From: Nitrosopumilus zosterae
GTDB lineage: Archaea; Thermoproteota; Nitrososphaeria; Nitrososphaerales; Nitrosopumilaceae
Length of the DNA: 64,000 nucleotides
Direction of reading: 5' to 3'
NCBI RefSeq assembly: GCF_025998175.1
Contig: NZ_AP026695.1
Span: 1,680,581 to 1,744,580, forward strand
In this document: piece after piece, positions 1-64,000 of the stretch
Layout: each line of letters opens with the position of its first letter
Position numbering within the stretch: position 1 is the stretch's first letter
The notes under the pieces: model-generated
The model's database searches: none
Seen by the model: the letters and a program-made list of their open reading frames with translations, nothing else
Told to the model about the DNA's origin: nothing
Program-made: the position numbers and the translations under genes

Positions 1-620
1 GTACCAACAACAAATTTTCCCGCTTCTTCAAAATTCCCTACTGTAGCAGATAAACCTATTTTTGTGAGAGGGAATTTAGAGTTAAATTCCAATCTTTCAA
101 TACTAAGTGATAGTTGAGCGCCTCTTTCACTAGAAAGTAGTTCATGAACTTCATCAATTATTATCCATTCCAAATCAGATAATGCATCAAGCATTTTAAT
201 TTGGGTCAAAAGTATGACAAGAGTTTCTGGTGTTGTGATTAGAATGTCTGGAGGATTGTCAGTGATTTTTTTCCTATCTTTTTGTGTTGTATCCCCATGC
301 CGGATTTCAATAGACAGTTCATTTTCGTGGGCATATTTTGTAATTCTTCTAAAAACATCGCGATTTAATGCGCGCAGGGGAGTAATATAGAGAGCTTTGA
401 TTTTGCCTTGTTTTTTTGATTTTTTCAAAATTGAAAAAATAGGAATGACAGAACATTCTGTTTTTCCGGAACCAGTTGGGGCAACAACTAGACAGTCTTT
501 TTTTTGTAGAATAAAAGGTGAAGCTTGCTTCTGAATTTCAGTTAATTTAGAAAATCCAAATTTTGTAAATAAAGATTCAAGAATCTGATTTGTCTGTTGT
601 GTTTCTTTGTAATCTTTCAT
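1..620 (-). CDS. Lhr-type DEAD/DEVH-box helicase, N-terminal part (cut by window edge)
   Basis: Read on the minus strand from an ATG at 620, the frame stays open to the window edge, so only about the first 206 residues are present. Visible motifs are the Q-motif area (FGFSKLTEIQKQA), Walker A (APTGSGKT), motif Ia (TPLRALNRD), TPETL, a DEVHEL Walker B box and LSATVGN (motif III). The DEVH box together with TPETL and the SAT motif points to the Lhr (large helicase-related) group of SF2 helicases, which unwind DNA or RNA:DNA hybrids in repair. Hel308 is less likely because the motif I surroundings and DEVH fit Lhr better. The first 44 nt overlap, in another frame, a 39-codon membrane microprotein. 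Confidence 0.85.
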   Translation of the reverse strand, partial: MKDYKETQQTNQILESLFTKFGFSKLTEIQKQASPFILQKKDCLVVAPTGSGKTECSVIPIFSILKKSKKQGKIKALYITPLRALNRDVFRRITKYAHENELSIEIRHGDTTQKDRKKITDNPPDILITTPETLVILLTQIKMLDALSDLEWIIIDEVHELLSSERGAQLSLSIERLEFNSKFPLTKIGLSATVGNFEEAGKFVVG

Positions 621-696
621 AAGCAATAACACCTACCAATCCAAGTGCAAATAATACAACAGTGATTATTGGAATTGAATCAAAGATTCCTGCCAT
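577..696 (-). CDS. 39-residue single-span membrane microprotein
   Basis: An ATG at 696 opens a 39-codon frame ending in TGA at 577-579. The product starts MAGIFDSIPI, has one hydrophobic span at about residues 8-25 (ITVVLFALGLVGVIAYE) and ends in a short polar tail (RLQRNTTDKSDS), so an inner-membrane or membrane-peripheral microprotein is likely. Its last 44 nt overlap the start of the helicase gene in another frame, and it begins 23 nt from the end of the RadB-like gene, so the three could be one minus-strand transcript. I do not recognise a family. The span and start codon are seen; that it is translated is inferred from the tight packing. Confidence 0.55.
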   Translation of the reverse strand: MAGIFDSIPIITVVLFALGLVGVIAYERLQRNTTDKSDS

Positions 697-719
697 TAGA
701 CAAACTTTACGATTGACCG

Positions 720-1379
720 TTAAATATCTTCAGAATTATTAGTTAGTCCCAAGGTATTGATTGAATATGAAAAGTACTGTTTATCAAATGCTGAGTAGAT
801 TTGACCTTCAAATTTTGAGGATTTCTTAGAAAGATGGATTTTGATATGTGTAAAAGGATCAATGGCACTTTTCATATTTTCAACTTCTTGACCTTCAAGA
901 ATTCTAATCATATTAGTAATTACAATTGGAATTTTATTATTAATTGCAAATTTTGATAGTTGATTCATGTATTTCATAAACAACGAATTTTTTTCAAATA
1001 TAGATTCTTCATTTTTGTATTCATATGAAAATAAATCAGTGATATTATCAATGACTATTAATGAGAAATGATTTTTTTTAAAATTATTAATTGATTTAAT
1101 TTGTTCCGAAGTATTTCTTATTCTAGAGACTGTAATTTTGTCAAGAAAATCAAATTCTATTTCAGATTGTTTTTGAATTTCCAAAATTCTTTCAGGTCTA
1201 AACCCTCCGGTAGTATCCAAATACAAAACATTTCCACCATTTTTGATTGAATTCATACATAATTGTAAGAGAAACTGAGTTTTTCCAGTCCCATTGCCAC
1301 CAAAAATATCAACAATTATGCCACCAGAAATTCCTCCAGACAAGAATTCATCTAATTTTTGTAAACCAGTAGAGATCAT
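720..1379 (-). CDS. radB: RadB-like RecA-family ATPase
   Basis: A RecA-fold ATPase of about 219 residues with Walker A (GGNGTGKT) and Walker B (LIVIDNI), and no N-terminal helix-hairpin-helix domain, which separates it from full-length RadA. The opening MISTGLQKLDEFLSGGI matches the usual beginning of RadB and other short archaeal recombinase paralogues, so I place the start at the ATG at 1379. The frame stays open upstream to 1424, but that gives an extra hydrophobic stretch (MKFLKFFLLFLIIT) translated from AT-rich promoter DNA. The role is probably as a RadA accessory in homologous recombination. It is divergent from the Sm gene, with an 87-bp shared intergenic region. Confidence 0.75.
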   Translation of the reverse strand: MISTGLQKLDEFLSGGISGGIIVDIFGGNGTGKTQFLLQLCMNSIKNGGNVLYLDTTGGFRPERILEIQKQSEIEFDFLDKITVSRIRNTSEQIKSINNFKKNHFSLIVIDNITDLFSYEYKNEESIFEKNSLFMKYMNQLSKFAINNKIPIVITNMIRILEGQEVENMKSAIDPFTHIKIHLSKKSSKFEGQIYSAFDKQYFSYSINTLGLTNNSEDI

Positions 1380-1466
1380 TTGTGTAATTATTAGAAAAAG
1401 AAGAAAAAATTTAAGGAATTTCAATTTTCACAAAGGAGGTAAGGCTTTTATTCTAGAGAAAAAAGT

Positions 1467-1733
1467 TTGAAAACAAGTGAACAATTAGTGTCCCAATCAA
1501 ATAGTGCAAAAAGACCTCTAACAACTCTTCAAAAAAGTACAAAGAAGAAAGTTACAGTAAGACTGAAAAATGAAGTAGAGTACAAGGGAAAAATGGATAA
1601 TGTTGATTCATACATGAATCTGATTATGACTGATGCTGAAGAGCTTCATGATGGTAAAACAATTGCAAATTATGGAAGAGTAATCGTAAGAGGCAACAAC
1701 GTATTATTCATCAAACTAGAAAATGAACTCTAG
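1467..1733 (+). CDS. Sm/LSm-like RNA-binding protein
   Basis: 88 residues with a basic, flexible N-terminal tail of about 25 residues followed by the Sm fold. Sm1 is visible as VTVRLKNEVEYKGKMDNVDSY and Sm2 as the terminal IVRGNNVLFIKL, the archaeal form of the RG-containing motif. Family members form heptameric or hexameric rings that bind U-rich RNA. The only start codon in frame after the TAA at 1440-1442 is TTG at 1467. A strong GGAGGT lies at 1435-1440, about 26 nt upstream, too far for a normal Shine-Dalgarno contact. It is followed 17 nt later by metK. Confidence 0.88.
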   Translation: MKTSEQLVSQSNSAKRPLTTLQKSTKKKVTVRLKNEVEYKGKMDNVDSYMNLIMTDAEELHDGKTIANYGRVIVRGNNVLFIKLENEL

Positions 1734-1749
1734 TTAACAGTGTGATTTT

Positions 1750-2916
1750 ATGACCAATAGTTTTCTATTTACATCTGAATCAGTAACAGAAGGACATCCA
1801 GATAAAATATGTGACAATATTTCTGATGCATTCTTAGATGAGTTTCTAAAACAAGATCCAGATTCAAGAGTGGCAGTGGAGACAATGGTCACCACAGATT
1901 TTGTAGCAGTTGCAGGAGAGGTAACATCTAAAGCAAATTTTGATAAAAAAGCTCAAGAAGAATTAGTTAGAAAAACAATTAGGGATATCGGATATAACAA
2001 CAAAGACTTGATGTTTGATACAGAAACTTGTGAAGTGACTTTGCGTCTTCATTCCCAAAGTCCAGACATCAGTCAGGGCGTTACAGCTACCAAGGAAAAA
2101 GAACAAGGTGCAGGAGATCAAGGATTAATGTTTGGATATGCTACAAACGAAACAAAAGAACTCATGCCAATGCCAATTTTACTTTCACAAAAACTTGCAC
2201 AGAAATTAGCAGAGGTCAGGAAAAACAATATTCTTCCTTGGGCTAGACCTGATGGAAAAACACAAGTCTCTGTAAGGTATGAAGACAACAAACCAATAAG
2301 AATTGAGACTGTTGTAGTTTCAACACAGCATGCTCCAGAAATTTCTCAAGAAGAGATTGCAAAGGAAGTCATCGACAAAGTAATCAAACCTGTTCTAGGA
2401 AATCTTTGGAATGATGAAATTAAAATCCACATAAATCCAACAGGGAAGTTTGTAATTGGCGGCCCACATGGAGATGCAGGTTTAACTGGAAGAAAAATTA
2501 TTGTTGATACCTATGGAGGATTCGGAAGACATGGGGGAGGAGCTTTTTCAGGAAAGGATCCATCCAAAGTTGATAGATCTGCATGTTACATGTGTAGATA
2601 TATTGCAAAAAATCTTGTTGCAGCAGAACTAGCTGATAGGTGTGAAGTACAACTTGCATATGCAATAGGAGTTGCAGAACCAGTATCACTTTATGTCAAT
2701 ACTTTTGGAACAAATAAGATTCCAGAAAATGAAATAGAAAAATTAGTCAGAAAGAATTTTGATATGAAACCATCAGGTATTATCTCTCAATTAGATTTGA
2801 AAAGACCAATTTACAAAAAAACGGCATCATACGGTCACTTTGGAAGAAATGAGCCTGAATTTACTTGGGAAAAAACAGACAAGGCTGAAACATTAAAGCA
2901 GTCTGCTGGACTCTAA
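1750..2916 (+). CDS. metK: S-adenosylmethionine synthetase, bacterial/eukaryal type
   Basis: 388 residues, the normal length of the MetK family. It makes SAM from ATP and methionine in the cytoplasm. Signature motifs are [16 protein letters not shown] at the N-terminus, [12 protein letters not shown] near residue 120, and [17 protein letters not shown] near residue 265. These belong to the bacterial/eukaryal MAT class, not the divergent archaeal MAT (COG1812). The neighbouring cobalamin genes encode several SAM-dependent methyltransferases, so a supply link is plausible but inferred. The last 24 nt overlap the 3' end of the convergent SDR-like gene. Confidence 0.96.
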
Positions 2917-3774
2917 TAATTCTACAACAGACTCAAAATTTATTCCAGTTAATTTTTTTAGTTTGTTGTGATTGCCCCTGAAATTACCAATAAGAATATT
3001 GAGATCATCTATTCCAAAATCTGATTTTGGGTTAGTAATAGCATCATGATAAGAATCTTCTAAATTTATTTTTTTAATCCTGGTGTTTGTTCTTTTTGAG
3101 AATAATCTAACATATTCTTCAAAGCTGATATTATCAGGACCTACAAGATCAATTATTCTGTTTCGGTACTTTGTTTCAGTAATTGATTTGAAAATAATTT
3201 TTACAACATCATTAATGTGAATTGGTTGAATTTTATAATTTCCAGAACCAGGAATTTTAATTAATCCTTTTTTGATCTGTTTGTGAAGAGATTTTGTAAG
3301 CAAGTCATCTTTTCCTACAATAAACGAAGGCCTGAAAATAGTATAATTAATTCCTGAATCGATAATAATTTTTTCAGCTTGATACTTAGAAATGAAATAC
3401 CCTAAAGAAGTAGTTGCTGATACGCCTAAACCACTAAGATAAACAATTTTTTTGATTTTTGCTTTTTTACTCAAATTTACCATATGACTTGTAAATTCAA
3501 CATTTGTTCTTTCATAATCAATGTTTACTGATTGCTTTCCAATTCCGATGAGATGAACCAGGGCATCAGAATTTTTGATTTTTTTTAAAAGTTTTTTTTC
3601 CTCATAATTTTCTGAAATAATTTTAGTCTCATTTTTGAATTGATTAAAATTCTTTCTAGATATTGAAACTAATTCAATATTTTGTTCAGATAAATACTTT
3701 CTAAGATTTCTTGAAACAAAACCGGTTGCTCCAGTAACAACTATCTTTCTAAGTTTATTCATAATATCTTTCAT
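2893..3774 (-). CDS. NAD(P)-binding atypical SDR (NDUFA9/NmrA-like epimerase family)
   Basis: About 293 residues. The N-terminal Rossmann motif [17 protein letters not shown] (TGxxGxxG type) and [11 protein letters not shown] in the middle place it in the extended/atypical SDR families related to complex I subunit NDUFA9 and NAD-dependent epimerases. [13 protein letters not shown] supplies the YxxxK motif. The first ATG is at 3774; a second at 3762 ([11 protein letters not shown]) puts the nucleotide-binding strand in the usual place and is equally possible. The substrate cannot be told; lipid, quinone or sugar-nucleotide roles are known in the group. It is convergent with metK and divergent from cbiD. 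Confidence 0.75.
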
Positions 3775-3794
3775 CGAGTTTTAATTTTAAATCT

Positions 3795-3806
3795 ATTTAG
3801 CTAAAT
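3795..3806. promoter_or_regulatory. 12-bp palindrome in the SDR/cbiD divergent intergenic region
   Basis: ATTTAGCTAAAT is a perfect 12-bp palindrome in the 82-bp gap between the divergent SDR-like gene and cbiD. The 12-mer TTAGCTAAATTT spanning it (3797-3808) recurs at 45133-45144, in the divergent gap between the MurI-like gene and cdvB. An operator role is only a guess in such AT-rich DNA. Confidence 0.25.
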
Positions 3807-3856
3807 TTGAAAATTTATCAAATAAGAGTTAATACAGCAAAATAAATACAATTAAT

Positions 3857-4945
3857 GTGGAAGAAGATAAAACAAAATTAAAGACTGGCTATACCACAGG
3901 CAGTTGTGCAACTGCTGCAGCTAAGGCAGCATTATTATCAATTATTGCTCAGAAAAAAATAGAAAGTATAGAGATATTGTTACCCAAACGATCTTTTATT
4001 CAGATTCCAGTGCATTCATGTGAATTTGGATCTGATAAAGCAAAATGCTCTGTAATTAAAGATGGCGGGGATGACCCTGATGTAACACATGGTGCCGAAA
4101 TTATTGTAGAGTTGTCACTTACAGATAAAATAAACCAACTAGAAATAGACGGAGGTGAAGGTGTAGGTATTGTTACTAAACCAGGCTTGGGTTTAGAGAT
4201 TAACAAAGCTGCAATTAATCCTGTTCCAAAAAAAATGATTAATGAAAATTTAAGAGAAATAGGAGAAAAAATTCTTGTGCAAAAAGGAATTAAAGTAATT
4301 ATTTCTGTTCCCAAAGGAAGAGAGCTAGGCCCTAAAACAGATAATCCAAGATTAGGAATCATTAATGGAATTTCTATTTTAGGAACTAGTGGAATAGTAA
4401 TTCCATTTTCTACAGCATCATATGCAGCATCAATAAGACAAAATCTAGATGTAGCAATTGCAATGGGAAATGATACAGTTGTACTTACAACTGGTGGAAG
4501 AAGTGAAGATTTTGCAAAAAAAATAGTAAACTTGCCTGATCATTGCTTTGTGCAAATGGGAGATTTTTCAGGATATACAATTCAACAATGCGCTAAAAAG
4601 AATATCAAAAAAGCATATGTTGTAGGATTCATCGGGAAACTGGCAAAAATGGCTGCAGGTGTTAAACAGACTCATGTTAAAGGTTCTAAAGTAGATATGA
4701 TGTTTCTATCAAAATTAGCAGAAAAAGCAAATGCCAATGAGAATGTAATAGAGAGTATTAAAAAAGCAAATACTGCAAGGCATGTTTCTGAAATTATTAT
4801 GGAAAACAGAGTAGATGGATTTTTTGAGTTGATTTGTACTGAAACATACAAGCATATGAGAAATCATTCAGAACAAAAAGTTCCAATCGATGTTATTTTA
4901 TTTGATTTTGATGGAAATATTTTGGCGAGAAAATCAGAAGAGTAA
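3857..4945 (+). CDS. cbiD: Cobalt-precorrin-5B (C1)-methyltransferase
   Basis: 362 residues, full length. The N-terminal LKTGYTTGSCATAAAKAA is the CbiD hallmark; LTTGGRSEDFAKK and GFIGKLAKMAAGVKQTH are further family blocks. The enzyme methylates C1 of cobalt-precorrin-5B from SAM in the anaerobic (early cobalt insertion) pathway of the cytoplasm. The start is GTG at 3857. It opens the block cbiD-cbiG-cbiX-cbiC, each gene close to or overlapping the next, which suggests one operon. Confidence 0.95.
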   Translation: MEEDKTKLKTGYTTGSCATAAAKAALLSIIAQKKIESIEILLPKRSFIQIPVHSCEFGSDKAKCSVIKDGGDDPDVTHGAEIIVELSLTDKINQLEIDGGEGVGIVTKPGLGLEINKAAINPVPKKMINENLREIGEKILVQKGIKVIISVPKGRELGPKTDNPRLGIINGISILGTSGIVIPFSTASYAASIRQNLDVAIAMGNDTVVLTTGGRSEDFAKKIVNLPDHCFVQMGDFSGYTIQQCAKKNIKKAYVVGFIGKLAKMAAGVKQTHVKGSKVDMMFLSKLAEKANANENVIESIKKANTARHVSEIIMENRVDGFFELICTETYKHMRNHSEQKVPIDVILFDFDGNILARKSEE

Positions 4946-4976
4946 GGTATTTTATTAAAGTTGGAAGGTTTTGATT

Positions 4977-6029
4977 ATGGATAAAACTTCAGTTCTTGCA
5001 ATTACTAAAAACGGAGTAAAAATTGGAGAGAATCTTAAAAAAATATTTCCTGACTGGAATATCTTTGCACCCTCAAAATTTTCAGATGAAAAAAATGATA
5101 TTATTTGGTATCATGAATCCACATCAGAGAAAATAGTTGAACTTTTTAAGAACAGCAATGCCCTGATATGCCTCTTTTCTTTGGGTGCCGTAATTAGGCT
5201 AATTGCACCTCATTTGAAAGACAAAAAAACAGATCCGGCCGTAATTGTAATTGACGATAAGACAAATTTTGTAATTAGCGTATTATCAGGACATATTGGA
5301 GGGGCAAACGAGCTAACTCAAGAAATCGCAGATAAATTACAAGCTTTACCAGTTATCACTACGGCTGCAGATGTTAACAAAACCATAGCAGTGGATCTGG
5401 TTGGAAGAGAATTTAATTGGAAAATAGACGATGATGCAACTGTCACAAAGATTAGTGCACACATGGTAAATGAAGAGCCAATAGGGATATTTCAGGATGC
5501 AGGTAACAAAAATTGGTTCAAGGAATTACCAAAGAATGTTTCAATTTATAAAAATCTAGATGATTTAAAAAAATCAAACTCAAAAGCGTATCTAATTATT
5601 TCTGACAGAGTAGTTGACGAAGAAATATCTAAAGAGTCTGTGATTTATCGTCCTCCAAGCTTAGTCATAGGAATTGGATTACATTGGGATACCACAAAAG
5701 AAACAATCAAAGAAGGAATCGAAAATTGTTTAGAAAAGTTCAAGCTCAGCTCAAAATCTATTGCAAAATTAGTCTCAATCAAAAAACCTCAAGACGTGCA
5801 AGGATTGATTGATCTTGGAAAAGAAATGAGAATTCCAGTCGAATACGTAAACAGGGAGGATTTAGCTGAGATATCTGCACCAAACCCATCAGATGCTGTC
5901 AAAGCATTTGAGGGAACCGCAAGTGTTTCAGAGGCTGCCGCAATGAAAGTTTCTGGAGGAGATTTGATTGTAGAAAAGCAGAAATTCCCACCTAATTTGA
6001 CCATAGCAATAGCGAGGATTGTGAATTGA
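4977..6029 (+). CDS. cbiG: Cobalt-precorrin-5A hydrolase
   Basis: About 350 residues. CbiG opens the delta-lactone of cobalt-precorrin-5A and releases acetaldehyde, the step just before CbiD. LFSLGAVIRLIAPHLKDK and SGHIGGANELTQEIA in the N-terminal half, and VIGIGLHWDTTKETI and EGTASVSEAAAM in the C-terminal half, are the usual CbiG N- and C-domain blocks. A TTG at 4971 is in frame, but the ATG at 4977 follows a GGAAGG at 4963-4968 and gives the expected MDKTSVLAIT start. Its TGA overlaps the TTG start of cbiX by 4 nt, implying translational coupling. Confidence 0.93.
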   Translation: MDKTSVLAITKNGVKIGENLKKIFPDWNIFAPSKFSDEKNDIIWYHESTSEKIVELFKNSNALICLFSLGAVIRLIAPHLKDKKTDPAVIVIDDKTNFVISVLSGHIGGANELTQEIADKLQALPVITTAADVNKTIAVDLVGREFNWKIDDDATVTKISAHMVNEEPIGIFQDAGNKNWFKELPKNVSIYKNLDDLKKSNSKAYLIISDRVVDEEISKESVIYRPPSLVIGIGLHWDTTKETIKEGIENCLEKFKLSSKSIAKLVSIKKPQDVQGLIDLGKEMRIPVEYVNREDLAEISAPNPSDAVKAFEGTASVSEAAAMKVSGGDLIVEKQKFPPNLTIAIARIVN

Positions 6030-6778
6030 AGCGAGGATTATTACTAATTGACAGAGGAAGCAGAGAAAGGGAGGCATCTGAAGAATTAGAGGCCATTTGC
6101 CAGGGAATTAAGAAGAGAGGAGATTATGTTTTTACTGATTTTTGCTTTCTCGAGGTAGAACCACCATATATTGAAGATGGGATTTCCAAATGTCTCAAAG
6201 AGGATATTGATTCATTAACTATAGTTCCTTATTTTTTGTATCCAGGTAAAAAAGTAAAAAATGCAGTAACAGATGTAATGAAGTTCCAAAAAGACACGAA
6301 TGTGAAATTTGTTGTTACAAAACCAATGAGCATGCATAAAACTCTAGTTGACATTGTAGAAAATAGAATATCTACAACGTTAGAAGAGAATAACGTGGAA
6401 CTTTCAAAAAAAGAAGTAGATGTAATGATAATTGGGCACGGTAGTAAAGATCCTAATGCACAAATGTCATTGAATTACATTGTAAATGAATTAAAAGATT
6501 TGTATAGAAATGTAAGTAGATGTTGGTTAGAAATAGAACAACCGGATATTGTTGAGGGAATCAAAAAGTGTGAAAAAGACAATCCCAAAGTGTTGATTAT
6601 TGTTTTTTATTTTCTTCATGAGGGAGCTCATGTAAAAACAGATATCAATAATGATTTGATTCCCGCATTGGAAAATTCCAAGATGAAAAAAACTTTCATC
6701 ACCAAACATTTGGGAAGCGATCAAAAAATGATAGACTTGATATTAGAAAGAGCAAAGGAAGTAGAAAATGCAAACTAA
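6026..6778 (+). CDS. cbiX: Two-domain CbiX-like cobaltochelatase with a degenerate N-terminal half
   Basis: 250 residues forming two chelatase-like halves (about 1-120 and 130-250). CbiX inserts Co2+ into sirohydrochlorin. In the C-terminal half both metal-binding histidines are visible: H138 in IIGHGSKDPNA and H202 in HEGAHVKTD. In the N-terminal half the matching positions are R10 (LLIDRGSRE) and K76 (LYPGKKVKN), so that half cannot coordinate metal in the known way. The start is TTG at 6026 inside the end of cbiG; the 3' end overlaps cbiC by 11 nt. The pathway context supports cobalt chelation. A related sirohydrochlorin ferrochelatase cannot be excluded by sequence alone. Confidence 0.85.
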   Translation: MKRGLLLIDRGSREREASEELEAICQGIKKRGDYVFTDFCFLEVEPPYIEDGISKCLKEDIDSLTIVPYFLYPGKKVKNAVTDVMKFQKDTNVKFVVTKPMSMHKTLVDIVENRISTTLEENNVELSKKEVDVMIIGHGSKDPNAQMSLNYIVNELKDLYRNVSRCWLEIEQPDIVEGIKKCEKDNPKVLIIVFYFLHEGAHVKTDINNDLIPALENSKMKKTFITKHLGSDQKMIDLILERAKEVENAN

Positions 6779-7406
6779 GAAGGGTCAATCTATTGAAGAT
6801 GCAAGCATGCAAATGATTGAAGATGAAATTGGCGTACACCAATATAATGAAAAAGAATGGCCCATTGTAAGAAGAATAATTCATTCAACGGCAGATTTTG
6901 ATTTTGCGGATAAAAATAAAATAATTTTTCACAAAGATGCGATTCAAAGTGGCATGAATGCTTTGAGAAACGGTTGCAGCATAGTAGTTGATGTGAATGG
7001 AGTGATAGGCGGACTGAATAAACAAAATCCCAAAGATTTTGGAAATAACATAGTTTGTAATATTTCAAGTCCTGAAATTATGGAATTGGCAAAAAAAGAA
7101 GGAAAAACACGCTCTCAGGTATCAATGAGAGCCGCTATATCGGATATCGAGGGTGGAGTTGTGGCAATTGGAAATGCGCCTACCGCCTTGCTGGAAGTGA
7201 TTCAGATGGTAAAAGAAGGCATAGTCAAGCCTGCATTGATTATTGGAATTCCAGTAGGATTCATCTGTGCTGCAGAATCAAAAGAGGAGCTATCAAAGTT
7301 AGAAATTCCATTTATCACAAATATTGGTAGAAAAGGTGGAAGTTCATCAGCTTCTGCAATAATTAATGCCATATTCAAGCTTATTAGAGCAGAATCATCG
7401 TCTTGA
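6768..7406 (+). CDS. cbiC: Cobalt-precorrin-8 methylmutase
   Basis: 212 residues, normal for CbiC/CobH. The enzyme moves the methyl group from C11 to C12 to give cobyrinic acid. RRIIHSTADFDFAD contains the catalytic histidine region, and AIGNAPTALLEVI and PVGFICAAESKEEL are conserved family blocks. The start overlaps the end of cbiX by 11 nt; the end overlaps the convergent cbiA by 12 nt. It is the last gene of the forward cobalamin block. Confidence 0.95.
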   Translation: MQTKKGQSIEDASMQMIEDEIGVHQYNEKEWPIVRRIIHSTADFDFADKNKIIFHKDAIQSGMNALRNGCSIVVDVNGVIGGLNKQNPKDFGNNIVCNISSPEIMELAKKEGKTRSQVSMRAAISDIEGGVVAIGNAPTALLEVIQMVKEGIVKPALIIGIPVGFICAAESKEELSKLEIPFITNIGRKGGSSSASAIINAIFKLIRAESSS

Positions 7407-8750
7407 ATATTCCAAGCAATTTTTAACAAAAATTTGGGCATAGTTAGAGCTATCAAAATAGAGATGACCGTATGATGCAAGTGTATTGTATTCAATCATT
7501 CCATCCTGATGTTTTTGTATTCCCTCACCAATTTCCAATGTATAGGCAAATTTAGAATCGTTAGAAATTGAATCTAATTGAGAATAATGAAATTCGTGAC
7601 CTTGAAAATTGTGTAATTTTTCTGAAATTAGATTTTTCTTACAAATCCTTCCTTTTGTATAGTTTAGTCTCATTTTTTTGGTCATTTTTGTTTCAGCATC
7701 GAATATGCCCACCATTTTGTGTTTTTTATTATTAGATAGAATAGACTTTGTCAGATACATCAACCCACCACATTCTGCATAAATTGGTAAATTATCTTCA
7801 GATAATTTTTTAATGGTTTTTTTCATAATTTGATTTTTTTCTAATGAACTACCTAAAATCTCAGGAAACCCTCCTCCAATGTATAATCCATCACATTTTG
7901 GAATTTCTCTATCTTCCACTGGACTAAAAAATTTAAGATTAGCCCCTTCACGTTGCAATGCTTTTAGATTATCTTGATAATAGAAATTAAATGAAGTGTC
8001 AAGTGCTACTGCAATTGTAGTTTTTGTTTTTTTAGCTATAGGTTTTGGTTTTTTTTCTAAGGGAGTTGCACTTTTTGAAATTTTAATTATTTGTTGAACA
8101 TCCACATACTGTGAAATGATTTTCGAAATTCTTTGAATTTTAGTTTTTAGTGATTTATCATCTAGTGTTGAAATCAATCCAAGATGGCGCGATTCTAAAT
8201 TTAATTCCGGATTCTTTGGAATAACACCTATGATTGGAATTTTAGTTTTTTCTAATGCACTTTTACACAAAAGCTCATGCTTTTTGCTTCCTATTTTATT
8301 TAGAATTATGCCTACAATTCCTGAATTTCTGTGAAATTTGATAAAGCCAAGTGCCGTTGCAGCAATTGAACGTGATGTTTTGCTTGCATCTAAAATCAAT
8401 ATGACGGGAGATTTCGTAATGGAGGCCACATGATGTGTACTAGCATAATTTGTATCTCCACCAAATCCATCATAGTATCCCATTACGCCTTCAATCACAG
8501 ATACGCTAGAGTTTGAATTTAAAACAAAACTATCTAATAGCTGGTTTTTTCCCATTAACCATACATCCAAGTTGTACGTTTCTTTTTTTGAAACGCTTGA
8601 AAGGTAACTAGGATCTATATAATCAGGACCCACTTTAAAGGGTTGAACAGAATAACCTTCTTTTTGTAAAGAATGAATTATCGAACATGTAATGGATGTT
8701 TTTCCAACTCCACTTGTTGCACCTGCAATTACAATTCTAGGAATTTTCAA
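7395..8750 (-). CDS. cbiA: Cobyrinic acid a,c-diamide synthase
   Basis: 451 residues with two domains: an N-terminal dethiobiotin-synthetase-like ATPase (IAGATSGVGKTSIT as Walker A, KVGPDYIDP) and a C-terminal class I glutamine amidotransferase with the nucleophile in YAECGGLMYL near residue 326. It amidates the a and c side chains of cobyrinate using glutamine and ATP. The start is TTG at 8750; no in-frame ATG lies close by. It runs convergent to cbiC, with a 12-nt overlap, so it is expressed separately from the forward block. GGGFPEILGSSLE is the typical linker to the amidotransferase half. Confidence 0.94.
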   Translation of the reverse strand: MKIPRIVIAGATSGVGKTSITCSIIHSLQKEGYSVQPFKVGPDYIDPSYLSSVSKKETYNLDVWLMGKNQLLDSFVLNSNSSVSVIEGVMGYYDGFGGDTNYASTHHVASITKSPVILILDASKTSRSIAATALGFIKFHRNSGIVGIILNKIGSKKHELLCKSALEKTKIPIIGVIPKNPELNLESRHLGLISTLDDKSLKTKIQRISKIISQYVDVQQIIKISKSATPLEKKPKPIAKKTKTTIAVALDTSFNFYYQDNLKALQREGANLKFFSPVEDREIPKCDGLYIGGGFPEILGSSLEKNQIMKKTIKKLSEDNLPIYAECGGLMYLTKSILSNNKKHKMVGIFDAETKMTKKMRLNYTKGRICKKNLISEKLHNFQGHEFHYSQLDSISNDSKFAYTLEIGEGIQKHQDGMIEYNTLASYGHLYFDSSNYAQIFVKNCLEYSRR

Positions 8751-8836
8751 TTTGCATGACTATAATCATTTTTTATTTAAACTGATGCCTTTGGGTAATA
8801 CTCAATGTTTTTAGCAAGATTGTTTGGATAGGAATT

Positions 8837-9367
8837 ATGAAAGATGGATTAATCATTGTGTATACAGGAAAAGGTAAAGGAAAAACTACTGCAGCACTAG
8901 GAATTGCATTAAGAGCAGTCGGATATGAAAAGCGGATTTGTATGATTCAATTTATCAAGGGATCATGGCATTACGGTGAGATGGACTCATCAAAAAGACT
9001 AGAGCCCGAATTTGAAATGGTTGCAGTTGGTAAAGGATTTGTAGGAATCATAGATGATAAAAGCTCAAAAGAAGAACATAAAGAGATTGCCAACGAGGCC
9101 ATAAAAATTAGCAATGAGAAAATACAATCAGGAAAATATGATATTGTAATTTTGGATGAGATCAATTATGCAGTTAATCTTGGTTTAATTCCAGTAAATG
9201 ATGTTTTAAATTTAATAAAATCAAAACCGCAAGAAGTAGACTTGGTATTAACCGGAAATTATGCCAAAGACGAAGTAATCAATCTAGCTGATCTAGTTAC
9301 TGAAATGAGAGAGATAAAGCATCCATTTCAGAAGGGCATTAAGGCTAAGAAAGGTATCGATTTCTAG
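8837..9367 (+). CDS. cobO: Corrinoid adenosyltransferase (CobA/CobO type)
   Basis: 176 residues. The P-loop YTGKGKGKTTAALGIALRA and VILDEINYAVNLGL define the CobA/CobO family, which transfers the adenosyl group from ATP to cob(I)yrinate a,c-diamide. It is divergent from cbiA with an 86-bp gap, so the two enzymes that act in sequence probably share a control region. The ATG at 8837 is preceded by GGATAGGAAT. It is followed 39 nt later by the aIF2-alpha gene. Confidence 0.94.
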   Translation: MKDGLIIVYTGKGKGKTTAALGIALRAVGYEKRICMIQFIKGSWHYGEMDSSKRLEPEFEMVAVGKGFVGIIDDKSSKEEHKEIANEAIKISNEKIQSGKYDIVILDEINYAVNLGLIPVNDVLNLIKSKPQEVDLVLTGNYAKDEVINLADLVTEMREIKHPFQKGIKAKKGIDF

Positions 9368-9406
9368 CCAGCAACATTAATTTACGCATGAAAAGTTTTA
9401 GAAGAA

Positions 9407-10204
9407 ATGTCCACTGAAATACAAGAAATGCCAGAGCAGGGAGAAATTGTTCTTGCTACTGTTACTAAGGTAATGGATCATGGAGCATATGTTACACTGG
9501 ATGAATATGATGATATTCAAGGGTTTTTGCATATTTCAGAGATTGCCCCAGGTTGGATTAGATCAGTTAGTAGATTTGTCAAAGATGGGGAGAAAAAAGT
9601 ACTACTAGTAAAAAAAGTAAATTCCAAACGAGGAGACATAGATCTATCATTAAAACAAGTATCAAAAGATCAGAAAAAGCAAAAACTGAAAGAAGTCAAA
9701 AAATTTGAGAAAGGTAAAACTCTATTACAGAATGTTCAGGAAAAAGCAAAACTAACTGATGAAGAAATTGAAAAATTAGAAGACAGCATTTATTCCAGAT
9801 TTGATTCTGTGTATGATGCATTTATAGAGATTGGAAGAAATGGGATAGAGTCTGTAAAAGATCTTAAACTTGCAAAAAAGACTGCAACTGCAATTGGAGA
9901 AATATGCTCCAAAATTAAACTTCCATCAGTTGAAATTAGAGGAATAATGGAAATTACAAGTGATAAATCAGACGGAGTTGAGATAATTAAAAAAATATTA
10001 CTGGATGCAATCAAAAAAGATCCTACAATAGATATTACTTATTTGGGTGCGCCAAAATACAGGCTGTCAATTACTGCAGAGAATTTTAAATCTGCAGAAA
10101 AATCGTTAAAACCAATCATAGAAGAGATTCAAGATAACATAGAAAAGAAAAAAGGCGCATTCAAATTCACTAGAGAAGAATCAAAGAAAACAAGAGAGAA
10201 TTAA
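9407..10204 (+). CDS. Translation initiation factor aIF2, alpha subunit
   Basis: 265 residues, usual for aIF2-alpha. The N-terminal S1-type OB fold ([20 protein letters not shown], then [12 protein letters not shown]) is followed by a helical domain and a C-terminal alpha-beta domain ([20 protein letters not shown]) that contacts aIF2-gamma. It is part of the trimer that brings initiator Met-tRNA to the ribosome. It lies 1 nt ahead of Nop10, the usual archaeal pairing; the gamma subunit is in the same window at 13420-14682. Confidence 0.95.
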
Positions 10205-10205
10205 A

Positions 10206-10361
10206 ATGAAATTTCAATTAAGAAAATGTATTAAATGTAATCAGTACACTTTGAAAGAAAAATGTCCAAGATGTGGTGAAAAGACAATTTCGGCACACCC
10301 AGCTAAATTTTCACCTGATGATAAATACATGAGATATAGGTTAGCTGAGAGATATAACTAG
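10206..10361 (+). CDS. nop10: H/ACA RNP protein Nop10
   Basis: A 51-codon gene starting 1 nt after the aIF2-alpha stop. It has a zinc ribbon (CIKC near residues 8-11, CPRCG at 20-24) and the C-terminal [13 protein letters not shown] block that binds Cbf5. Nop10 is a core protein of the H/ACA pseudouridylation particle. All four zinc cysteines are present. The gene ends 4 nt before the convergent aglB. Confidence 0.95.
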
Positions 10362-10365
10362 AAAT

Positions 10366-12501
10366 TTAATTTAATGGTGCATAATCCTTGTTTATTTCAT
10401 AAACAAATACTCCAATTACTTGCCCACCCTTTTCGGTGTCAAAACTTGGTGAAGAATACACCAATCTTAATGGTCCATCTCCATCTTCAGGAAATTTGAT
10501 ATCTTTTGTGTAAATTCCAGTGAAGCCAGGTTGATAGGCTTGCGATTGCTGATTGTTTGCCAAGTTGACATATCCTAATGGGGTAAACGGAGTCATTTTG
10601 CCCAATAGTGTCTCATTCCAAAAATAATCGGTCCCACTTACACCGTCAGAATGAAGATATTTTGGCAAGGGTTCGCTAGCAATTCTCATGAACCATTGTT
10701 TTTTTGATTCATCTCCACCTCCACCAAGAGTATAAAGTGGTTGGTCGCCATTATCGATTCCCAGTCTTTGACCAACTATAAAAATAACAACATAGTCAGA
10801 TTCCATTTCAAGTAACATTTTTGCCCCATTATCAGGAGAACTTAGAAAAGCAGAAGCTATTTTTTTAATTATACTATCAATTAAAGTAGAATTGTCTGCA
10901 AGAGAGGCTCTTTCTGCTTTGGTTTGAATCCAATATCCATAATCCCACCAAGTTGCAATGACTGCATCTTTTTCAGTATTATTTTTAATCCACTCCAAAG
11001 TATCAGTCCAATCAGTTGTACTAATTCTGTAGGTGCTTCCCCCATTAAGGATTGTAGGAGGATTGTTTGAAGTGGAAAAAACATTTCCGTTAGCAGGAAA
11101 AACTACCGGGACGGTAAGGAGCACTATAATACCGATTAGAAATGATGATTTTATGAAAATATTTTTGGATAATTTGATTTCTGTTGTATGGGAAAATAAT
11201 TCTTTTATTAATACAGAAAGTCCTATAGAAGATAAAATGATTATGGATATTGATGCAAATACTTCCAATCTTACAAATGCAGAACTAACATAAACTCCAA
11301 TTAATCCCATGATTAATGCGAATGAAACCATATCATTTTCTATAAATTTTGATTTGTTGGAATTTTTCAGAATCATCCAAATTCCTAATCCAGCAAAAAT
11401 CATCAATATTGAATGAAAGAGAAATGACTGCCCAATTGTGGTTGTTGCGTGTTCAGAAACAGAATCAACAAGTGGATCCGAAGTTATCAAAAATGGATTA
11501 ATTGCATTCAGATATCTATGGCTAGGAAGCGGAATAAATTGCGAATCTGCGTTTACAATAAGAAAGCTTGGCCCAATTATCAGTATTGCTGCTAGAAAAA
11601 TCAGTCCGTTTCTATTTTTAGATCTTTCATTGCTTTTGTTTTGAATTACTATACAAGAAACTAAGAAAACAGTAGGAATAATTAGCGATAGTCCTCCCAG
11701 TCCCAAAACAAAATTTGTTCCCAGTCTTTCAAATCCAAGAGATGTAATAACAGCAGAAGATGTGAAAAGTGGAATTGCCCATAATAGAAATTTATGATCA
11801 GTTCGTAAGAACGGTAATGTTAAAAAGAAAATTCCTATAGGGATGATGAAAAATTGATCCCCGCCCCATGCAGATAGGCCAAGTATCATAAAGATTCCAG
11901 AACTAATTATTTTTGGAATGGAGATTTTAGGATTTTTTGATTTTATTCCACTCAAAAGAAGATAGATTGCTAAAACGCTAAAAAATAATCCCAGTGGTTC
12001 TGATTTGAACCAACCAATTTGACCACGAATGATGATAGGCAATGAAATTGAAAAAAGTAATGAGGCAAACAGTCCAGCTGTCGTTCCTCCAATAACTCTG
12101 ACTAAAGCAAACACAACTACTGCAGTTAAGGATCCAAAAATTACTGGAAACAAAATAGTGAAATCATAGAGACTTCCACCCCCACCAAAAATCCAATAAG
12201 TTGTTGCAGCTGTCATATGTAACATGACTTGAGAAGTTTGTGATACATCTCTTCCATGAGGATACCAACTGAGATCATCGTTCCACTCAAAGTATGAATT
12301 AATTCCGTTTTCTACAACATATTGTGTTGCTCTATAGTTAAAGAAAGGATCAAATTCATTTAGTTCCCATCCGTAACTTGCAGGCTGTGATCTAATCAAG
12401 AAGGAAATCGAAAAAGAAAGGGACAAAATTCCAATGATTAAGAGATGATGTAATTTAAAATCAAATGTTCCAATCGAAAATAATTTGGCGTGTGAATTCA
12501 A
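10366..12501 (-). CDS. aglB: Oligosaccharyltransferase AglB (STT3 family)
   Basis: 711 residues: about 13 N-terminal membrane spans followed by a soluble extracellular domain from about residue 480. The catalytic signature WWDYGYWI lies near residue 518, and the first acidic DxD-like motif is ELNEFDPFFNYRATQY near residue 50. It moves the lipid-linked glycan onto Asn in N-X-S/T sequons of exported proteins. The family, length and motifs agree. Likely partners in the window are the DPM1-GtrA glycosyltransferase, the GT-B enzyme and the flippase-like gene; likely clients are the sequon-rich surface proteins at 24.6-43.8 kb (inference). Confidence 0.95.
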   Translation of the reverse strand: MNSHAKLFSIGTFDFKLHHLLIIGILSLSFSISFLIRSQPASYGWELNEFDPFFNYRATQYVVENGINSYFEWNDDLSWYPHGRDVSQTSQVMLHMTAATTYWIFGGGGSLYDFTILFPVIFGSLTAVVVFALVRVIGGTTAGLFASLLFSISLPIIIRGQIGWFKSEPLGLFFSVLAIYLLLSGIKSKNPKISIPKIISSGIFMILGLSAWGGDQFFIIPIGIFFLTLPFLRTDHKFLLWAIPLFTSSAVITSLGFERLGTNFVLGLGGLSLIIPTVFLVSCIVIQNKSNERSKNRNGLIFLAAILIIGPSFLIVNADSQFIPLPSHRYLNAINPFLITSDPLVDSVSEHATTTIGQSFLFHSILMIFAGLGIWMILKNSNKSKFIENDMVSFALIMGLIGVYVSSAFVRLEVFASISIIILSSIGLSVLIKELFSHTTEIKLSKNIFIKSSFLIGIIVLLTVPVVFPANGNVFSTSNNPPTILNGGSTYRISTTDWTDTLEWIKNNTEKDAVIATWWDYGYWIQTKAERASLADNSTLIDSIIKKIASAFLSSPDNGAKMLLEMESDYVVIFIVGQRLGIDNGDQPLYTLGGGGDESKKQWFMRIASEPLPKYLHSDGVSGTDYFWNETLLGKMTPFTPLGYVNLANNQQSQAYQPGFTGIYTKDIKFPEDGDGPLRLVYSSPSFDTEKGGQVIGVFVYEINKDYAPLN

Positions 12502-12574
12502 TATTTTGAATCGTTTGTGTGTGTTTATTACTCTTTTTAAAAAAATTAATGTCTATTTCAAAAAATAAGTGTAG

Positions 12575-13021
12575 TTATGGAGCATATCTCCCCTCAAGCT
12601 TTGCTTCAGCAAGTATATGATTTTTCATTGATTCTTCTAGATCAGTTTTTATTGAATTTTGTCCCAAATCTAATTTAGTGTCTAATGCATAAAGTTTGAA
12701 AATATAGAGATGTTCTTTATCCGGTGGAGCTGGGCCACCATAACCAATTTCACCAAAATCAGTCTTACCTTCAACTGAACCTTCAGGTATTGAATTTTCT
12801 TTAATTTCTTGTGTGTTTGAAGGAATATTCCATAAAACCCAATGAACCCAAACTTTGCCAACTGCTTTCATTGCATCTGGATCATCCATGATTAAAGCCA
12901 ACGACTCTGTTCCTTCTGGAATTTTATCAATTAATAACGGAGGGCTAGAATTTTCGTTTTTATATCCATACTTTCTTGGAATGCTTTGCCCATTTTTAAA
13001 AGCAGGACTGGTAATAATCAT
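12575..13021 (-). CDS. PEBP-family protein (YbhB/YbcL type)
   Basis: 148 residues. It carries the phosphatidylethanolamine-binding signature: SPPLLIDKIPEGTESLALIMDDPDA, then WVHWVLWNIP, and GGPAPPDKEHLYIFKLYALD, in the order and spacing of the bacterial/archaeal YbhB/YbcL group. There is no signal peptide, so it is cytoplasmic. The biochemical role of this group is unclear; a ligand-binding pocket is conserved. It stands alone between aglB and the PIN gene. Confidence 0.9.
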   Translation of the reverse strand: MIITSPAFKNGQSIPRKYGYKNENSSPPLLIDKIPEGTESLALIMDDPDAMKAVGKVWVHWVLWNIPSNTQEIKENSIPEGSVEGKTDFGEIGYGGPAPPDKEHLYIFKLYALDTKLDLGQNSIKTDLEESMKNHILAEAKLEGRYAP

Positions 13022-13058
13022 ATCAACAATCTTTGAAGAAAGTCTAAGTTAAATTTTT

Positions 13059-13427
13059 CTAAGATTCTAATACAATTTTGTCACTTGATAAGGAAATTAC
13101 TGATCCTCCAGCTTGTTTGATCTGTTTTTTTAATGCCTTATCCATTGTTCCAATAATTGAATGATTAATTTTTACATAATCCAACAGTTCCTTATCTGCA
13201 AAACTTCCACAAATGGGCATTGTTTTTAAATTTTTTATAAAATTCAGAGTCATAGTAATGTCTTGTTTTTTTTCAGCGATTTTTTGCAGTTTATTTAACT
13301 CTGCCAGTACTACTTCCGGAACAACAAATGAAATTGTTCCTATCTCAACATCAAGATTGTCAATGTTTTTGATTCGCTTGGTGGCTAAATGGATTAGAAA
13401 GTTAGTATCACAGATTACTTCAACCAA
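13059..13427 (-). CDS. PIN-domain nuclease next to aIF2-gamma (Fcf1/Utp24-like)
   Basis: 122 residues. The first acidic residue of a PIN domain is in VICDTNFLIHLA, a conserved Glu is in VPEVVLAELNKLQ, and the later acidic position is in IGTMDKALKK. This arrangement (TNFLI, PEVVLAEL, TxDxxL/TMDKAL) is that of archaeal Fcf1-like PIN proteins rather than a VapC toxin, and no antitoxin gene is adjacent. The start is TTG at 13427, overlapping the aIF2-gamma stop by 8 nt, so it is translated from the same mRNA. An rRNA-processing role is inferred. Confidence 0.8.
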   Translation of the reverse strand: MVEVICDTNFLIHLATKRIKNIDNLDVEIGTISFVVPEVVLAELNKLQKIAEKKQDITMTLNFIKNLKTMPICGSFADKELLDYVKINHSIIGTMDKALKKQIKQAGGSVISLSSDKIVLES

Positions 13428-14682
13428 TTATTCCTGCACCAATTAGTCTCCATCTTTCATCAATTCTTCTACTGATTGCCACATTACCGCCTTCAAATAT
13501 ACATGCAGGTCTTCGAAGTTCAATTTCTATATTTTTGGATTTAATTTTTGTGACTTTGCCCAATACGGGAGCAGTTCCAATGTTGAGTCTCAATAGTTCT
13601 CCTGCTTGAATTGGCTGGACTTTGGTATCCTCAGTAATTCCTACAGCAACATCAAACAGATTTACTTCAAGTTTTAATTCAGTAGAATTTTCTGGGAGTG
13701 TTCCTGGCTTTCCAATAACGGAGCCAATAAACGAATCACTTCTAGTCATTGAAGGATCTAATTTTGTACCAATAGCAACCAAGCCACCAGGTTTTACGGA
13801 TTCTACTATTCCTGCCGCAGTGCCCAAAGATGTGATTTCTGTAAGTAGTGGTTCATACGTCTTTTTTTTCTCGTTCATAATACCGGGTTTAATCTCAATT
13901 TCATCTCCAATTTTAAAAACCCCCTGAGTCAAACTGCCACCAATCACGCCACCTTTGATATCTTTTAATTTTATACCAGGTTTGTTTACATCAAAAGAAC
14001 GCAAAACGTGCATTACGGTATCTTTCTTTTCATCTCTTTCGGGAGTTTTGATTGTTGATTCAATAGAACCAATCAATGCATCTATGTTTAATCCAGATTG
14101 AGCTGAAATTGGAATTATTGGTGCTTTTGCGGCAAAAGTACCCTTTACAAATTTAGTGATATCCTGATAGTTTGCCATCACCTCTTGGTAGGGAAGCAGA
14201 TCAACTTTGTTCTGGACTACAACGATTTGTTGAATTCCAAGTGTCTGAAGAGCTAAAAGATGTTCTTTGGTTTGTGGTTTTGGAACTTTTTCATTTGCAG
14301 CAACCAATAACAAAGCACCATCCATCAAAGCAGATCCTGAAAGCATGTTTGCCATCAAACTTTCGTGTCCAGGACTGTCTACAAAACTTACAACCCGAGA
14401 TAATTCACTTTCTTTTCCACAATTATTACATTTTGGAGTTGTAGAAAATCCCAGAGGTTCCTCACAGCTTTTACACTTGTAAAATGCTGCATCAGAATAT
14501 CCCACACGAATTGTAATTCCGCGTTTTAATTCTTGGCTATGAACACTGGTCCATGAACCAGTCAATGCTTGAATCAGAGTAGTTTTTCCATGATCTACAT
14601 GTCCTGCAGTTCCAATGTTAACACATGGCTGATATCCATATTTTTTGATGTACCAATCAGGAAGTGTTTCTCTCCAATGCAT
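13420..14682 (-). CDS. Translation initiation factor aIF2, gamma subunit
   Basis: 420 residues. The GTPase motifs are GHVDHGKTTL (G1), DSPGHE (G3) and QNKVDLL (G4). A zinc knuckle (CKSCEEPLGFSTTPKCNNC) is inserted in the G domain, which is diagnostic for e/aIF2-gamma versus EF-Tu/SelB. Two beta-barrel domains follow. It binds Met-tRNAi and GTP. It is followed by an overlapping PIN gene; S6e lies 31 nt upstream in the same direction, so S6e-aIF2-gamma-PIN is probably one operon. Confidence 0.96.
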   Translation of the reverse strand: MHWRETLPDWYIKKYGYQPCVNIGTAGHVDHGKTTLIQALTGSWTSVHSQELKRGITIRVGYSDAAFYKCKSCEEPLGFSTTPKCNNCGKESELSRVVSFVDSPGHESLMANMLSGSALMDGALLLVAANEKVPKPQTKEHLLALQTLGIQQIVVVQNKVDLLPYQEVMANYQDITKFVKGTFAAKAPIIPISAQSGLNIDALIGSIESTIKTPERDEKKDTVMHVLRSFDVNKPGIKLKDIKGGVIGGSLTQGVFKIGDEIEIKPGIMNEKKKTYEPLLTEITSLGTAAGIVESVKPGGLVAIGTKLDPSMTRSDSFIGSVIGKPGTLPENSTELKLEVNLFDVAVGITEDTKVQPIQAGELLRLNIGTAPVLGKVTKIKSKNIEIELRRPACIFEGGNVAISRRIDERWRLIGAGIIG

Positions 14683-14713
14683 GACTCAAAATGTAGAACC
14701 GGTATATGTTAAG

Positions 14714-15112
14714 TTATTCTTTTTTATCTTCAGTTTTTTCTTCTGTAGATTCAGCAGGTGCTTCAACTGGCAATTCTCCATCAAATTTACAATTTACTTG
14801 GTAGATTTCTTCAGATACTGTATTTCCACGCATTAGTTTTCTTTTTCTTTGTCCAATCTCTGCATCTTGCAGACCTACACCTTTAGAAAGAAGAACTTTT
14901 TTTCTTGCAGAACCATGAACGTCATTTCTCATAGGAACTCCAGATTTGTCACTTCCGCCAGTGATTTTTAATTTTCCAGATAATCCAACTATTGATGCAT
15001 CAGTTTCATTTCCAAGTTGTAATCCTAACAGTGGATTAGCATCACTATCTTTAAGTTCCTTTGAAACTGATTTTCCTTTAATGTCAGATATAGTAAGTTT
15101 GAAGTTTGTCAA
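14714..15112 (-). CDS. rps6e: Ribosomal protein S6e
   Basis: 132 residues, the archaeal length. FKLTISDIKGKSVSKEL at the N-terminus, KITGGSDKSGVPMRNDVHG in the middle and a basic RKRKLMRGNTVSEEIYQVN block are S6e hallmarks. The C-terminal tail is acidic and Ala/Glu-rich instead of the eukaryal phospho-tail. The start codon is TTG at 15112. It leads the S6e-aIF2-gamma-PIN gene set, a common archaeal order. Confidence 0.95.
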   Translation of the reverse strand: MTNFKLTISDIKGKSVSKELKDSDANPLLGLQLGNETDASIVGLSGKLKITGGSDKSGVPMRNDVHGSARKKVLLSKGVGLQDAEIGQRKRKLMRGNTVSEEIYQVNCKFDGELPVEAPAESTEEKTEDKKE

Positions 15113-15186
15113 TTATTCCAAAAAAAAGTTGAACGACTAATTAACCTTTGGACATTATTTTTAAATCAAGATTTCCCAAGTTAGGT

Positions 15187-15309
15187 ATGGGAGAAGAAAT
15201 CAGATGTCCAAGATGTGATAAAATTATGGTAGACATGCAAGCATGTCATATGTTTTGTCCCAATTGTGGCGCCCATTTAGATTGCTCTGATAAAGGAAAT
15301 TATTGGTGA
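15187..15309 (+). CDS. 40-residue double zinc-knuckle protein
   Basis: An ATG at 15187 opens a 40-codon frame. Cysteines form CPRC (residues 7-10), a CH pair at 20-21 and CPNC (24-27), with one more Cys at 33, a compact zinc-ribbon pattern. It ends exactly where the convergent 57-residue zinc protein ends (15309/15310). I do not recognise a named family; nucleic-acid or protein contacts are typical for such ribbons. It is supported by conserved-looking Cys spacing and tight packing, not by a search. Confidence 0.6.
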   Translation: MGEEIRCPRCDKIMVDMQACHMFCPNCGAHLDCSDKGNYW

Positions 15310-15483
15310 TTACATTCCTGGTCGATCGGGAATATAGTCTGTTGCCATATTGATTGCCTGATCTTTCATGATTTCAAGATATGAATCATAATCTGCTTCA
15401 AAGTTGCAATGGGGACACTTTACATTGGTAATATCATCATCTAATATTGCAACTTTTTCACATTCAGGACATCTTGCATCCAT
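15310..15483 (-). CDS. 57-residue zinc-ribbon protein
   Basis: An ATG at 15483 (minus strand) gives 57 residues with CPEC at 5-8 and CPHC at 23-26, a four-cysteine zinc ribbon followed by an acidic helix (DYDSYLEIMKDQAINMA). It resembles LysW-like or rubrerythrin-like ribbons in spacing, but I cannot assign it. It is convergent, with no gap, to the 40-residue zinc protein. Confidence 0.6.
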   Translation of the reverse strand: MDARCPECEKVAILDDDITNVKCPHCNFEADYDSYLEIMKDQAINMATDYIPDRPGM

Positions 15484-15535
15484 GTATTAGTTTTCAAATT
15501 AAGATATTTAATCATAGTCAGTTAATTCCCTCTAG

Positions 15536-15609
15536 GCGGAGTTAGTTTAGTCTGGTATGACGTCAGCTTCCCAAGCTGAAGGCCGCGGGTTCAAATCCCG
15601 CACTCCGCA
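15536..15609 (+). tRNA. tRNA-Gly (anticodon CCC)
   Basis: A 74-nt cloverleaf: acceptor GCGGAGT pairs with ACTCCGC (15602-15608) and the discriminator is A15609. The anticodon stem TCAGC/GCTGA closes the loop TTCCCAA, giving anticodon CCC (Gly). The T arm GCGGG-TTCAAAT-CCCGC is perfect. There is no intron and no encoded CCA. It ends directly against the stop codon of the convergent TPR gene, so its 3' trailer is antisense to that gene. GlyRS is at 23149-24606. Confidence 0.95.
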
Positions 15610-16569
15610 TTAAATCTCTCTAATTGCTTGCTCTATTACTCCTCTATCAGGAGCTTTTGGATAATACTTCAAGTAGCTCCTGAGATCATCTTTTGCCTCA
15701 GAGTTTTTGTTTTGTTTCTCTCTAAGATAAGCCCGATTTTTGTAAATTTTAGCAGATCTTTTTGGATTAATTTCAATTGCTTTTGTGTAATAGTTTTCCG
15801 CCTTTTCAAATTGGTTTGTTTTTAGATAAAAATTTCCTAAACCATTGTAAGTCAAATATGATCTTTTATTGATGTCTAAACATTTTTCATAAAATTTTAC
15901 ACACTCAGAAGAATTTTGTTCATTCATCATAGAACCCAATTGATGCAAAGCTGTAGAATTATTTGGATAAATTTGTAATGCCTTGTTTAATGATTCAAGG
16001 GCATCAGACGAGTTTTTGAGAATGTTTTCTCGTTCAGCCATAATGCACAATCGATTTGATTTATCACTAGAATCATTTTCAAGTTTAACAGCAGACAAAA
16101 TGTCTGGCGGGGCCAGCAATATCAACAGTCTTCCTTCTTCGGACCACTCTTTCTCAAAAATCTCTTCAGGTATTGCTCCTTCTTGTTGTTCACCTTCTTG
16201 GTTACCTTTTTGGATGTAGTGTAGAATTGTCTTTTCTTCATCATCATATCCAGTAATTACAGATGCATGTTGAGTAATTTCTGGAATTCCCGGAAGAATA
16301 ACAATTGGAGGAATACCAGAATCAATAATTTTTTTCAACTCAGACAAAGAAGAGTTAATTATCTTACAAGTTAGGCCATGTCTTTCTGCTGATTCTATTC
16401 CTTCAACAAGTATACTTCCATTAAATCCAGAATACTTTTTTGCAGTTTCTATAGCTTCGGCCATTGGTAATTCAATATTCCAATATTTTGATACAACGTT
16501 AATTGGCAATGGTAGACAAATATTTTCTTCTTCAACAAGGGGCAATAGTAATTCATGATCTTGTACCAC
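15610..16569 (-). CDS. C39-like peptidase domain fused to TPR repeats
   Basis: 319 residues. The N-terminal about 150 residues look like a peptidase C39-like papain-fold domain: Cys18 in ENICLPLPINVVSKYW and His in TQHASVITGYDDEE lie at the expected catalytic positions. From about residue 185 there are roughly four TPR units (for example KALQIYPNNSTALHQLG, YLTYNGLGNFYLKTN, YTKAIEINPKRSAKIYKNRA). There is no signal peptide, so it is probably cytoplasmic. The start is GTG at 16569. No bacteriocin or transporter genes are nearby, so the usual C39 leader-peptide role is unlikely; the function is unknown. Confidence 0.7.
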   Translation of the reverse strand: MVQDHELLLPLVEEENICLPLPINVVSKYWNIELPMAEAIETAKKYSGFNGSILVEGIESAERHGLTCKIINSSLSELKKIIDSGIPPIVILPGIPEITQHASVITGYDDEEKTILHYIQKGNQEGEQQEGAIPEEIFEKEWSEEGRLLILLAPPDILSAVKLENDSSDKSNRLCIMAERENILKNSSDALESLNKALQIYPNNSTALHQLGSMMNEQNSSECVKFYEKCLDINKRSYLTYNGLGNFYLKTNQFEKAENYYTKAIEINPKRSAKIYKNRAYLREKQNKNSEAKDDLRSYLKYYPKAPDRGVIEQAIREI

Positions 16570-16603
16570 AAATCAAAGATGTTTTTAGAGTTATTAAAAT
16601 CAA

Positions 16604-17146
16604 TCAGAGCGAACAGAATTTTTCAATTAAACTGTTACCGTCTTTGGTCATTTCTGGATGAAATTGTGTTCCAAAAATTGGCTTTTTTTTATATTGAATG
16701 ATTTCATATTTACAGTAATTTGATTCCCCAAGCGAGACGAAAACATCAGGCAGTTTGGATATCTCAAATCCATGACTCTCAAATACATCTAGAGAATCAC
16801 TGCAAATAGGATTGTCAGTTAATATTTTGATCTTTTCGTTTCCCTTTTGAAGCGAGGAGGATTTTCTAATTGTTCCACCCAATGTAAGGGCCAAAATTTC
16901 AGCACCATAACAAATTCCAAGCAGTTTGACATTATTTTTAAGAGAATAATTAACTATTTTTGAATTAATTTCATTTGTCTTTTTTTCGTTCTTTCTTCTT
17001 CCAGATAAAATAAAACAGTCATAATTCCCAAGCGAATTTAAGTCAAGAGATTGAGGAGTTTGTTTTTCAAACGGAATATTTTTGTTTAATAAAAAATCAG
17101 TTAAATTTTTTGTATAAACAGAGCCGTTATCAACTACTAAGAGCAA
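16604..17146 (-). CDS. Stand-alone class I glutamine amidotransferase
   Basis: 180 residues. The nucleophile is in LLGICYGAEILA and the His-Glu pair in GTQFHPEMT, so the triad is complete. Size and motifs resemble the separate GATase subunit of archaeal GMP synthetase (GuaAa), or a TrpG/PabA-like subunit, but no synthetase partner is adjacent. The TTG start at 17146 touches the stop of the UPF0182 gene with no gap, so the two are co-translated. GuaAa is my best guess; the RKNEKKTNE loop is not one I can match. Confidence 0.75.
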   Translation of the reverse strand: MLLVVDNGSVYTKNLTDFLLNKNIPFEKQTPQSLDLNSLGNYDCFILSGRRKNEKKTNEINSKIVNYSLKNNVKLLGICYGAEILALTLGGTIRKSSSLQKGNEKIKILTDNPICSDSLDVFESHGFEISKLPDVFVSLGESNYCKYEIIQYKKKPIFGTQFHPEMTKDGNSLIEKFCSL

Positions 17147-20005
17147 TTAGTTGCCTACCTCAATTGAAACATAATGTATCTCAGATATTCCATCTTTGAC
17201 AAAAATTGTTCCAATGTTGAGATTATTTTCCTCTTGCCACATGAATACTCTATCGCTCCGTGGTTTTACAAAGTCATCAATGAATTCATTGAGGAATTCT
17301 TCCGTATTCTCACGATCACTTTCAGTAAAGAAGAACAACTCACCCTCATTAAATGAAAGTGGAATCTGGATTGATGTAGGTTCAGATACTGTAATGCCAT
17401 TTTCTTTAAAGACACGTTTTATAATATCAACTCTTTCATTTCTGACTAGTTCAACATAATTATCATCTGCAGTTGTTATGGTTGGTGCAACACCTGAAAC
17501 TTTCTTCAAGTATGATTCAAATGCCTTTTCTTGAGTATCACCCAACCCAACAAAGTATTCTCCGTTAAATGCAGCCCCTACCGCTGCAATTGTACCTAGT
17601 TGTGCAACTACACCGCCAGCTCCGGCTGTATATACAGGAATAAAGTAAACATCATGATCACCTACACGATACAAAATGTTATCACCAATTCTTGGGTTTC
17701 GCAAAAGTGTCTTTAGTTGAGCAAATTCCGGATCTCTATCTAGCGCTTCGCTAACTGCTGTAGGACCAATCAATTTGGTAGTGGAGTTTAGCGGGACTTC
17801 ATAGAATTGCAAGTTTCCCAGATTAGTAAGATCATTTTCAACTACCATGTATCCAGCAAGATTTCGTCCTTGAGATCCTCTTAATTCAAGTGAAAGTAAT
17901 CCTAGGAATTCAGTTTGTGCAAAGCCAGGAGGTTTGGCTTCAATATAGTAGGTATCTAATCCGCGTGGGATTTCATAGAATTCATTTGCTTGAATGAATG
18001 TCTCAACGTCATCTACATGGTAGACGTTATACATCTCTGTTTTCCAATTGAATAATTCAACAGGGTATCTGATTTGTTCTTCCAACCAAGATGGCATAGG
18101 CTGGAATTGCTCAGAATATTGACTGGCAAACATTTCTGAAAAGAAATCATCGCCAGTCTTTAGTAATTGAATGTCACCATTGTAAGTGTCTACTAGTGCA
18201 TATCCTACCAAACGCAAGTATGGATTTCCAACAGACCAAGGTACATCACGAGTGTCAAATCCAATAATTAATGGAACTAACCAGTAAGAGTTTGTTCCAT
18301 CAGTTACAGGAAGTGAATCCAATTCGTTTCCAAATAAATTGTAGAGGAAGTAAGGGTACAGTGTTTCCATTCTATCATGTACATCCTTGTATCTCATGAT
18401 ATGCACTGATTCAGCTGGAAAAGAAAGCAAAAAGTTTGGCTCAAATATCCAACTTAACGGTGGTGAAACATCTAATCCACCAATTCCCGAATAAGACACC
18501 CCGCCTAGTTCGGCACTATTTTGACTATCTCGTGAATTCGGATAGCCAGACCAAGTTTGCTCGAATAATCCGCCTTCACCATAGTAAATCTCTCTTTGTT
18601 TGAAAAATTCGCCACTATCAATAATCTGACCATCTGTAGCTTCAAGTGTTAGGAATCCGTTTGGGACATGTGTATATACCAAATGTTCGTTGTACCATCT
18701 ATTTTCAAGGCTAACAGATGTTGGGAGAATTGGTTTCATGGATGCAGTCCAATAAAGAGTATTGTTAAAGCGGAGAATGTCGTTGTCTTCAAAGTCTACA
18801 TATGGGATAAGACCAATCTCAGGCTTTAGTTTTGCAAAGGCTGCTTCCCAATCCCAAACGCGTATTACATCAAGCACATCACTATGTTGATTCATGTAAT
18901 TTTTGATGTTGTTTGCAGAGACAGATGTTAGTTTGACATTATGAGTATTTTCTTGAATATCATTTAATTCACCAAGATATCTATTTACTCCTATTTGTTG
19001 AGCTGTGTATGGCCCCAAAAATTCAATTTTTTTAGCATCAGCTATACTATTATTTACAGATACTACTCCTGCAACAATGATTGCAATAGTAATAATACTT
19101 AGAATTCTAATGTAGACATCTCTCTTGAACATATGAGTTAGAACACGTGCTCTAATTCTATCAACTACAGAGAATGCAATTAGTGCAAATCCTATGAATA
19201 ACGTTCCACCAATAATATATCGCGTATTGTAATCAATTTGATCTGTAAAAAAGAGATTGAATCCTAACCAGATTATTCCAATGCCGATTATTCCCTCTAT
19301 TGTTGAAACATAGTTTAGATATCTTGGCTTTCCGTCGTTTGAATCTTGCAAAAATGAAGTGATTACATTGATTATTCTATGAATTCCCACATACAGAACT
19401 AGACGTAATCCAATTGCTGCAAGTAATGGAGGAATTAAAATTACCAGTGCAGGGATCATTGGAACAACATTTTCAGCTGCGTAGTTTGGATTATTTCCAG
19501 GAGTAACAAAAGGCAAAGAGAACAATTTTGGTAGATTTTCAATACCCAAGTAATTTCCATCAATAAATGATACTGCTGCAAATCCAAACATGATATTTGC
19601 AAAAAATGCGCCAAAAAGCAAGATTTTGGTAACTTGCCAAATTACAAATTGTAGAGACGATAGTTTGTATTCTTTGAAACTTGAGATGTTATTTGAAATA
19701 GATTGTTGTCCACCGCTTCCAATAAATCCGATTCCAGTTCTAATCACATACCAAAAAATTGAGGATCTTCCAAAGATATTTACTCGAACTAGTGCAATAG
19801 CAGCAAGAATTATTGTAGAGACTAGCGTGTAATAGAGAGGTTTGGTAAACTGATCGCCAAATTCAGTGAAATTCATTGATAAAATTACTGCCTGGTTTCC
19901 CACCATGGCAAAAATCACTATTCCAATAATGACTACAATGCCTAATCTGATGAATTTTCCAGCATCAGGAGGTGGAGCTTGCTTATCAGTAGAGGCACTA
20001 TACAT
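17147..20005 (-). CDS. UPF0182 family large membrane protein
   Basis: 952 residues. About seven transmembrane spans fill roughly the first 310 residues (for example LGIVVIIGIVIFAMVG, YTLVSTIILAAIALV, ILSIITIAIIVAGVVSV). The rest is a long extracellular part with typical UPF0182/COG1615 blocks (YGEGGLFEQTWSGYPNSRDS, PYFLYNLFGNELDSLPV, VYHVDDVETFIQANEFYEIP). The family function is unknown; it occurs in actinobacteria, cyanobacteria and archaea. It sits upstream of, and abuts, a glutamine amidotransferase gene. Confidence 0.88.
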   Translation of the reverse strand: MYSASTDKQAPPPDAGKFIRLGIVVIIGIVIFAMVGNQAVILSMNFTEFGDQFTKPLYYTLVSTIILAAIALVRVNIFGRSSIFWYVIRTGIGFIGSGGQQSISNNISSFKEYKLSSLQFVIWQVTKILLFGAFFANIMFGFAAVSFIDGNYLGIENLPKLFSLPFVTPGNNPNYAAENVVPMIPALVILIPPLLAAIGLRLVLYVGIHRIINVITSFLQDSNDGKPRYLNYVSTIEGIIGIGIIWLGFNLFFTDQIDYNTRYIIGGTLFIGFALIAFSVVDRIRARVLTHMFKRDVYIRILSIITIAIIVAGVVSVNNSIADAKKIEFLGPYTAQQIGVNRYLGELNDIQENTHNVKLTSVSANNIKNYMNQHSDVLDVIRVWDWEAAFAKLKPEIGLIPYVDFEDNDILRFNNTLYWTASMKPILPTSVSLENRWYNEHLVYTHVPNGFLTLEATDGQIIDSGEFFKQREIYYGEGGLFEQTWSGYPNSRDSQNSAELGGVSYSGIGGLDVSPPLSWIFEPNFLLSFPAESVHIMRYKDVHDRMETLYPYFLYNLFGNELDSLPVTDGTNSYWLVPLIIGFDTRDVPWSVGNPYLRLVGYALVDTYNGDIQLLKTGDDFFSEMFASQYSEQFQPMPSWLEEQIRYPVELFNWKTEMYNVYHVDDVETFIQANEFYEIPRGLDTYYIEAKPPGFAQTEFLGLLSLELRGSQGRNLAGYMVVENDLTNLGNLQFYEVPLNSTTKLIGPTAVSEALDRDPEFAQLKTLLRNPRIGDNILYRVGDHDVYFIPVYTAGAGGVVAQLGTIAAVGAAFNGEYFVGLGDTQEKAFESYLKKVSGVAPTITTADDNYVELVRNERVDIIKRVFKENGITVSEPTSIQIPLSFNEGELFFFTESDRENTEEFLNEFIDDFVKPRSDRVFMWQEENNLNIGTIFVKDGISEIHYVSIEVGN

Positions 20006-20052
20006 AGTTAAAGTTAGTTGAGATTTGGTAAATTAATGTCTTATCAGCAAAA

Positions 20053-21177
20053 TTAAGCGATTCTTGCCAATTTTTTGCAAATCATATAGACTGCAGCAAA
20101 TGTCGGAATTGTTACTTTTTCATTTTTGTATGGTCCGAATTTTTTGTTTTTTAGTTTGAATTCTATTGGAGAATTTGCAAAAACTTCCACCGTATCATCA
20201 CTAAGGAAAGACGCTTCAGTATACGGATCAAACTTTGCTAGATCTTTGCAAAGAATTTTTGTAAGACCACTCTTGCTGTTAATAGAGCCAGGAAGTCTGA
20301 AGATTCTATGTACATCCATTGTAACATTTGGATCAATTTTGACTCCAATGTTTTCAGATACATCATCTAAAGTTTTTTGAAAAGACGAATAGCCATTTAC
20401 AAGTAGCTCTGAGATGATTTTCGAACGTTTTGATTTTGTTCCAAATACGTACTTTGAGAATCTTCCTTTCCATCCACTATCATCAAAGTCTGGGAATGAG
20501 GATCTGTTTGATTTGATTTTCTTCATTCCAAATGTTTCAGGTATTGCACCACGCAGCATGATGTAATCGGATAGTTCTGATCTTTCTCTAGAACCAATCT
20601 TCTGGAATTGAGAATTATACACATAAACATGAAATCCTTCATTACCAGAGAAATAAACATGAATGTTTTCTTTATCTATTGCAAAATCATCAACTAAAAT
20701 TTCAGATAACTTTTCCACTTGGATTTTTGAGGAATCAATGCAATTTTTACACGGTAGAGATTTTTTTTCCAGTTTTGTTGAATTACATTTTCTGCATTGC
20801 CCAGAATCATTTGAGACTTGACTGCATTCATTACATATTGATATTGTATGATTTTCCCTACATGGTAAATTGAGATCCTTGGCGTCAATATCAAAAATGA
20901 GATCTGCTTCTTTCCAGTCTTTTTCGTTCATTGGTAGATTAGGAAATGAATAGTAAGCATTTGAGCAATAAACATCAGATGGGATATTTTGCATGAATAG
21001 CAAATGCAACTCCCTGTCATCTTTGATTTGAATATGACGAGTCATTCCTGAATTGAATTTCTGGTAGCCGAATTCTCTTTCAGATGTTCGTTCTTGTACC
21101 CGAATTAGATCAAAATGTTCAAAATAATATTTTTTGAACGAGTCTTCCAGGAATTTAATATCAGAGTCTTGCATCAT
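20053..21177 (-). CDS. priS: DNA primase small (catalytic) subunit
   Basis: 374 residues. The catalytic acidic pair is in LIFDIDAKDL near residues 95-97, and the nucleotide-binding block SGNEGFHVYVY is present. A zinc motif is visible as CNECSQVSNDSGQCRKCN, followed by CKNC. PriS makes the RNA/DNA primer for replication together with PriL. Its start overlaps the end of priL (ATGA, 4 nt), so the two subunits are translationally coupled. MM at the start leaves two adjacent ATG choices (21177 or 21174). Confidence 0.95.
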   Translation of the reverse strand: MMQDSDIKFLEDSFKKYYFEHFDLIRVQERTSEREFGYQKFNSGMTRHIQIKDDRELHLLFMQNIPSDVYCSNAYYSFPNLPMNEKDWKEADLIFDIDAKDLNLPCRENHTISICNECSQVSNDSGQCRKCNSTKLEKKSLPCKNCIDSSKIQVEKLSEILVDDFAIDKENIHVYFSGNEGFHVYVYNSQFQKIGSRERSELSDYIMLRGAIPETFGMKKIKSNRSSFPDFDDSGWKGRFSKYVFGTKSKRSKIISELLVNGYSSFQKTLDDVSENIGVKIDPNVTMDVHRIFRLPGSINSKSGLTKILCKDLAKFDPYTEASFLSDDTVEVFANSPIEFKLKNKKFGPYKNEKVTIPTFAAVYMICKKLARIA

Positions 21178-22199
21178 TTTCTCTTTTTTCCAAATTGTAA
21201 TGGGTTGATAATATTATCACATTCGGATGTTGCAAAACAGAGACTTTGTGTTTTTAATTTTTCACAGGAAGGACAAGAATATTGTGTTCCGCTGCCGGAA
21301 GTTCCAGCTAGATGATTAAGTTGGTAAAGAGTGACACGTGGATTGTAATCTGGCGCATTTTTGAAAAGTGGTGCTATTTGCTGAACGGATTGTCCCTTTG
21401 AGAGAAGAAACGTAGCTAGCATAAATCGTCCTGAATGTGGCAGGTTTTCTCCTTTCTCAAGTATTTCAATTGCATGTTTGATGCATGGGGGATACTCGCC
21501 AGTTGTTACAGTAAAAGTTGCAAATTTTTTAGACAGTAAAGCAAGTTTATTTACGGAATCTTCAAAACCAGGAATCATTGTAGGAGTTTTTGCATTAATA
21601 ATTTTTGAATTGATGTATGTTCCCAATTCTTTTCTAATCAATCGGACAGTTTCATGCGGAGTTAAAAATACCAATCCTTTTTCCACATGTCTGTTAATTA
21701 GCTTCCATTCTCTTTCATGAAAATTTATTGAATGTTTCAGATAATCAGATATTGGTATTACAAAGTAATCATCCTGTTTTTCAATCTGAACTGAAAAGAG
21801 ATCATCAATTACTTTGATTGCAAGTTCTTTTTTTGATTCATCTGAAATGTTTGACAGATCGCGTTCCAGATACTTTTCTGCACGTCTAGCTTCTGCCAGT
21901 GCAAATCTCTTGATTAGAGTATGCATACCACACAGTTTTAGCAACACTATTGCTAGAAGAAACGAGAAGACTTCTCTTGGGAGCGCTGCCTCTTTTGACA
22001 CATGATCACCTGTTATATCAGATTTGTAGATCTTCCCGTCTGCTGCCACCAGTATCCTATCATATGCTTTGTCGATGAGCTGCTTTAGATCAGGATCTGT
22101 TCCAAATTGTTCTAGCGAAAATCCTTGATCTTTGAGATATTGACCCGCATCTGCCAAAAATGGATACTTGGCAATTTCATCTTGACCTAGTGCAATCAT
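21174..22199 (-). CDS. priL: DNA primase large subunit
   Basis: 341 residues. The C-terminal Fe-S domain shows Cys in EYPPCIKHAIE, YSCPSCEKL and SLCFATSECD, within the fold block HSGRFMLATFLLSKG that is typical of PriL/PRIM2. The subunit regulates primer synthesis and binds the [4Fe-4S] cluster. It is immediately upstream of and overlapping priS; divergent from nfo, with a 78-bp promoter gap. Confidence 0.94.
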   Translation of the reverse strand: MIALGQDEIAKYPFLADAGQYLKDQGFSLEQFGTDPDLKQLIDKAYDRILVAADGKIYKSDITGDHVSKEAALPREVFSFLLAIVLLKLCGMHTLIKRFALAEARRAEKYLERDLSNISDESKKELAIKVIDDLFSVQIEKQDDYFVIPISDYLKHSINFHEREWKLINRHVEKGLVFLTPHETVRLIRKELGTYINSKIINAKTPTMIPGFEDSVNKLALLSKKFATFTVTTGEYPPCIKHAIEILEKGENLPHSGRFMLATFLLSKGQSVQQIAPLFKNAPDYNPRVTLYQLNHLAGTSGSGTQYSCPSCEKLKTQSLCFATSECDNIINPLQFGKKRK

Positions 22200-22277
22200 G
22201 ATAGTGATTCACTTGATTTACTTAAAAATCTGGTTTTTGATGCTGGTTTAAATTATGTTTTAAGAAATTGATGAAAT

Positions 22278-23117
22278 ATGCAGATCGGCTGTCACGTTTC
22301 AATTTCCGGTTCAATTGACAAAGCAGTAGATAATGCAGTTGAAAGAGAATGTACTGCTTTTCAGATATTTACCAGAAATCCAAGAGGATGGCATGCAAAA
22401 GAACTATCAAAAGAAGATATTACAAATTTTAAAACAAAACTAAAGGCAAGTAAAATTGACAGATTTGCGACATGTGCACATATGCCATATTTGCCAAATC
22501 TTGCTACTCCAAAAGATGACGGATTTGAAAAATCAATCAGCACTTTGATTAATGAAGTAGAGAGATGTGCACAGCTAGGAATACCATATTTGGTTACACA
22601 TCTGGGTAGTCATTTAGGAACAGGAGAAGAAGCTGGAATTAAAAGACTGGTTGAAGGACTAACAAAAGCTGGAAAGACAAAAAACGACGTAATCATATTA
22701 TTGGAAAATACTGCAGGCCAGAAAAATTCTGTTGGTTCTGACTTTAAACAGTTGGGTGAAATCTTCAGACAATTAAAGCCTGCAAAGAAATTTGGCATCT
22801 GTATTGATTCTTGTCATGCATTTGTTTCAGGATATGACTTGAGAACAGAAGATAAAGTAAAGGAAACATTTGATGAATTTGATAAATATGTGGGATTGGA
22901 GAATTTGAAAATTTTGCATCTAAATGATGCTAAAGGTGAGCTTGGTTGTAATTTGGACAGACATTATCATTTGGGAATGGGAGGAATTGGAGAGAAAGGA
23001 ATTTCAGCTTTGGTAAAGTTTGCAAACAAGAAGAAGATTCCAATAATTTTAGAAACACCAATTGATGATGAAAGAGATGACTTTGAGAATATCAGAATAG
23101 CAAAGGAGCTTGCGTAG
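22278..23117 (+). CDS. nfo: Endonuclease IV (AP endonuclease)
   Basis: 279 residues, the normal length. Metal-site blocks of the TIM barrel appear in order: CHVSISGSIDKAVDNA, IFTRNPRGW, CAHMPYLPNLA, THLGSH, ILLENTAGQ, GICIDSCHAFVSGYDLRT, LHLNDAKGELGCNLDRH, HLGMGGIGEKG and ILETP. It cleaves abasic sites in base-excision repair; endonuclease III is also in this window. The ATG at 22278 is followed by MQIGCHVS, the expected start. Confidence 0.97.
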   Translation: MQIGCHVSISGSIDKAVDNAVERECTAFQIFTRNPRGWHAKELSKEDITNFKTKLKASKIDRFATCAHMPYLPNLATPKDDGFEKSISTLINEVERCAQLGIPYLVTHLGSHLGTGEEAGIKRLVEGLTKAGKTKNDVIILLENTAGQKNSVGSDFKQLGEIFRQLKPAKKFGICIDSCHAFVSGYDLRTEDKVKETFDEFDKYVGLENLKILHLNDAKGELGCNLDRHYHLGMGGIGEKGISALVKFANKKKIPIILETPIDDERDDFENIRIAKELA

Positions 23118-23148
23118 AAATTTATTTCATGGTTAAGTGTATTGTGTA

Positions 23149-24606
23149 ATGAACTATGAAGAAGTAATGAAATTAGCACTTGAGCGCGGATTTTACTTTC
23201 CTAGCTGTGAAGTATATGCTGATGCTCAGGCTGGATTTTGGGAATACGGGCCATCAGGGGTAGGACTAAAAAATAAATTTCTAGAATTATGGAGACGTGA
23301 ACTAATCAGGCGAGACGGGATGCTTGAGATTGATGGCTCTCAGATTATGTCGAAATCAGTATTTGAGGCATCCGGACATCTTGGAAACTTTGCTGATCCA
23401 ATAATAAAATGTACAAAGTGTAATTCTACATTTAGAGCAGATAGGACAATAGCAGACATTTCACAGATTGAAATTCCCGAAAGTGCAGATTTGGAAGAAT
23501 TTGATAATGCCATTATTCAAAATAACATAAAGTGTCCAAAGTGCAAAGGTGATTTTGAAAAGACCAAAAAATTCAACATGATGTTCAAAGTAGGTATTGG
23601 TCCTCAAGAGGAAGAAGCATATCTTAGACCAGAAACGTGTCAATCGATCTTTGTGGATTTTCCCAGACTATTCAAAACAATGCGAGGGAAGCTTCCTCTA
23701 GGAATTGCTCAGGTTGGAAAAAGTTTCAGAAATGAAATAGCTCCAAGACAGAGCTTGCTGAGATTGAGGGAATTTTATCAGGCAGAAATTGAAGTGTTTT
23801 GCAATCCATCAAAGCTGGAAGAAGTGGAAAACTTTGCAGAAATTGAAAATACTGTAATTCGAGTTCAGACAGACGCAGAACCAGTCTCCATGACTTGCAA
23901 AGAAGCAGTGGAATCTGGAATCATTCCAAACAAGTTTGTTGCATATTACTTGGGATTATTGACTGAGTTTTATGAAAAGACAGGAATTGACATTGCAAAA
24001 AGTAGATTCAGAAAACTTGGAGACAAAGAAAAGGCATTCTATGCTGAAGTTGCATTTGATTTTGAAGTGGAAACAACAATTGGGTGGCTTGAACTTGTTG
24101 CATGTAATTATAGATCTGACTATGATTTGTCCAGTCATGCTACAAAGAGCAAGGAGAAATTTGAGGTTATGGACAATGATGATAAAGTATTACCTCATGT
24201 CTTTGAGATTTCAATGGGAATTGATCGTAGTCTTTACACAATTTTAGAACATAGTCTCAAAGAAGATAAAGAACATGAGAGAGTGGTACTATCTATCAAA
24301 CCATATCTAGCTCCAATTCATGTAGGAATTCTATCACTAGTCAAAAAGGATGGACTAAAAGAGAAAACAGATGAGATTTATCTTCAAATCAAGCGTAAAT
24401 GTGATGCGTTTTTGGATCATTCAGGAGCTATCGGTAGAAGATACAGAAGACTGGATGAGATTGGCGCACCATTTGCAGTAACTATTGATCATCAGACTTT
24501 AGAGGATGAGACAGTTACTATAAGAAAACGAGATTCTATGGAACAAAGCAGAATAAAGATTTCAGAATTAGAGTCAATTGCTGTAGAATCTATCGCATTT
24601 CCATAG
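23149..24606 (+). CDS. glyS: Glycyl-tRNA synthetase (class II, alpha2 type)
   Basis: About 485 residues. YFPSCEVYADAQAGFWEYGPSG opens the catalytic domain; RPETCQSIFVDFPRL, FRNEIAPRQSLLRLREF (motif 2) and EISMGIDRSLYTILEH (motif 3) follow; the C-terminal anticodon domain starts near KPYLAPIHVGI. A zinc ribbon insertion (CTKCNSTF and CPKCKGDF) is present. A GTG at 23137 is in frame, but the ATG at 23149 (MNYEEVMKLALERG) is the better start. It charges tRNA-Gly, one copy of which is at 15536. Confidence 0.95.
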   Translation: MNYEEVMKLALERGFYFPSCEVYADAQAGFWEYGPSGVGLKNKFLELWRRELIRRDGMLEIDGSQIMSKSVFEASGHLGNFADPIIKCTKCNSTFRADRTIADISQIEIPESADLEEFDNAIIQNNIKCPKCKGDFEKTKKFNMMFKVGIGPQEEEAYLRPETCQSIFVDFPRLFKTMRGKLPLGIAQVGKSFRNEIAPRQSLLRLREFYQAEIEVFCNPSKLEEVENFAEIENTVIRVQTDAEPVSMTCKEAVESGIIPNKFVAYYLGLLTEFYEKTGIDIAKSRFRKLGDKEKAFYAEVAFDFEVETTIGWLELVACNYRSDYDLSSHATKSKEKFEVMDNDDKVLPHVFEISMGIDRSLYTILEHSLKEDKEHERVVLSIKPYLAPIHVGILSLVKKDGLKEKTDEIYLQIKRKCDAFLDHSGAIGRRYRRLDEIGAPFAVTIDHQTLEDETVTIRKRDSMEQSRIKISELESIAVESIAFP

Positions 24607-24626
24607 AGTTTAAAAATTTAGAATAT

Positions 24627-27600
24627 TTACTTTCGTCCTTTTCCTTTGTTGTCATCTTTTCTGTCATCTTTGTCATCATGTTTGTCATCTTTTCTGTCAT
24701 CTTTGTCATCATGTTTGTCATCTTTTCTGTCATCTTTGTCATCATGTTTGTCATCTTTTCTGTCATCATCTTCACAATTAACAATAGTGTTTACTCCGTT
24801 GTTACCTTTACAATAATCATAATCATTTCCGCCATCAATCACGTCATCACCATTATTACCAGTTATACGATCATCACCGTTATCTCCAAATAATTTATCA
24901 TCGTCTTGGTTTCCTACAATTTTGTCGTTTCCATCTCCACCGTGAATTTCATCCATTCCATTGTTTCCAGTGATATTGTCATCACCGTTATCTCCAAATA
25001 ATTTATCATCGTCTTGGTTTCCTACAATTTTGTCGTTTCCATCTCCACCGTGAATTTCATCCATTCCATTGTTTCCAGTGATATTGTCATCACCGTTATC
25101 TCCAAATAATTTATCATCACCAGCATGTCCTCTAATCTTGTCATTGCCGTCTCCACCGTGAATTTCATCATTTCCGTCATGCCCGTTAATGTTGTCGTTT
25201 CCGTCTCCACCATAGATACAATCATTACCTTTCTTTCCATTAATTTTGTCATTTCCACCCAAGCCTAGAATCAAGTCATCATCATTACTGCCGTTAAGAT
25301 TGTCTTTCGAGTCTGTTCCAACAATCACATTATCAAATTCACTGATGTCCTTTCCACAGAATTTCTGTGTCAAGTTAACAGTTGAAATGTCACTCTGAAT
25401 TAGTTCATTATCAGAATTTAGATATGATATGGAATATTCAAACGAGTCAGAACCAAAGAGAGGATCGGTTGGAGAATAAGTAAAACTTCCATCTGAATTT
25501 AATGCGGCATTACCTTTGGTTGATTGAGTTTCCAAGTTGACATCTACAGGAAGAAGTGCAGATACTGGATACACTACAGGTACTGTTTCTGTATAGAATG
25601 GAATTATGTCATTTTCTAATATTCCAATTGCAGGTATAGAAAGTACAGAATCTCCATCTGAAACATAAGAATCACCAAAAGTAATCAGAACTATTTCATC
25701 AGTGGTGTCATCACAGTTGTTATCAACATTATCACCAATGATTTCAGCAGCATCTGGATTAATTTCTGCAGGATCTATTCCAAAATATATTGATTCAGGA
25801 TCAGTTTGAATCCTATCATGACAATCAAATCCTAGTCCTGGTCCAGTAACCCAACCATCGCCATCTTCATCTACACCATCATCTATAGTTCCATCACAAT
25901 TATCATCAATTCCATTTCCGCCTATTTCGGTTGCACCTGGGTTGATTGCTGCATTGTTATCATCACAGTCAGTGAATCCTGATAAGACGTTTAGTGTTTC
26001 CTCTACATAACCATCAGAGTCACCATCGGTGAATCCATTATCAATACTGCCATCACAGTTGTTGTCTATTGCATCACCAAATACTTCGGTTGCGCCGGGG
26101 TTGATTGCTGCATTGTTATCATCACAGTCAGTGAATCCTGATAAGACGTTTAGTGTTTCCTCTACATAACCATCAGAGTCACCATCGGTGAATCCATTAT
26201 CAATACTGCCATCACAGTTGTTGTCTATTGCATCACCAAATACTTCGGTTGCGCCGGGGTTGATTGCTGCATTGTTATCATCACAGTCTATTGCTTGAGG
26301 ACCTGCAGTTGTTGTAGCGTAGCCGTCCATATCAAAATCGGTGAATCCCTCATCAACTACCCCATCACAGTTGTTGTCTATGTCGTCAAATACTTCGGTT
26401 GCGCCGGGGTTGATTGCTGCATTGTTATCATCACAGTCTATTGCTTGAGGACCTGCAGTTGTTGTAGCGTAGCCGTCCATATCAAAATCGGTGAATCCCT
26501 CATCAACTACCCCATCACAGTTGTTGTCTATGTCGTCAAATACTTCGGTTGCGCCGGGGTTGATTGCTGCATTGTTATCATCACAGTCAGTGAATCCTGG
26601 TAAGACGTTTAGTGTTTCCTCTACATAACCATCAGAGTCACCATCGGTGAATCCATTATCAACTACCCCATCACAGTTGTTGTCTATTGCATCACCAAAT
26701 ACTTCGGTTGCGCCGGGGTTGATTGTTGCATTGTTATCATTACAGTCATTGCCATTTGGTGCAGATAGGTATCCATCCCCATCAACATCATTGAAAATAT
26801 TTATTGTGATAGTAGTAAATTTTGTATTGCCGCCAGAATCTGTAACAGTTGCTCTGATAGTATTAGCGCCAATAGTGGTTATTTGGTTGGAAACTGAGCC
26901 GCCATTTTGATTAGTTAGTTGTGGCAAAGGTGTTTTAGTCCAGATAATTGATGATGTAACAGGAACTTCATTACCATAGGCATTAACATCGATAGCAGTT
27001 CCAGTAAAAGTTACAGGAACTACATTGCCATGTTTACTGTTAGTTGCTGGAGAAGATATGGTAATTGATTTGATTGGACACTTGTCCACTGGAGGAGTTC
27101 CAGAAACTGTATTTCCTATAATCTTTCCACAAAGTGCTGCTGGAGATATAATTTGTCCATTTTGTAGAATGCCATCATTTTGTAGAGTACCAAAAATTTC
27201 AATCCTGCCAGGATTTTTTAGTTTAATTTCTGCTTCGTTTAAAAATTCGCTATTTTGTAAAATTCTTAGTGTTCCTTCAACGTTAACTTTTGTAGTTATA
27301 AAAGGATTACCAGATGATAGGTGAAATTGCCCACCAGATGAATCAGATGCATAGTTTTCAACTAATCCTTTGTTTGTAAATATGCCTTGTGACTGGATAA
27401 AATTTCCAGACTCTGTGTTATGCAAAAAACCCGATATGGTAAACTCCCGATCATCATCGGTATTTATTGTACCAAAATTTGTCAATTTACCATTTAATCC
27501 AATATTATATCCCCCAAAATTTTGTAGTTCACCATAATTGTTTAATTCACCAGATATGCCTATGGGTGTATCCTGATTATTAATAATGCCATCAGCTAAA

Positions 27601-28028
27601 TTCTCAATGGTTCCAGTTGCAGATACCTCAAAACTAGAATCTGACATAGCGATGGTTCCAGAATTAATCAGATCACCAGAGATGTTAAACTCAACGGTAG
27701 CAAATTCCATCTCTGCTAAATTATTCAAAGTTCCATCTACTGTAAGACCGGCCTCATCCATGAATATTGATCCACTGTTTTCAAGCGAGATAGAATTTGG
27801 TATAACAAGTGTAACTTCAGTAATCTCCAACTCATCATCGCTAGTAAGGACAAAATCATTATCAAGTTCACATACTTCGTTATCATCATTCCATGATCCA
27901 GGAAATCCACCAGATGCGCCACAATCATCATCTTCAACACTATAATCAGCAGCGAATGAATCATGAATTCCAACCATACTAAAACCGACTACAGTTAACA
28001 ATAGTAATGAAAGCATCAACTGTGTCAT
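24627..28028 (-). CDS. Exported Ca-binding repeat protein (MopE-like and RTX-like repeats)
   Basis: About 1,133 residues from the ATG at 28028, which begins a clean signal peptide ([17 protein letters not shown]...SFAA); the longer frame to 28076 adds promoter DNA. In order: a beta-solenoid-like region of NSG/NLA repeats (about 20-300), an Ig-like domain (about 320-410), about eight [19 protein letters not shown] / NNCDG units (PF11617, MopE-type EF-hand-like loops, about 425-750), a cadherin-like domain (about 790-890), about a dozen [8 protein letters not shown]-type RTX nonapeptides (about 905-1060) and a tail of [11 protein letters not shown] repeats. Likely a Ca-dependent cell-surface or secreted protein. 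It lies downstream of the giant gene on the same strand. Confidence 0.85.
   Translation of the reverse strand: [1133 protein letters not shown]
24646..24765 (-). repeat. 33-bp tandem repeats encoding the [11 protein letters not shown] tail
   Basis: About 3.5 copies of a 33-bp unit, nearly identical at DNA level, encode an 11-residue unit of Asp, Lys, His and Arg at the C-terminus of the Ca-binding protein. The tail is highly charged and probably disordered; it could bind cations or the S-layer. Confidence 0.85.
24790..25310 (-). repeat. RTX-like nonapeptide Ca-binding repeat block
   Basis: [27 protein letters not shown] and similar nonapeptides repeat through about 170 residues. Two 117-bp stretches (around 24884-25000 and 25000-25117) are almost identical in DNA, showing recent duplication. 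In known RTX proteins such repeats fold into a Ca-filled parallel beta-roll outside the cell. Confidence 0.85.
25860..26760 (-). repeat. MopE-type DCDDNN/NNCDG repeat block
   Basis: Eight or so units of [27 protein letters not shown] with spacers of two kinds (one with [11 protein letters not shown], one with [13 protein letters not shown]). Long identical DNA stretches (for example 25975-26100 and 26130-26250; 26280-26410 and 26440-26560) show unit duplication by recombination. The Asp spacing resembles EF-hand loops, so Ca binding is expected. Confidence 0.85.
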
Positions 28029-28042
28029 GAAGTGCTCATGAT

Positions 28043-28056
28043 ATTTTATAATAAAA
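28043..28056 (-). promoter_or_regulatory. TATA box of the Ca-binding repeat protein gene
   Basis: Minus-strand TTTTATTATAAAAT lies about 20-26 nt upstream of the ATG at 28028, the spacing of an archaeal TATA box to a leaderless start. It supports the shorter start with the clean signal peptide. Confidence 0.5.
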
Positions 28057-28153
28057 GAGTTATCGAAAAATCCCAAAGATGGGTATTGCCAAAATGGAAG
28101 ATTTGGGAGCTACAGGTACCAAATTGGAGTGTTTAACGATAATTTTATGAATA

Positions 28154-28188
28154 TAAAATCACGGATTTGTTCCATTATTGTGATTTTA
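28154..28188 (-). terminator. Hairpin overlapping the giant gene stop
   Basis: TAAAATCAC (28154-28162) and GTGATTTTA (28180-28188) form a perfect 9-bp inverted repeat with a 17-nt loop that contains the stop codon of the giant gene (28175-28177). It is followed on the minus strand by an AT-rich run. A terminator or mRNA 3'-end stabiliser is plausible. The 98-bp gap to the next gene holds nothing else clear. Confidence 0.4.
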
Positions 28189-31100
28189 CAGTAATGATTT
28201 CAGAGTGATATCTGTATTTTACCTTCACTAAAGGATCATCAGCTGCATGTGCTTGTGGAATAAATCCATCTTCAGTCTCTAGGGCCACAATCCATTTACC
28301 TATAATTGGATCAATTGAAGTAATTGAGAATCGCTCTAGCATGTTATCTGCACCACTGTATCTGACTCTAAGTATTTGATCGCCATATGGAATACTCTCT
28401 AAGCCACCACGATTTTCTCTAGTGTTGTCATTGATAAGACATTCTTCTGTTCCACCAATTATGCATTGTCCTTGTGGATCAGTTACTCTGAATCTCAAAT
28501 CAGAAGCAGAGTTAGATGCATAGATTAATGCAGGATCAGCTAACACTTGACCATCTTTTTCTATTACTTGTAATGATTTCATGTCATATGCTGAGATTGT
28601 AATGGTCTTTGGATGTATGGAAACTTGTGCAGGTACTGTAACGGTAGAACGATCATACAAGTCAACTCTTCCCTGCAAGTCTAAAGTTGAATAACCATCA
28701 GAACTTGGAACATTCCAGTTAAAGATTACTTGGGTTTGTCCTATTCCAAATATTTGTGATTTCTTTGAAACTACTTTTCCATCAACTACCAGTGACACAA
28801 TTCCATATGATGGGGCATCATCATTAAAGATGTATAATTCTGGTTTGATTAGAGATCCTGATGGAATAATATTTGGAACATCCATCTCAACTGAAATATC
28901 AGATACTATGGTTGGTTTTACACCAATGTTATAGTGTTTTGATTCAGATCTATTATCGTTCTCATCAATGATGTGTAACCAATATTGCATTCCAGGTTCA
29001 CTCATTACGAATGATGGAATATCAGCACTAACTAGATAGGTAGAATTTGAAATTGGTAATGCTTCCACATTCATATTAATTCCAACGTACTGATCTTCTG
29101 TTTGTCCCATGGTAATTGATCTGAGCTCTACTCTTTGCAGAGGAACAACACTGTCAATAATTGCAGATACTTTCATGTCCTGATTGTCAATGTAAAGGAA
29201 CTCTGATTCCAAATCAGCACTGTATCTTGTGCCGTTGGCAATTTGGATTGTAGCATCAAAGATTCTTGGAATTCCTTCTACAATTTCTGGCAACTCATCT
29301 GGAATCTCAACAATTACTGTAGTTCCCTCACATGAGAGTAATCTAACTGATGCCTGTACAACATTCTTTGTTGTACCCTTTTCTTCTGTAACCACTATCA
29401 TCAAGAATGTCTCATCTGAGGAAATTGGAACCTCATAGAGATATCTATCAATGCTGGTTAGTTTGTTCAAGTCCTCATATGGCTGAACTTCGGCTAATGT
29501 TGCATATACAATTCCGGACTTTGAGGTGGCAAGTTTGACTGCTGGTGGAGTATCTGCATCACTTGAGACTATGATGCGTGCCATATTTTCATTACATTTG
29601 TCATAGGATACCTCATTGATTGCAAGTGGTGTTGATAGAATTCCTCCAAATCCTACAGATGCGCCAGATACTGAAGCACCTGCACTAGTTCTTCCTCCAC
29701 CTCCGCCAAGTCCTGATGTACCTGCAGAACTTTCTCCTGCAGCAGACGATGTAGATCTCTTGGAAGATATGGATTTCTTGGAATAGTGATCAGACTCTAC
29801 CACTACATCACAGAATCCACTCTTTTCAGATGGTGTATTTGACAAGATTTTATCTATACCAGATGTCCATGTTGTTCCCACTAGAGTATGTGCTTCTACA
29901 TCTGCACATCCATTAGCAAGTGTAATGATATCAGAAGATGTTGGTTTTGGAACAAGTACTGTCATTTGTGGCTTGGATGCAAAGTTATTCTCATCATTAT
30001 AGTTGAATCCAACAGAATCTTCTTCATAACGATACTTTACATCAATTTCTAATTCCAATTCATTTGTAATTCCACTACTAGCTAAAGTTGGTGAGTTGAT
30101 ATGGTCATCATCAGTTTCAATCACTATCCAGTCTTTGTCAAATACCCCAACTGATGATGAAGAATCCTTTGATGTGATGTCAAGTTTTAACAAACCACCA
30201 AAGCTTGGAATGAGTGAAAGTTGGATTGGGAGTATCATCTGTTGACCTGAAGTAATTTTTTTGATTGAAGTAGATATGACTTGATGAGTGGTCGTTTCTG
30301 TAGAAACAAAGACAGGGATGACTGCAGTAGATGATTTGTTTGTTGGAAGTACATATGGTTGCATCTTGAAGGAGTTGATTACGTCAGAACCTTTGATGCC
30401 TTTACTCCAATCTTTTACATATTTGATGTTAGATTGTGATGATGTTGCAGTAGTTTTTCCTGAGGGATTATTTACACCAACTGTAGTAATTTCTGGAAGT
30501 TGATTAGTTTTTGATATAGTAGTTTGAGTCTGACTATTAACAATAACTGCATTGAATCCTTGTAAAATATTCAGTCCAGTTGAGTTTAGCAATGGTGCAG
30601 ATGAACCTTTCTTTGAATCAGCTGTTGATAGATCAGTGTTTTCATCAATTAAAGTAAAGATGGTCAAAGGATTTACGTTAACACAGCAGACAGGCGCAGA
30701 GGTCTGATCAATTGTAACTACATAGCCTGTTGGAATGGTCGTCATAGTGACAGTATAATCGTCAAATGGTACAGATGTAATTCTTATCTCGCCACTTGTT
30801 GCATTTACATCATTGATGCCATTGTCAGTAATATTTAGACTTCCAGTTCCTGTTAATGGATTTGGTGAGATGGTAAATGAAGCACCACCTTTCAATTGAT
30901 CATCGTCTACAACTCTAATATTCAATGAACCTGCAAATGTAAAGTTATCAGAGAAAGAGAGCGTTTCCTCAAGAATTCTTGTGAATAATGATTGTAATGA
31001 TACTACATCAGTAATTGTTAGAGACTCTAAGAGGACAGCAGTTTGAGATCTACTTGTAGATACCACATCAGATGAGGTCAAGGTCTCAGATAGTGTTGCT

Positions 31101-34100
31101 GATTGAGCTGCATTTGTGGTGATCACATCAGATGGTGTGAGTGTTTCTGTGAGTGTTACAGTTTCAGATGTTGCAACAGAGTCAGATGGGGTCAAGGTCT
31201 CAGATAGTGTTACAGTTTCAGATGTTGCAACAGAGTCAGATGGTGTGAGTGTTTCTGTGAGTGTTACAGTTTCAGATGTTGCAACAGAGTCAGATGGTGT
31301 GAGTGTTTCTGTGAGTGTTACAGTTTCAGATGTTGCAACAGAGTCAGATGGTGTGAGTGTTTCTGTGAGTGTTACAGTTTCAGATGTTGCAACAGAGTCA
31401 GATGGTGTGAGTGTTTCTGTGAGTGTTACAGTTTCAGATGTTGCAACAGAGTCAGATGGGGTCAAGGTCTCAGATAGTGTTGCTGATTGAGCTGCATTTG
31501 TGGTGATCACATCAGATGGTGTGAGTGTTTCTGTGAGTGTTACAGTTTCAGATGTTGCAACAGAGTCAGATGGTGTGAGTGTTTCTGTGAGTGTTACAGT
31601 TTCAGATGTTGCAACAGAGTCAGATGGGGTCAAGGTCTCAGATAGTGTTGCTGATTGAGCTGCATTTGTGGTGATCACATCAGATGGTGTGAGTGTTTCT
31701 GTGAGTGTTACAGTTTCAGATGTTGCAACAGAGTCAGATGGTGTGAGTGTTTCTGTGAGTGTTACAGTTTCAGATGTTGCAACAGAGTCAGATGGGGTCA
31801 AGGTCTCAGATAGTGTTACAGTTTCAGATGTTGCAACAGAGTCAGATGGTGTGAGTGTTTCTGTGAGTGTTACAGTTTCAGATGTTGCAACAGAGTCAGA
31901 TGGTGTGAGTGTTTCTGTGAGTGTTACAGTTTCAGATGTTGCAACAGAGTCAGATGGGGTCAAGGTCTCAGATAGTGTTACAGTTTCAGATGTTGCAACA
32001 GAGTCAGATGGGGTCAAGGTCTCAGATAGTGTTACAGTTTCAGATGTTGCAACAGAGTCAGATGGTGTGAGTGTTTCTGTGAGTGTTACAGTTTCAGATG
32101 TTGCAACAGAGTCAGATGGTGTGAGTGTTTCTGTGAGTGTTACAGTTTCAGATGTTGCAACAGAGTCAGATGGTGTGAGTGTTTCTGTGAGTGTTACAGT
32201 TTCAGATGTTGCAACAGAGTCAGATGGTGTGAGTGTTTCTGTGAGTGTTACAGTTTCAGATGTTGCAACAGAGTCAGATGGGGTCAAGGTCTCAGATAGT
32301 GTTACAGTTTCAGATGTTGCAACAGAGTCAGATGGGGTCAAGGTCTCAGATAGTGTTGCTGATTGAGCTGCATTTGTGGTGATCACATCAGATGGTGTGA
32401 GTGTTTCTGTGAGTGTTACAGTTTCAGATGTTGCAACAGAGTCAGATGGTGTGAGTGTTTCTGTGAGTGTTACAGTTTCAGATGTTGCAACAGAGTCAGA
32501 TGGTGTGAGTGTTTCTGTGAGTGTTACAGTTTCAGATGTTGCAACAGAGTCAGATGGTGTGAGTGTTTCTGTGAGTGTTACAGTTTCAGATGTTGCAACA
32601 GAGTCAGATGGTGTGAGTGTTTCTGTGAGTGTTACAGTTTCAGATGTTGCAACAGAGTCAGATGGTGTGAGTGTTTCTGTGAGTGTTACAGTTTCAGATG
32701 TTGCAACAGAGTCAGATGGTGTGAGTGTTTCTGTGAGTGTTACAGTTTCAGATGTTGCAACAGAGTCAGATGGTGTGAGTGTTTCTGTGAGTGTTACAGT
32801 TTCAGATGTTGCAACAGAGTCAGATGGTGTGAGTGTTTCTGTGAGTGTTACAGTTTCAGATGTTGCAACAGAGTCAGATGGTGTGAGTGTTTCTGTGAGT
32901 GTTACAGTTTCAGATGTTGCAACAGAGTCAGATGGTGTGAGTGTTTCTGTGAGTGTTACAGTTTCAGATGTTGCAACAGAGTCAGATGGTGTGAGTGTTT
33001 CTGTGAGTGTTACAGTTTCAGATGTTGCAACAGAGTCAGATGGGGTCAAGGTCTCAGATAGTGTTACAGTTTCAGATGTTGCAACAGAGTCAGATGGGGT
33101 CAAGGTCTCAGATAGTGTTACAGTTTCAGATGTTGCAACAGAGTCAGATGGTGTGAGTGTTTCTGTGAGTGTTACAGTTTCAGATGTTGCAACAGAGTCA
33201 GATGGTGTGAGTGTTTCTGTGAGTGTTACAGTTTCAGATGTTGCAACAGAGTCAGATGGTGTGAGTGTTTCTGTGAGTGTTACAGTTTCAGATGTTGCAA
33301 CAGAGTCAGATGGTGTCAAGGTCTCAGATAGTGTTACAGTTTCAGATGTTGCAACAGAGTCAGATGGGGTCAAGGTCTCAGATAGTGTTACAGTTTCAGA
33401 TGTTGCAACAGAGTCAGATGGGGTCAAGGTCTCAGATAGTGTTACTGATGCTGCAGTGGTTGTGGTGAGTACATCAGATGGAGTCAAGGTCTCAGATAGT
33501 GTTACTGATGCTGCAGTGGTTGTGGTGAGTACATCAGATGGTGTGAGTGTTTCATCCAGGGTTACTGATGCTGCAGTGGTTGTTGTGAGTACATCAGATG
33601 GAGTCAAGGTCTCAGATAGTGTTACTGATGCTGCAGTGGTTGTGGTGAGTACATCAGATGGAGTCAAGGTCTCAGATAGTGTTACTGATGCTGCAGTGGT
33701 TGTGGTGAGTACATCAGATGGAGTCAAGGTCTCAGATAGTGTTACTGATGCTGCAGTGGTTGTGGTGAGTACATCAGATGGTGTGAGTGTTTCATCCAGG
33801 GTTACTGATGCTGCAGTGGTTGTTGTGAGTACATCAGATGGAGTCAAGGTCTCAGATAGTGTTACTGATGCTGCAGTGGTTGTGGTGAGTACATCAGATG
33901 GTGTGAGTGTTTCATCCAGGGTTACTGATGCTGCAGTGGTTGTGGTGAGTACATCAGATGGAGTCAAGGTCTCAGATAGTGTTACTGATGCTGCAGTGGT
34001 TGTGGTGAGTACATCAGATGGTGTGAGTGTTTCATCCAGGGTTACTGATGCTGCAGTGGTTGTTGTGAGTACATCAGATGGAGTCAAGGTCTCAGATAGT

Positions 34101-37100
34101 GTTACTGATGCTGCAGTGGTTGTTGTGAGTACATCAGATGGAGTCAAGGTCTCAGATAGTGTTACTGATGCTGCAGTGGTTGTGGTGAGTACATCAGATG
34201 GAGTCAAGGTCTCAGATAGTGTTACTGATGCTGCAGTGGTTGTTGTGAGTACATCAGATGGAGTCAAGGTCTCAGATAGTGTTACTGATGCTGCAGTGGT
34301 TGTGGTGAGTACATCAGATGGTGTGAGTGTTTCATCCAGGGTTACTGATGCTGCAGTGGTTGTTGTGAGTACATCAGATGGAGTCAAGGTCTCAGATAGT
34401 GTTACTGATGCTGCAGTGGTTGTGGTGAGTACATCAGATGGTGTGAGTGTTTCATCCAGGGTTACTGATGCTGCAGTGGTTGTGGTGAGTACATCAGATG
34501 GAGTCAAGGTCTCAGATAGTGTTACTGATGCTGCAGTGGTTGTGGTGAGTACATCAGATGGTGTGAGTGTTTCATCCAGGGTTACTGATGCTGCAGTGGT
34601 TGTTGTGAGTACATCAGATGGAGTCAAGGTCTCAGATAGTGTTACTGATGCTGCAGTGGTTGTTGTGAGTACATCAGATGGAGTCAAGGTCTCAGATAGT
34701 GTTACTGATGCTGCAGTGGTTGTGGTGAGTACATCAGATGGAGTCAAGGTCTCAGATAGTGTTACTGATGCTGCAGTGGTTGTTGTGAGTACATCAGATG
34801 GAGTCAAGGTCTCAGATAGTGTTACTGATGCTGCAGTGGTTGTGGTGAGTACATCAGATGGAGTCAAGGTCTCAGATAGTGTTACTGATGCTGCAGTGGT
34901 TGTTGTGAGTACATCAGATGGAGTCAAGGTCTCAGATAGTGTTACTGATGCTGCAGTGGTTGTTGTGAGTACATCAGATGGAGTCAAGGTCTCAGATAGT
35001 GTTACTGATGCTGCAGTGGTTGTGGTGAGTACATCAGATGGAGTCAAGGTCTCAGATAGTGTTACTGATGCTGCAGTGGTTGTGGTGAGTACATCAGATG
35101 GAGTCAAGGTCTCAGATAGTGTTACTGATGCTGCAGTGGTTGTGGTGAGTACATCAGATGGTGTGAGTGTTTCATCCAGGGTTACTGATGCTGCAGTGGT
35201 TGTGGTGAGTACATCAGATGGTGTGAGTGTTTCATCCAGGGTTACTGATGCTGCAGTGGTTGTGGTGAGTACATCAGATGGAGTCAAGGTCTCAGATAGT
35301 GTTACTGATGCTGCAGTGGTTGTGGTGAGTACATCAGATGGAGTCAAGGTCTCAGATAGTGTTACTGATGCTGCAGTGGTTGTGGTGAGTACATCAGATG
35401 GAGTCAAGGTCTCAGATAGTGTTACTGATGCTGCAGTGGTTGTGGTGAGTACATCAGATGGAGTCAAGGTCTCAGATAGTGTTACTGATGCTGCAGTGGT
35501 TGTGGTGAGTACATCAGATGGTGTGAGTGTTTCATCCAGGGTTACTGATGCTGCAGTGGTTGTGGTGAGTACATCAGATGGTGTGAGTGTTTCATCCAGG
35601 GTTACTGATGCTGCAGTGGTTGTTGTGAGTACATCAGATGGAGTCAAGGTCTCAGATAGTGTTACTGATGCTGCAGTGGTTGTGGTGAGTACATCAGATG
35701 GAGTCAAGGTCTCAGATAGTGTTACTGATGCTGCAGTGGTTGTTGTGAGTACATCAGATGGAGTCAAGGTCTCAGATAGTGTTACTGATGCTGCAGTGGT
35801 TGTTGTGAGTACATCAGATGGAGTCAAGGTCTCAGATAGTGTTACTGATGCTGCAGTGGTTGTGGTGAGTACATCAGATGGTGTGAGTGTTTCATCCAGG
35901 GTTACTGATGCTGCAGTGGTTGTTGTGAGTACATCAGATGGAGTCAAGGTCTCAGATAGTGTTACTGATGCTGCAGTGGTTGTGGTGAGTACATCAGATG
36001 GAGTCAAGGTCTCAGATAGTGTTACTGATGCTGCAGTGGTTGTTGTGAGTACATCAGATGGAGTCAAGGTCTCAGATAGTGTTACTGATGCTGCAGTGGT
36101 TGTGGTGAGTACATCAGATGGAGTCAAGGTCTCAGATAGTGTTACTGATGCTGCAGTGGTTGTGGTGAGTACATCAGATGGAGTCAAGGTCTCAGATAGT
36201 GTTACTGATGCTGCAGTGGTTGTGGTGAGTACATCAGATGGAGTCAAGGTCTCAGATAGTGTTACTGATGCTGCAGTGGTTGTGGTGAGTACATCAGATG
36301 GAGTCAAGGTCTCAGATAGTGTTACTGATGCTGCAGTGGTTGTTGTGAGTACATCAGATGGAGTCAAGGTCTCAGATAGTGTTACTGATGCTGCAGTGGT
36401 TGTGGTGAGTACATCAGATGGAGTCAAGGTCTCAGATAGTGTTACTGATGCTGCAGTGGTTGTGGTGAGTACATCAGATGGAGTCAAGGTCTCAGATAGT
36501 GTTACTGATGCTGCAGTGGTTGTGGTGAGTACATCAGATGGTGTGAGTGTTTCATCCAGGGTTACTGATGCTGCAGTGGTTGTGGTGAGTACATCAGATG
36601 GAGTCAAGGTCTCAGATAGTGTTACTGATGCTGCAGTGGTTGTGGTGAGTACATCAGATGGTGTGAGTGTTTCATCCAGGGTTACTGATGCTGCAGTGGT
36701 TGTGGTGAGTACATCAGATGGAGTCAAGGTCTCAGATAGTGTTACTGATGCTGCAGTGGTTGTGGTGAGTACATCAGATGGAGTCAAGGTCTCAGATAGT
36801 GTTACTGATGCTGCAGTGGTTGTGGTGAGTACATCAGATGGTGTGAGTGTTTCATCCAGGGTTACTGATGCTGCAGTGGTTGTGGTGAGTACATCAGATG
36901 GTGTGAGTGTTTCATCCAGGGTTACTGATGCTGCAGTGGTTGTGGTGAGTACATCAGATGGAGTCAAGGTCTCAGATAGTGTTACTGATGCTGCAGTGGT
37001 TGTGGTGAGTACATCAGATGGAGTCAAGGTCTCAGATAGTGTTACTGATGCTGCAGTGGTTGTGGTGAGTACATCAGATGGTGTGAGTGTTTCATCCAGG

Positions 37101-40100
37101 GTTACTGATGCTGCAGTGGTTGTTGTGAGTACATCAGATGGAGTCAAGGTCTCAGATAGTGTTACTGATGCTGCAGTGGTTGTGGTGAGTACATCAGATG
37201 GAGTCAAGGTCTCAGATAGTGTTACTGATGCTGCAGTGGTTGTGGTGAGTACATCAGATGGAGTCAAGGTCTCAGATAGTGTTACTGATGCAGTATAGTT
37301 GGTTGTAATGGTATCAGAATGGGTTAATGTTTCAGATAGAGTAACGGATCTGGCGATATTTGTTGCAACTACATCAGATGGGGTGAGTGTCTCAGATAGA
37401 GTAGTTGATGATATTGTCATTGTGGTGATTGTGTCAGATGGAGTGAGTGTCTCAGATAGAGTAGTTGATGATATTGTCATTGTGGTGATTGTGTCAGATG
37501 GAGTGAGTGTCTCAGATAGAGTAGTTGATGCAGTGTAATTAGTTGTAATTGTATCAGAATGGGTTAATGTTTCAGATAGGTCTGCAGTTCTGGCAATATT
37601 TGTTGTAATTGTGTCAGATGGAATTAATGTTTCAGATAGAGTAACAGTTCCAATATTTTGTGTGACAATGAAGTCAGAGATGGATAATGTTTCAGTGAGA
37701 ACAACTTTCTTTGGCAAAAATTCTATTGTTTGGTATCCAACTGTAAATGTTCCAGTTCCATCACCTCTTATTACACGTATAGTATTTGCGTCATCAAGTT
37801 GCAAGGTTGACTGAATTCTATCAATTGAACCGGCAACAGTACTAGAACCACTACCTGTTCCACAACCAAATGGTGAACAAACGGTACCAATAACAAATGC
37901 TCTATCCACATTTGTAATAGAATCTCCTCCCTCTAGATCAAAAGTAGTATTAGACTGAGTATCACTCTGAGTGTGTGTTCCATGTCTAATATTTGCATAA
38001 TCCTCAGGAAGCTCAACTAGAGTCCAGTTAATCTCAATTGCAGGAGCCCCGGTTCCAGAGTTTCTTGCAAATACCAAGTCGTTATTAGAATTGATTGTGG
38101 CATGGATGTATGATTGGTTAGGAATATAGTCAAATGCTGTATCATCTTTCATAAAAGATACAAACAAAAGGCTTCTTGTTCTATCAATTGATGTAGGTGG
38201 AGTAATGGTAGTGGTGGTACTTCCTGATGAAATTGATGTCTGTCCTCTTTGAACATTAACTTCAAGGTTATTCCAGTCAAACAAGCCCATGTAATTATCT
38301 TGAGGACCACTGCCAGGGGCAGTCTTTACTTGCCATTCCCATTGAGTTGAACTAGTAAGTCTGATTCTATCAAGCTCTTCTGAACCAACTTGGGATTCAT
38401 TATTGTCATGAACATGTCCTTGATACCACTCCATTGTTTCACTCAAATCTACTGGAGTGCCACTCAAAGTTGTAGTAACTACAGTACTTCCTGATGCAGC
38501 TTGAGTAAAAGACTGAGTGCTGCCTTCAACAGTAGATGCATTGCCAAATTCAATTACACTACAAACATAGTTCACGGAGTTTGGTCCGGGTGGTTTTGCA
38601 GTTGCGTGAATTGTAAGTGTGGTATCATCAAGTTCCCACGCTCTAAATATTTTGTTGTGTTCACTTTGTCGATTATGATTAAACGAGCACATTGCAAATG
38701 CTTTGCTTGCATCTGCAAGTGGTGAATCAAGAGTAATGGTTGTTGGATCACTAGAACTAGTACCAGAATAAACCGTTACTTTGAGAGGTCTTGCGTTAGG
38801 ATCATCCCCAGGAGATCTTTTGGCTGCATCAACACTGTCAGAGAGAGAAAGTGTCTCTGAAATAGTACTGATAATACTGATGGATAAGGAAACAGAATCA
38901 GAAATTGAAAGAGATTCATCTAAAATAATATTCGTGAGAGGTGTATTCGTTGCAATAGCATCAGATGTATTCAATGTTTCAGAAAGATCAACATCCTGCG
39001 TAATTGCTGCAAAAATATCATCTGAGATGCTTAATGTTTCGGTTAAGGTTCTAGAAGCACTGATTCCAATTACTAAATCATCAGAAATACCAAGTGTTTC
39101 TGAAAGTAATGGCTGTTTTACAATTGGTGAACCATATAATCTGTTTATATTTGTGTCAAAGAAATCTGCATACAATAAATTCTCATTGTAGTTGTTAATA
39201 GATAATCCTCTAAAGTTACTTGTAGAATTCGTTAACAGTTTTTCAGAACTCCAACTAATTGATGGGATTGAAGTTGATTTGTAGTAGACATCGTTTGAAG
39301 TTGCAACAGCACCATAATTGTAAATTGCATATAATTTTCCAGAATCTCCGTTAATTCCTACTGATGTATCTATATACCGTTTGCTTCCATCAGTGCTGGT
39401 TACTTTAGGTAAAGTGGACCAACCAGATCCATCAACATAACGATAAATTCTAACTTCGCTGTCTGTGGCAGCAACATTAGGAACTGCTGTGACATAAATG
39501 TCTCCGGTTTTTTTATCAACCACTCCTGAGACTGCATGATCATAAGCAGTAGAATCAACTATTCCTGTGTCAATTGTGGTCCAACCTGCATCCCAAGTAC
39601 CTGCACTCTGATCGTATTGTTTGGAACGTAAGACATGACCGCTAATGTCTAGTGAAACCAGTAAGATATCGTCATCATTAGGTAATGGCAACAATATTAG
39701 AGAATCATTGCCGTCATCATTACCCCATATTGTATTTCTTGCACCAGCGTTACTCCAATCTGATTGAGATTCACAAGAATGACCAGATTCAGTACATACT
39801 CTAACACGTGATAATGGATCATCAGTTGCAGAACCATCAATTGTACCAATATAGATATCACCATTTGTACCCAGAGCGATTGAAATGTTTCCTGCATCAG
39901 CCAAAGTACCAAAGTTTCCTATGCCGTTACTAATGTCCACCAATGGAGTAGCAATAGTTGCATCTGAAGGATCAAACTTTATGTAAAACATTGTATCATC
40001 ACCGCCGTCATATGCCGCAATGTGGATGAAATTATCAGTCAATTCAGGCGTATCAAGCTCATACCAAGTAGCAATTCCTATAAACAGATTATTCACAGAT

Positions 40101-43100
40101 TCTATTTCACCACCATAATTCCATGAAAATCCGCCATCTGTGGAATAGCTGTAGGCAAGATCCTGTTCTGCATCAATGTAAAATGAGTAGACATGGGAGC
40201 CGTTAACTGCAACAGTTCTTTTGGAGGCATCCTGCCACCTATCATCATTGATAGTTACACTTGCGTCAATTAAGAAGTGAGGATCAACTGCTACAAACCA
40301 GTTTCTAGCTTCAGTGAAAGTTGGAATGCCTGACTGCATAATTTCCATTTTACCCAGGGGATATAGTTCAGGTGTTACAAGTGGTACAGAGTATGAGTAT
40401 GAAAATGTTTCAACATAGCCATCTTGAGGGGTTTTCTTCCATGTCAACACTTTATAATTTCCAACAGTCTCAACAGTGGCATCTGTATTGAAAATCCCAA
40501 ATGATGATGGAACATATTCACGAATTGTAAGCTCATCATTTCCAACAAATGATGTAATGTCAATTTCTACATCAAAGTCATTAGGATCTACAAATGGATC
40601 AATTTTGCTGTCAGTGTATCTAATAATGTCATAATCATAATTATCAAGTACGGTAAAGTATGTTGAAAAGTTTGCAATTCCATTTCCAGTTTCAGCTTGA
40701 ATATTTATTGTGTAGTTTCCTATAATGGATGTAGGATAGTTTGTAAGATATAATCCACAAGAAGCTTCAATGATATCATTTGAAGATATCAATGTTGATG
40801 ACAAGTTTGGATCTATGATTTGCATTATAGTATTTGCAGGACATACAGGAGCTCCTGTTCCATTAAGGACAACAATTTCAAACTCTGCAAGTTCTCCTGG
40901 TTTGTAAATACTTTTCATCGAGTTTACAGATACAAGACCCCATGCAAATTCACTTTCTGAAATGAATTGTTTTCCATCCATATTGAGAATTGTTTTGATT
41001 TTGTAAATTCCCGGTTTTGCTTTTGCAGGATCAAACTTTATATTGAATTTTCCTTCTCTTTGTTTTTCAAACGTTACATCTAGTTCTACTTTGTTGTTGT
41101 TTACATCATATACTTCAGTTGTGATTGTTTCCTTGTCATTCCAGTTATCTTTTTGTTTCTGCTGTTTGTTTGTAATTTTTTCGAGTTTTTCAATTACAGA
41201 GTTTAGTTTGTCAGTTTTCTTTTGTTGTTTTGATTCTTTTACTTCTTCTTTTATTTGATCAACTAAGAGTTTGATTTTATTTTTTATTGTATCTAGTTCG
41301 TTTTCTGATACAGTTTCGCTTTTTTTGATTTGAGTGATTTCTTTTTTGAGTTGTTTTATTTTTGCTTTAATTGAGGTGCCATCATCTTTTGCTGCATCAG
41401 CTTCTGGAATTGGTAGTACAAATAATCCAAAAATTTCATCTAATGGAGATGGATTGAGAGCACTTTCAGTGTCAGTATCAGCAGTTTCTATGGCAACATC
41501 AAGATTCTCAAATTCTTGAACCATAGCCTCAGTTTCAGTGAAGAATTCAAAGACGATTTCAGCCTCCTCATTAATTGTAAATGTATCCTTTACAGGTATC
41601 AAATGAGGAGAAATATCAGGCACCACTATGATTGCAGAGGTGTTATTTCGTGCCTGAGAATAATCAAATGATAGAATGTCTTGAATGGACATTTGTGCCT
41701 GTAAGGAATCTGATGAGATTTGTGCCTGAGGATCTTCAGCAATATTTTGTGCCTGAATATGAGTAGTTGAGAGGATATCAGAAAGGGACATTTGTGCCTG
41801 TAAGATTTGTGTGTAATTTTGTGCCTGCAGTGCGGCCATCTCTTGCTCGATTTCTTTTAGAATATCATCCAATGTTTTTTCTTGGGTTGGACCATGAGCA
41901 GATTTACCTTGGGAATACAATTGTCCAATTTCTGTCTCTAAAAGGGAGTAATCAAACAAAAGAATCTCATCGATCATGCCTGAGAACATGTTGTTTGGAT
42001 GGGAAATGTTGTTTCTTGTAGTGATGTAGGCTCCAACTACAATATCATTTTCCGATGAAATGTTTTCAATATCAACATATTCTAATTTTCCATCTATGGA
42101 TAGGGAAGGTATTCTTGTTAGCTGCTTTGTGCCTTCAATTTCTCCGTTTACATAGATACTGATAGTTTGGTTGCTAAATGACGCCAAAATATGCGTCCAT
42201 TCTTCAGGAATTTCAGATATGGAATCTATTTGGGTCCATTTTATACCATCAAAAACAGAGAATTTTGCGGTATTTCCGGATTTTAGATTGTTTACAGCCA
42301 ATGAAAATGAACCCTCTTTGCTCATAATTGTGAATTCTGGAGAACCGTGGGAGTAGTCAGGTTTTATCCAGGTACTAATGACAAAAGATTGTAGATTATT
42401 TGTAGAATTTTCATTTATCTGCATAAAATCTTGATATCCATTTAGGTCAACAGTATTCTCTTCATTGATTTTTGCTTTATCTGTAGAAAATTTAGGCGTG
42501 AAAATTATTTCCAATAGATCAGAGATGGACATGTTTGATTTAGTTGAGGATGAGTCAGATGTGTCAGGCATGTTGTCTGTAAATGGTGACAGCGTGATGC
42601 TGAGAATGTCAGAGATGGACATGTTTGATTTAGTTGAGGATGAGTCAGATGTGTCAGGCATGTTGTCTGTAAATGGTGACAGCGTGATGCTGAGAATGTC
42701 AGAGATGGACATGTTTGATTTAGTTGAGGATGAGTCAGATGTGTCAGGCATGTTGTCTGTAAATGGTGACAGCGTGATGCTGAGAATGTCAGAGATGGAC
42801 ATGTTTGATTTAGTTGAGGATGAGTCAGATGTGTCAGGCATGTTGTCTGTAAATGGTGACAGCGTGATGCTGAGAATGTCAGAGATGGACAAATCATTAT
42901 TTGATTGAGTTCGGAATGATTCAATAGGAATAACTTCAGATAGATCAATTTCAGGATTATCATTCAATTGAGAAATAATTGTAACATTCTCCTGAGAAAT
43001 AATTTCAGAATCATCTAATTGAGAAATAACTTCAGTACTGTTATCCATTTCTCCAAATGCATAACCCCAATAAGATGAAGAGATTGATAATGGAGTAATT

Positions 43101-43786
43101 ACTGCAGATGAAACAAGAATAATTATAAAAGCAAAAGTAAAAAATTGTTTTATTTGATAAAATTTAGTTTGTTCGTTATCATAACGAATTAGGACAAAAC
43201 CTGCAAAAGGTATCAATAATATTAATAATATTGGATTTTCTGGATCAAAAATTTGATCATTTAAAAATTCAATATTATTTTGAATGTAAAGATCAGAGTT
43301 AGGGTTAAAATAATTTGAAATTGTTTTTTGTGTTTCAATAGTATTTGAAAGTAGATCAGTTAATTCAAAATATAATTTGTCAAATGATAAATAATCTGAA
43401 AATATTAGATCATTATTAACAATATTTTGATCGTGGTAATCTAATGTTGATGGTAAAACCATTTTTAAAAATTTAGATTCATTAATTTGGAATTTTGATT
43501 GTCTGTCAGAAATTCTTTCCATCATTACTTTTCTATCAGATTCATGTTTAACCAAAATAATTTGATCTTTAACTTCTTTGGAACTTGAAGTAGAAAGTTT
43601 TTCATACAATGAAACTGAAAATGAATTTACTTGATCAGTTTTTTCTTTTGTTTCTAAAAATCCAATTTTTTCAATTAAATCAACTGTAAAATTTTCTGGA
43701 ACTGATTTAAAATTTTCTGGAACTGATTGTGAATAAACATAATCAGTTCCAGATGAAAGTGTTGACAGAACCAAAATCAAAAACAT
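28175..43786 (-). CDS. Giant (about 5,200-residue) Thr/Ser-rich surface repeat protein
   Basis: 5,203 residues from the ATG at 43786; 5,210 if the CTG at 43807 is used (see 43812-43821). In order: signal peptide; an N-terminal region with two membrane spans at about 193-210 and 217-240, joined by a basic loop (RYDNEQTKFYQIKQ); four identical 30-residue SISDIL repeats (about 300-420); a LamG-like domain (about 445-575); a coiled coil rich in Lys/Glu (about 800-875); beta-rich domains and a sialidase-like stretch (YSYSTDGGFSWNYGG near 1210); another beta domain (about 1665-2030); the LSETLTPSD arrays (about 2030-4280); and a C-terminal Ig-like/prealbumin-like region with no sorting motif. The likely topology is a membrane hairpin near the N-terminus with the body outside the cell. 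An adhesion, sheath or receptor role is inferred. Confidence 0.88.
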   Translation of the reverse strand: MFLILVLSTLSSGTDYVYSQSVPENFKSVPENFTVDLIEKIGFLETKEKTDQVNSFSVSLYEKLSTSSSKEVKDQIILVKHESDRKVMMERISDRQSKFQINESKFLKMVLPSTLDYHDQNIVNNDLIFSDYLSFDKLYFELTDLLSNTIETQKTISNYFNPNSDLYIQNNIEFLNDQIFDPENPILLILLIPFAGFVLIRYDNEQTKFYQIKQFFTFAFIIILVSSAVITPLSISSSYWGYAFGEMDNSTEVISQLDDSEIISQENVTIISQLNDNPEIDLSEVIPIESFRTQSNNDLSISDILSITLSPFTDNMPDTSDSSSTKSNMSISDILSITLSPFTDNMPDTSDSSSTKSNMSISDILSITLSPFTDNMPDTSDSSSTKSNMSISDILSITLSPFTDNMPDTSDSSSTKSNMSISDLLEIIFTPKFSTDKAKINEENTVDLNGYQDFMQINENSTNNLQSFVISTWIKPDYSHGSPEFTIMSKEGSFSLAVNNLKSGNTAKFSVFDGIKWTQIDSISEIPEEWTHILASFSNQTISIYVNGEIEGTKQLTRIPSLSIDGKLEYVDIENISSENDIVVGAYITTRNNISHPNNMFSGMIDEILLFDYSLLETEIGQLYSQGKSAHGPTQEKTLDDILKEIEQEMAALQAQNYTQILQAQMSLSDILSTTHIQAQNIAEDPQAQISSDSLQAQMSIQDILSFDYSQARNNTSAIIVVPDISPHLIPVKDTFTINEEAEIVFEFFTETEAMVQEFENLDVAIETADTDTESALNPSPLDEIFGLFVLPIPEADAAKDDGTSIKAKIKQLKKEITQIKKSETVSENELDTIKNKIKLLVDQIKEEVKESKQQKKTDKLNSVIEKLEKITNKQQKQKDNWNDKETITTEVYDVNNNKVELDVTFEKQREGKFNIKFDPAKAKPGIYKIKTILNMDGKQFISESEFAWGLVSVNSMKSIYKPGELAEFEIVVLNGTGAPVCPANTIMQIIDPNLSSTLISSNDIIEASCGLYLTNYPTSIIGNYTINIQAETGNGIANFSTYFTVLDNYDYDIIRYTDSKIDPFVDPNDFDVEIDITSFVGNDELTIREYVPSSFGIFNTDATVETVGNYKVLTWKKTPQDGYVETFSYSYSVPLVTPELYPLGKMEIMQSGIPTFTEARNWFVAVDPHFLIDASVTINDDRWQDASKRTVAVNGSHVYSFYIDAEQDLAYSYSTDGGFSWNYGGEIESVNNLFIGIATWYELDTPELTDNFIHIAAYDGGDDTMFYIKFDPSDATIATPLVDISNGIGNFGTLADAGNISIALGTNGDIYIGTIDGSATDDPLSRVRVCTESGHSCESQSDWSNAGARNTIWGNDDGNDSLILLPLPNDDDILLVSLDISGHVLRSKQYDQSAGTWDAGWTTIDTGIVDSTAYDHAVSGVVDKKTGDIYVTAVPNVAATDSEVRIYRYVDGSGWSTLPKVTSTDGSKRYIDTSVGINGDSGKLYAIYNYGAVATSNDVYYKSTSIPSISWSSEKLLTNSTSNFRGLSINNYNENLLYADFFDTNINRLYGSPIVKQPLLSETLGISDDLVIGISASRTLTETLSISDDIFAAITQDVDLSETLNTSDAIATNTPLTNIILDESLSISDSVSLSISIISTISETLSLSDSVDAAKRSPGDDPNARPLKVTVYSGTSSSDPTTITLDSPLADASKAFAMCSFNHNRQSEHNKIFRAWELDDTTLTIHATAKPPGPNSVNYVCSVIEFGNASTVEGSTQSFTQAASGSTVVTTTLSGTPVDLSETMEWYQGHVHDNNESQVGSEELDRIRLTSSTQWEWQVKTAPGSGPQDNYMGLFDWNNLEVNVQRGQTSISSGSTTTTITPPTSIDRTRSLLFVSFMKDDTAFDYIPNQSYIHATINSNNDLVFARNSGTGAPAIEINWTLVELPEDYANIRHGTHTQSDTQSNTTFDLEGGDSITNVDRAFVIGTVCSPFGCGTGSGSSTVAGSIDRIQSTLQLDDANTIRVIRGDGTGTFTVGYQTIEFLPKKVVLTETLSISDFIVTQNIGTVTLSETLIPSDTITTNIARTADLSETLTHSDTITTNYTASTTLSETLTPSDTITTMTISSTTLSETLTPSDTITTMTISSTTLSETLTPSDVVATNIARSVTLSETLTHSDTITTNYTASVTLSETLTPSDVLTTTTAASVTLSETLTPSDVLTTTTAASVTLSETLTPSDVLTTTTAASVTLDETLTPSDVLTTTTAASVTLSETLTPSDVLTTTTAASVTLSETLTPSDVLTTTTAASVTLDETLTPSDVLTTTTAASVTLDETLTPSDVLTTTTAASVTLSETLTPSDVLTTTTAASVTLSETLTPSDVLTTTTAASVTLDETLTPSDVLTTTTAASVTLSETLTPSDVLTTTTAASVTLDETLTPSDVLTTTTAASVTLSETLTPSDVLTTTTAASVTLSETLTPSDVLTTTTAASVTLSETLTPSDVLTTTTAASVTLSETLTPSDVLTTTTAASVTLSETLTPSDVLTTTTAASVTLSETLTPSDVLTTTTAASVTLSETLTPSDVLTTTTAASVTLSETLTPSDVLTTTTAASVTLSETLTPSDVLTTTTAASVTLSETLTPSDVLTTTTAASVTLDETLTPSDVLTTTTAASVTLSETLTPSDVLTTTTAASVTLSETLTPSDVLTTTTAASVTLSETLTPSDVLTTTTAASVTLSETLTPSDVLTTTTAASVTLDETLTPSDVLTTTTAASVTLDETLTPSDVLTTTTAASVTLSETLTPSDVLTTTTAASVTLSETLTPSDVLTTTTAASVTLSETLTPSDVLTTTTAASVTLSETLTPSDVLTTTTAASVTLDETLTPSDVLTTTTAASVTLDETLTPSDVLTTTTAASVTLSETLTPSDVLTTTTAASVTLSETLTPSDVLTTTTAASVTLSETLTPSDVLTTTTAASVTLSETLTPSDVLTTTTAASVTLSETLTPSDVLTTTTAASVTLSETLTPSDVLTTTTAASVTLSETLTPSDVLTTTTAASVTLSETLTPSDVLTTTTAASVTLSETLTPSDVLTTTTAASVTLDETLTPSDVLTTTTAASVTLSETLTPSDVLTTTTAASVTLDETLTPSDVLTTTTAASVTLSETLTPSDVLTTTTAASVTLDETLTPSDVLTTTTAASVTLSETLTPSDVLTTTTAASVTLSETLTPSDVLTTTTAASVTLSETLTPSDVLTTTTAASVTLSETLTPSDVLTTTTAASVTLDETLTPSDVLTTTTAASVTLSETLTPSDVLTTTTAASVTLDETLTPSDVLTTTTAASVTLSETLTPSDVLTTTTAASVTLDETLTPSDVLTTTTAASVTLSETLTPSDVLTTTTAASVTLSETLTPSDVLTTTTAASVTLSETLTPSDVLTTTTAASVTLDETLTPSDVLTTTTAASVTLSETLTPSDVLTTTTAASVTLSETLTPSDSVATSETVTLSETLTPSDSVATSETVTLSETLTPSDSVATSETVTLTETLTPSDSVATSETVTLTETLTPSDSVATSETVTLTETLTPSDSVATSETVTLSETLTPSDSVATSETVTLSETLTPSDSVATSETVTLTETLTPSDSVATSETVTLTETLTPSDSVATSETVTLTETLTPSDSVATSETVTLTETLTPSDSVATSETVTLTETLTPSDSVATSETVTLTETLTPSDSVATSETVTLTETLTPSDSVATSETVTLTETLTPSDSVATSETVTLTETLTPSDSVATSETVTLTETLTPSDSVATSETVTLTETLTPSDSVATSETVTLTETLTPSDVITTNAAQSATLSETLTPSDSVATSETVTLSETLTPSDSVATSETVTLTETLTPSDSVATSETVTLTETLTPSDSVATSETVTLTETLTPSDSVATSETVTLTETLTPSDSVATSETVTLSETLTPSDSVATSETVTLSETLTPSDSVATSETVTLTETLTPSDSVATSETVTLTETLTPSDSVATSETVTLSETLTPSDSVATSETVTLTETLTPSDSVATSETVTLTETLTPSDVITTNAAQSATLSETLTPSDSVATSETVTLTETLTPSDSVATSETVTLTETLTPSDVITTNAAQSATLSETLTPSDSVATSETVTLTETLTPSDSVATSETVTLTETLTPSDSVATSETVTLTETLTPSDSVATSETVTLTETLTPSDSVATSETVTLSETLTPSDSVATSETVTLTETLTPSDVITTNAAQSATLSETLTSSDVVSTSRSQTAVLLESLTITDVVSLQSLFTRILEETLSFSDNFTFAGSLNIRVVDDDQLKGGASFTISPNPLTGTGSLNITDNGINDVNATSGEIRITSVPFDDYTVTMTTIPTGYVVTIDQTSAPVCCVNVNPLTIFTLIDENTDLSTADSKKGSSAPLLNSTGLNILQGFNAVIVNSQTQTTISKTNQLPEITTVGVNNPSGKTTATSSQSNIKYVKDWSKGIKGSDVINSFKMQPYVLPTNKSSTAVIPVFVSTETTTHQVISTSIKKITSGQQMILPIQLSLIPSFGGLLKLDITSKDSSSSVGVFDKDWIVIETDDDHINSPTLASSGITNELELEIDVKYRYEEDSVGFNYNDENNFASKPQMTVLVPKPTSSDIITLANGCADVEAHTLVGTTWTSGIDKILSNTPSEKSGFCDVVVESDHYSKKSISSKRSTSSAAGESSAGTSGLGGGGGRTSAGASVSGASVGFGGILSTPLAINEVSYDKCNENMARIIVSSDADTPPAVKLATSKSGIVYATLAEVQPYEDLNKLTSIDRYLYEVPISSDETFLMIVVTEEKGTTKNVVQASVRLLSCEGTTVIVEIPDELPEIVEGIPRIFDATIQIANGTRYSADLESEFLYIDNQDMKVSAIIDSVVPLQRVELRSITMGQTEDQYVGINMNVEALPISNSTYLVSADIPSFVMSEPGMQYWLHIIDENDNRSESKHYNIGVKPTIVSDISVEMDVPNIIPSGSLIKPELYIFNDDAPSYGIVSLVVDGKVVSKKSQIFGIGQTQVIFNWNVPSSDGYSTLDLQGRVDLYDRSTVTVPAQVSIHPKTITISAYDMKSLQVIEKDGQVLADPALIYASNSASDLRFRVTDPQGQCIIGGTEECLINDNTRENRGGLESIPYGDQILRVRYSGADNMLERFSITSIDPIIGKWIVALETEDGFIPQAHAADDPLVKVKYRYHSEIITVKSQ
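31090..33440 (-). repeat. 54-bp tandem repeat array (about 40 copies) in the giant gene
   Basis: Each 54-bp unit encodes 18 residues, SVATSETVTLTETLTPSD, with Ser/Thr exchange in ETL. DNA identity between units is very high. Three 60-bp interruptions encode VITTNAAQSATLSETLTPSD, and each carries the same DNA, so blocks were copied as a group. The array joins the 60-bp array at about 33440. Confidence 0.95.
33441..37290 (-). repeat. 60-bp tandem repeat array (about 64 copies) in the giant gene
   Basis: The period is exactly 60 bp. Units encode SVTLSETLTPSDVLTTTTAA or the same with DETL. There are only two DNA alleles for the S/D segment and one common synonymous change (TTGTTG/TTGTGG). A nine-unit 540-bp block at 33781-34320 is repeated without any change at 34321-34860. 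Older, diverged units of the same LSETLxxSD type flank the array (37300-37690 and 38800-39110). Confidence 0.97.
42520..42891 (-). repeat. Four identical 90-bp repeats near the giant gene 5' end
   Basis: Units start at 42520, 42610, 42700 and 42790 and are identical over 90 bp; a partial fifth runs to about 42891. Each encodes 30 residues with SNMSISDILSITLSPF and a Ser/Asp-rich half. The SISD motif is the same short core found in the LSETLSISD repeats further on. Confidence 0.93.
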
Positions 43787-43811
43787 GGATATGGCTAAAG
43801 ATTTCAGAACT

Positions 43812-43821
43812 GATCACCTCC
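43812..43821 (-). promoter_or_regulatory. Strong Shine-Dalgarno that points to a CTG start of the giant gene
   Basis: Minus-strand GGAGGTGATC is a near-perfect anti-16S match. GGAGG ends 9 nt before an in-frame CTG (43805-43807), whereas the first ATG (43786) is 25 nt beyond the motif. Starting at the CTG adds LKSLAIS before MFLILVLS, giving the signal peptide a positive n-region that the ATG version lacks. No ATG, GTG or TTG in frame fits the spacing. Confidence 0.55.
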
Positions 43822-44102
43822 AAAAATTTTAGGACATGGAATTGAATTTGAGATGACTCTAGAAAAATGAATTTGTGTAAAACTTACGTTTACAGATGTA
43901 CTAAATTCAAGTGCCATATCCAATAAAATTCAGTCAGATCAAAGCATAAGGATCGAGGAAATTACGAGAAATGACTGGATCCATGATGGAATTTTGTGAT
44001 TTCAGAGATACCAAAACGGCAATTTGATTTTTCGTAAAATTGATCAAGAAAAAATGAAAATTTATGAAAATTTTAAAAAAATATTTTTTGAAAAAATAAA
44101 TT
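43822..44102. other. AT-rich non-coding gap upstream of the giant gene
   Basis: About 280 bp with no convincing gene. On the minus strand it must hold the promoter and leader of the giant gene, since a Shine-Dalgarno is used. It includes A/T tracts at 44050-44100. A 73-codon frame here runs into the 29-bp repeats and looks accidental. No clear TATA box was identified. Confidence 0.5.
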
Positions 44103-44348
44103 ATTGAATTGAAAATAATACAACATGATCTATTGAATTGAAAATAATACAACATGATCTATTGAATTGAAAATAATACAACATGATCTATTGAATTGAA
44201 AATAATACAACATGATCTATTGAATTGAAAATAATACAACATGATCTATTGAATTGAAAATAATACAACATGATCTATTGAATTGAAAATAATACAACAT
44301 GATCTATTGAATTGAAAATAATACAACATGATCTATTGAATTGAAAAT
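44103..44348. repeat. 29-bp tandem repeat array (eight copies plus a partial copy)
   Basis: Eight perfect head-to-tail copies of a 29-bp unit (starting ATTGAATTGAAAATAATAC) occupy 44103-44334; a ninth, partial copy of 14 bp (44335-44348) is the 3' end of the MurI-like gene. No spacers lie between units, so it is not CRISPR. Each unit carries a copy of the gene's last codons and stop, so the array probably grew from the gene end. Confidence 0.95.
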
Positions 44349-45097
44349 TTTGAAATTTTATTGTTAATATTCATATAACTAAGTTTTTTTTCAAGTAATT
44401 TAATACTGCCAGAGGTAAAAATTTGTAGTGAATTTCTTTTTTTGTTAGGATCAGCATAATGTTGTTTTAAATTAATAGCTAATGACTCACTAGGATCAAG
44501 AAAGACAATATTAGGAAATATCTTTTTAAAGAATTTCAAAAGAAATGGCAAGTGTGTGCTAGATAACGTAACTACATCCACGTTGTTTTTAAGAAATGTC
44601 AAACTTAGAATTTTTTTAATCATGTTCTTACATAATTCAGGATTTGAATAAAACTTACCAGATTCTACCAAGTCAACTAGTGCAGATGCATTTATTTTAA
44701 TAATTTTGATGTTATTTATTTTCAAGCTTTTGATATAATTATCAAGTAGTTTACTTTTTACAATTGATTCTGTTGCCAATATTGCGATAGATTTTGATTT
44801 TGAAATTGCTTTTGCTTCATTTATTGGTGGCAATACGGTAAAAATATTATTTGAATGTGAATCTAATGTGAGTGATAGAGTGTTTGAACCAATAACAATT
44901 AACTTAGGCGCAAAAGAATTTTGAATTGATGAAATTGTTTTTAATGTAATGCTTTTTAATTCTTTAATAGGTTTTTTTCCATAAGGAAAGTTTTTTGTGT
45001 CAGCAAAGTAAATTATGTCGCACTTCATTTGTTTTTGAATAGGTTTTATGATGGATAATGAACCTAAACCAGAATCAAATACAGCAATTTTTACCAT
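44333..45097 (-). CDS. Glutamate-racemase-like protein lacking both catalytic cysteines
   Basis: 254 residues, normal MurI length. Family blocks are clear: IAVFDSGLGSLSII (D8, S9), ADTKNFPYGKK (Y39, G40), VIGSNTLSL, ALVDLVESGKF and TLSSTHLPFLLKFF. In true racemases the two catalytic cysteines lie in CNT and GCTH; here they are S71 (GSNT) and S180 (SSTH). D-Glu is not needed in an organism without murein, so a different or non-catalytic role is likely. Asp/hydantoin racemases also use Cys. The last four codons lie in the first unit of the 29-bp array. It is divergent from cdvB. Confidence 0.8.
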   Translation of the reverse strand: MVKIAVFDSGLGSLSIIKPIQKQMKCDIIYFADTKNFPYGKKPIKELKSITLKTISSIQNSFAPKLIVIGSNTLSLTLDSHSNNIFTVLPPINEAKAISKSKSIAILATESIVKSKLLDNYIKSLKINNIKIIKINASALVDLVESGKFYSNPELCKNMIKKILSLTFLKNNVDVVTLSSTHLPFLLKFFKKIFPNIVFLDPSESLAINLKQHYADPNKKRNSLQIFTSGSIKLLEKKLSYMNINNKISKFSIQ

Positions 45098-45207
45098 CTA
45101 TGAACAATATTTTGAATATGATTTAGATTTTGTTAGCTAAATTTAATCTAAAACTGATCTAAATTTACACTGTTGATTAAGACTAAATTTGTAAATCATC
45201 ATTCATA

Positions 45208-45858
45208 ATGCCAAACTTCGATAAAACTTGGGCTCATCAAGAGACCCAAAGCGTAACTGGCAAACTCCGTGAAGCAGTAAAGCCTCAAGGTGCATTAAAA
45301 CCACGAATTCAAACTGCAGTGAATAAACTACAGGTCCAAATATCAAAAATGGATTCTATGTTAGGAAAGCTGCATGAAAGAGATGCGCAACTCTTTCAAC
45401 GTGTGGTAACCGCAATGCAACAACATGATACTAGCACAAGTAGAGTTTTGTCCAACGAATTAGCTGAAATTCGTAAAGTTACAAAGATGCTCGGCAATGC
45501 AAGAATGTCATTAGAACAAGTCCAACTAAGACTGACAACTATTCACGATCTTGGTGATGCAATGGTAGCAATTGGACCAGCGATGTCTACAATGAAGGGA
45601 TTGAAGTCATCACTAGGAAGATTCATGCCAGAAGCTGATTCAGAATTGAATAGTATGACACAGACACTTAATGGACTCATGATGGATTCACTTGCAGGAG
45701 ACTCGTTTAGCATGGAGTCTGCCGCTTCAAATGAAGAAACCGAAAAGATTCTACAGGAAGCATCTGCAGTAGCTGAGCAACAGATTGGTGATAGATTTCC
45801 ATCTGTACCAACTTCCACCGGACTTTCGTCTCAAAGCTCTACAACAACGTTTGAGTAG
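45208..45858 (+). CDS. cdvB: CdvB / ESCRT-III-like cell-division protein
   Basis: 216 residues, mostly helical and with a basic first helix (KLREAVKPQGALKPRIQTAV), as in Snf7/ESCRT-III. QISKMDSMLGKLHERDAQLFQRVV and VLSNELAEIRKVTKML are the usual thaumarchaeal CdvB core blocks. The C-terminal tail is Ser/Thr-rich; a winged-helix CdvA-binding motif typical of some crenarchaeal forms is not seen. It forms division filaments at midcell. It stands in its own transcript; a T-rich stretch after the stop (45870-45893) may terminate it. Confidence 0.9.
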   Translation: MPNFDKTWAHQETQSVTGKLREAVKPQGALKPRIQTAVNKLQVQISKMDSMLGKLHERDAQLFQRVVTAMQQHDTSTSRVLSNELAEIRKVTKMLGNARMSLEQVQLRLTTIHDLGDAMVAIGPAMSTMKGLKSSLGRFMPEADSELNSMTQTLNGLMMDSLAGDSFSMESAASNEETEKILQEASAVAEQQIGDRFPSVPTSTGLSSQSSTTTFE

Positions 45859-45893
45859 AGTAGAAAAGACGAACGTTTCTTATTTTTAATTTT

Positions 45894-46772
45894 CTAGATT
45901 TCTTTGAGGGCTTTTAATAATGAGGCATCTTCATAGAGTTGTTCTTCAGGAAAACAATTTAGCATTTTACCATTCTCAATTTCATAAAATTCCCAATTAT
46001 CACAATCTCTATCAAATTCATATGGACGAGTATTATCAAAAACCCAGTCAAAGCCATTATCAATGTGCTTTTCTGGGTATCCATGACCCCTGATCAAAGT
46101 AGCAGTATTTTGGTCATAATTTACTTCTATTTCAGCATATAATGCATTAGGGTATAGATAGATTACATTTGGATGTGAAGTGATAGCATCAAATTCTTTC
46201 TTTGTAACATATTCACTATGTAATAGAATAACTTTATCAAAATGGTTTAAAATTTCAGGATTTTTATCAACATCGATATCACTTAGAAATTTATAATTTA
46301 GAAGTTTTAGAATCTGTGCACCATTACCGCCCATTTCTGTACGTAAAATTAATTTTATTGGGACAGTAAGACATGATACATCACATCTGTCAGAATAATA
46401 ATCATAAAATCCAGGAGAATTATATGCAGAAGAAGTAAAAATTGGAAATATAACTACTGTTTTTTCATCTGTGTTGGATAATTCGTCGTATAATGATAAG
46501 TTTTCATCATCCAATTCAAAAGCGAGTTTAAGATATTTGTGAATATTTTTATCAAGAATATAATCATCTTTGATTGCTTTAATTATAAAAATGGAATCAA
46601 TAGGTAATTCAACCATATCAAAATCTTTAAAATCAATATTGAAATTAAAAAATTCAATATCATGAATGTTTGATTCTTCTATAGGAATTTCTGTTTGATA
46701 TTGTGTAAAAATCACTAATGTGATGAAAGCTGCAATTATTCCAATAAAAATTATTTTGAAATTAATTACCAT
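45894..46772 (-). CDS. Membrane-anchored extracellular protein of unknown function
   Basis: 292 residues. An N-terminal span (INFKIIFIGIIAAFITLVIF, residues 3-22) without a clear cleavage site anchors an extracellular domain that contains HFDKVILLHSEYVTKKEFDAI and VIYLYPNALYAEI, a Rossmann-like alternation reminiscent of ThuA/GATase-like folds. Two Cys pairs are spaced for disulfides (CDVSC; C..C near the end). Its start overlaps the end of the DPM1-GtrA gene by 7 nt, so it probably acts with that enzyme, perhaps in glycan or surface modification. I cannot name the family. Confidence 0.6.
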   Translation of the reverse strand: MVINFKIIFIGIIAAFITLVIFTQYQTEIPIEESNIHDIEFFNFNIDFKDFDMVELPIDSIFIIKAIKDDYILDKNIHKYLKLAFELDDENLSLYDELSNTDEKTVVIFPIFTSSAYNSPGFYDYYSDRCDVSCLTVPIKLILRTEMGGNGAQILKLLNYKFLSDIDVDKNPEILNHFDKVILLHSEYVTKKEFDAITSHPNVIYLYPNALYAEIEVNYDQNTATLIRGHGYPEKHIDNGFDWVFDNTRPYEFDRDCDNWEFYEIENGKMLNCFPEEQLYEDASLLKALKEI

Positions 46773-47932
46773 AGTTTATCTTTGAATGTCCATTTTTTAT
46801 TCAAAATGAAATTACTAAAAGCTCCAGTTAAGACCCCAACACCCAATGCAGTTGTATACATCCAATCATAATTATCGACCAATGAAAATACAACACCAAG
46901 TTGTATTAATGCACCAAACGAACTGAACATGATGAATTTTGAAAACTGTGAAATTGTTTTCTTAAAAGAAAAATCTCTATCACCAAATGTCCACCACTTG
47001 TTCAAGACAAAATTTGATGTCATTGACGTTATTATTCCCAAAATATTTGCATGTAGATACCAAATCTCTGTTAGCCCACCAGAAAACATCAATGAAATGA
47101 TATAGTTTATTGCAAAACCTGTTGCCCCAATGGTATAAAATCTTCCTGCCTTAGAGAAGAATTTTACAGATTTTCTTTTTTCATTATTTTCTTCTGGTTT
47201 ACCTGAACGGTATAGTTTCCAAACAGATTTAACATAATCAATGATTATAGGAAAATCTAATTTGCTCGAACCTAATGTTCTGTTTTGAAATGTATATGGT
47301 ATTTCTTTGATATCAAGTCCTCTTTTCTTAACTAGAATTTCTAAGAGTATTTTGTAACCAATTGCGTCAAAATTCAATCCTTTCAGAATACCTTTTCTAA
47401 ATGCAAAAAACCCGGACATTGGATCATTTGTTTTAACCCCAAGACCTTTTTTTGCAATCATTGTTGCAATTTTACTTAACAACTTTCGTTTTTTGTTCCA
47501 TCCGTTAATTTTACCGCCAGTAATATATCGAGATGCGACCACCATATCGCATTGATAATGTCTTAGTGTTTCAATCATTTTAGGAATTATTTGTGGAGGA
47601 TGAGAGAGATCACTATCCATTACAACAATTGTATCGCCGGTTGCTCGTTGTATTCCACTAAGAATAGCTGAACTCAACCCATTTTTTGCCGTTCTATGAA
47701 TGACATTTACTGTGTATCCAGCAATTTTTTTAACATTTTTCAAATAATCTTCTACAATTTTGCCTGTTCCATCAGGAGAATTATCATCAACAACAATTGC
47801 TTCTGTAAAAATATTTTTTGGAATAATATCTCCGATAGATTTTAAGACATTTAGGATATTTTGTGATTCGTTATAGGTTGGAATAATTATTGAAACTTGA
47901 GGCTTGTTTGCGTTCCTAGTTTCAAGAGCCAT
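46766..47932 (-). CDS. Dolichyl-phosphate mannose synthase-like GT2 fused to a GtrA domain
   Basis: 388 residues. Residues 1-240 are a DPM1-type GT2 domain: SIIIPTYNESQNI, VDDNSPDGTG, VVMDSDLSHPPQ (DxD-like) and a DPMSGFFAFRKG block. Residues 250-385 are a GtrA-like domain with four spans (YTIGATGFAINYIISLMFSG, NFVLNKWWTF twice). Such fusions transfer a hexose from a nucleotide sugar to a polyprenyl phosphate and help flip it. Followed in the same transcript by the membrane-anchored 292-residue protein. It fits the AglB pathway. Confidence 0.9.
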   Translation of the reverse strand: MALETRNANKPQVSIIIPTYNESQNILNVLKSIGDIIPKNIFTEAIVVDDNSPDGTGKIVEDYLKNVKKIAGYTVNVIHRTAKNGLSSAILSGIQRATGDTIVVMDSDLSHPPQIIPKMIETLRHYQCDMVVASRYITGGKINGWNKKRKLLSKIATMIAKKGLGVKTNDPMSGFFAFRKGILKGLNFDAIGYKILLEILVKKRGLDIKEIPYTFQNRTLGSSKLDFPIIIDYVKSVWKLYRSGKPEENNEKRKSVKFFSKAGRFYTIGATGFAINYIISLMFSGGLTEIWYLHANILGIITSMTSNFVLNKWWTFGDRDFSFKKTISQFSKFIMFSSFGALIQLGVVFSLVDNYDWMYTTALGVGVLTGAFSNFILNKKWTFKDKLW

Positions 47933-47962
47933 TTGATTAAATGGAAAAATTAGTAGTTATTA

Positions 47963-47978
47963 ATTTTTAATTAAAAAT
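47963..47978. terminator. 16-bp AT palindrome with T runs between two minus-strand genes
   Basis: ATTTTTAATTAAAAAT is a perfect palindrome in the 92-bp gap between the CBM9-like gene and the DPM1-GtrA gene. On the minus strand it is followed by more A/T with a short T run, as in archaeal terminators. Confidence 0.4.
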
Positions 47979-48024
47979 ATCAGATTTCAGGCACCAAATT
48001 TTTGAAATTGATATTATAGTTTTT

Positions 48025-48825
48025 TTAATGTCTAAAGGTATTGATCTTAAACATGTTAAATTTTGTAATAATGATAGATACTGTCATTAATGAGAATGTT
48101 AAAGAGAACATAATTAGTAGATCAAATTCTGGAAGTGATTTGTCAGGAGACACTAAATCACCCCATTGACTTGGACTAGAAAAAGAAGTTTGATTTTTTA
48201 TTTCATAGGGCCATGAATAATGATTTTGGGAATCTCCATCATATACAGAAACATAAAAACCGTAATTGTCTGAACGTCCCAACACATCTAATGGAATTCT
48301 AAATTCATAGCTTGTATGTGGGACTTTGCTATATCTGTCATATTTATCAGATGCAGTGCCCTTTGCAACAAAATTTTTGTCATTGGAAATTATATCAAAA
48401 CTATCATCAATTGAAGAATTATTTCCTCTGTAGGTGAATGAATTTTTTGTATCTAGTGTTGTGGAAAAACAATAATCATCAGATTGTGGAATTATGGTTT
48501 TATCATTTTTAGTGTCAAAACAAATCATTGCATTATCAGATCCTTTATCGATATTTGTATCACTTGCAAAATTAATATGAACATAAATAAAATTATCTTG
48601 ATGACCTGTTCTCAAGTGAATTTCATTTCCATCGTCAAATACAAATCTGTTATAGCTAGATTGTTTCCATTCATACGCATGAGTCCATTTTCCATCAAAG
48701 ATTACTTGATCTAAATCAGACGAGATAGAAATCAGGATAGGATCTTCAGCATGTACGCTCTCAAAAAAAATAGGAAAAAACAAAATTATGAATAAGATAT
48801 TAAGAATTTTTAATTTATTTTTCAT
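48025..48825 (-). CDS. Exported CBM9/DOMON-like protein with a C-terminal membrane anchor
   Basis: 266 residues. A signal peptide (KILNILFIILFFPIFFESVHA) is followed by a beta-sandwich-like domain (VIFDGKWTHAYEW, then FIYVHINFASDTNID and CFDTKND) resembling the carbohydrate-binding CBM9/DOMON-like group. The tail is SLPEFDLLIMFSLTFSLMT with a basic end, close in layout to the thaumarchaeal PEFG-CTERM sorting signal although G is replaced by D. Role: probably glycan or ligand binding at the cell surface. It stands alone. Confidence 0.65.
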   Translation of the reverse strand: MKNKLKILNILFIILFFPIFFESVHAEDPILISISSDLDQVIFDGKWTHAYEWKQSSYNRFVFDDGNEIHLRTGHQDNFIYVHINFASDTNIDKGSDNAMICFDTKNDKTIIPQSDDYCFSTTLDTKNSFTYRGNNSSIDDSFDIISNDKNFVAKGTASDKYDRYSKVPHTSYEFRIPLDVLGRSDNYGFYVSVYDGDSQNHYSWPYEIKNQTSFSSPSQWGDLVSPDKSLPEFDLLIMFSLTFSLMTVSIIITKFNMFKINTFRH

Positions 48826-48870
48826 TGGATTTGTTTATTTATTCACCTATAGAAAAATTTATTTCAGTCT

Positions 48871-48879
48871 TTTTATACT
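48871..48879 (+). promoter_or_regulatory. TATA box of the 66-residue exported protein
   Basis: TTTTATACT is centred about 24 nt before the ATG at 48899, as expected for a leaderless archaeal mRNA. Confidence 0.55.
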
Positions 48880-48898
48880 AGATGTAGATTAAAAAATT

Positions 48899-49099
48899 AT
48901 GAATAAAGTAATAATTATCGGAATTATTGTAGCAATTATTGGGATTGGTGCATTATCAGTTTTAGGCATTAGTTCAGATAGCAATAATAAAGAATCAATG
49001 GATGAATTTGGCAATGAAGTTTCCAGCGACGATGTTAAAACTGAGCCTAAACAATTTACAATAGGATTAGAGGAATCTGTAGGAGTTTCAGGAGGATAG
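48899..49099 (+). CDS. Small membrane-anchored protein (66 residues)
   Basis: An N-terminal hydrophobic helix (VIIIGIIVAIIGIGALSVLG) is followed by an acidic, probably extracellular stretch ending FTIGLEESVGVSGG. A good TATA box supports its being a gene. I do not recognise a family; the short tail looks like an interaction motif rather than a domain. It precedes the phage-like exported protein in the same direction but has a separate promoter. Confidence 0.65.
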   Translation: MNKVIIIGIIVAIIGIGALSVLGISSDSNNKESMDEFGNEVSSDDVKTEPKQFTIGLEESVGVSGG

Positions 49100-49155
49100 T
49101 TATTTCCAAAATGATCCATTTTGGAGCTAATATTCAGAAAAATTTACCAGAATGC

Positions 49156-49165
49156 CTATAAGTTA
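49156..49165 (+). promoter_or_regulatory. TATA box of the phage-tail-like exported protein
   Basis: CTATAAGTTA is centred about 25 nt before the ATG at 49185. Confidence 0.5.
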
Positions 49166-49184
49166 ATTTATCTACAAGATTTCA

Positions 49185-49853
49185 ATGAAAAACGCAACAG
49201 GCATTGGTATGTTAGCCGCAATCACATTTGCAGTCGGAATGGTTGGATTAAACTTTTCAGATGGTACATTTGATTTGCAAAGTAATACCGCATCTTCATA
49301 TTCAGAAGGTTCAAGTATACTAGGACATATCGAAGTCATACACACTGATAGTGAAGGAAATATTCTTTCTTATCAACAAACAGATAATGCAATTGTAAAT
49401 GATGGACGAAACTGTACTGCAATGTTGCTATTTGGAGCAAACAGTGGCTGTACTGCTGCAACCGCAGCTAGTTTAGGCAAATACACAGTTATTGGTATCA
49501 GTAACGGTTCAGCATTAGCAGATACAACTGCAAACACAGTGCTTCCAGCTGAAATCACGGTTGGCGATGGATTAAATGCAGTAGCAGGTACTTTGGGTAC
49601 ATTCACAAATTCAACTGGCGACTCTGATCCTGCAGTACAAAGAATTTCAAATCAATTCACGTATGATTCAGGAGCATCCCAAACTGGAAACCAAATTAAT
49701 GCAGCAGGCTTGTTTAATCAAACAGCCACTGGTGCAGACAGAGGAGTATTCGCATTGAAGAACTTCCCATCAACAGTAACCATGAATCCAGGTGATCAGT
49801 TAACTGTTAACTGGGATATCACAATTGATGGTTCAGACGCAGTAGGACCTTAG
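49185..49853 (+). CDS. Exported protein resembling phage tail/fibre structural proteins
   Basis: 222 residues. The N-terminal hydrophobic segment (ATGIGMLAAITFAVGMVGL) is a signal peptide or anchor. The rest follows a pattern I know from virus structural proteins: NAIVNDGRNCTAMLLFGA, then YTVIGISNGSALADTTANT, a long beta-rich part, INAAGLFN, and a terminal LTVNWDITI. The segment order (an N-terminal DxxVNxG block, an IGxGx...DTxL block, AGLF and TxxWxITI) matches, but no other viral gene is close. It may be a domesticated or independently evolved surface protein. There is no cysteine pattern for metal binding; two Cys could form a disulfide. Confidence 0.6.
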   Translation: MKNATGIGMLAAITFAVGMVGLNFSDGTFDLQSNTASSYSEGSSILGHIEVIHTDSEGNILSYQQTDNAIVNDGRNCTAMLLFGANSGCTAATAASLGKYTVIGISNGSALADTTANTVLPAEITVGDGLNAVAGTLGTFTNSTGDSDPAVQRISNQFTYDSGASQTGNQINAAGLFNQTATGADRGVFALKNFPSTVTMNPGDQLTVNWDITIDGSDAVGP

Positions 49854-49879
49854 ACATCTAAATCTGTTTTTATTTTTCT

Positions 49880-50638
49880 TTATTTTTTCTTTCTATAGCC
49901 ATGGCTAAAGTTTTTGTCATACAGTTTTGAATATTCGTATGATTCAGGATCAATTACATCACTAATAATCACAATTGCGGTTCGAGTAATTTTTTCATCT
50001 TTGACTTTTTTTGCAATATCTTCCAGAGTTCCCTTGACAATCTTTTGATCTTCCCAGCTTGCTCTGTACACTACTGCAACGGGTGTAGTTTTTTTGTATC
50101 CGCCTTCAATTGCTTCTTTAACTAATTTAGAAAGTAGATGGACACTAAGATAAAAGATCAACGTAGCTTTGTGTTTTGCAAGTTCAGAGATGCTTTCGCG
50201 TTTGGGTACTTTGGTTCGAGATTCTGCCCTGGTAACTATGATTGTCTGAGTTACACCGGGAAGTGTCAATTGAGTTCCAAGTGCTGCAGCTGAGGCTAAA
50301 AATGCAGTTACGCCTGGAACAACTACAGAGTTTATTCCGTTTTTCTCAAGATTGTCAATCTGTTCCTTTATCGCACCATAAATTGAAGGATCACCATCAT
50401 GCAATCTGACAACAAGTTTGCCTTTTTTTGCATTCTTGTACAGCAAGTCAAAAATTTCCTCTCTCACCAGTTTTGCAGCATCAAAAAGATTTCCCTTTTT
50501 GCAAAGATTCAAGATAGGTTCAGGAATTAAAGAGCCAGAATAAACTACGACGTCTGCTTTTTGAATCAGTTTTTTTGCCTTTATTGTGATTAGTTCAGGA
50601 TCACCGGGACCACAGCCTACAAAGAATACATCAGACAC
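49880..50638 (-). CDS. cbiF: Cobalt-precorrin-4 C11-methyltransferase
   Basis: 252 residues. The uroporphyrin-III methyltransferase-like fold shows FVGCGPGDPELITIKA, DVVVYSGSLI (typical for CbiF/CobM), VRLHDGDPSIYGAIKEQ, VPGVTAFLASAA and ATLIFYLS. It adds the methyl group at C11 from SAM. The start is GTG at 50638; it overlaps the end of cbiL by 8 nt, so cbiT-cbiL-cbiF are adjacent on the minus strand and probably one operon. A T-rich region past the stop, shared with the convergent gene at 49853, may terminate both. Confidence 0.93.
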   Translation of the reverse strand: MSDVFFVGCGPGDPELITIKAKKLIQKADVVVYSGSLIPEPILNLCKKGNLFDAAKLVREEIFDLLYKNAKKGKLVVRLHDGDPSIYGAIKEQIDNLEKNGINSVVVPGVTAFLASAAALGTQLTLPGVTQTIIVTRAESRTKVPKRESISELAKHKATLIFYLSVHLLSKLVKEAIEGGYKKTTPVAVVYRASWEDQKIVKGTLEDIAKKVKDEKITRTAIVIISDVIDPESYEYSKLYDKNFSHGYRKKK

Positions 50639-51353
50639 GCTTTACCACCAAGATTGAGAAATATTTTGTAGTTAATGTATCATCATTTACTTCACCCAAT
50701 GTAAGTTTCCGAATAATTTCATGGTCTGTTCCAAGATCTTGCCCTATTGCAAAGATAGAGTCATCGGGAAATCCAGATTCCTTTAGAACTTGAATCACCT
50801 GATCAAAGTACCTTCCGTCTTTTAAAAATACCATAGTCTCAGAATTCTTTGCAATTTCTTTTACACTTGACAGATCATAGCATGATGGAATTATTGCAAC
50901 TTTTTCTGCACCTTCAGCAATACTTACACCTACCTTTGATGCAAATGTAAACATGGAAACAATTCCAGGAATCACACTAATCTCCATGTCGGGATAATTT
51001 TCTTTGAGATCCTTGTGCATGTATATCCAAGTGCTGTACAAATATGGATCACCTACTGTAAGATATACCACATTTTTTCCTGACAAAACAGTTTCAGCCA
51101 TTATCTTTGCATTTTTTTTCCATGTCTGCTCCAGAATATCCTTGTCTTTAGTCATTGGAAAGATTAGTTTTACAATTTGTTGATTTTTTGATTTATCAAT
51201 TAATGATGAAACAACTGACAACGCAATGCTGGGTCTGTCCTCTTTAGAAGCTGGACACATGATGATGTCTGCATTATTTATTGCATTTACTGCCTTGACT
51301 GTAAGTAATTCTGGATCCCCAGGACCAACACCAATTCCAATTAATCCAGGCAT
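50631..51353 (-). CDS. cbiL: Cobalt-precorrin-2 C20-methyltransferase
   Basis: About 240 residues. GIGVGPGDPELLTVKAVNAI, a CPASKEDRPS loop and LTVGDPYLYSTWIYM are the CbiL/CobI hallmarks. It methylates C20 of cobalt-precorrin-2 with SAM, the first methylation after cobalt insertion. An in-frame start at 51365 gives MILF before the usual MPGLIGIGVG; the ATG at 51353 is preferred. It precedes and overlaps cbiF. Confidence 0.93.
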   Translation of the reverse strand: MPGLIGIGVGPGDPELLTVKAVNAINNADIIMCPASKEDRPSIALSVVSSLIDKSKNQQIVKLIFPMTKDKDILEQTWKKNAKIMAETVLSGKNVVYLTVGDPYLYSTWIYMHKDLKENYPDMEISVIPGIVSMFTFASKVGVSIAEGAEKVAIIPSCYDLSSVKEIAKNSETMVFLKDGRYFDQVIQVLKESGFPDDSIFAIGQDLGTDHEIIRKLTLGEVNDDTLTTKYFSILVVKRV

Positions 51354-51389
51354 GAAAAGAATCACTTTTCTCCCAATTAAAAATCTAGA

Positions 51390-51986
51390 TTACACTCTAG
51401 TAGCAGAAATTATGGTGACAGGATTTCTTGCAAGCATCATAGTTCCGGTACTAGTCTTTCGACTCTTGGATATGGTTACTTGGGTGATATCAATTGACTC
51501 AAACTGTAATTTATCTAATATTTGCAGTACGGAATAGAGTGTCTCAATTAGAATAATACCAATTACAATTCTGCCGCCTGATTTTAGCTTGTTCTCAGAA
51601 AGTTCAACTATATCTCTGGTATCGCCTCCAGTACCTCCGATAAATATTACATCAGCCTCTTCAAGATCTTTTATCTTTTCTTTGGCATCTCCAAATATTA
51701 CTGAAATATTTGATAATCCAAATTTTTTCATATTTTTTTTTGTTAGTTCTATTGCATTCTCATCATGATCAATTGCTAATACCTTGCCTGTTGATTCTAT
51801 TTGAAAGCCAGCTTCAACAGATATAGAACCGCTTCCGCATCCAATATCATAAATTGTTTGGCCTGGTTTTAATCTAGCTTTGCTGATTTGTATAGTTCTT
51901 ACTTCTTCTTTTGTGATTGGAACATTTTCTGTTCTCTCAAAATATTCATCAGGAATTCCAGGCGTTTTGTAATTCCACATATACAA
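51390..51986 (-). CDS. cbiT: Cobalt-precorrin-6B C15-methyltransferase (decarboxylating)
   Basis: 198 residues, the single-domain CbiT size with no CbiE part. The class I SAM-binding motif IYDIGCGSGSISVEAG, then VLAIDHDENAIEL, and VIFIGGTGGDTRDIVE are typical. The enzyme methylates C15 and removes the C12 acetate carboxyl. PGIPDEYFERTENVPITKEEVR is the conserved N-terminal lead. It starts the cbiT-cbiL-cbiF block, 24-37 nt ahead of cbiL; the gene for CbiE is not in the window. Confidence 0.94.
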   Translation of the reverse strand: MYMWNYKTPGIPDEYFERTENVPITKEEVRTIQISKARLKPGQTIYDIGCGSGSISVEAGFQIESTGKVLAIDHDENAIELTKKNMKKFGLSNISVIFGDAKEKIKDLEEADVIFIGGTGGDTRDIVELSENKLKSGGRIVIGIILIETLYSVLQILDKLQFESIDITQVTISKSRKTSTGTMMLARNPVTIISATRV

Positions 51987-51999
51987 TCTTCATTTGTTT

Positions 52000-52476
52000 T
52001 TAGATGTTAATTCCACTTGAAACACTTCCTGCGTGGACTAGCGTATATGTTACAATCCATGTAAACAAGTACAAGAAAACATAACTGCCAATTGCTTGTG
52101 TGACAATTTTCTTTCTATCTGAAGAAGGTAATTGCATTTTCATTCCCTTTGCAACTATAATTGTTCCAAAAAACACCATAATCATAAACGCAATTGATGC
52201 CCATCTTCTGTCTTCACCTTCTATATCTTCAAAGATAAAAGTTGCAGCAGTTCCTGCTATTACTGCCAATGCAACACGCATCCAAAATAATTTGTTTAGT
52301 TTTCTATCTTTCTCGCTTTTCTCAGCTACACTGACTGGTGGTTCAGATGATGGATTCTCCGAAGTAGGTTCAGATTTCTCCGTTTCAGGAATATCAACTG
52401 GATTTTCACTAGATTCTTTTTTAGAATCTTCAGGTCCTGAAGTAGGTTCAGATTTTTTCTTTTTGAATTTTGCCAA
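52000..52476 (-). CDS. Three-span membrane protein resembling EMC6
   Basis: 158 residues. The first about 60 are charged and rich in Ser, Pro, Glu and Lys, probably disordered and cytosolic. Three spans follow at about 64-82, 91-110 and 124-147. From memory of human EMC6, several features align: an Arg start to span 1 (WMRVALAVIAGTAATF against CRTSVSALSGATAGIL), a short basic loop, then GSYVFLYLFTWIVTYTLVHA against [20 protein letters not shown]. The start is TTG at 52476. It lies 13 nt upstream of cbiT on the same strand and is divergent from rqcH. The resemblance was not tested by alignment software. Confidence 0.6.
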   Translation of the reverse strand: MAKFKKKKSEPTSGPEDSKKESSENPVDIPETEKSEPTSENPSSEPPVSVAEKSEKDRKLNKLFWMRVALAVIAGTAATFIFEDIEGEDRRWASIAFMIMVFFGTIIVAKGMKMQLPSSDRKKIVTQAIGSYVFLYLFTWIVTYTLVHAGSVSSGINI

Positions 52477-52575
52477 AGTAAATTTCTAGCGTGACTCAGG
52501 CAAACCATGTTTAATATCTTTGGTCAAAGGAATAGTATAGCAAGGGTATAATTTTAGATATAAAACACAATAACC

Positions 52576-54522
52576 ATGACATTATCGGGCATAGAACTAC
52601 GGTATTTAGTAAATCAGATTTCAGAACAAGTTCAGGATTATTACATTAGCAACATTTACGGAATTACAAAGGACAGCATTCTCTTCAAGCTTCATCATAC
52701 TGAAAAAAGTGATCTGTTCATGATGATTTCAACTTCAGGAGTGTGGCTGACCAAAGTAAAAATCGATCAAATGGAACCAAATAGATTGCTCAAAAGACTA
52801 CGAAGTGATCTACTTCGATTGAAATTAAAAAAAATAGAACAAATAGGTGCAGAAAGAATTGCATATTTTACATTTGAAGGATTTGGAAAAGAATTTGTTC
52901 TAGTAGGGGAATTTTTTGGAGATGGAAATATTTTGCTCTGCAACAATGATATGAAGATTTTAGCATTGCAGCATTCAATAGAAGTCAGACATAGAAAACT
53001 TAGTGTAGGATTAGATTATGTACAACCACCTACTAGTGGAACAGATATTTTTAACATATCCGAATCAGACTTTGAAGATCTTAAAACCACTGATTTAGTT
53101 TGTGCAAAATGGTTTGGTAGAACCTTGGGTTTACCAAAAAAATATGTTGAAGGAATTTTTGAGATTTCAAATGTTGATGGTAAAAAAATCGGTAATTTGT
53201 TAACTGCTGAAGAGACAAAGAGAATTTTTGATACAACAAAAAAAATTGTTTCAGATATTGTATCAGGAAATCATGATCCAATTATTGTTAGAAATGGAAA
53301 AGCTGAAGTCCTTCCAGTAAGATTAGGAAAAATGGAAGGCGAAGTAATTAAGGCAAATAGCTTCATAGAAGGATTAGATACTGTTTTTACTGAAAACATT
53401 GTTGAGAAAGGAAAATCAATTCAGTCAAGCGGATCTGATAAAAAAATAAAAGAACTGGAAACTCAGATTTCAGAGCAAGAAAAAGCAATCGAGACAGTAA
53501 AAGAAAGATCAAAAAACATTACAAATGTAGCAAATTCCCTTTTTGAAATGGTCTCACATGGAATTGTATCAATTGAAGACAATTCTGCTCATAAGATTTT
53601 AGCTAATAATAATGCAAAATTAATTACTGAAAAAGGGATTCCATTAATTGTAATTCAGGATGAAAAAATAAAGATCAACACCAAAGCTCCTCTTCAATCT
53701 ATTGCATCCGTACTATTTAATGAAGCCAAAAAACAATCAGGTGCAATCAAATCAATCCAGGAAATCAAAGAACGAACAATGAAAAAATTGGAAAAATTAC
53801 AAAACAAAACAGAATCTGAAAAAGACATCACTGTGATTTCAGAAATTAGGAAAAAAAATTGGTATGAAAGGTATAGGTGGTTCTTTACATCTGATGATTT
53901 ACTTGCTATTGGTGGAAGAGATGCAGCATCAAATTCTGCAGTAGTTAGAAAGCACTTGGTAAAAAATGACAAGATATTTCATGGGGATATTTTTGGTTCT
54001 CCATTCTTCATCCTTAAAGAAGCACAAAATGCTCCAGATAGAAGTATGAATGAAGTTGCTCATGCCACTGTATGTTTCAGTCGTGCTTGGAAAGAAGGAA
54101 TGTATGGTGTGAGTGCCTTTTGGGTAAATCCAGAACAAGTAAAAAAATCAGCCCCAAGCGGAGAGTTTCTTCCAAAAGGTTCCTTTACAATAGAAGGGCA
54201 AAGAAATTTTATCAAATCAGATACTCTCAAGTTAGCTGTAGGAATTATTCCTCAAGATGATGATTATGTGTTAACGTGTGGTCCCCCAGATCCAATCAAG
54301 AAAAAATCTATTTGTTACGCAATAATTGAACCACATGGATTAGAATTAGTGGATGTTGCAAAGAAAATTCGAATAGAGTTTTTAAAAATGTATGAAGACA
54401 TCGTGAAGAAAATCAATCTTGACGAGTTTGTTCGTGTCTTACCCTCCGGTAAAAGTCAGATAAAGGAAATTAGTATTGGAGATCTAGATATAGAAAAATT
54501 CACTGATTCTGAATTGGATTAG
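52576..54522 (+). CDS. rqcH: NFACT-family ribosome quality control protein RqcH
   Basis: 648 residues: NFACT-N domain (SGIELRYLVNQI start; LLKRLRSDLLRLKLKKIEQ), a coiled coil around 300-325 and 390-420, and an NFACT-R domain with NWYERYRWFFTSDDLLAIGGRDAASN and IFHGDIFGSPFFIL. This is the Rqc2/RqcH/FbpA type. In bacteria RqcH drives Ala-tail addition on stalled nascent chains; archaeal members are proposed to do the same. The last 23 nt overlap the convergent PMDh small-subunit gene. Confidence 0.94.
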   Translation: MTLSGIELRYLVNQISEQVQDYYISNIYGITKDSILFKLHHTEKSDLFMMISTSGVWLTKVKIDQMEPNRLLKRLRSDLLRLKLKKIEQIGAERIAYFTFEGFGKEFVLVGEFFGDGNILLCNNDMKILALQHSIEVRHRKLSVGLDYVQPPTSGTDIFNISESDFEDLKTTDLVCAKWFGRTLGLPKKYVEGIFEISNVDGKKIGNLLTAEETKRIFDTTKKIVSDIVSGNHDPIIVRNGKAEVLPVRLGKMEGEVIKANSFIEGLDTVFTENIVEKGKSIQSSGSDKKIKELETQISEQEKAIETVKERSKNITNVANSLFEMVSHGIVSIEDNSAHKILANNNAKLITEKGIPLIVIQDEKIKINTKAPLQSIASVLFNEAKKQSGAIKSIQEIKERTMKKLEKLQNKTESEKDITVISEIRKKNWYERYRWFFTSDDLLAIGGRDAASNSAVVRKHLVKNDKIFHGDIFGSPFFILKEAQNAPDRSMNEVAHATVCFSRAWKEGMYGVSAFWVNPEQVKKSAPSGEFLPKGSFTIEGQRNFIKSDTLKLAVGIIPQDDDYVLTCGPPDPIKKKSICYAIIEPHGLELVDVAKKIRIEFLKMYEDIVKKINLDEFVRVLPSGKSQIKEISIGDLDIEKFTDSELD

Positions 54523-54886
54523 AAGAATCAGTATCCAGAGATATTCTCATTCCATCTTTAATAGAGTCAAATTCTTTATCTGAAATTGTTATTAATAGAA
54601 TATTTGCCAGTGCACATCCAGTAGCTACTGTGAGATCTGCCTTTTTACAAATCATTGCAAGGGGTGCAGATTTGTTTGATTTTATTGAATAAATAGTATA
54701 GGCACCAACGCTACTGCCCACTCCCGATGGAAATACAAGAATTGCATCTTTAATTGATTTGCCAAACAAATCATGGTTGTTATCACTAATTATTCCAGTC
54801 TTTTTGTCCACTGTTCCTAGGAAATTAATTGGATTTTCAGATTTTAAAACAGTCCCTTCTACTTTTCCCGCAACTAGAACTTTCAT
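54500..54886 (-). CDS. Phosphomevalonate dehydratase small subunit (aconitase X swivel, DUF126)
   Basis: 128 residues. VLVAGKVEGTVLKSENPINFLG at the start and VFPSGVGSSVGAYTIYSIK in the centre match the aconitase X swivel domain. With the large subunit it dehydrates (R)-5-phosphomevalonate to trans-anhydromevalonate 5-phosphate in the archaeal mevalonate pathway. Its ATG overlaps the end of the large-subunit gene (ATGA, 4 nt). Confidence 0.88.
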   Translation of the reverse strand: MKVLVAGKVEGTVLKSENPINFLGTVDKKTGIISDNNHDLFGKSIKDAILVFPSGVGSSVGAYTIYSIKSNKSAPLAMICKKADLTVATGCALANILLITISDKEFDSIKDGMRISLDTDSSNPIQNQ

Positions 54887-56037
54887 CTTGTTTCATCTTG
54901 AATTATTTGTGATAAGGATTTCAGATTTACATCTACACCGTTGGAGTTTTTAAGATAAAATGCACCCTTGATACTATTTGTCGTAACAGAATCAACATTA
55001 TCTTTGTTAATCAACGGAGTCAAACATGTACAACAATCAGAGAGAATTTCGCATCCAGCACGTTCAAGTTCTGTTGTGTATCCAATTTTTCTTGCTTGCT
55101 CTTTTACGGTCCTCGGACAAAAAACCATACATCTCTTTTGAAAAGATCTTCCCTTTAGCATATTTGTAAGATCAGAAATTTCATCCAATCCCAATTGAGG
55201 ACTGCCAAGTGTAATCATGTCACCTTTTTCAGCAGTGTTTAGCTCATCATGTACATTTTGCATCTCTTTTTCATCAAAATCTATTTTTTCACAATCAGAA
55301 TCACCATCACTGAAAATGAATTTGGCACAAGTTCCTGATGTACCCATTCCACCACACATTGCTTTGCATTGTCTGTTATCCATTTCAGCGAGTCCTGAAA
55401 TATTTACAGATGTATCTCCAACTTTTCCTGCAAAGAATCCTAGCATTCCATATGTCAGTTCGTTTGGATTTTTTATCTTCATGTTAATTGTAACATTTGG
55501 AGTGTCGTCTTTTCTTATTGAAGAATAAGGACTTTTTCCAACTAACGCACTAGCTAGTGCACTGAATGCACTTTCTTTGTTTGTTTTGAGATTATCATAT
55601 GAATTTGCATGAATTGCTGCATTACTTTCTGCAAATGCAACTTGAGTCCCATCTTTTGGAATCTCAAAAATTTCATAAGGAATGCACGAGAAAGAAGGGA
55701 TTACACCCATTGTCTCATATGATTTTCTAATTGATAGTTGCTTTAAGATAAAATTTTCGTCTAATCCATAGTTTATTACATTGTCAATATCAAATCCCAT
55801 TGGATTAAGGGTAGTTTTTACGGTGACTCGTGCGTCTTTGCTAATACTTGACAGAAATTCTTCTCCGGCATCCCCAATTGTATTATAATTTACGCCTGAA
55901 AGGTGTGCCCATTCTATTGGAATTAATTTTTCTGCATCTGTCGCCTCTCCTGTTGCAATTAAAATTCTATATGCCATCTGCATAATTTCCCCTTGCTCGC
56001 CTTTTAATGCAGATTCTTCTTCTCTAGTTAATTCCAA
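54883..56037 (-). CDS. Phosphomevalonate dehydratase large subunit (aconitase X catalytic, DUF521)
   Basis: 384 residues. CKAMCGGMGTSGTCAKF, IEWAHLSGVNYNTIGDAG, ESNAAIHANSY, KRCMVFCPRTVKEQA and CEILSDCCTCLTP are aconitase X blocks that hold the Fe-S ligands. It provides the catalytic part of phosphomevalonate dehydratase for isoprenoid lipid synthesis. The partner small subunit follows with overlap. Proline racemase-neighbouring AcnX relatives act on hydroxyproline, but the split subunits and archaeal setting favour the mevalonate role. Confidence 0.88.
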   Translation of the reverse strand: MELTREEESALKGEQGEIMQMAYRILIATGEATDAEKLIPIEWAHLSGVNYNTIGDAGEEFLSSISKDARVTVKTTLNPMGFDIDNVINYGLDENFILKQLSIRKSYETMGVIPSFSCIPYEIFEIPKDGTQVAFAESNAAIHANSYDNLKTNKESAFSALASALVGKSPYSSIRKDDTPNVTINMKIKNPNELTYGMLGFFAGKVGDTSVNISGLAEMDNRQCKAMCGGMGTSGTCAKFIFSDGDSDCEKIDFDEKEMQNVHDELNTAEKGDMITLGSPQLGLDEISDLTNMLKGRSFQKRCMVFCPRTVKEQARKIGYTTELERAGCEILSDCCTCLTPLINKDNVDSVTTNSIKGAFYLKNSNGVDVNLKSLSQIIQDETR

Positions 56038-56090
56038 CGAGATAATTTGTTATTACAGTTATAATACTTGTACGTAGATTTTCGTTGAAA

Positions 56091-56741
56091 ATGGAAAAAA
56101 TTCTTCGTGGAATGACTGATACAATGAATTCTGTAAAGCCACCAAGAATTACAGCATTACAAGATCTTCATGATGCAGAAACTGGTCCATTTAGCATTCT
56201 AATTGGAACAATACTTTCAGCTAGAACCAAAGACGAAGCTACAACAAAGGCTGTAAAAGCATTATTCTCAAAGTACAAAAATCCAAAAGAACTAGCAAAG
56301 GCGAAAATAAAGGACGTAGAGAAAATAATAAAATCAATTGGATTCTATCATGTAAAATCAAAAAGAATCATAGAAGTTGCAAAAATTATTGATAAAAAAT
56401 ACAAAGGAAAAGTTCCAGATAATCTAGATACTTTGGTGCAGCTGCCAGGAGTTGGAAGAAAGACTGCAAATTGTGTTCTAGTATATGCATTTGAAAAGCC
56501 CGCAATTCCAGTTGATATTCATGTTCATAGAATCTCAAACAGATTAGGATTGGTGGATACCAAAAATCCAGAGGAGACAGAGCAGGAACTAATGAAGAAA
56601 ATTCAAAAAAAATATTGGATAGACATTAATGATACGTTTGTAATGTATGGTCAAAATATCTGTAAACCAATTTCTCCAATGTGTGATGTATGCAAGATTA
56701 AAAAAATGTGCAAGTATTACAAATCTAAGAACGTTTCTTAG
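56091..56741 (+). CDS. nth: Endonuclease III
   Basis: 216 residues. The helix-hairpin-helix LPGVGRKTANCVL is followed by the catalytic Asp in VDIHVHRI; the catalytic Lys region is ISARTKDEATTKAV; the [4Fe-4S] ligands are C-X6-C-X2-C-X5-C at the C-terminus (CKPISPMCDVCKIKKMC). It cuts oxidised pyrimidines. A TATA box (TATAATA at 56060-56066) lies 25-30 nt before the ATG at 56091, which I prefer to the in-frame TTG at 56085. The end overlaps the next, convergent gene by 17 nt. Confidence 0.95.
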   Translation: MEKILRGMTDTMNSVKPPRITALQDLHDAETGPFSILIGTILSARTKDEATTKAVKALFSKYKNPKELAKAKIKDVEKIIKSIGFYHVKSKRIIEVAKIIDKKYKGKVPDNLDTLVQLPGVGRKTANCVLVYAFEKPAIPVDIHVHRISNRLGLVDTKNPEETEQELMKKIQKKYWIDINDTFVMYGQNICKPISPMCDVCKIKKMCKYYKSKNVS

Positions 56742-57390
56742 TTAGAAATAATATGCCAACTATTATCCCAATTGCTGCTGCCATGTAAAAAGGCAACATT
56801 GCAAACGTATTCTTTGCAGGATCACCTGATAGAAATTCTATGATCATTACTCCAGAATTGATCGCTGGAGGATCGGTTGAATCTTCCATTCCATAAACTG
56901 AATACGAGTCAATTACAAATGTACCAATATCCAGATTGGTAACTACAATTCTTGCGCCATTATTGACGGTCAATCCTGCTGTATCAGTAAATGATACGAT
57001 GGATTTTGCTTGTGGATACCAACCTCTATCTAGATCTTTATGGACAACAACGTATCCTTCTTTTGGAGTTTGAACCGCAACCCAAAACTTGTGATCAGGT
57101 TGTGAACCCATTCCGACTTCAATAAACTCATCAGGAGTCTCTTTATCATATAGTCTCAGAACAGCATTTCCATTAGGATTTGCATAAAGTAGATTGTTAT
57201 CAATTGTTACTTGCCAGCTAACAGCATGTACGTCATCAAGCATTATAACTGGTGCATCTCGCAGAATTGTGTTAAATTCACCTGCGGGAATCTCTATTGT
57301 ATTTATGATTAATGACGGATTAGTTAACTCTTGAGCAAAAACAGGAGTGAAAAAAAATCCTAGAGATAGAATAAGAAAAACATATTTCAC
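56725..57390 (-). CDS. Exported protein with signal peptide and C-terminal membrane span
   Basis: 221 residues: signal peptide MKYVFLILSLGFFFTPVFA, an extracellular beta-rich domain (TVNNGARIVVTNLDIGTFVIDSYSVYG is one part) and a C-terminal span (FYMAAAIGIIVGILFL) with a basic end, so it is anchored and faces outward. I do not recognise a family. It follows sat in direction (31 nt gap) but the product gives no clue to a sulfur role. Confidence 0.65.
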   Translation of the reverse strand: MKYVFLILSLGFFFTPVFAQELTNPSLIINTIEIPAGEFNTILRDAPVIMLDDVHAVSWQVTIDNNLLYANPNGNAVLRLYDKETPDEFIEVGMGSQPDHKFWVAVQTPKEGYVVVHKDLDRGWYPQAKSIVSFTDTAGLTVNNGARIVVTNLDIGTFVIDSYSVYGMEDSTDPPAINSGVMIIEFLSGDPAKNTFAMLPFYMAAAIGIIVGILFLTKKRS

Positions 57391-57420
57391 AAGCTAGAAC
57401 AAATTTGATTGAATAAAAAT

Positions 57421-58563
57421 CTAATCAACAAAAGGTTTAGGATGATCTAAAATAACTTTAGCAACTTCGGGTCTTAGAATAAATTCAGAAGGTGCTTGAC
57501 CGTTTTGAATCATTTCTCTTAATTTGGTTCCACTAATTTGCTCTTTATCATCATCACCATGTGGACATGCTTTTGGAGTTGTGTATGTTAGACATTTTCT
57601 ACAATAGAAGAATGGTGGAAAAAATACAGGAGCAATTTCTAATTCCGGATAATCAGAGAAGATTTTTTGTGCAGCAAATGGATCATAGAATGTTCCTACA
57701 CCCGCATGATCTCGTCCAATAATGATGTGTGTGCATCCATAGTTTTGCCTCATTATTGCATGATGAATCGCTTCTTTTGGACCTGCATATTTCATCTCAG
57801 TGTGTAAAGTTCCTAAAATACATCTGTTTTCTGGATAGTACAACTTTATCATGGTCTCATAGCATTTTACAATGACTTCATCAACAAAATCGCCTGATTT
57901 TTTCTTTCCAATAATTGGATTTACAAATACGCCATCCCGTGTAGTAATTGATGTTTTTTGTAGCATTTCATGTGCTACATGTGGAGGATTTCTGGTTTGA
58001 AATGCACAAATTGTCTTCCATCCTGCCTTTGCAAAGGCTTCTCGTGTCTGTTTTGGAGTTAATCTATTTTCTCTAATTTCAGTATCACTAGGTCTTTGAA
58101 TATAATCAATCTTGCCGCCAACCAAATAATCTTGCATTGACATTGTCTTTGCAACACCCGGATGTGAGTTATCATTTGTACCATACACTCCTTGCACAAA
58201 TTTTTCCTTATCAAGAGAATATGTTTCATCTACATGTAAAACTGCAACTCCAACTCCATCTGGGTTTTTTAATAATACATCACCTGATTCTTTCATTTTA
58301 GAAGCAGTTTGCTCATCAACATCAAGAACTATGGGTATGGTCCAAGCTAAATCATTTGCCAGTCTTCCTCTTGAAACAACACTTTCAAAGTCTTGTTTTC
58401 CTAAAAATCCCTCAAGTGGGCTGAATATTCCATCGGCAATGTTTTCAACATCATTTGCAAGATCTTCTGTAATTGTTATTGAGAATAGTCCAGTAGGATC
58501 AACTTTAGCAATTCTATTTACCAGTATTCCACCATGCGGTTTAATCGAGTTGCCTTCTGACAT
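57421..58563 (-). CDS. sat: Sulfate adenylyltransferase
   Basis: 380 residues, the single-domain archaeal ATP sulfurylase. [15 protein letters not shown] contains the QxRN and HxxH motifs, and [10 protein letters not shown] and [23 protein letters not shown] are also typical; a Cys-based zinc site (CRKC...CPHG) is visible. It makes APS from ATP and sulfate. It is 9 nt from the APS reductase gene upstream on the same strand, so the two form the assimilatory operon. No APS kinase gene is adjacent. Confidence 0.95.
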
Positions 58564-58572
58564 GTTATTTCT

Positions 58573-59298
58573 CTATTCAGGGTCTATATGAAGGCCACAC
58601 TCTTTGTTTCCTCCTTGCTCCCACCACCATCTTCCTGCACGAATATCTTCTCCAGGTTTTACAGCCCTAGTACATGGTTCACAGCCAATGCTCGGATACC
58701 CTTTGTCAAGAAGACTATTGTATGGGAGATCATTCTTTTTGATATATTCTTGGATTTGTTCCCAAGTCCAATTAATAATTGGATTAATTTTTAGAATACC
58801 GCCATGTCCGTGATCAAGTTGAAACATGGTTACATTTTCTCGATTTTTTGTCTGCTCACGTCTCAATCCTGTTATCCATCCATCCAAAGTTTTCAGCATT
58901 TTGTTCATTGGATGAACTTTACGAATTTCACAACATAGTTTTCTATTTTCTATGCTTTCATAGAATAGATTCATTCCTTTTTCTCTAACCATATCTTCTA
59001 CTTCCTTTGTATCAGGAAACAAGACTTCAATTGAAATATTGTATTTTTTACTGACAATGTCTATTATATCATAGGTTTCTTGTGGAAGTCTGCCAGTATC
59101 TAGTGTAAAGAAACGAAATTTAGGATTAATTTTTAGCATAATATCCATTACTACTGCGTCTTCTGCGCCAAAACTGGATGCCTTTGCAACTTTTGGGTGA
59201 AGGTTATCAGATACCCACTGAAGTGCTTCTTCAGTCGTGTTAATTTTGGAGTTTAGTTCATCTACTTGCTCTTGTGTGAATTGTTTCACATTTTTCAA
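58573..59298 (-). CDS. cysH: Adenylylsulfate (APS) reductase, assimilatory CysH family
   Basis: 241 residues. SSFGAEDAVVMDIML and FFTLDTGRLPQETYD are the CysH fold; the iron-sulfur ligands CC (KLCCEIRKVHPM) and CxxC (IGCEPCTRAV) make it the [4Fe-4S] APS-type enzyme, and the C-terminal Cys lies in KECGLHI. It reduces APS to sulfite. The likely start is TTG at 59298 or GTG at 59289. Together with sat it gives a short APS-only route. Confidence 0.93.
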   Translation of the reverse strand: MKNVKQFTQEQVDELNSKINTTEEALQWVSDNLHPKVAKASSFGAEDAVVMDIMLKINPKFRFFTLDTGRLPQETYDIIDIVSKKYNISIEVLFPDTKEVEDMVREKGMNLFYESIENRKLCCEIRKVHPMNKMLKTLDGWITGLRREQTKNRENVTMFQLDHGHGGILKINPIINWTWEQIQEYIKKNDLPYNSLLDKGYPSIGCEPCTRAVKPGEDIRAGRWWWEQGGNKECGLHIDPE

Positions 59299-59373
59299 TA
59301 AAGTATTTGTTTTATATTGATTACCCGAAATTTTATCCTAAATTATAAACAAGTATATTTTAATTTAAAAAAT

Positions 59374-60489
59374 ATGGCCGAAATATCTTATGTAGTAGTT
59401 TTTCCAACAATTTTTTCAAAAAATAAAATTCCGCAATTAATTACAAATATAAAAAAAATTCTTAAGATAAAAAATCAGCAATTCAAATCAGTCAAACGTG
59501 ATGATAATATTATTTTAGTTGATGCAAATGATCCTGTATTTGCATCATCTGCTATAAATTTATTATTTGGAATAGAAAAAATCGCTATTGCAAGACAAAT
59601 AAAAAATGATTTTCAAGGAATTGTTTCAGAGATTACTGATGTAGGCGGTAATTTACTGCTTAAGGGAGAAAAATTTCTAGTTAAAGTGGAAGGAACATCA
59701 AAAGGATTTCTAACTAAAGATGTTGAAATTGCTGCGACATCAAACATTATAGAAAGAAAACAAAATCTTGGAGCTCATCCTGGAACTGATGAAAATCATG
59801 ATAAAATATTGTATTCGTATTTGACAAAAAATAATGCATATATCTGCATTTTTTCGGATAAAGGAAACAATGGAATTCCATATGATGTAGAAAGTCAGAA
59901 AACAATTTGTGCTATATATGATGAATTATCAGCTGTTTCATGTTTTGAAACAATTAAGCAAGGAAATGATGTTAGAATAATCATTTGTTACAGACAGAAA
60001 TCAGAATTGCAGAATCTTGCAAAAATTATTAATCAAATTCTACCACGATTAGCACAAGACAATGTAGAGTTGGAGTTCTTTGAATTAAAAATCAAACCAA
60101 CAGGAATTAAAAATTATTTGATTTATGTTAACTCAATTTTAGAAATAATGTTACAGTATTCATACAATCGCATATCATTAGCTTTATCACCACTAGTTTT
60201 TTCTTCAGACTTTATTGATAATTCATTAAAATCTGTCTTTGAGAAAAAGAAAATCCCAATAATTCCACTTTCTGGAGTGGATGTAAATTTGTTTGATGAC
60301 GCAAAAGAGATAGGATTAGAAAGAAATCTCAAAAAACTGGAAAATATAGTCACAATCACTTCTAATGAAGTTCCGGATTTTGCAAAAAAAGAAATGGAAT
60401 TTGCTATCAGAACAAAGAAAAAGATTTCAGTTAAGGTAGGACCTAACAATGTTCATGATATTTTAGATTCATTTGAAGAAAATCACTGA
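59374..60489 (+). CDS. ThiI-like THUMP protein with a degenerate PP-loop
   Basis: About 371 residues from the ATG at 59374 (MAEISYVVVFP). A ferredoxin-like N-part and THUMP domain (VEGTSKGFLTKDVEIAATSNIIE, near residues 105-135 of this start) are followed by a ThiI-like half ending IPIIPLSGVDVNLFDDAKEIG, which matches the ThiI RPL-G-DK-EI-IG stretch. Where ThiI has the ATP-binding SGGxDS loop, this protein has DELSAVS, so the tRNA-U8 thiolation chemistry is probably lost. It is divergent from APS reductase, which could point to sulfur transfer or RNA binding; this is inference. Confidence 0.7.
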   Translation: MAEISYVVVFPTIFSKNKIPQLITNIKKILKIKNQQFKSVKRDDNIILVDANDPVFASSAINLLFGIEKIAIARQIKNDFQGIVSEITDVGGNLLLKGEKFLVKVEGTSKGFLTKDVEIAATSNIIERKQNLGAHPGTDENHDKILYSYLTKNNAYICIFSDKGNNGIPYDVESQKTICAIYDELSAVSCFETIKQGNDVRIIICYRQKSELQNLAKIINQILPRLAQDNVELEFFELKIKPTGIKNYLIYVNSILEIMLQYSYNRISLALSPLVFSSDFIDNSLKSVFEKKKIPIIPLSGVDVNLFDDAKEIGLERNLKKLENIVTITSNEVPDFAKKEMEFAIRTKKKISVKVGPNNVHDILDSFEENH

Positions 60490-60519
60490 GAATTTAAACG
60501 GCATAATTTGTTCCATATT

Positions 60520-61752
60520 GTGCTCAAAATAGGAGAATTCATCTATCCATGGGGAAGTGGTCATTATTCTAGAATGATGAGGCTAAATGAAGTATTAGGA
60601 GATCATATTAAAGAAGAATTTGAAGTTCATTTTTCAAGCAAGGATCATGTTTATGAAAAATTATTAAAAAAATTTCCAGAGCAAAAAGAAAAAATTCACG
60701 AGATTTTAATGCCAACCCCAATTGATGGGAAATTTGGTCCAAGCGTTACAATGTCTTTGATGAATCTATTATTACCAATTTCAAAAAATCCTCCATTAGT
60801 AAGACAGATTGCAAATTATTTGAGGGAAGAAAGAAAACTGTACAATAAAGAAAGATTTGATTTGGTGATCAATGATGGGGATATGGGTTCAAACATCATA
60901 GCTAAAAATCGAAATATTCCAAGTTTATTTATAACAAATCAATTTAGACCAAAATTATACAATTCAAGAGCATATCTGTATCCATCATTAATTTTTGTAG
61001 CAAAACAAATTGCAAAAGCAACAAAAATTCTTGTTGCAGATTCACCACCACCATATACAATGTGTGAATACAATCTAAATTTAACGGATGATGTAAAAGA
61101 AAAAGTTGTCTATGTAGGACAGTTTACTAGTAAACAAATTAAAAATGAAGAAAAAACAGATCTTGAGAAATTGGTCGAGAACAATGAATTTGGATACTGG
61201 ATGAGAACAGGAAATAAATCTACAAATGATGGAACTGGGCAGAGATATGAAAAAGTTTTTCATCAAGATAATATGAGAAATGAAAAAAGGGTTATTTCAC
61301 ATGCAAGAAATGATCCAAATATTGATTCAGTAATAGGAAAAAACGGTAATAAATATTCAGTTTCAGAAGCATTAGATAAAAAAGTAGATTGGATTCAAAT
61401 CGATATTGGTTTTCTTTCAGAGCAGGAAAAAGATACGATTTTGAATTTGTGTAAATATGCAGTAGTTAATGGTTCACACACAGTAATGGGTGAGATAATG
61501 GGAGGAAAATCAAAGCCAATAATCGGGATTCCAATTTATGATGAGCATACAAACAATATCTTATGGGCACAAGAGAAGAATTTAGGGATACTTGCTACAA
61601 AAACAACTCAAGTAATTGATGCAATATACAAGATTAAGAATAATTACGAAGAATTTGAAGGAAATTTGGACGAGTTTTCAAAAAAATTTGTTCCTAATGG
61701 AGCAGAAAATTCGGCAAAAATTGCCGCTGAAATTTTGGAAGAAAAGAGATAA
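60520..61752 (+). CDS. GT-B fold glycosyltransferase (MurG/GT1-like)
   Basis: About 411 residues. The N-terminal GEFIYPWGSGHYSRMMRLNEVL is the acceptor-side GSGH loop of GT-B enzymes; the C-terminal VVNGSHTVMGEIMGGKSKPIIGIP and NNILWAQEKNLGI are the nucleotide-sugar site. A segment of about 70 residues (EFGYWMRTGNKSTNDGTG to DPNIDSVIGK) between the halves is an insertion I cannot place. The TTG at 60508 is in frame, but a GTG at 60520 has a TATA-like TTTAAAC about 24 nt upstream. A surface-polymer or glycolipid role is likely. Confidence 0.78.
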   Translation: MLKIGEFIYPWGSGHYSRMMRLNEVLGDHIKEEFEVHFSSKDHVYEKLLKKFPEQKEKIHEILMPTPIDGKFGPSVTMSLMNLLLPISKNPPLVRQIANYLREERKLYNKERFDLVINDGDMGSNIIAKNRNIPSLFITNQFRPKLYNSRAYLYPSLIFVAKQIAKATKILVADSPPPYTMCEYNLNLTDDVKEKVVYVGQFTSKQIKNEEKTDLEKLVENNEFGYWMRTGNKSTNDGTGQRYEKVFHQDNMRNEKRVISHARNDPNIDSVIGKNGNKYSVSEALDKKVDWIQIDIGFLSEQEKDTILNLCKYAVVNGSHTVMGEIMGGKSKPIIGIPIYDEHTNNILWAQEKNLGILATKTTQVIDAIYKIKNNYEEFEGNLDEFSKKFVPNGAENSAKIAAEILEEKR

Positions 61753-61769
61753 TAGATTATTTTTGGAAT

Positions 61770-61875
61770 TTTGCTCATCTGGCACGCGGGATTTCGATGG
61801 GCGAACGGACCGCAAGGGATGATGAAAAAATCCGCGTGTCAGATGAATATCGATCTGTAAAGATGTGGGAACGCT
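61770..61875 (+). ncRNA. Candidate structured RNA between the GT-B gene and a zinc-protein gene
   Basis: The 152-bp gap holds a G+C-rich element unlike its AT-rich surroundings. CATCTGGCACGCGGG (61776-61790) pairs with TCCGCGTGTCAGATG (61831-61845) over 15 bp with two G-U pairs, plus one more T-A outside. The 40-nt apical part carries ATGATGA (box-C-like) and a possible kink-turn; ATCT-GTAA-AGAT follows, then a TTTT run. It is not a tRNA and does not match SRP or RNase P RNA in size. The family is unknown. Confidence 0.5.
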
Positions 61876-61904
61876 TTTATGGAAAAAATTAAGCAAAATC
61901 AACA

Positions 61905-62216
61905 GTGCCTAACTGTCCAGAATGTACATCACGAGAAAAAAAGAAAATAGAAGCAAAATATGAGGAAGAGATTCCTGAAGAAGAAAGGAGTAGAGACGCC
62001 TTATTCAAATTATTTGATGAAATTGACATTCCAATGAAAATGGATGAAAAAAACAGAAGACATTTCATTTGTAAACGGTGTGGATTATACGCAACCAGAG
62101 AAGAGATTTCCGATATAAGATTCAAATTAAATCAAAGAGAAAGAACACGTGATGACAAACATGATGACTATCTAGAGTGGTGGTCAAAAAGTAAAAAAGA
62201 AAAAGCTGAAAGCTAG
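61905..62216 (+). CDS. Small bipartite zinc-ribbon protein
   Basis: 103 residues. CPEC at 4-7 and CKRC at 56-59 flank a charged helical insertion (REKKKIEAKYEEEIPEEERS), giving a split zinc ribbon; the C-terminal half is basic and charged. The start is GTG at 61905. It is followed 12 nt later by the 133-residue gene, so the pair is probably co-transcribed. I do not recognise a named family; nucleic-acid binding is plausible. Confidence 0.65.
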   Translation: MPNCPECTSREKKKIEAKYEEEIPEEERSRDALFKLFDEIDIPMKMDEKNRRHFICKRCGLYATREEISDIRFKLNQRERTRDDKHDDYLEWWSKSKKEKAES

Positions 62217-62228
62217 AGTGAGTATAGT

Positions 62229-62630
62229 ATGGTAAAAAAGAAAGAAGGCGATATTCCTGATTGGGTTACAGACGAAATACAAAATGCAAAATTTCAGAAG
62301 CCTCAAGAGATGAAAAAGACAGGATATGTCTTAGAAATGTATAATGAAGACAATAAGATAGACGCCCAGTTATACGATCCGGTTGAAGATGGGAGACACA
62401 TAGTAACAATGGATTTATCTAAAAAGATCAAAATTGACGATTTGGAAAAAGGAGTTGTGTATGAATTTACTTTTGATCAACATAAGGCTCCATTAAGTAA
62501 AAAAGTTTCAGAATATCTTGAAAAAGAAAAAGAAATAGAGATGAATGCAATTTATCAATTTGAATTAAAATCATTGGAATTGCTAGATGTGGGCTCAAGT
62601 GAAGCTGCAGATGATGATCTAGAAGAATAA
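62229..62630 (+). CDS. Conserved-looking small acidic protein, function unknown
   Basis: 133 residues, with no signal peptide or membrane span. A basic start (MVKKKEG) is followed by a mixed alpha/beta middle (YVLEMYNEDNKIDAQLYD, VYEFTFDQHK) and an acidic tail (SEAADDDLEE). Codon use and tight spacing to the zinc-ribbon gene support a real gene. Function not recognised. It ends 2 nt before the convergent SDR gene. Confidence 0.65.
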   Translation: MVKKKEGDIPDWVTDEIQNAKFQKPQEMKKTGYVLEMYNEDNKIDAQLYDPVEDGRHIVTMDLSKKIKIDDLEKGVVYEFTFDQHKAPLSKKVSEYLEKEKEIEMNAIYQFELKSLELLDVGSSEAADDDLEE

Positions 62631-62632
62631 AC

Positions 62633-63433
62633 TTAGTTCTGTTTTGTACAATCTAACTGTTTTTTGAATGATTTTCCTAGTATTGGATTGATAAAAAAAG
62701 GAAATGTGCTTTTCATCCATATTGCTCCACGTACAACTGAGGGTACAACAATTTCTAATCGTGAAGAGTTTGCGGCTTTGAGAATTGCTTTTGCAACAGT
62801 TTTAGCATCAAGGGATGTTGGTGAATATTTTGGCATTTTTTCAAATGAAGAATGATCAAAAAAGTTAGTTCTTACCATAATTGGACTAACAACTGTAATT
62901 CCTATTCCAGTATTTTTTAATTCATGTTTAAGACCTTCGGAAAATCCCAACATTGCAAATTTGGATGCACAGTATGAAGCGATTCCAGGTAAACCAAAAC
63001 TTGCTGCAACAGATGCAATGTTGACTATGTGACCAGATTTTTTCTTTAACATTGATGGAAGAAAATTTTTGATACAGTAAACCATACCAAAATAATTCGT
63101 TTCCATCTGTGATTCTATATCATCAATAGAAAGACTAGAAACAGAACCATATATTGCAAATCCAGCATTATTTATCAAAATATCAATAGAATCAAATTTT
63201 TCTAAAACTATTTTTGACATTTCTTTAACCTGCTCCTTTTTTGAAACATCACATTGGCAAACAAATGTAGTTACATTAAATTTTTTTAATTCATTTGCAA
63301 CTTGTTCAAGCTTATCTATTTTTCTTGCAACTAAAATTATGTTTGAACCCAGTTTTGCAAATTCTATTGCAGTTTCTCTACCTATTCCAGATGATGCGCC
63401 AGTAATTAGAACTACTTTATTTTTGAAATTCAC
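62633..63433 (-). CDS. Classical short-chain dehydrogenase/reductase
   Basis: 266 residues. TGASSGIGRETA (TGxxxGxG), NNAGFAIYG (NNAG) and the catalytic SVAASFG...YCASKFAMLG (Ser, YxxxK) are all present. It is an NAD(P)-dependent oxidoreductase of the DltE/YqjQ-like group; the substrate is unknown. A C-terminal hydrophobic stretch (IWMKSTFPFFINPIL) suggests membrane association, as in retinol/steroid or 3-ketosphinganine-type SDRs. The start is GTG at 63433. Confidence 0.88.
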   Translation of the reverse strand: MNFKNKVVLITGASSGIGRETAIEFAKLGSNIILVARKIDKLEQVANELKKFNVTTFVCQCDVSKKEQVKEMSKIVLEKFDSIDILINNAGFAIYGSVSSLSIDDIESQMETNYFGMVYCIKNFLPSMLKKKSGHIVNIASVAASFGLPGIASYCASKFAMLGFSEGLKHELKNTGIGITVVSPIMVRTNFFDHSSFEKMPKYSPTSLDAKTVAKAILKAANSSRLEIVVPSVVRGAIWMKSTFPFFINPILGKSFKKQLDCTKQN

Positions 63434-63507
63434 AGATCAAAAAAAATCATTAGAAGATAAAGTGGTTTCTATAATGGATTTTTATCATATAAACAAGAAA
63501 TCTTTAT

Positions 63508-64000
63508 TCAAGATTTTGATATTTTACTTAAGGCTAACTTTACTAAAAGTAGCCAAGTAATTACTATGGGTACATAGTATGTTGCAATTCTCCAGCCAAT
63601 AACGGAATTCCATCCAACAATGTCCTCAGATATTTCAAATGCAAATGGATCTAAATTATTTAGATATGCAACAATTCCAAATTCAGCAAGCCCTGATCCA
63701 CCAATAGTGATTGGCAAGTTTCCAATTGCATTTGCTCCCATTACAGCCATTATAGAATCAAATGAAGAAATGACAAATCCTGTTCCCATTGCAATAACCA
63801 TAAAAGAAATTCCATAAAATGACCAAGATGCAAGTGAAAACAAGAATGAAATTGTAAAGATTTTTTTCGATTCAGGAGTTTTTAGATTTTCTCTACTCAT
63901 AGTACATACTTCTTCCATCCAAGTGTTTGTTTTTTTAATGGCTTTGGCACCTTTTTCTTTTCCGAATCTTTTTGTCAAATTTTCTAGTATTTTTGGAACT
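63508..64000 (-). CDS. UPF0104/AglD-type membrane flippase-like protein, C-terminal part (cut by window edge)
   Basis: The frame is open to the window edge, so the 5' end is missing; a TTG at 63978 is internal. Four hydrophobic spans are visible (for example IFTISFLFSLASWSFYGI and YYVPIVITWLLLVKLAL), and NLPITIGGSGLAEFGIVAYL is the conserved GG-G-E block of the LPG-synthase-TM / UPF0104 family. Archaeal members (AglD/AglR-like) are implicated in dolichol-linked sugar flipping, which fits AglB and DPM1-GtrA in the window (inference). Confidence 0.75.
   Translation of the reverse strand, partial: VPKILENLTKRFGKEKGAKAIKKTNTWMEEVCTMSRENLKTPESKKIFTISFLFSLASWSFYGISFMVIAMGTGFVISSFDSIMAVMGANAIGNLPITIGGSGLAEFGIVAYLNNLDPFAFEISEDIVGWNSVIGWRIATYYVPIVITWLLLVKLALSKISKS

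Follow-up and report, generated by a model that had tools for sequence, protein, structure and literature searches.

Among bacterial surface proteins, those with tandem-repeat stalks of variable length, such as SasG, Rib, and R28, have been described as Periscope Proteins (PMC9704523). In ammonia-oxidizing archaea, large adhesion proteins of about 1,000 to 3,000 aa (Nmar_0455-0459 and NVIE_000940-001020) are induced in biofilms (PMC12448741), and NmSLP of N. maritimus is an acidic, exported protein with Ig-like domains; N-glycans of this archaeon are located at N-X-S/T (PMC11153153). Here we describe a giant repeat protein encoded in a 64,000-nucleotide stretch of the Nitrosopumilus zosterae genome (the window); our literature searches returned no paper on this family.

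Like Periscope Proteins, the giant protein combines one or more head domains, a long stalk of repeats nearly identical in DNA, and a conserved opposite end, and its length differences, like theirs, are thought to be due to homologous recombination. In contrast, it is archaeal, it is built of 18- to 20-residue units instead of whole folded domains, and it carries an N-terminal hairpin followed by a signal-peptidase-like site. Tandem repeats of very high DNA identity, one criterion for Periscope Proteins, are present, with a surface location that is probable from the sequence; a known surface anchor, a further criterion, was not detected in Pfam and NCBIfam scans, and neither a sortase motif or outer-membrane barrel in the protein nor a classical anchor at its C terminus was found. 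On present evidence, it is therefore best classed as an archaeal form of the repeat stalk of variable length, Periscope-like in its working. We do not claim membership, since the scans turned up no known anchor and length variation was observed at the level of species.

The biofilm-induced proteins Nmar_0455-0459 and NVIE_000940-001020 are likewise large putative surface adhesins from the same archaeal group, a comparison made by description only, and the N. viennensis adhesin region includes a putative Ca2+-binding protein, as does the neighborhood of the giant gene (PMC12448741). SiiE and PrgB are surface adhesins with tandem Ig-like domains, and such domains are predicted for the C-terminal region of the giant protein. 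NmSLP also has Ig-like domains and is acidic and exported; unlike the giant protein, it bears N-glycans at N-X-S/T, sites that are nearly missing from the giant stalk, and tandem arrays of the kind seen here have not been described for it (PMC11153153).

The giant gene occupies a minus-strand frame that is open, with zero internal stops, from an ATG to its end (28175-43786; 5,203 aa). The true start is probably the CTG at 43805-43807, which gives 5,210 aa, since a Shine-Dalgarno sequence lies upstream and the CTG and the six codons behind it (KSLAIS) are kept in two related genomes, G061 and G031, where one codon differs and only synonymously. This start agrees with the end coordinate (43807) in the preliminary description, which named no strand and whose proposal of a single giant protein holds, the frame being intact; the protein begins with a predicted signal peptide. 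A plus-strand open reading frame of 1,640 aa at 32376-37298 was rejected as the array read antisense, an unsupported by-product of stop-free repeats; this frame, too, gives a score with the repeat profile.

From the N terminus, the protein consists of the signal peptide, a stretch of ~165 residues that would be exported, membrane span 1, a basic loop, span 2, and the motif SISSSYWGYAFG↓E (the arrow marks the presumed cut). Next come four perfect 30-residue repeats, a LamG domain, a weakly matching MG2-like domain, and diverged units. The 20-residue array and the 18-residue array follow, and behind them ~400 residues of lower conservation lead to the conserved C-terminal region of 540 residues. 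The features are as follows.

43812..43821, minus strand: perfect Shine-Dalgarno sequence GGAGGTGATC, 4 nt ahead of the CTG.
28175..43807, minus strand: giant gene, 5,210 aa from the probable CTG start or 5,203 aa from the ATG at 43784-43786.
43730..43807, minus strand: N-terminal signal peptide MKSLAISMFLILVLSTLSSGTDYVYS, residues 1-26, predicted from hydropathy and conserved in relatives.
43687..43728, minus strand: two perfect tandem copies of a 21-bp repeat (SVPENFK), with five copies in G061 and one in G031.
43187..43231, minus strand: membrane span 1, residues ~193-207, from hydropathy and an alignment of relatives.
43088..43186, minus strand: basic loop and membrane span 2, residues 208-240 (span 2, 222-240), with P239 invariant.
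43049..43087, minus strand: signal-peptidase-like site SISSSYWGYAFG↓E after residue 252, from an alignment of 21 relatives.
42519..42891, minus strand: 4.1 copies of a 30-residue (90-bp) repeat, 100% identical in DNA, with one sequon (NMS) in each unit.
41927..42439, minus strand: LamG_3/concanavalin-A-like lectin domain (PF13385, E=1.8e-13; PDB 4qvs, E=2.4e-5).
40649..40915, minus strand: weak MG2-like domain (PF01835, E=0.0017, under the Pfam cut-off).
38828..39106, minus strand: LSETL-type units of diverged sequence, forming a small cluster that precedes the main array, from sequence and unit count.
33416..37699, minus strand: 20-residue array (LS/DETLTPSDVLTTTTAASVT), its first units orthologous in order to those of G096.
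31131..33421, minus strand: 18-residue array (LT/SETLTPSDSVATSETVT) with four 20-residue units interspersed.
28178..29809, minus strand: conserved C-terminal region with predicted tandem Ig-like domains (AlphaFold2 pLDDT, 77; Foldseek matches, PrgB and SiiE).
28178..28600, minus strand: last C-terminal domain, common to a 1,095-aa LTD/MG2 protein by sequence comparison.
24627..28076, minus strand: downstream neighbor, 98 bp off, encoding a 1,149-aa protein with MopE metal-binding and RTX Ca2+-binding repeats, from a profile scan.

The LamG match covers residues 450-620 (ATG numbering) and scored 51.3 bits, against a gathering cut-off of 27.6. Besides the two main arrays, the gene holds two more tandem tracts, both perfect, of the 90-bp repeat (4.1 copies) and the 21-bp repeat (two copies).

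We read the product as an exported stalk protein of variable length in the cell envelope or matrix, in which the hairpin is cut, the C terminus docks, and the array turns over in its interior; we give this reading as a whole a probability of roughly 0.45. The N-terminal signal peptide would start export, and the hairpin with its signal-peptidase-like site would act as a second, internal export signal. A cut after residue 252 would then leave a small membrane-bound leader and place ~4,958 residues outside the cell, with the lectin-like LamG region near the new N terminus, ~120 acidic Thr/Ser-rich beta units as the stalk, and the conserved Ig-like run docked in the envelope, its last domain being common to a conserved second surface protein. 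Unequal recombination between units would lengthen, shorten, and homogenize the stalk in its interior but not at its edges. The signal peptide and the composition point to an extracellular location, and we infer a role in adhesion. Frame breaks in the repeat tracts of four relatives count against this explanation.

The search of thaumarchaeal genomes that the preliminary description had called for found repeat homologues with shared ends and species-specific arrays. We sampled 300 genomes of the class, and those listed as having the C-terminal region were all Nitrosopumilaceae, the family of N. zosterae itself; the named matches include Nitrosopumilus and Nitrosarchaeum. The signal peptide, hairpin, and C terminus are kept in relatives across several genera. 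Intact relatives range from 2,337 to 4,232 aa and, where the arrays are clear, have 12 to 93 countable units; the count differs between species, with 19 in G061, 93 in G177, and 120 here. The ends are conserved, and array sequence and unit number are species-specific. A viral origin of the family was considered and rejected, no relative being found among phage records or viral contigs.

The frame breaks in repeat tracts lie in G078 (L056 12931-14514), G067 (L087 2353-2519), G007 (L020 around 5257), and G036 (L021 around 18940), and may reflect either phase-variation-like switching or assembly error. In the tract of G078, one unit is shorter than the others. Besides, G078 has a second, diverged, and intact copy (L089 5673-13136; 2,488 aa) with its own 18-, 19-, and 20-residue units. 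A 4,909-aa open reading frame in G029 (L059 5156-19882) matched the C-terminal region locally and weakly, and LSETL-type units were absent from it by the pattern used.

The giant gene stands between a gene for a DPMS/GtrA glycosyltransferase (46766-47932) and one for a class II tRNA synthetase (23137-24606), which is of the glycyl type to judge from its likeness to relatives. Comparable neighbors surround the giant gene in several relatives, so the copies look orthologous despite their differing arrays. Downstream of it in G096, G061, G031, G007, and G012 lies a comparable MopE-RTX-type gene, its identity judged by eye; in the window, this neighbor (24627-28076) holds tandem arrays of its own, of 33, 108, and 159 bp. 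On the other side, 295 bp upstream of the giant gene, 8.5 copies of a 29-bp repeat, 100% identical, extend over 44102-44348 and overlap the 3' end of an open reading frame at 44333-45097. This repeat was found nowhere else in the genome at up to 3 mismatches and was absent from the checked loci of G061, G031, and G096.

The preliminary description had taken the hairpin as a membrane anchor that holds nearly all of the protein outside the cell from its N-terminal side. Two spans and a basic loop are indeed present and conserved; the anchoring is weakened by what follows them. Behind the invariant proline of span 2, usually 13 residues on and at near-constant spacing, all 21 relatives show the motif [AV][YF][AG]↓[EDQ], whereas shuffled tails gave it in 0.19 of 21 on average. 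When the hairpins were picked blind to the motif, 20 of the 21 were positive; the remaining pick, in G125, was the wrong open reading frame, and the true hairpin there, found by eye, reads AFA↓E. Sequence conservation in the alignment of relatives drops off at this site, and similar motifs (SFA↓E, VYA↓Q, and GFA↓D) seem to close the N-terminal signal peptides of these genomes. The presence of the site in every hairpin and the similar ends of ordinary signal peptides favor cleavage, which we consider slightly more probable than not. Rather than an anchor, the hairpin would then be a signal peptide inside the chain, cut after residue 252 to free ~4,958 residues. Two points count against cleavage: the ~13 residues from span 2 to the AxA site are long for the c-region of a signal peptide, and the site of the giant protein itself reads AFG, not AFA.

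If the hairpin is uncut, it would anchor the N-terminal side in the cell membrane, the stalk would point outward, and the Ig-like C-terminal region would be the distal tip. This alternative fits the two clear spans, which are joined by a basic loop and bordered by acidic stretches, in accordance with the positive-inside rule, and the same hydropathy scan found no other strong membrane span in the relatives. We nevertheless regard it as doubtful, though a serious contender, because a signal-peptidase-like site stands right behind span 2 in 21 of 21 relatives and because the protein would then be most conserved at its distal end, which is unusual for the tip of an adhesin.

Indeed, the C-terminal 540 aa are 53 to 95% identical across 16 relatives, and most N-terminal modules are only 21 to 27% identical. 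Since the C terminus is held constant while the N-terminal module drifts to this extent, we infer that the C-terminal region is a docking part with a fixed partner in the envelope. Foldseek searches with the C-terminal model retrieved PrgB, SiiE, and MG domains at E values of about 1e-6 to 1e-8, with whole-chain TM-scores below 0.2, which limits the likeness to single domains. A profile of the region gave zero matches to PDB chain sequences, and neither Pfam nor NCBIfam has a model covering the C terminus of the family. RTX repeats, the criterion for RTX or type I-secreted giant adhesins, occur in the downstream neighbor; outside its arrays, the giant protein showed none. The 1,095-aa LTD and MG2 protein that ends in the same last domain has a signal peptide (L058 5139-8426; G000:C1 about 1150139-1153426) and occurs in most genomes of the genus. 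We rejected this domain as a general sorting tag, as only two proteins in the genome carry it.

For the family as a whole, we tentatively propose a scheme with two signal peptides, whose odds we put somewhat below even. The first would export the small N-terminal module, and span 2, once cut, would release the giant fiber; the hairpin module would remain membrane-bound and act as a partner or in assembly, and the stalk, with a repeat specific to each species, would be in continual concerted evolution.

The stalk itself contains 120 LSETLTPSD-type units (80 of 20 aa, 39 of 18 aa, and one of 21 aa), where about 100 had been estimated beforehand, and the Tandem Repeats Finder scores of the two arrays were 6552 and 3545. 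Ser and Thr make up 48 to 49% of the array, bearing out the Thr/Ser-rich stalk described earlier, and 13% of residues are acidic; basic and aromatic residues are essentially absent. The proposal that the stalk is a candidate for glycosylation by the pathway of the window was not supported. N-glycosylation genes are present (AglB/STT3 at 10366-12501 and DPMS/GtrA at 46766-47932), yet only 2 sequons (N-X-S/T) occur in 2,202 array residues, and the stalk is thus very unlikely to be decorated by this pathway. Elsewhere in the family, sequons number 1.7 per unit in G036 and 0.7 in G007.

The species-specific units are built on a common scaffold, Lx[ED]x[LI]xx[ST]Dx[LIV]xT, with conservation at alternating positions, and in many species the unit lengths are mostly even, 18 or 20, as would be expected of beta strands. 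An AlphaFold2 model of seven units is all-beta with a pLDDT of 87.8. It weakly suggests a folded beta stalk, since no match of the model to PDB structures reached an E value of 0.001 and AlphaFold2 is known for confident yet unrealistic solenoids on repeats (PMC11795689). Instead of serving as a stalk adhesin, the protein could be released and act as a filler of the matrix or in association with the S-layer, in the form of an acidic, disordered, cation-binding brush with no folded rod. The array composition (13% acidic, about half Thr/Ser, and essentially no basic or aromatic residues), the adjoining gene for a Ca2+/metal-binding MopE-RTX protein, the strongly acidic S-layer of N. maritimus (PMC11153153), and the possibility that the AlphaFold2 rod is an artifact (PMC11795689) are all in line with such a brush; we consider it unlikely, as the alternate-residue pattern and even unit lengths in many species argue for a beta fold.

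The 78 20-aa units examined comprise 16 distinct sequences, and the 39 18-aa units comprise 3. Within 64 core 20-aa units (3,840 bp), variation is confined to codons 1 to 6, which form a linked block, and to codons 12 and 20. There are zero private substitutions among them, although the unit peptide can be written in about 10^12.5 ways. The nearest species, G096, stands at a dS of 0.18 in the non-repeat C-terminal region; against this distance, three haplotype blocks without a private mutation in 64 units substantiate the recent expansion or homogenization suggested in the preliminary description. First-half variants are common to 18- and 20-residue units, implying that recombination also cut inside units.

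The sequence of G096, a 95%-identical sister, breaks inside the array. At the N-terminal edge, the first eight units match those of G096 by position, with DNA identities of 0.80 to 0.95, and the last three units of the array are 0.92 identical. In the interior, all 64 core units carry codon states that are missing from the sole readable interior unit of G096, and the 18-residue unit is a different one from that found close to where the G096 array ends. An interior that is renewed between conserved edges is a textbook mark of turnover by unequal recombination. From this comparison, with edges orthologous in order to G096 and an interior that is not, we conclude that the array is turning over by unequal recombination in its interior, not at its edges. 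Duplication of whole blocks of units was rejected, the longest repeated mixed block (9 units) not being significant against shuffles (mean, 6.4; maximum, 14).

That the giant length is partly an assembly artifact, with the array over-expanded or mis-joined, is very improbable: near-identical 60-bp units are hard to assemble, contigs of several relatives end within the array, and G007, G036, G067, and G078 show frame breaks in repeats, but unit haplotypes follow one another in an irregular, non-periodic order, the frame is open along its whole length, and intact arrays also occur in G061 and G177, whose genomes are single contigs. A pure artifact is unlikely given the one-contig genome, the irregular haplotype order, and the similar arrays in relatives.

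Repeat stalks of variable length are familiar from pathogenic bacteria and are usually explained there by immune pressure. A similar design is widespread in free-living ammonia-oxidizing archaea, and with free-living hosts other forces have to be considered, such as surface attachment, virus avoidance, and aggregation. The giant family is a clear natural case of array turnover, in which the edges stay fixed and the interior changes.

Follow-up and report, generated by a model that had tools for sequence, protein, structure and literature searches.

Here we describe a protein of the glutamate-racemase family in ammonia-oxidising archaea (AOA) in which serine stands at both sites where racemases carry their catalytic cysteines. 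Judged from alignments, it belongs to a Ser/Ser branch of the racemase superfamily that is old and conserved, and is not a product of simple decay. We consider it slightly better than an even bet (a probability of about 0.52) that this branch has given up two-base racemisation and is now another kind of enzyme, independent of cofactors, whose substrate is small and probably dicarboxylate-like.

Materials and methods

The DNA analysed (the window) is a 64,000-nucleotide stretch of the Nitrosopumilus zosterae genome (contig NZ_AP026695.1), and unprefixed positions are those of the window. The alignment comprised 140 archaeal loci of the order to which the window genome belongs, drawn from a subset of the matching genomes (55 in one set and 176 in another, the two sets overlapping); 60 of these loci were hand-chosen to favour divergent ones. 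Counts given over 131 rows exclude archaeal rows shorter than 225 aa (fragments and broken copies) and locus L031. Two pairs of loci, L009/L057 and L133/L134, each come from a single genome. The maximum-likelihood tree was computed from 61 rows, with both trait columns removed and with 40 hand-picked AOA rows. An AlphaFold model was built from the window protein and six homologues (7 rows; pLDDT 85.6); the model from the single sequence was unusable (pLDDT 34.5).

Homology and predicted fold

The gene occupies one intact open reading frame on the minus strand, the plus strand being full of stops over the same interval, and is the single MurI-like match in the 1,775,052-bp genome of the window. 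The gene and the active-site positions discussed below are as follows.

44333..45097, minus strand: MurI-like gene, 254 aa, Ser/Ser variant (open reading frame, homology and fold)
45074..45076, minus strand: Asp8, kept catalytic helper (RacE Asp10; alignment)
45059..45061, minus strand: Ser13, signature residue of the family (all 19 Cys-type rows have Gly; alignment)
44999..45001, minus strand: Asp33, kept helper (RacE Asp36; alignment)
44885..44887, minus strand: Ser71, codon TCA, first catalytic Cys site (RacE Cys74; alignment, invariant in 131/131)
44663..44665, minus strand: Glu145, kept helper (RacE Glu153; alignment, 130/131 AOA rows)
44558..44560, minus strand: Ser180, codon AGC, second catalytic Cys site (RacE Cys185; alignment, invariant in 131/131)
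44549..44554, minus strand: His182 (kept, RacE His187) and Leu183 (Tyr/Phe in Cys-type racemases; alignment)

The protein matches the glutamate racemase of PDB entry 1b73 (E 8.2e-18) and the NCBIfam model TIGR00067 (E 2.6e-34), the latter at 118.8 bits, below the curated cut-off of 146.65; unlike the window protein, six homologues of family f8 pass that cut-off. Against PF01177 (Asp/Glu/hydantoin racemase superfamily; cut-off 31) the window protein gave no match, and its homologues at L078 and L050 scored 30.1 and 40.9, respectively. A Foldseek search with the 7-row model returned glutamate racemases in all of its top 47 rows, and structural alignment gave Z 29.7 against 3hfr_B (rmsd 2.1 over 246 residues) and Z 28.4 against 1zuw_A, the D-Glu-bound Bacillus subtilis enzyme. 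The window protein is thus predicted to have the MurI fold over its full length. An earlier note, made from the letters of the window, had called the gene a glutamate-racemase homologue with intact fold motifs and both catalytic cysteines changed to serine. Alignment, the 1b73 and TIGR00067 matches and the fold bear this out, and the motifs that it named (DSG, PYG, NT and THLP) can all be read in the protein, as FDSGLG (DSG at 8-10), PYG (38-40), GSNT (70-73) and SSTHLP (179-184).

Serine at both catalytic sites

Both sites carry serine in 131/131 full-length AOA homologues. Among all archaeal rows, position 71 is serine in 139/140 with one gap (139/139 rows with a letter) and position 180 in 134/140 with six gaps (134/134 rows with a letter), so that at least one catalytic cysteine, as kept in the one-cysteine racemases, is found in no archaeal row with a letter. 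Pairwise identities sampled among the 131 full-length proteins range from 26% to 96%, and only 16/254 positions are invariant in these rows, including Ser71, Ser180, Asp8, Asp33, Tyr39 and His182. The Ser71 codon is always TCN in the archaeal rows; the Ser180 codon is AGY in 133/134 rows and TCG in one (L042). A compensating cysteine elsewhere in the protein was considered and ruled out: 34/131 of the proteins have no cysteine at all, and therefore no displaced thiol can stand in. The dN/dS ratio is 0.20 between the window gene and its nearest relative, with a median of 0.28 over 1070 pairs; by this measure the MurI-like gene is under purifying selection.

Close relatives with cysteine at both sites, which the earlier note had named as the finding that would overturn it, were looked for and not found, and its view of a repurposed protein instead of random decay agrees with the uniform Ser/Ser state and with dN/dS values of about 0.2-0.3. 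Among the loci examined, no archaeal relative bore the cysteines except at L143, where a non-AOA Thermoproteota genome (G462) has a glutamate racemase of the usual Cys/Cys type, which may have been transferred or be a contaminant.

The remaining active site

Outside the two substituted positions the catalytic apparatus closely resembles that of the bacterial enzymes. RacE Asp10, Asp36, Glu153 and His187, which we take to be the catalytic helper residues, have counterparts that are unchanged in 61/61 rows, Ser and Cys types together; Asp8, Asp33 and His182 are in addition invariant across the 131 full-length AOA rows. The Pro-Tyr-Gly motif is retained along with them. Exactly four columns of the 61 rows split the two types: position 13 (Ser, with Gly in Cys types), 71, 180 and 183 (Leu, with Tyr/Phe in Cys types). 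Among Ser/Ser rows, serine is present at 13, 71 and 180 in 42/42 and leucine at 183 in 40/42. Other positions near the substrate drift, with Asn72 replaced by Ile or Met in 11/40 AOA rows, and Ser9 and Thr73 by Ala in both bacterial Ser/Ser rows. Compared with bacterial MurI/RacE (TIGR00067; PDB 1zuw, 3hfr, 2gzm), the window protein therefore shares the whole-length fold (Z 28-30), the DSG, PYG and THxP motifs and the four helpers, but differs in both cysteines (to Ser), in Gly15 (to Ser), in Tyr/Phe188 (to Leu) and in a model score below the cut-off.

Phylogeny and bacterial relatives

A branch with 100/100 support separates the Ser/Ser rows (40 AOA and 2 bacterial) from 19 Cys/Cys rows. This phylogeny, which the earlier note had proposed as a check, finds the Ser/Ser state conserved and confined to one side of the branch. 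On the rows sampled, the Ser/Ser proteins form a single group in the tree, whose support covers the split from the Cys/Cys rows but not the branching order within the group, nor thereby the direction of any transfer between bacteria and archaea.

Matching records in a plasmid collection numbered 18, and the two most similar, from Phyllobacterium zundukense and Fusobacterium vincentii, are both Ser/Ser (genes at L173 3989-4771 and L181 7980-8762, in Phyllobacterium and Fusobacterium). The P. zundukense protein (WP_262291953.1) is annotated as 'Asp/Glu racemase' and the F. vincentii homologue (NZ_CP084075) is unannotated. Both share with the window protein the Ser pair, Ser13, the THLP motif and the side of the tree; they differ in being bacterial and in having DAG where it has DSG and SNAPS where it has SNTPS. 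F. vincentii has a separate ordinary MurI (219 bits) that is Cys/Cys by sequence. The Phyllobacterium Ser/Ser gene is convergent with a gene resembling PLP-dependent threonine/serine dehydratases. Further Ser/Ser members were found neither in 299 genomes of the phylum of a Clostridia genome, where the two matches at E <= 1e-30 were both of the Cys type, nor in viral contigs. A search of genome contigs with the single window protein returned one distant Clostridia MurI.

Distribution and gene loss

Across 300 genomes of the order, the MurI-like protein was matched in 176 and AmoA in 190, and among the matches listed both fall entirely within the same four families (f1, f2, f3 and f8). Some AmoA-bearing genomes of 99% completeness (for example G182, G214 and G231) gave no match to the MurI-like protein. 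Frameshifted or stop-bearing copies are present in Nitrosopumilus-type genomes (L047, L052 and L053), and at L035 a frameshift lies near the end of the gene. The gene can therefore be lost, and its loss or breakage in some AOA means that its role would be conditional and not essential. One genome (G260) has two MurI-like copies (L133 and L134), both flanked on the same side by a cdvB paralogue, the second copy (L134) being frameshifted.

Proposed function

Loss of a catalytic cysteine has natural precedents in this superfamily. According to the accessible portions of two papers, the one-cysteine members EcL-DER (Thr83/Cys197) and MMP0739 (Thr at the opposite site) (PMC8142540, PMC12838360), as well as RacX (Ala79/Cys193) and PH1733 (Ala82) (PMC12838360), have lost one of the two; the protein described here belongs to the same superfamily and differs in that both have become serine. 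In the same sources, RacX still racemises with Ala at its first site and PH1733 shows no activity towards Asp and Glu (PMC12838360), replacement of Cys by Thr converts one epimerase to a dehydratase, and ordinary glutamate racemase eliminates N-hydroxyglutamate to 2-oxoglutarate (PMC8142540).

From these precedents, as excerpted (PMC12838360, PMC8142540), we infer that the Ser pair and the acid-base residues would carry out a step other than racemisation on a small carboxylate. A hydroxyl pair, with Ser180 beside His182/Glu145 and Ser71 beside Asp8, would replace the thiol/thiolate pair, and the bound substrate would undergo addition, elimination, hydrolysis or a proton step on one side only; an unactivated alpha-carbon would not be inverted. 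Such a protein is not a likely supplier of D-glutamate in AOA.

The strongest competitor, doubtful in our estimation yet deserving weight, is a ligand-binding pseudoenzyme that would hold glutamate or a similar dicarboxylate in the old pocket without turning it over, and would report nitrogen status or regulate a partner. The loss of the thiols, the partial drift of the pocket residues and dispensability in some lineages all agree with it, and the drift at Asn72, Ser9 and Thr73, which would suit a binding-only protein too, counts against changed chemistry, as do the broken or missing copies in some AOA and the gene neighbourhoods, none of which names a pathway. That RacX is active despite an Ala at its first site, as described in the available text, likewise means that loss at the first site alone is not decisive. 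However, Asp8, Asp33 and His182 never vary and Glu145 is present in 130/131, and a pure binder has no obvious need of the acid-base set combined with an exact Ser pair across domains. Taken together, the evidence favours an enzyme of changed chemistry over decay, a pure binding protein and a racemase.

A bolder form of the changed-chemistry reading, possible though tentative, is that the proteins make up a separate and old enzyme family, which the four AOA families share with a few bacteria and whose racemase active site exchanged two thiols for two hydroxyls to serve a new reaction. In its boldest form, drawn by analogy, the enzyme could clear N-hydroxy amino acids such as N-hydroxyglutamate in AOA. 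These compounds could form where hydroxylamine from ammonia oxidation meets 2-oxoglutarate metabolism; the idea rests on the N-hydroxyglutamate elimination by glutamate racemase and on the restriction of the gene, within the order, to the four AmoA-holding families. Of the two, the general form has the better odds; the bacterial members lend no support to the hydroxylamine form.

The published assignment as glutamate racemase

The protein at L078, in a genome (G148) that we take to be that of N. maritimus SCM1 and that gives one match to TIGR00067, has serine at both catalytic sites. The 'GLUR' of Wang et al. 2025 (PMC12363236), described in the accessible portions of that paper as a glutamate racemase found throughout AOA and almost nowhere else, is almost certainly the same protein. 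The functional assignment there drew on a structure predicted for N. maritimus, in which the necessary catalytic residues were said to be present, and use of D-glutamate by AOA was inferred (PMC12363236). The AOA-wide distribution agrees with ours; the catalytic sites that the available text gives as present are in contrast Ser/Ser here, so that on the sequences this claim is unsupported. The accessible main-text parts of PMC12363236 do not mention the substitution, and we found no report of a Ser/Ser or pseudoenzyme glutamate racemase in the open-licence literature. Presence in AOA was already known; as far as that literature shows, what is new is the conservation of the Ser/Ser state, its occurrence in bacterial relatives and the disagreement with the published function.

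It is unlikely that the protein remains an amino-acid racemase in which the serine hydroxyls act as the two bases and through which, as published, AOA could draw on D-glutamate from the environment. An intact fold with its helpers, the distribution reported in the accessible text of PMC12363236 and the activity of one-Cys RacX are all compatible with this. However, the active one-Cys racemases described in the available text keep one cysteine, the change of which to Ser abolished activity in EcL-DER (Cys197) and markedly reduced it in RacX (PMC12838360); in the present family both sites are Ser and 34/131 proteins are free of cysteine.

Gene neighbourhood

Upstream, the MurI-like gene is divergent from a cdvB paralogue.

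45098..45207, no strand: region common to both divergent genes, 110 bp between start codons (from the ORF starts)
45208..45858, plus strand: neighbouring cdvB paralogue (ESCRT-III-like), 216 aa (best NCBIfam match CdvB1/B2, below cut-off)

The divergent arrangement with a common upstream region, pointed out in the earlier note, is therefore present. The further description of the neighbour as the cell-division filament gene is not supported, its best scores being to CdvB1/B2; in N. maritimus, according to the accessible text of PMC3684127, just one of the three CdvB paralogues formed polymers in yeast. Tetrapyrrole methylases (corrin pathway, cbi-type), which we read as CbiT/L/F from position and Pfam matches, and a glycosyltransferase are kept in the same block as the pair; the methylase at 49880-50638 in the window passes the precorrin-4 C11-methyltransferase cut-off.

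That the protein assists cell division together with the divergent CdvB paralogue is improbable. It would account for the head-to-head pairing, seen in 92/93 resolvable f1 loci (with gaps of 55-307 bp among f1 relatives), 4/4 in f2 and 2/2 in f3. However, the wider block is conserved too, which leaves nothing special about the pairing with cdvB; in f8, 0/34 resolvable loci have the head-to-head pair, three having cdvB 506-1656 bp away. Moreover, cdvB is still open beside the broken MurI-like copies of L047, L052 and L053, and the family has bacterial members, in whose genomes, to our knowledge, cdvB is not expected. The link to cell division that the earlier note had suggested is thus weak: the adjacency holds in f1, f2 and f3, and is countered by the synteny of the wider block and by the absence of the adjacency from f8.

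No neighbour that would name a pathway was found in the gene neighbourhoods examined. A hydantoinase/oxoprolinase-like gene lies directly downstream on the same strand in 14/37 f8 loci, for which flank lengths differ, among them L044 (5838-7970), L045 (2796-4907) and L046 (5868-7982); a homologue stands elsewhere in the window genome (G000:C1:1580832-1582934). As a general partner it was rejected, there being no match in G148 and G060. Just downstream of the MurI-like gene in the window, a single 5203-aa open reading frame (28175-43786, minus strand) contains many near-identical repeats of the types SETLTPSDVLTTTTAASVTL and SETLTPSDSVATSETVTL, and by appearance encodes a giant repeat surface-type protein.

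Other roles

The MurD model was matched in 0/16 AOA genomes (control 12/14), which sets these hosts apart from the bacterial MurI/RacE setting and makes a role in murein cell walls unlikely; the earlier remark that this type of organism has no murein fits, no murein pathway being seen. Inhibition of DNA gyrase, the second role of bacterial MurI in Escherichia coli, B. subtilis and mycobacteria according to the accessible part of PMC10886550, is highly improbable in AOA, as PF00521 (gyrase/topoisomerase IV A subunit) was found in 0/16 AOA genomes (control 12/14). A local mutation, sequencing error or decaying gene, to which the broken copies in a few relatives might point, is refuted for the window gene by its intact reading frame, the 131/131 Ser/Ser relatives and purifying selection.

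Significance

Ammonia oxidisers carrying this widespread gene are among the most abundant archaea of sea and soil, and the gene has so far been read as a D-glutamate racemase. In trench sediment, Nitrososphaeria account for 32.2-72.4% of glutamate-racemase genes by the accessible text of PMC12363236, so that ideas on D-glutamate turnover there rest partly on a protein without the two catalytic thiols. If the Ser/Ser branch has a reaction of its own, it would offer an accessible case of a racemase adopting new chemistry while almost all of its active site is preserved, and would point to a conserved function of AOA.
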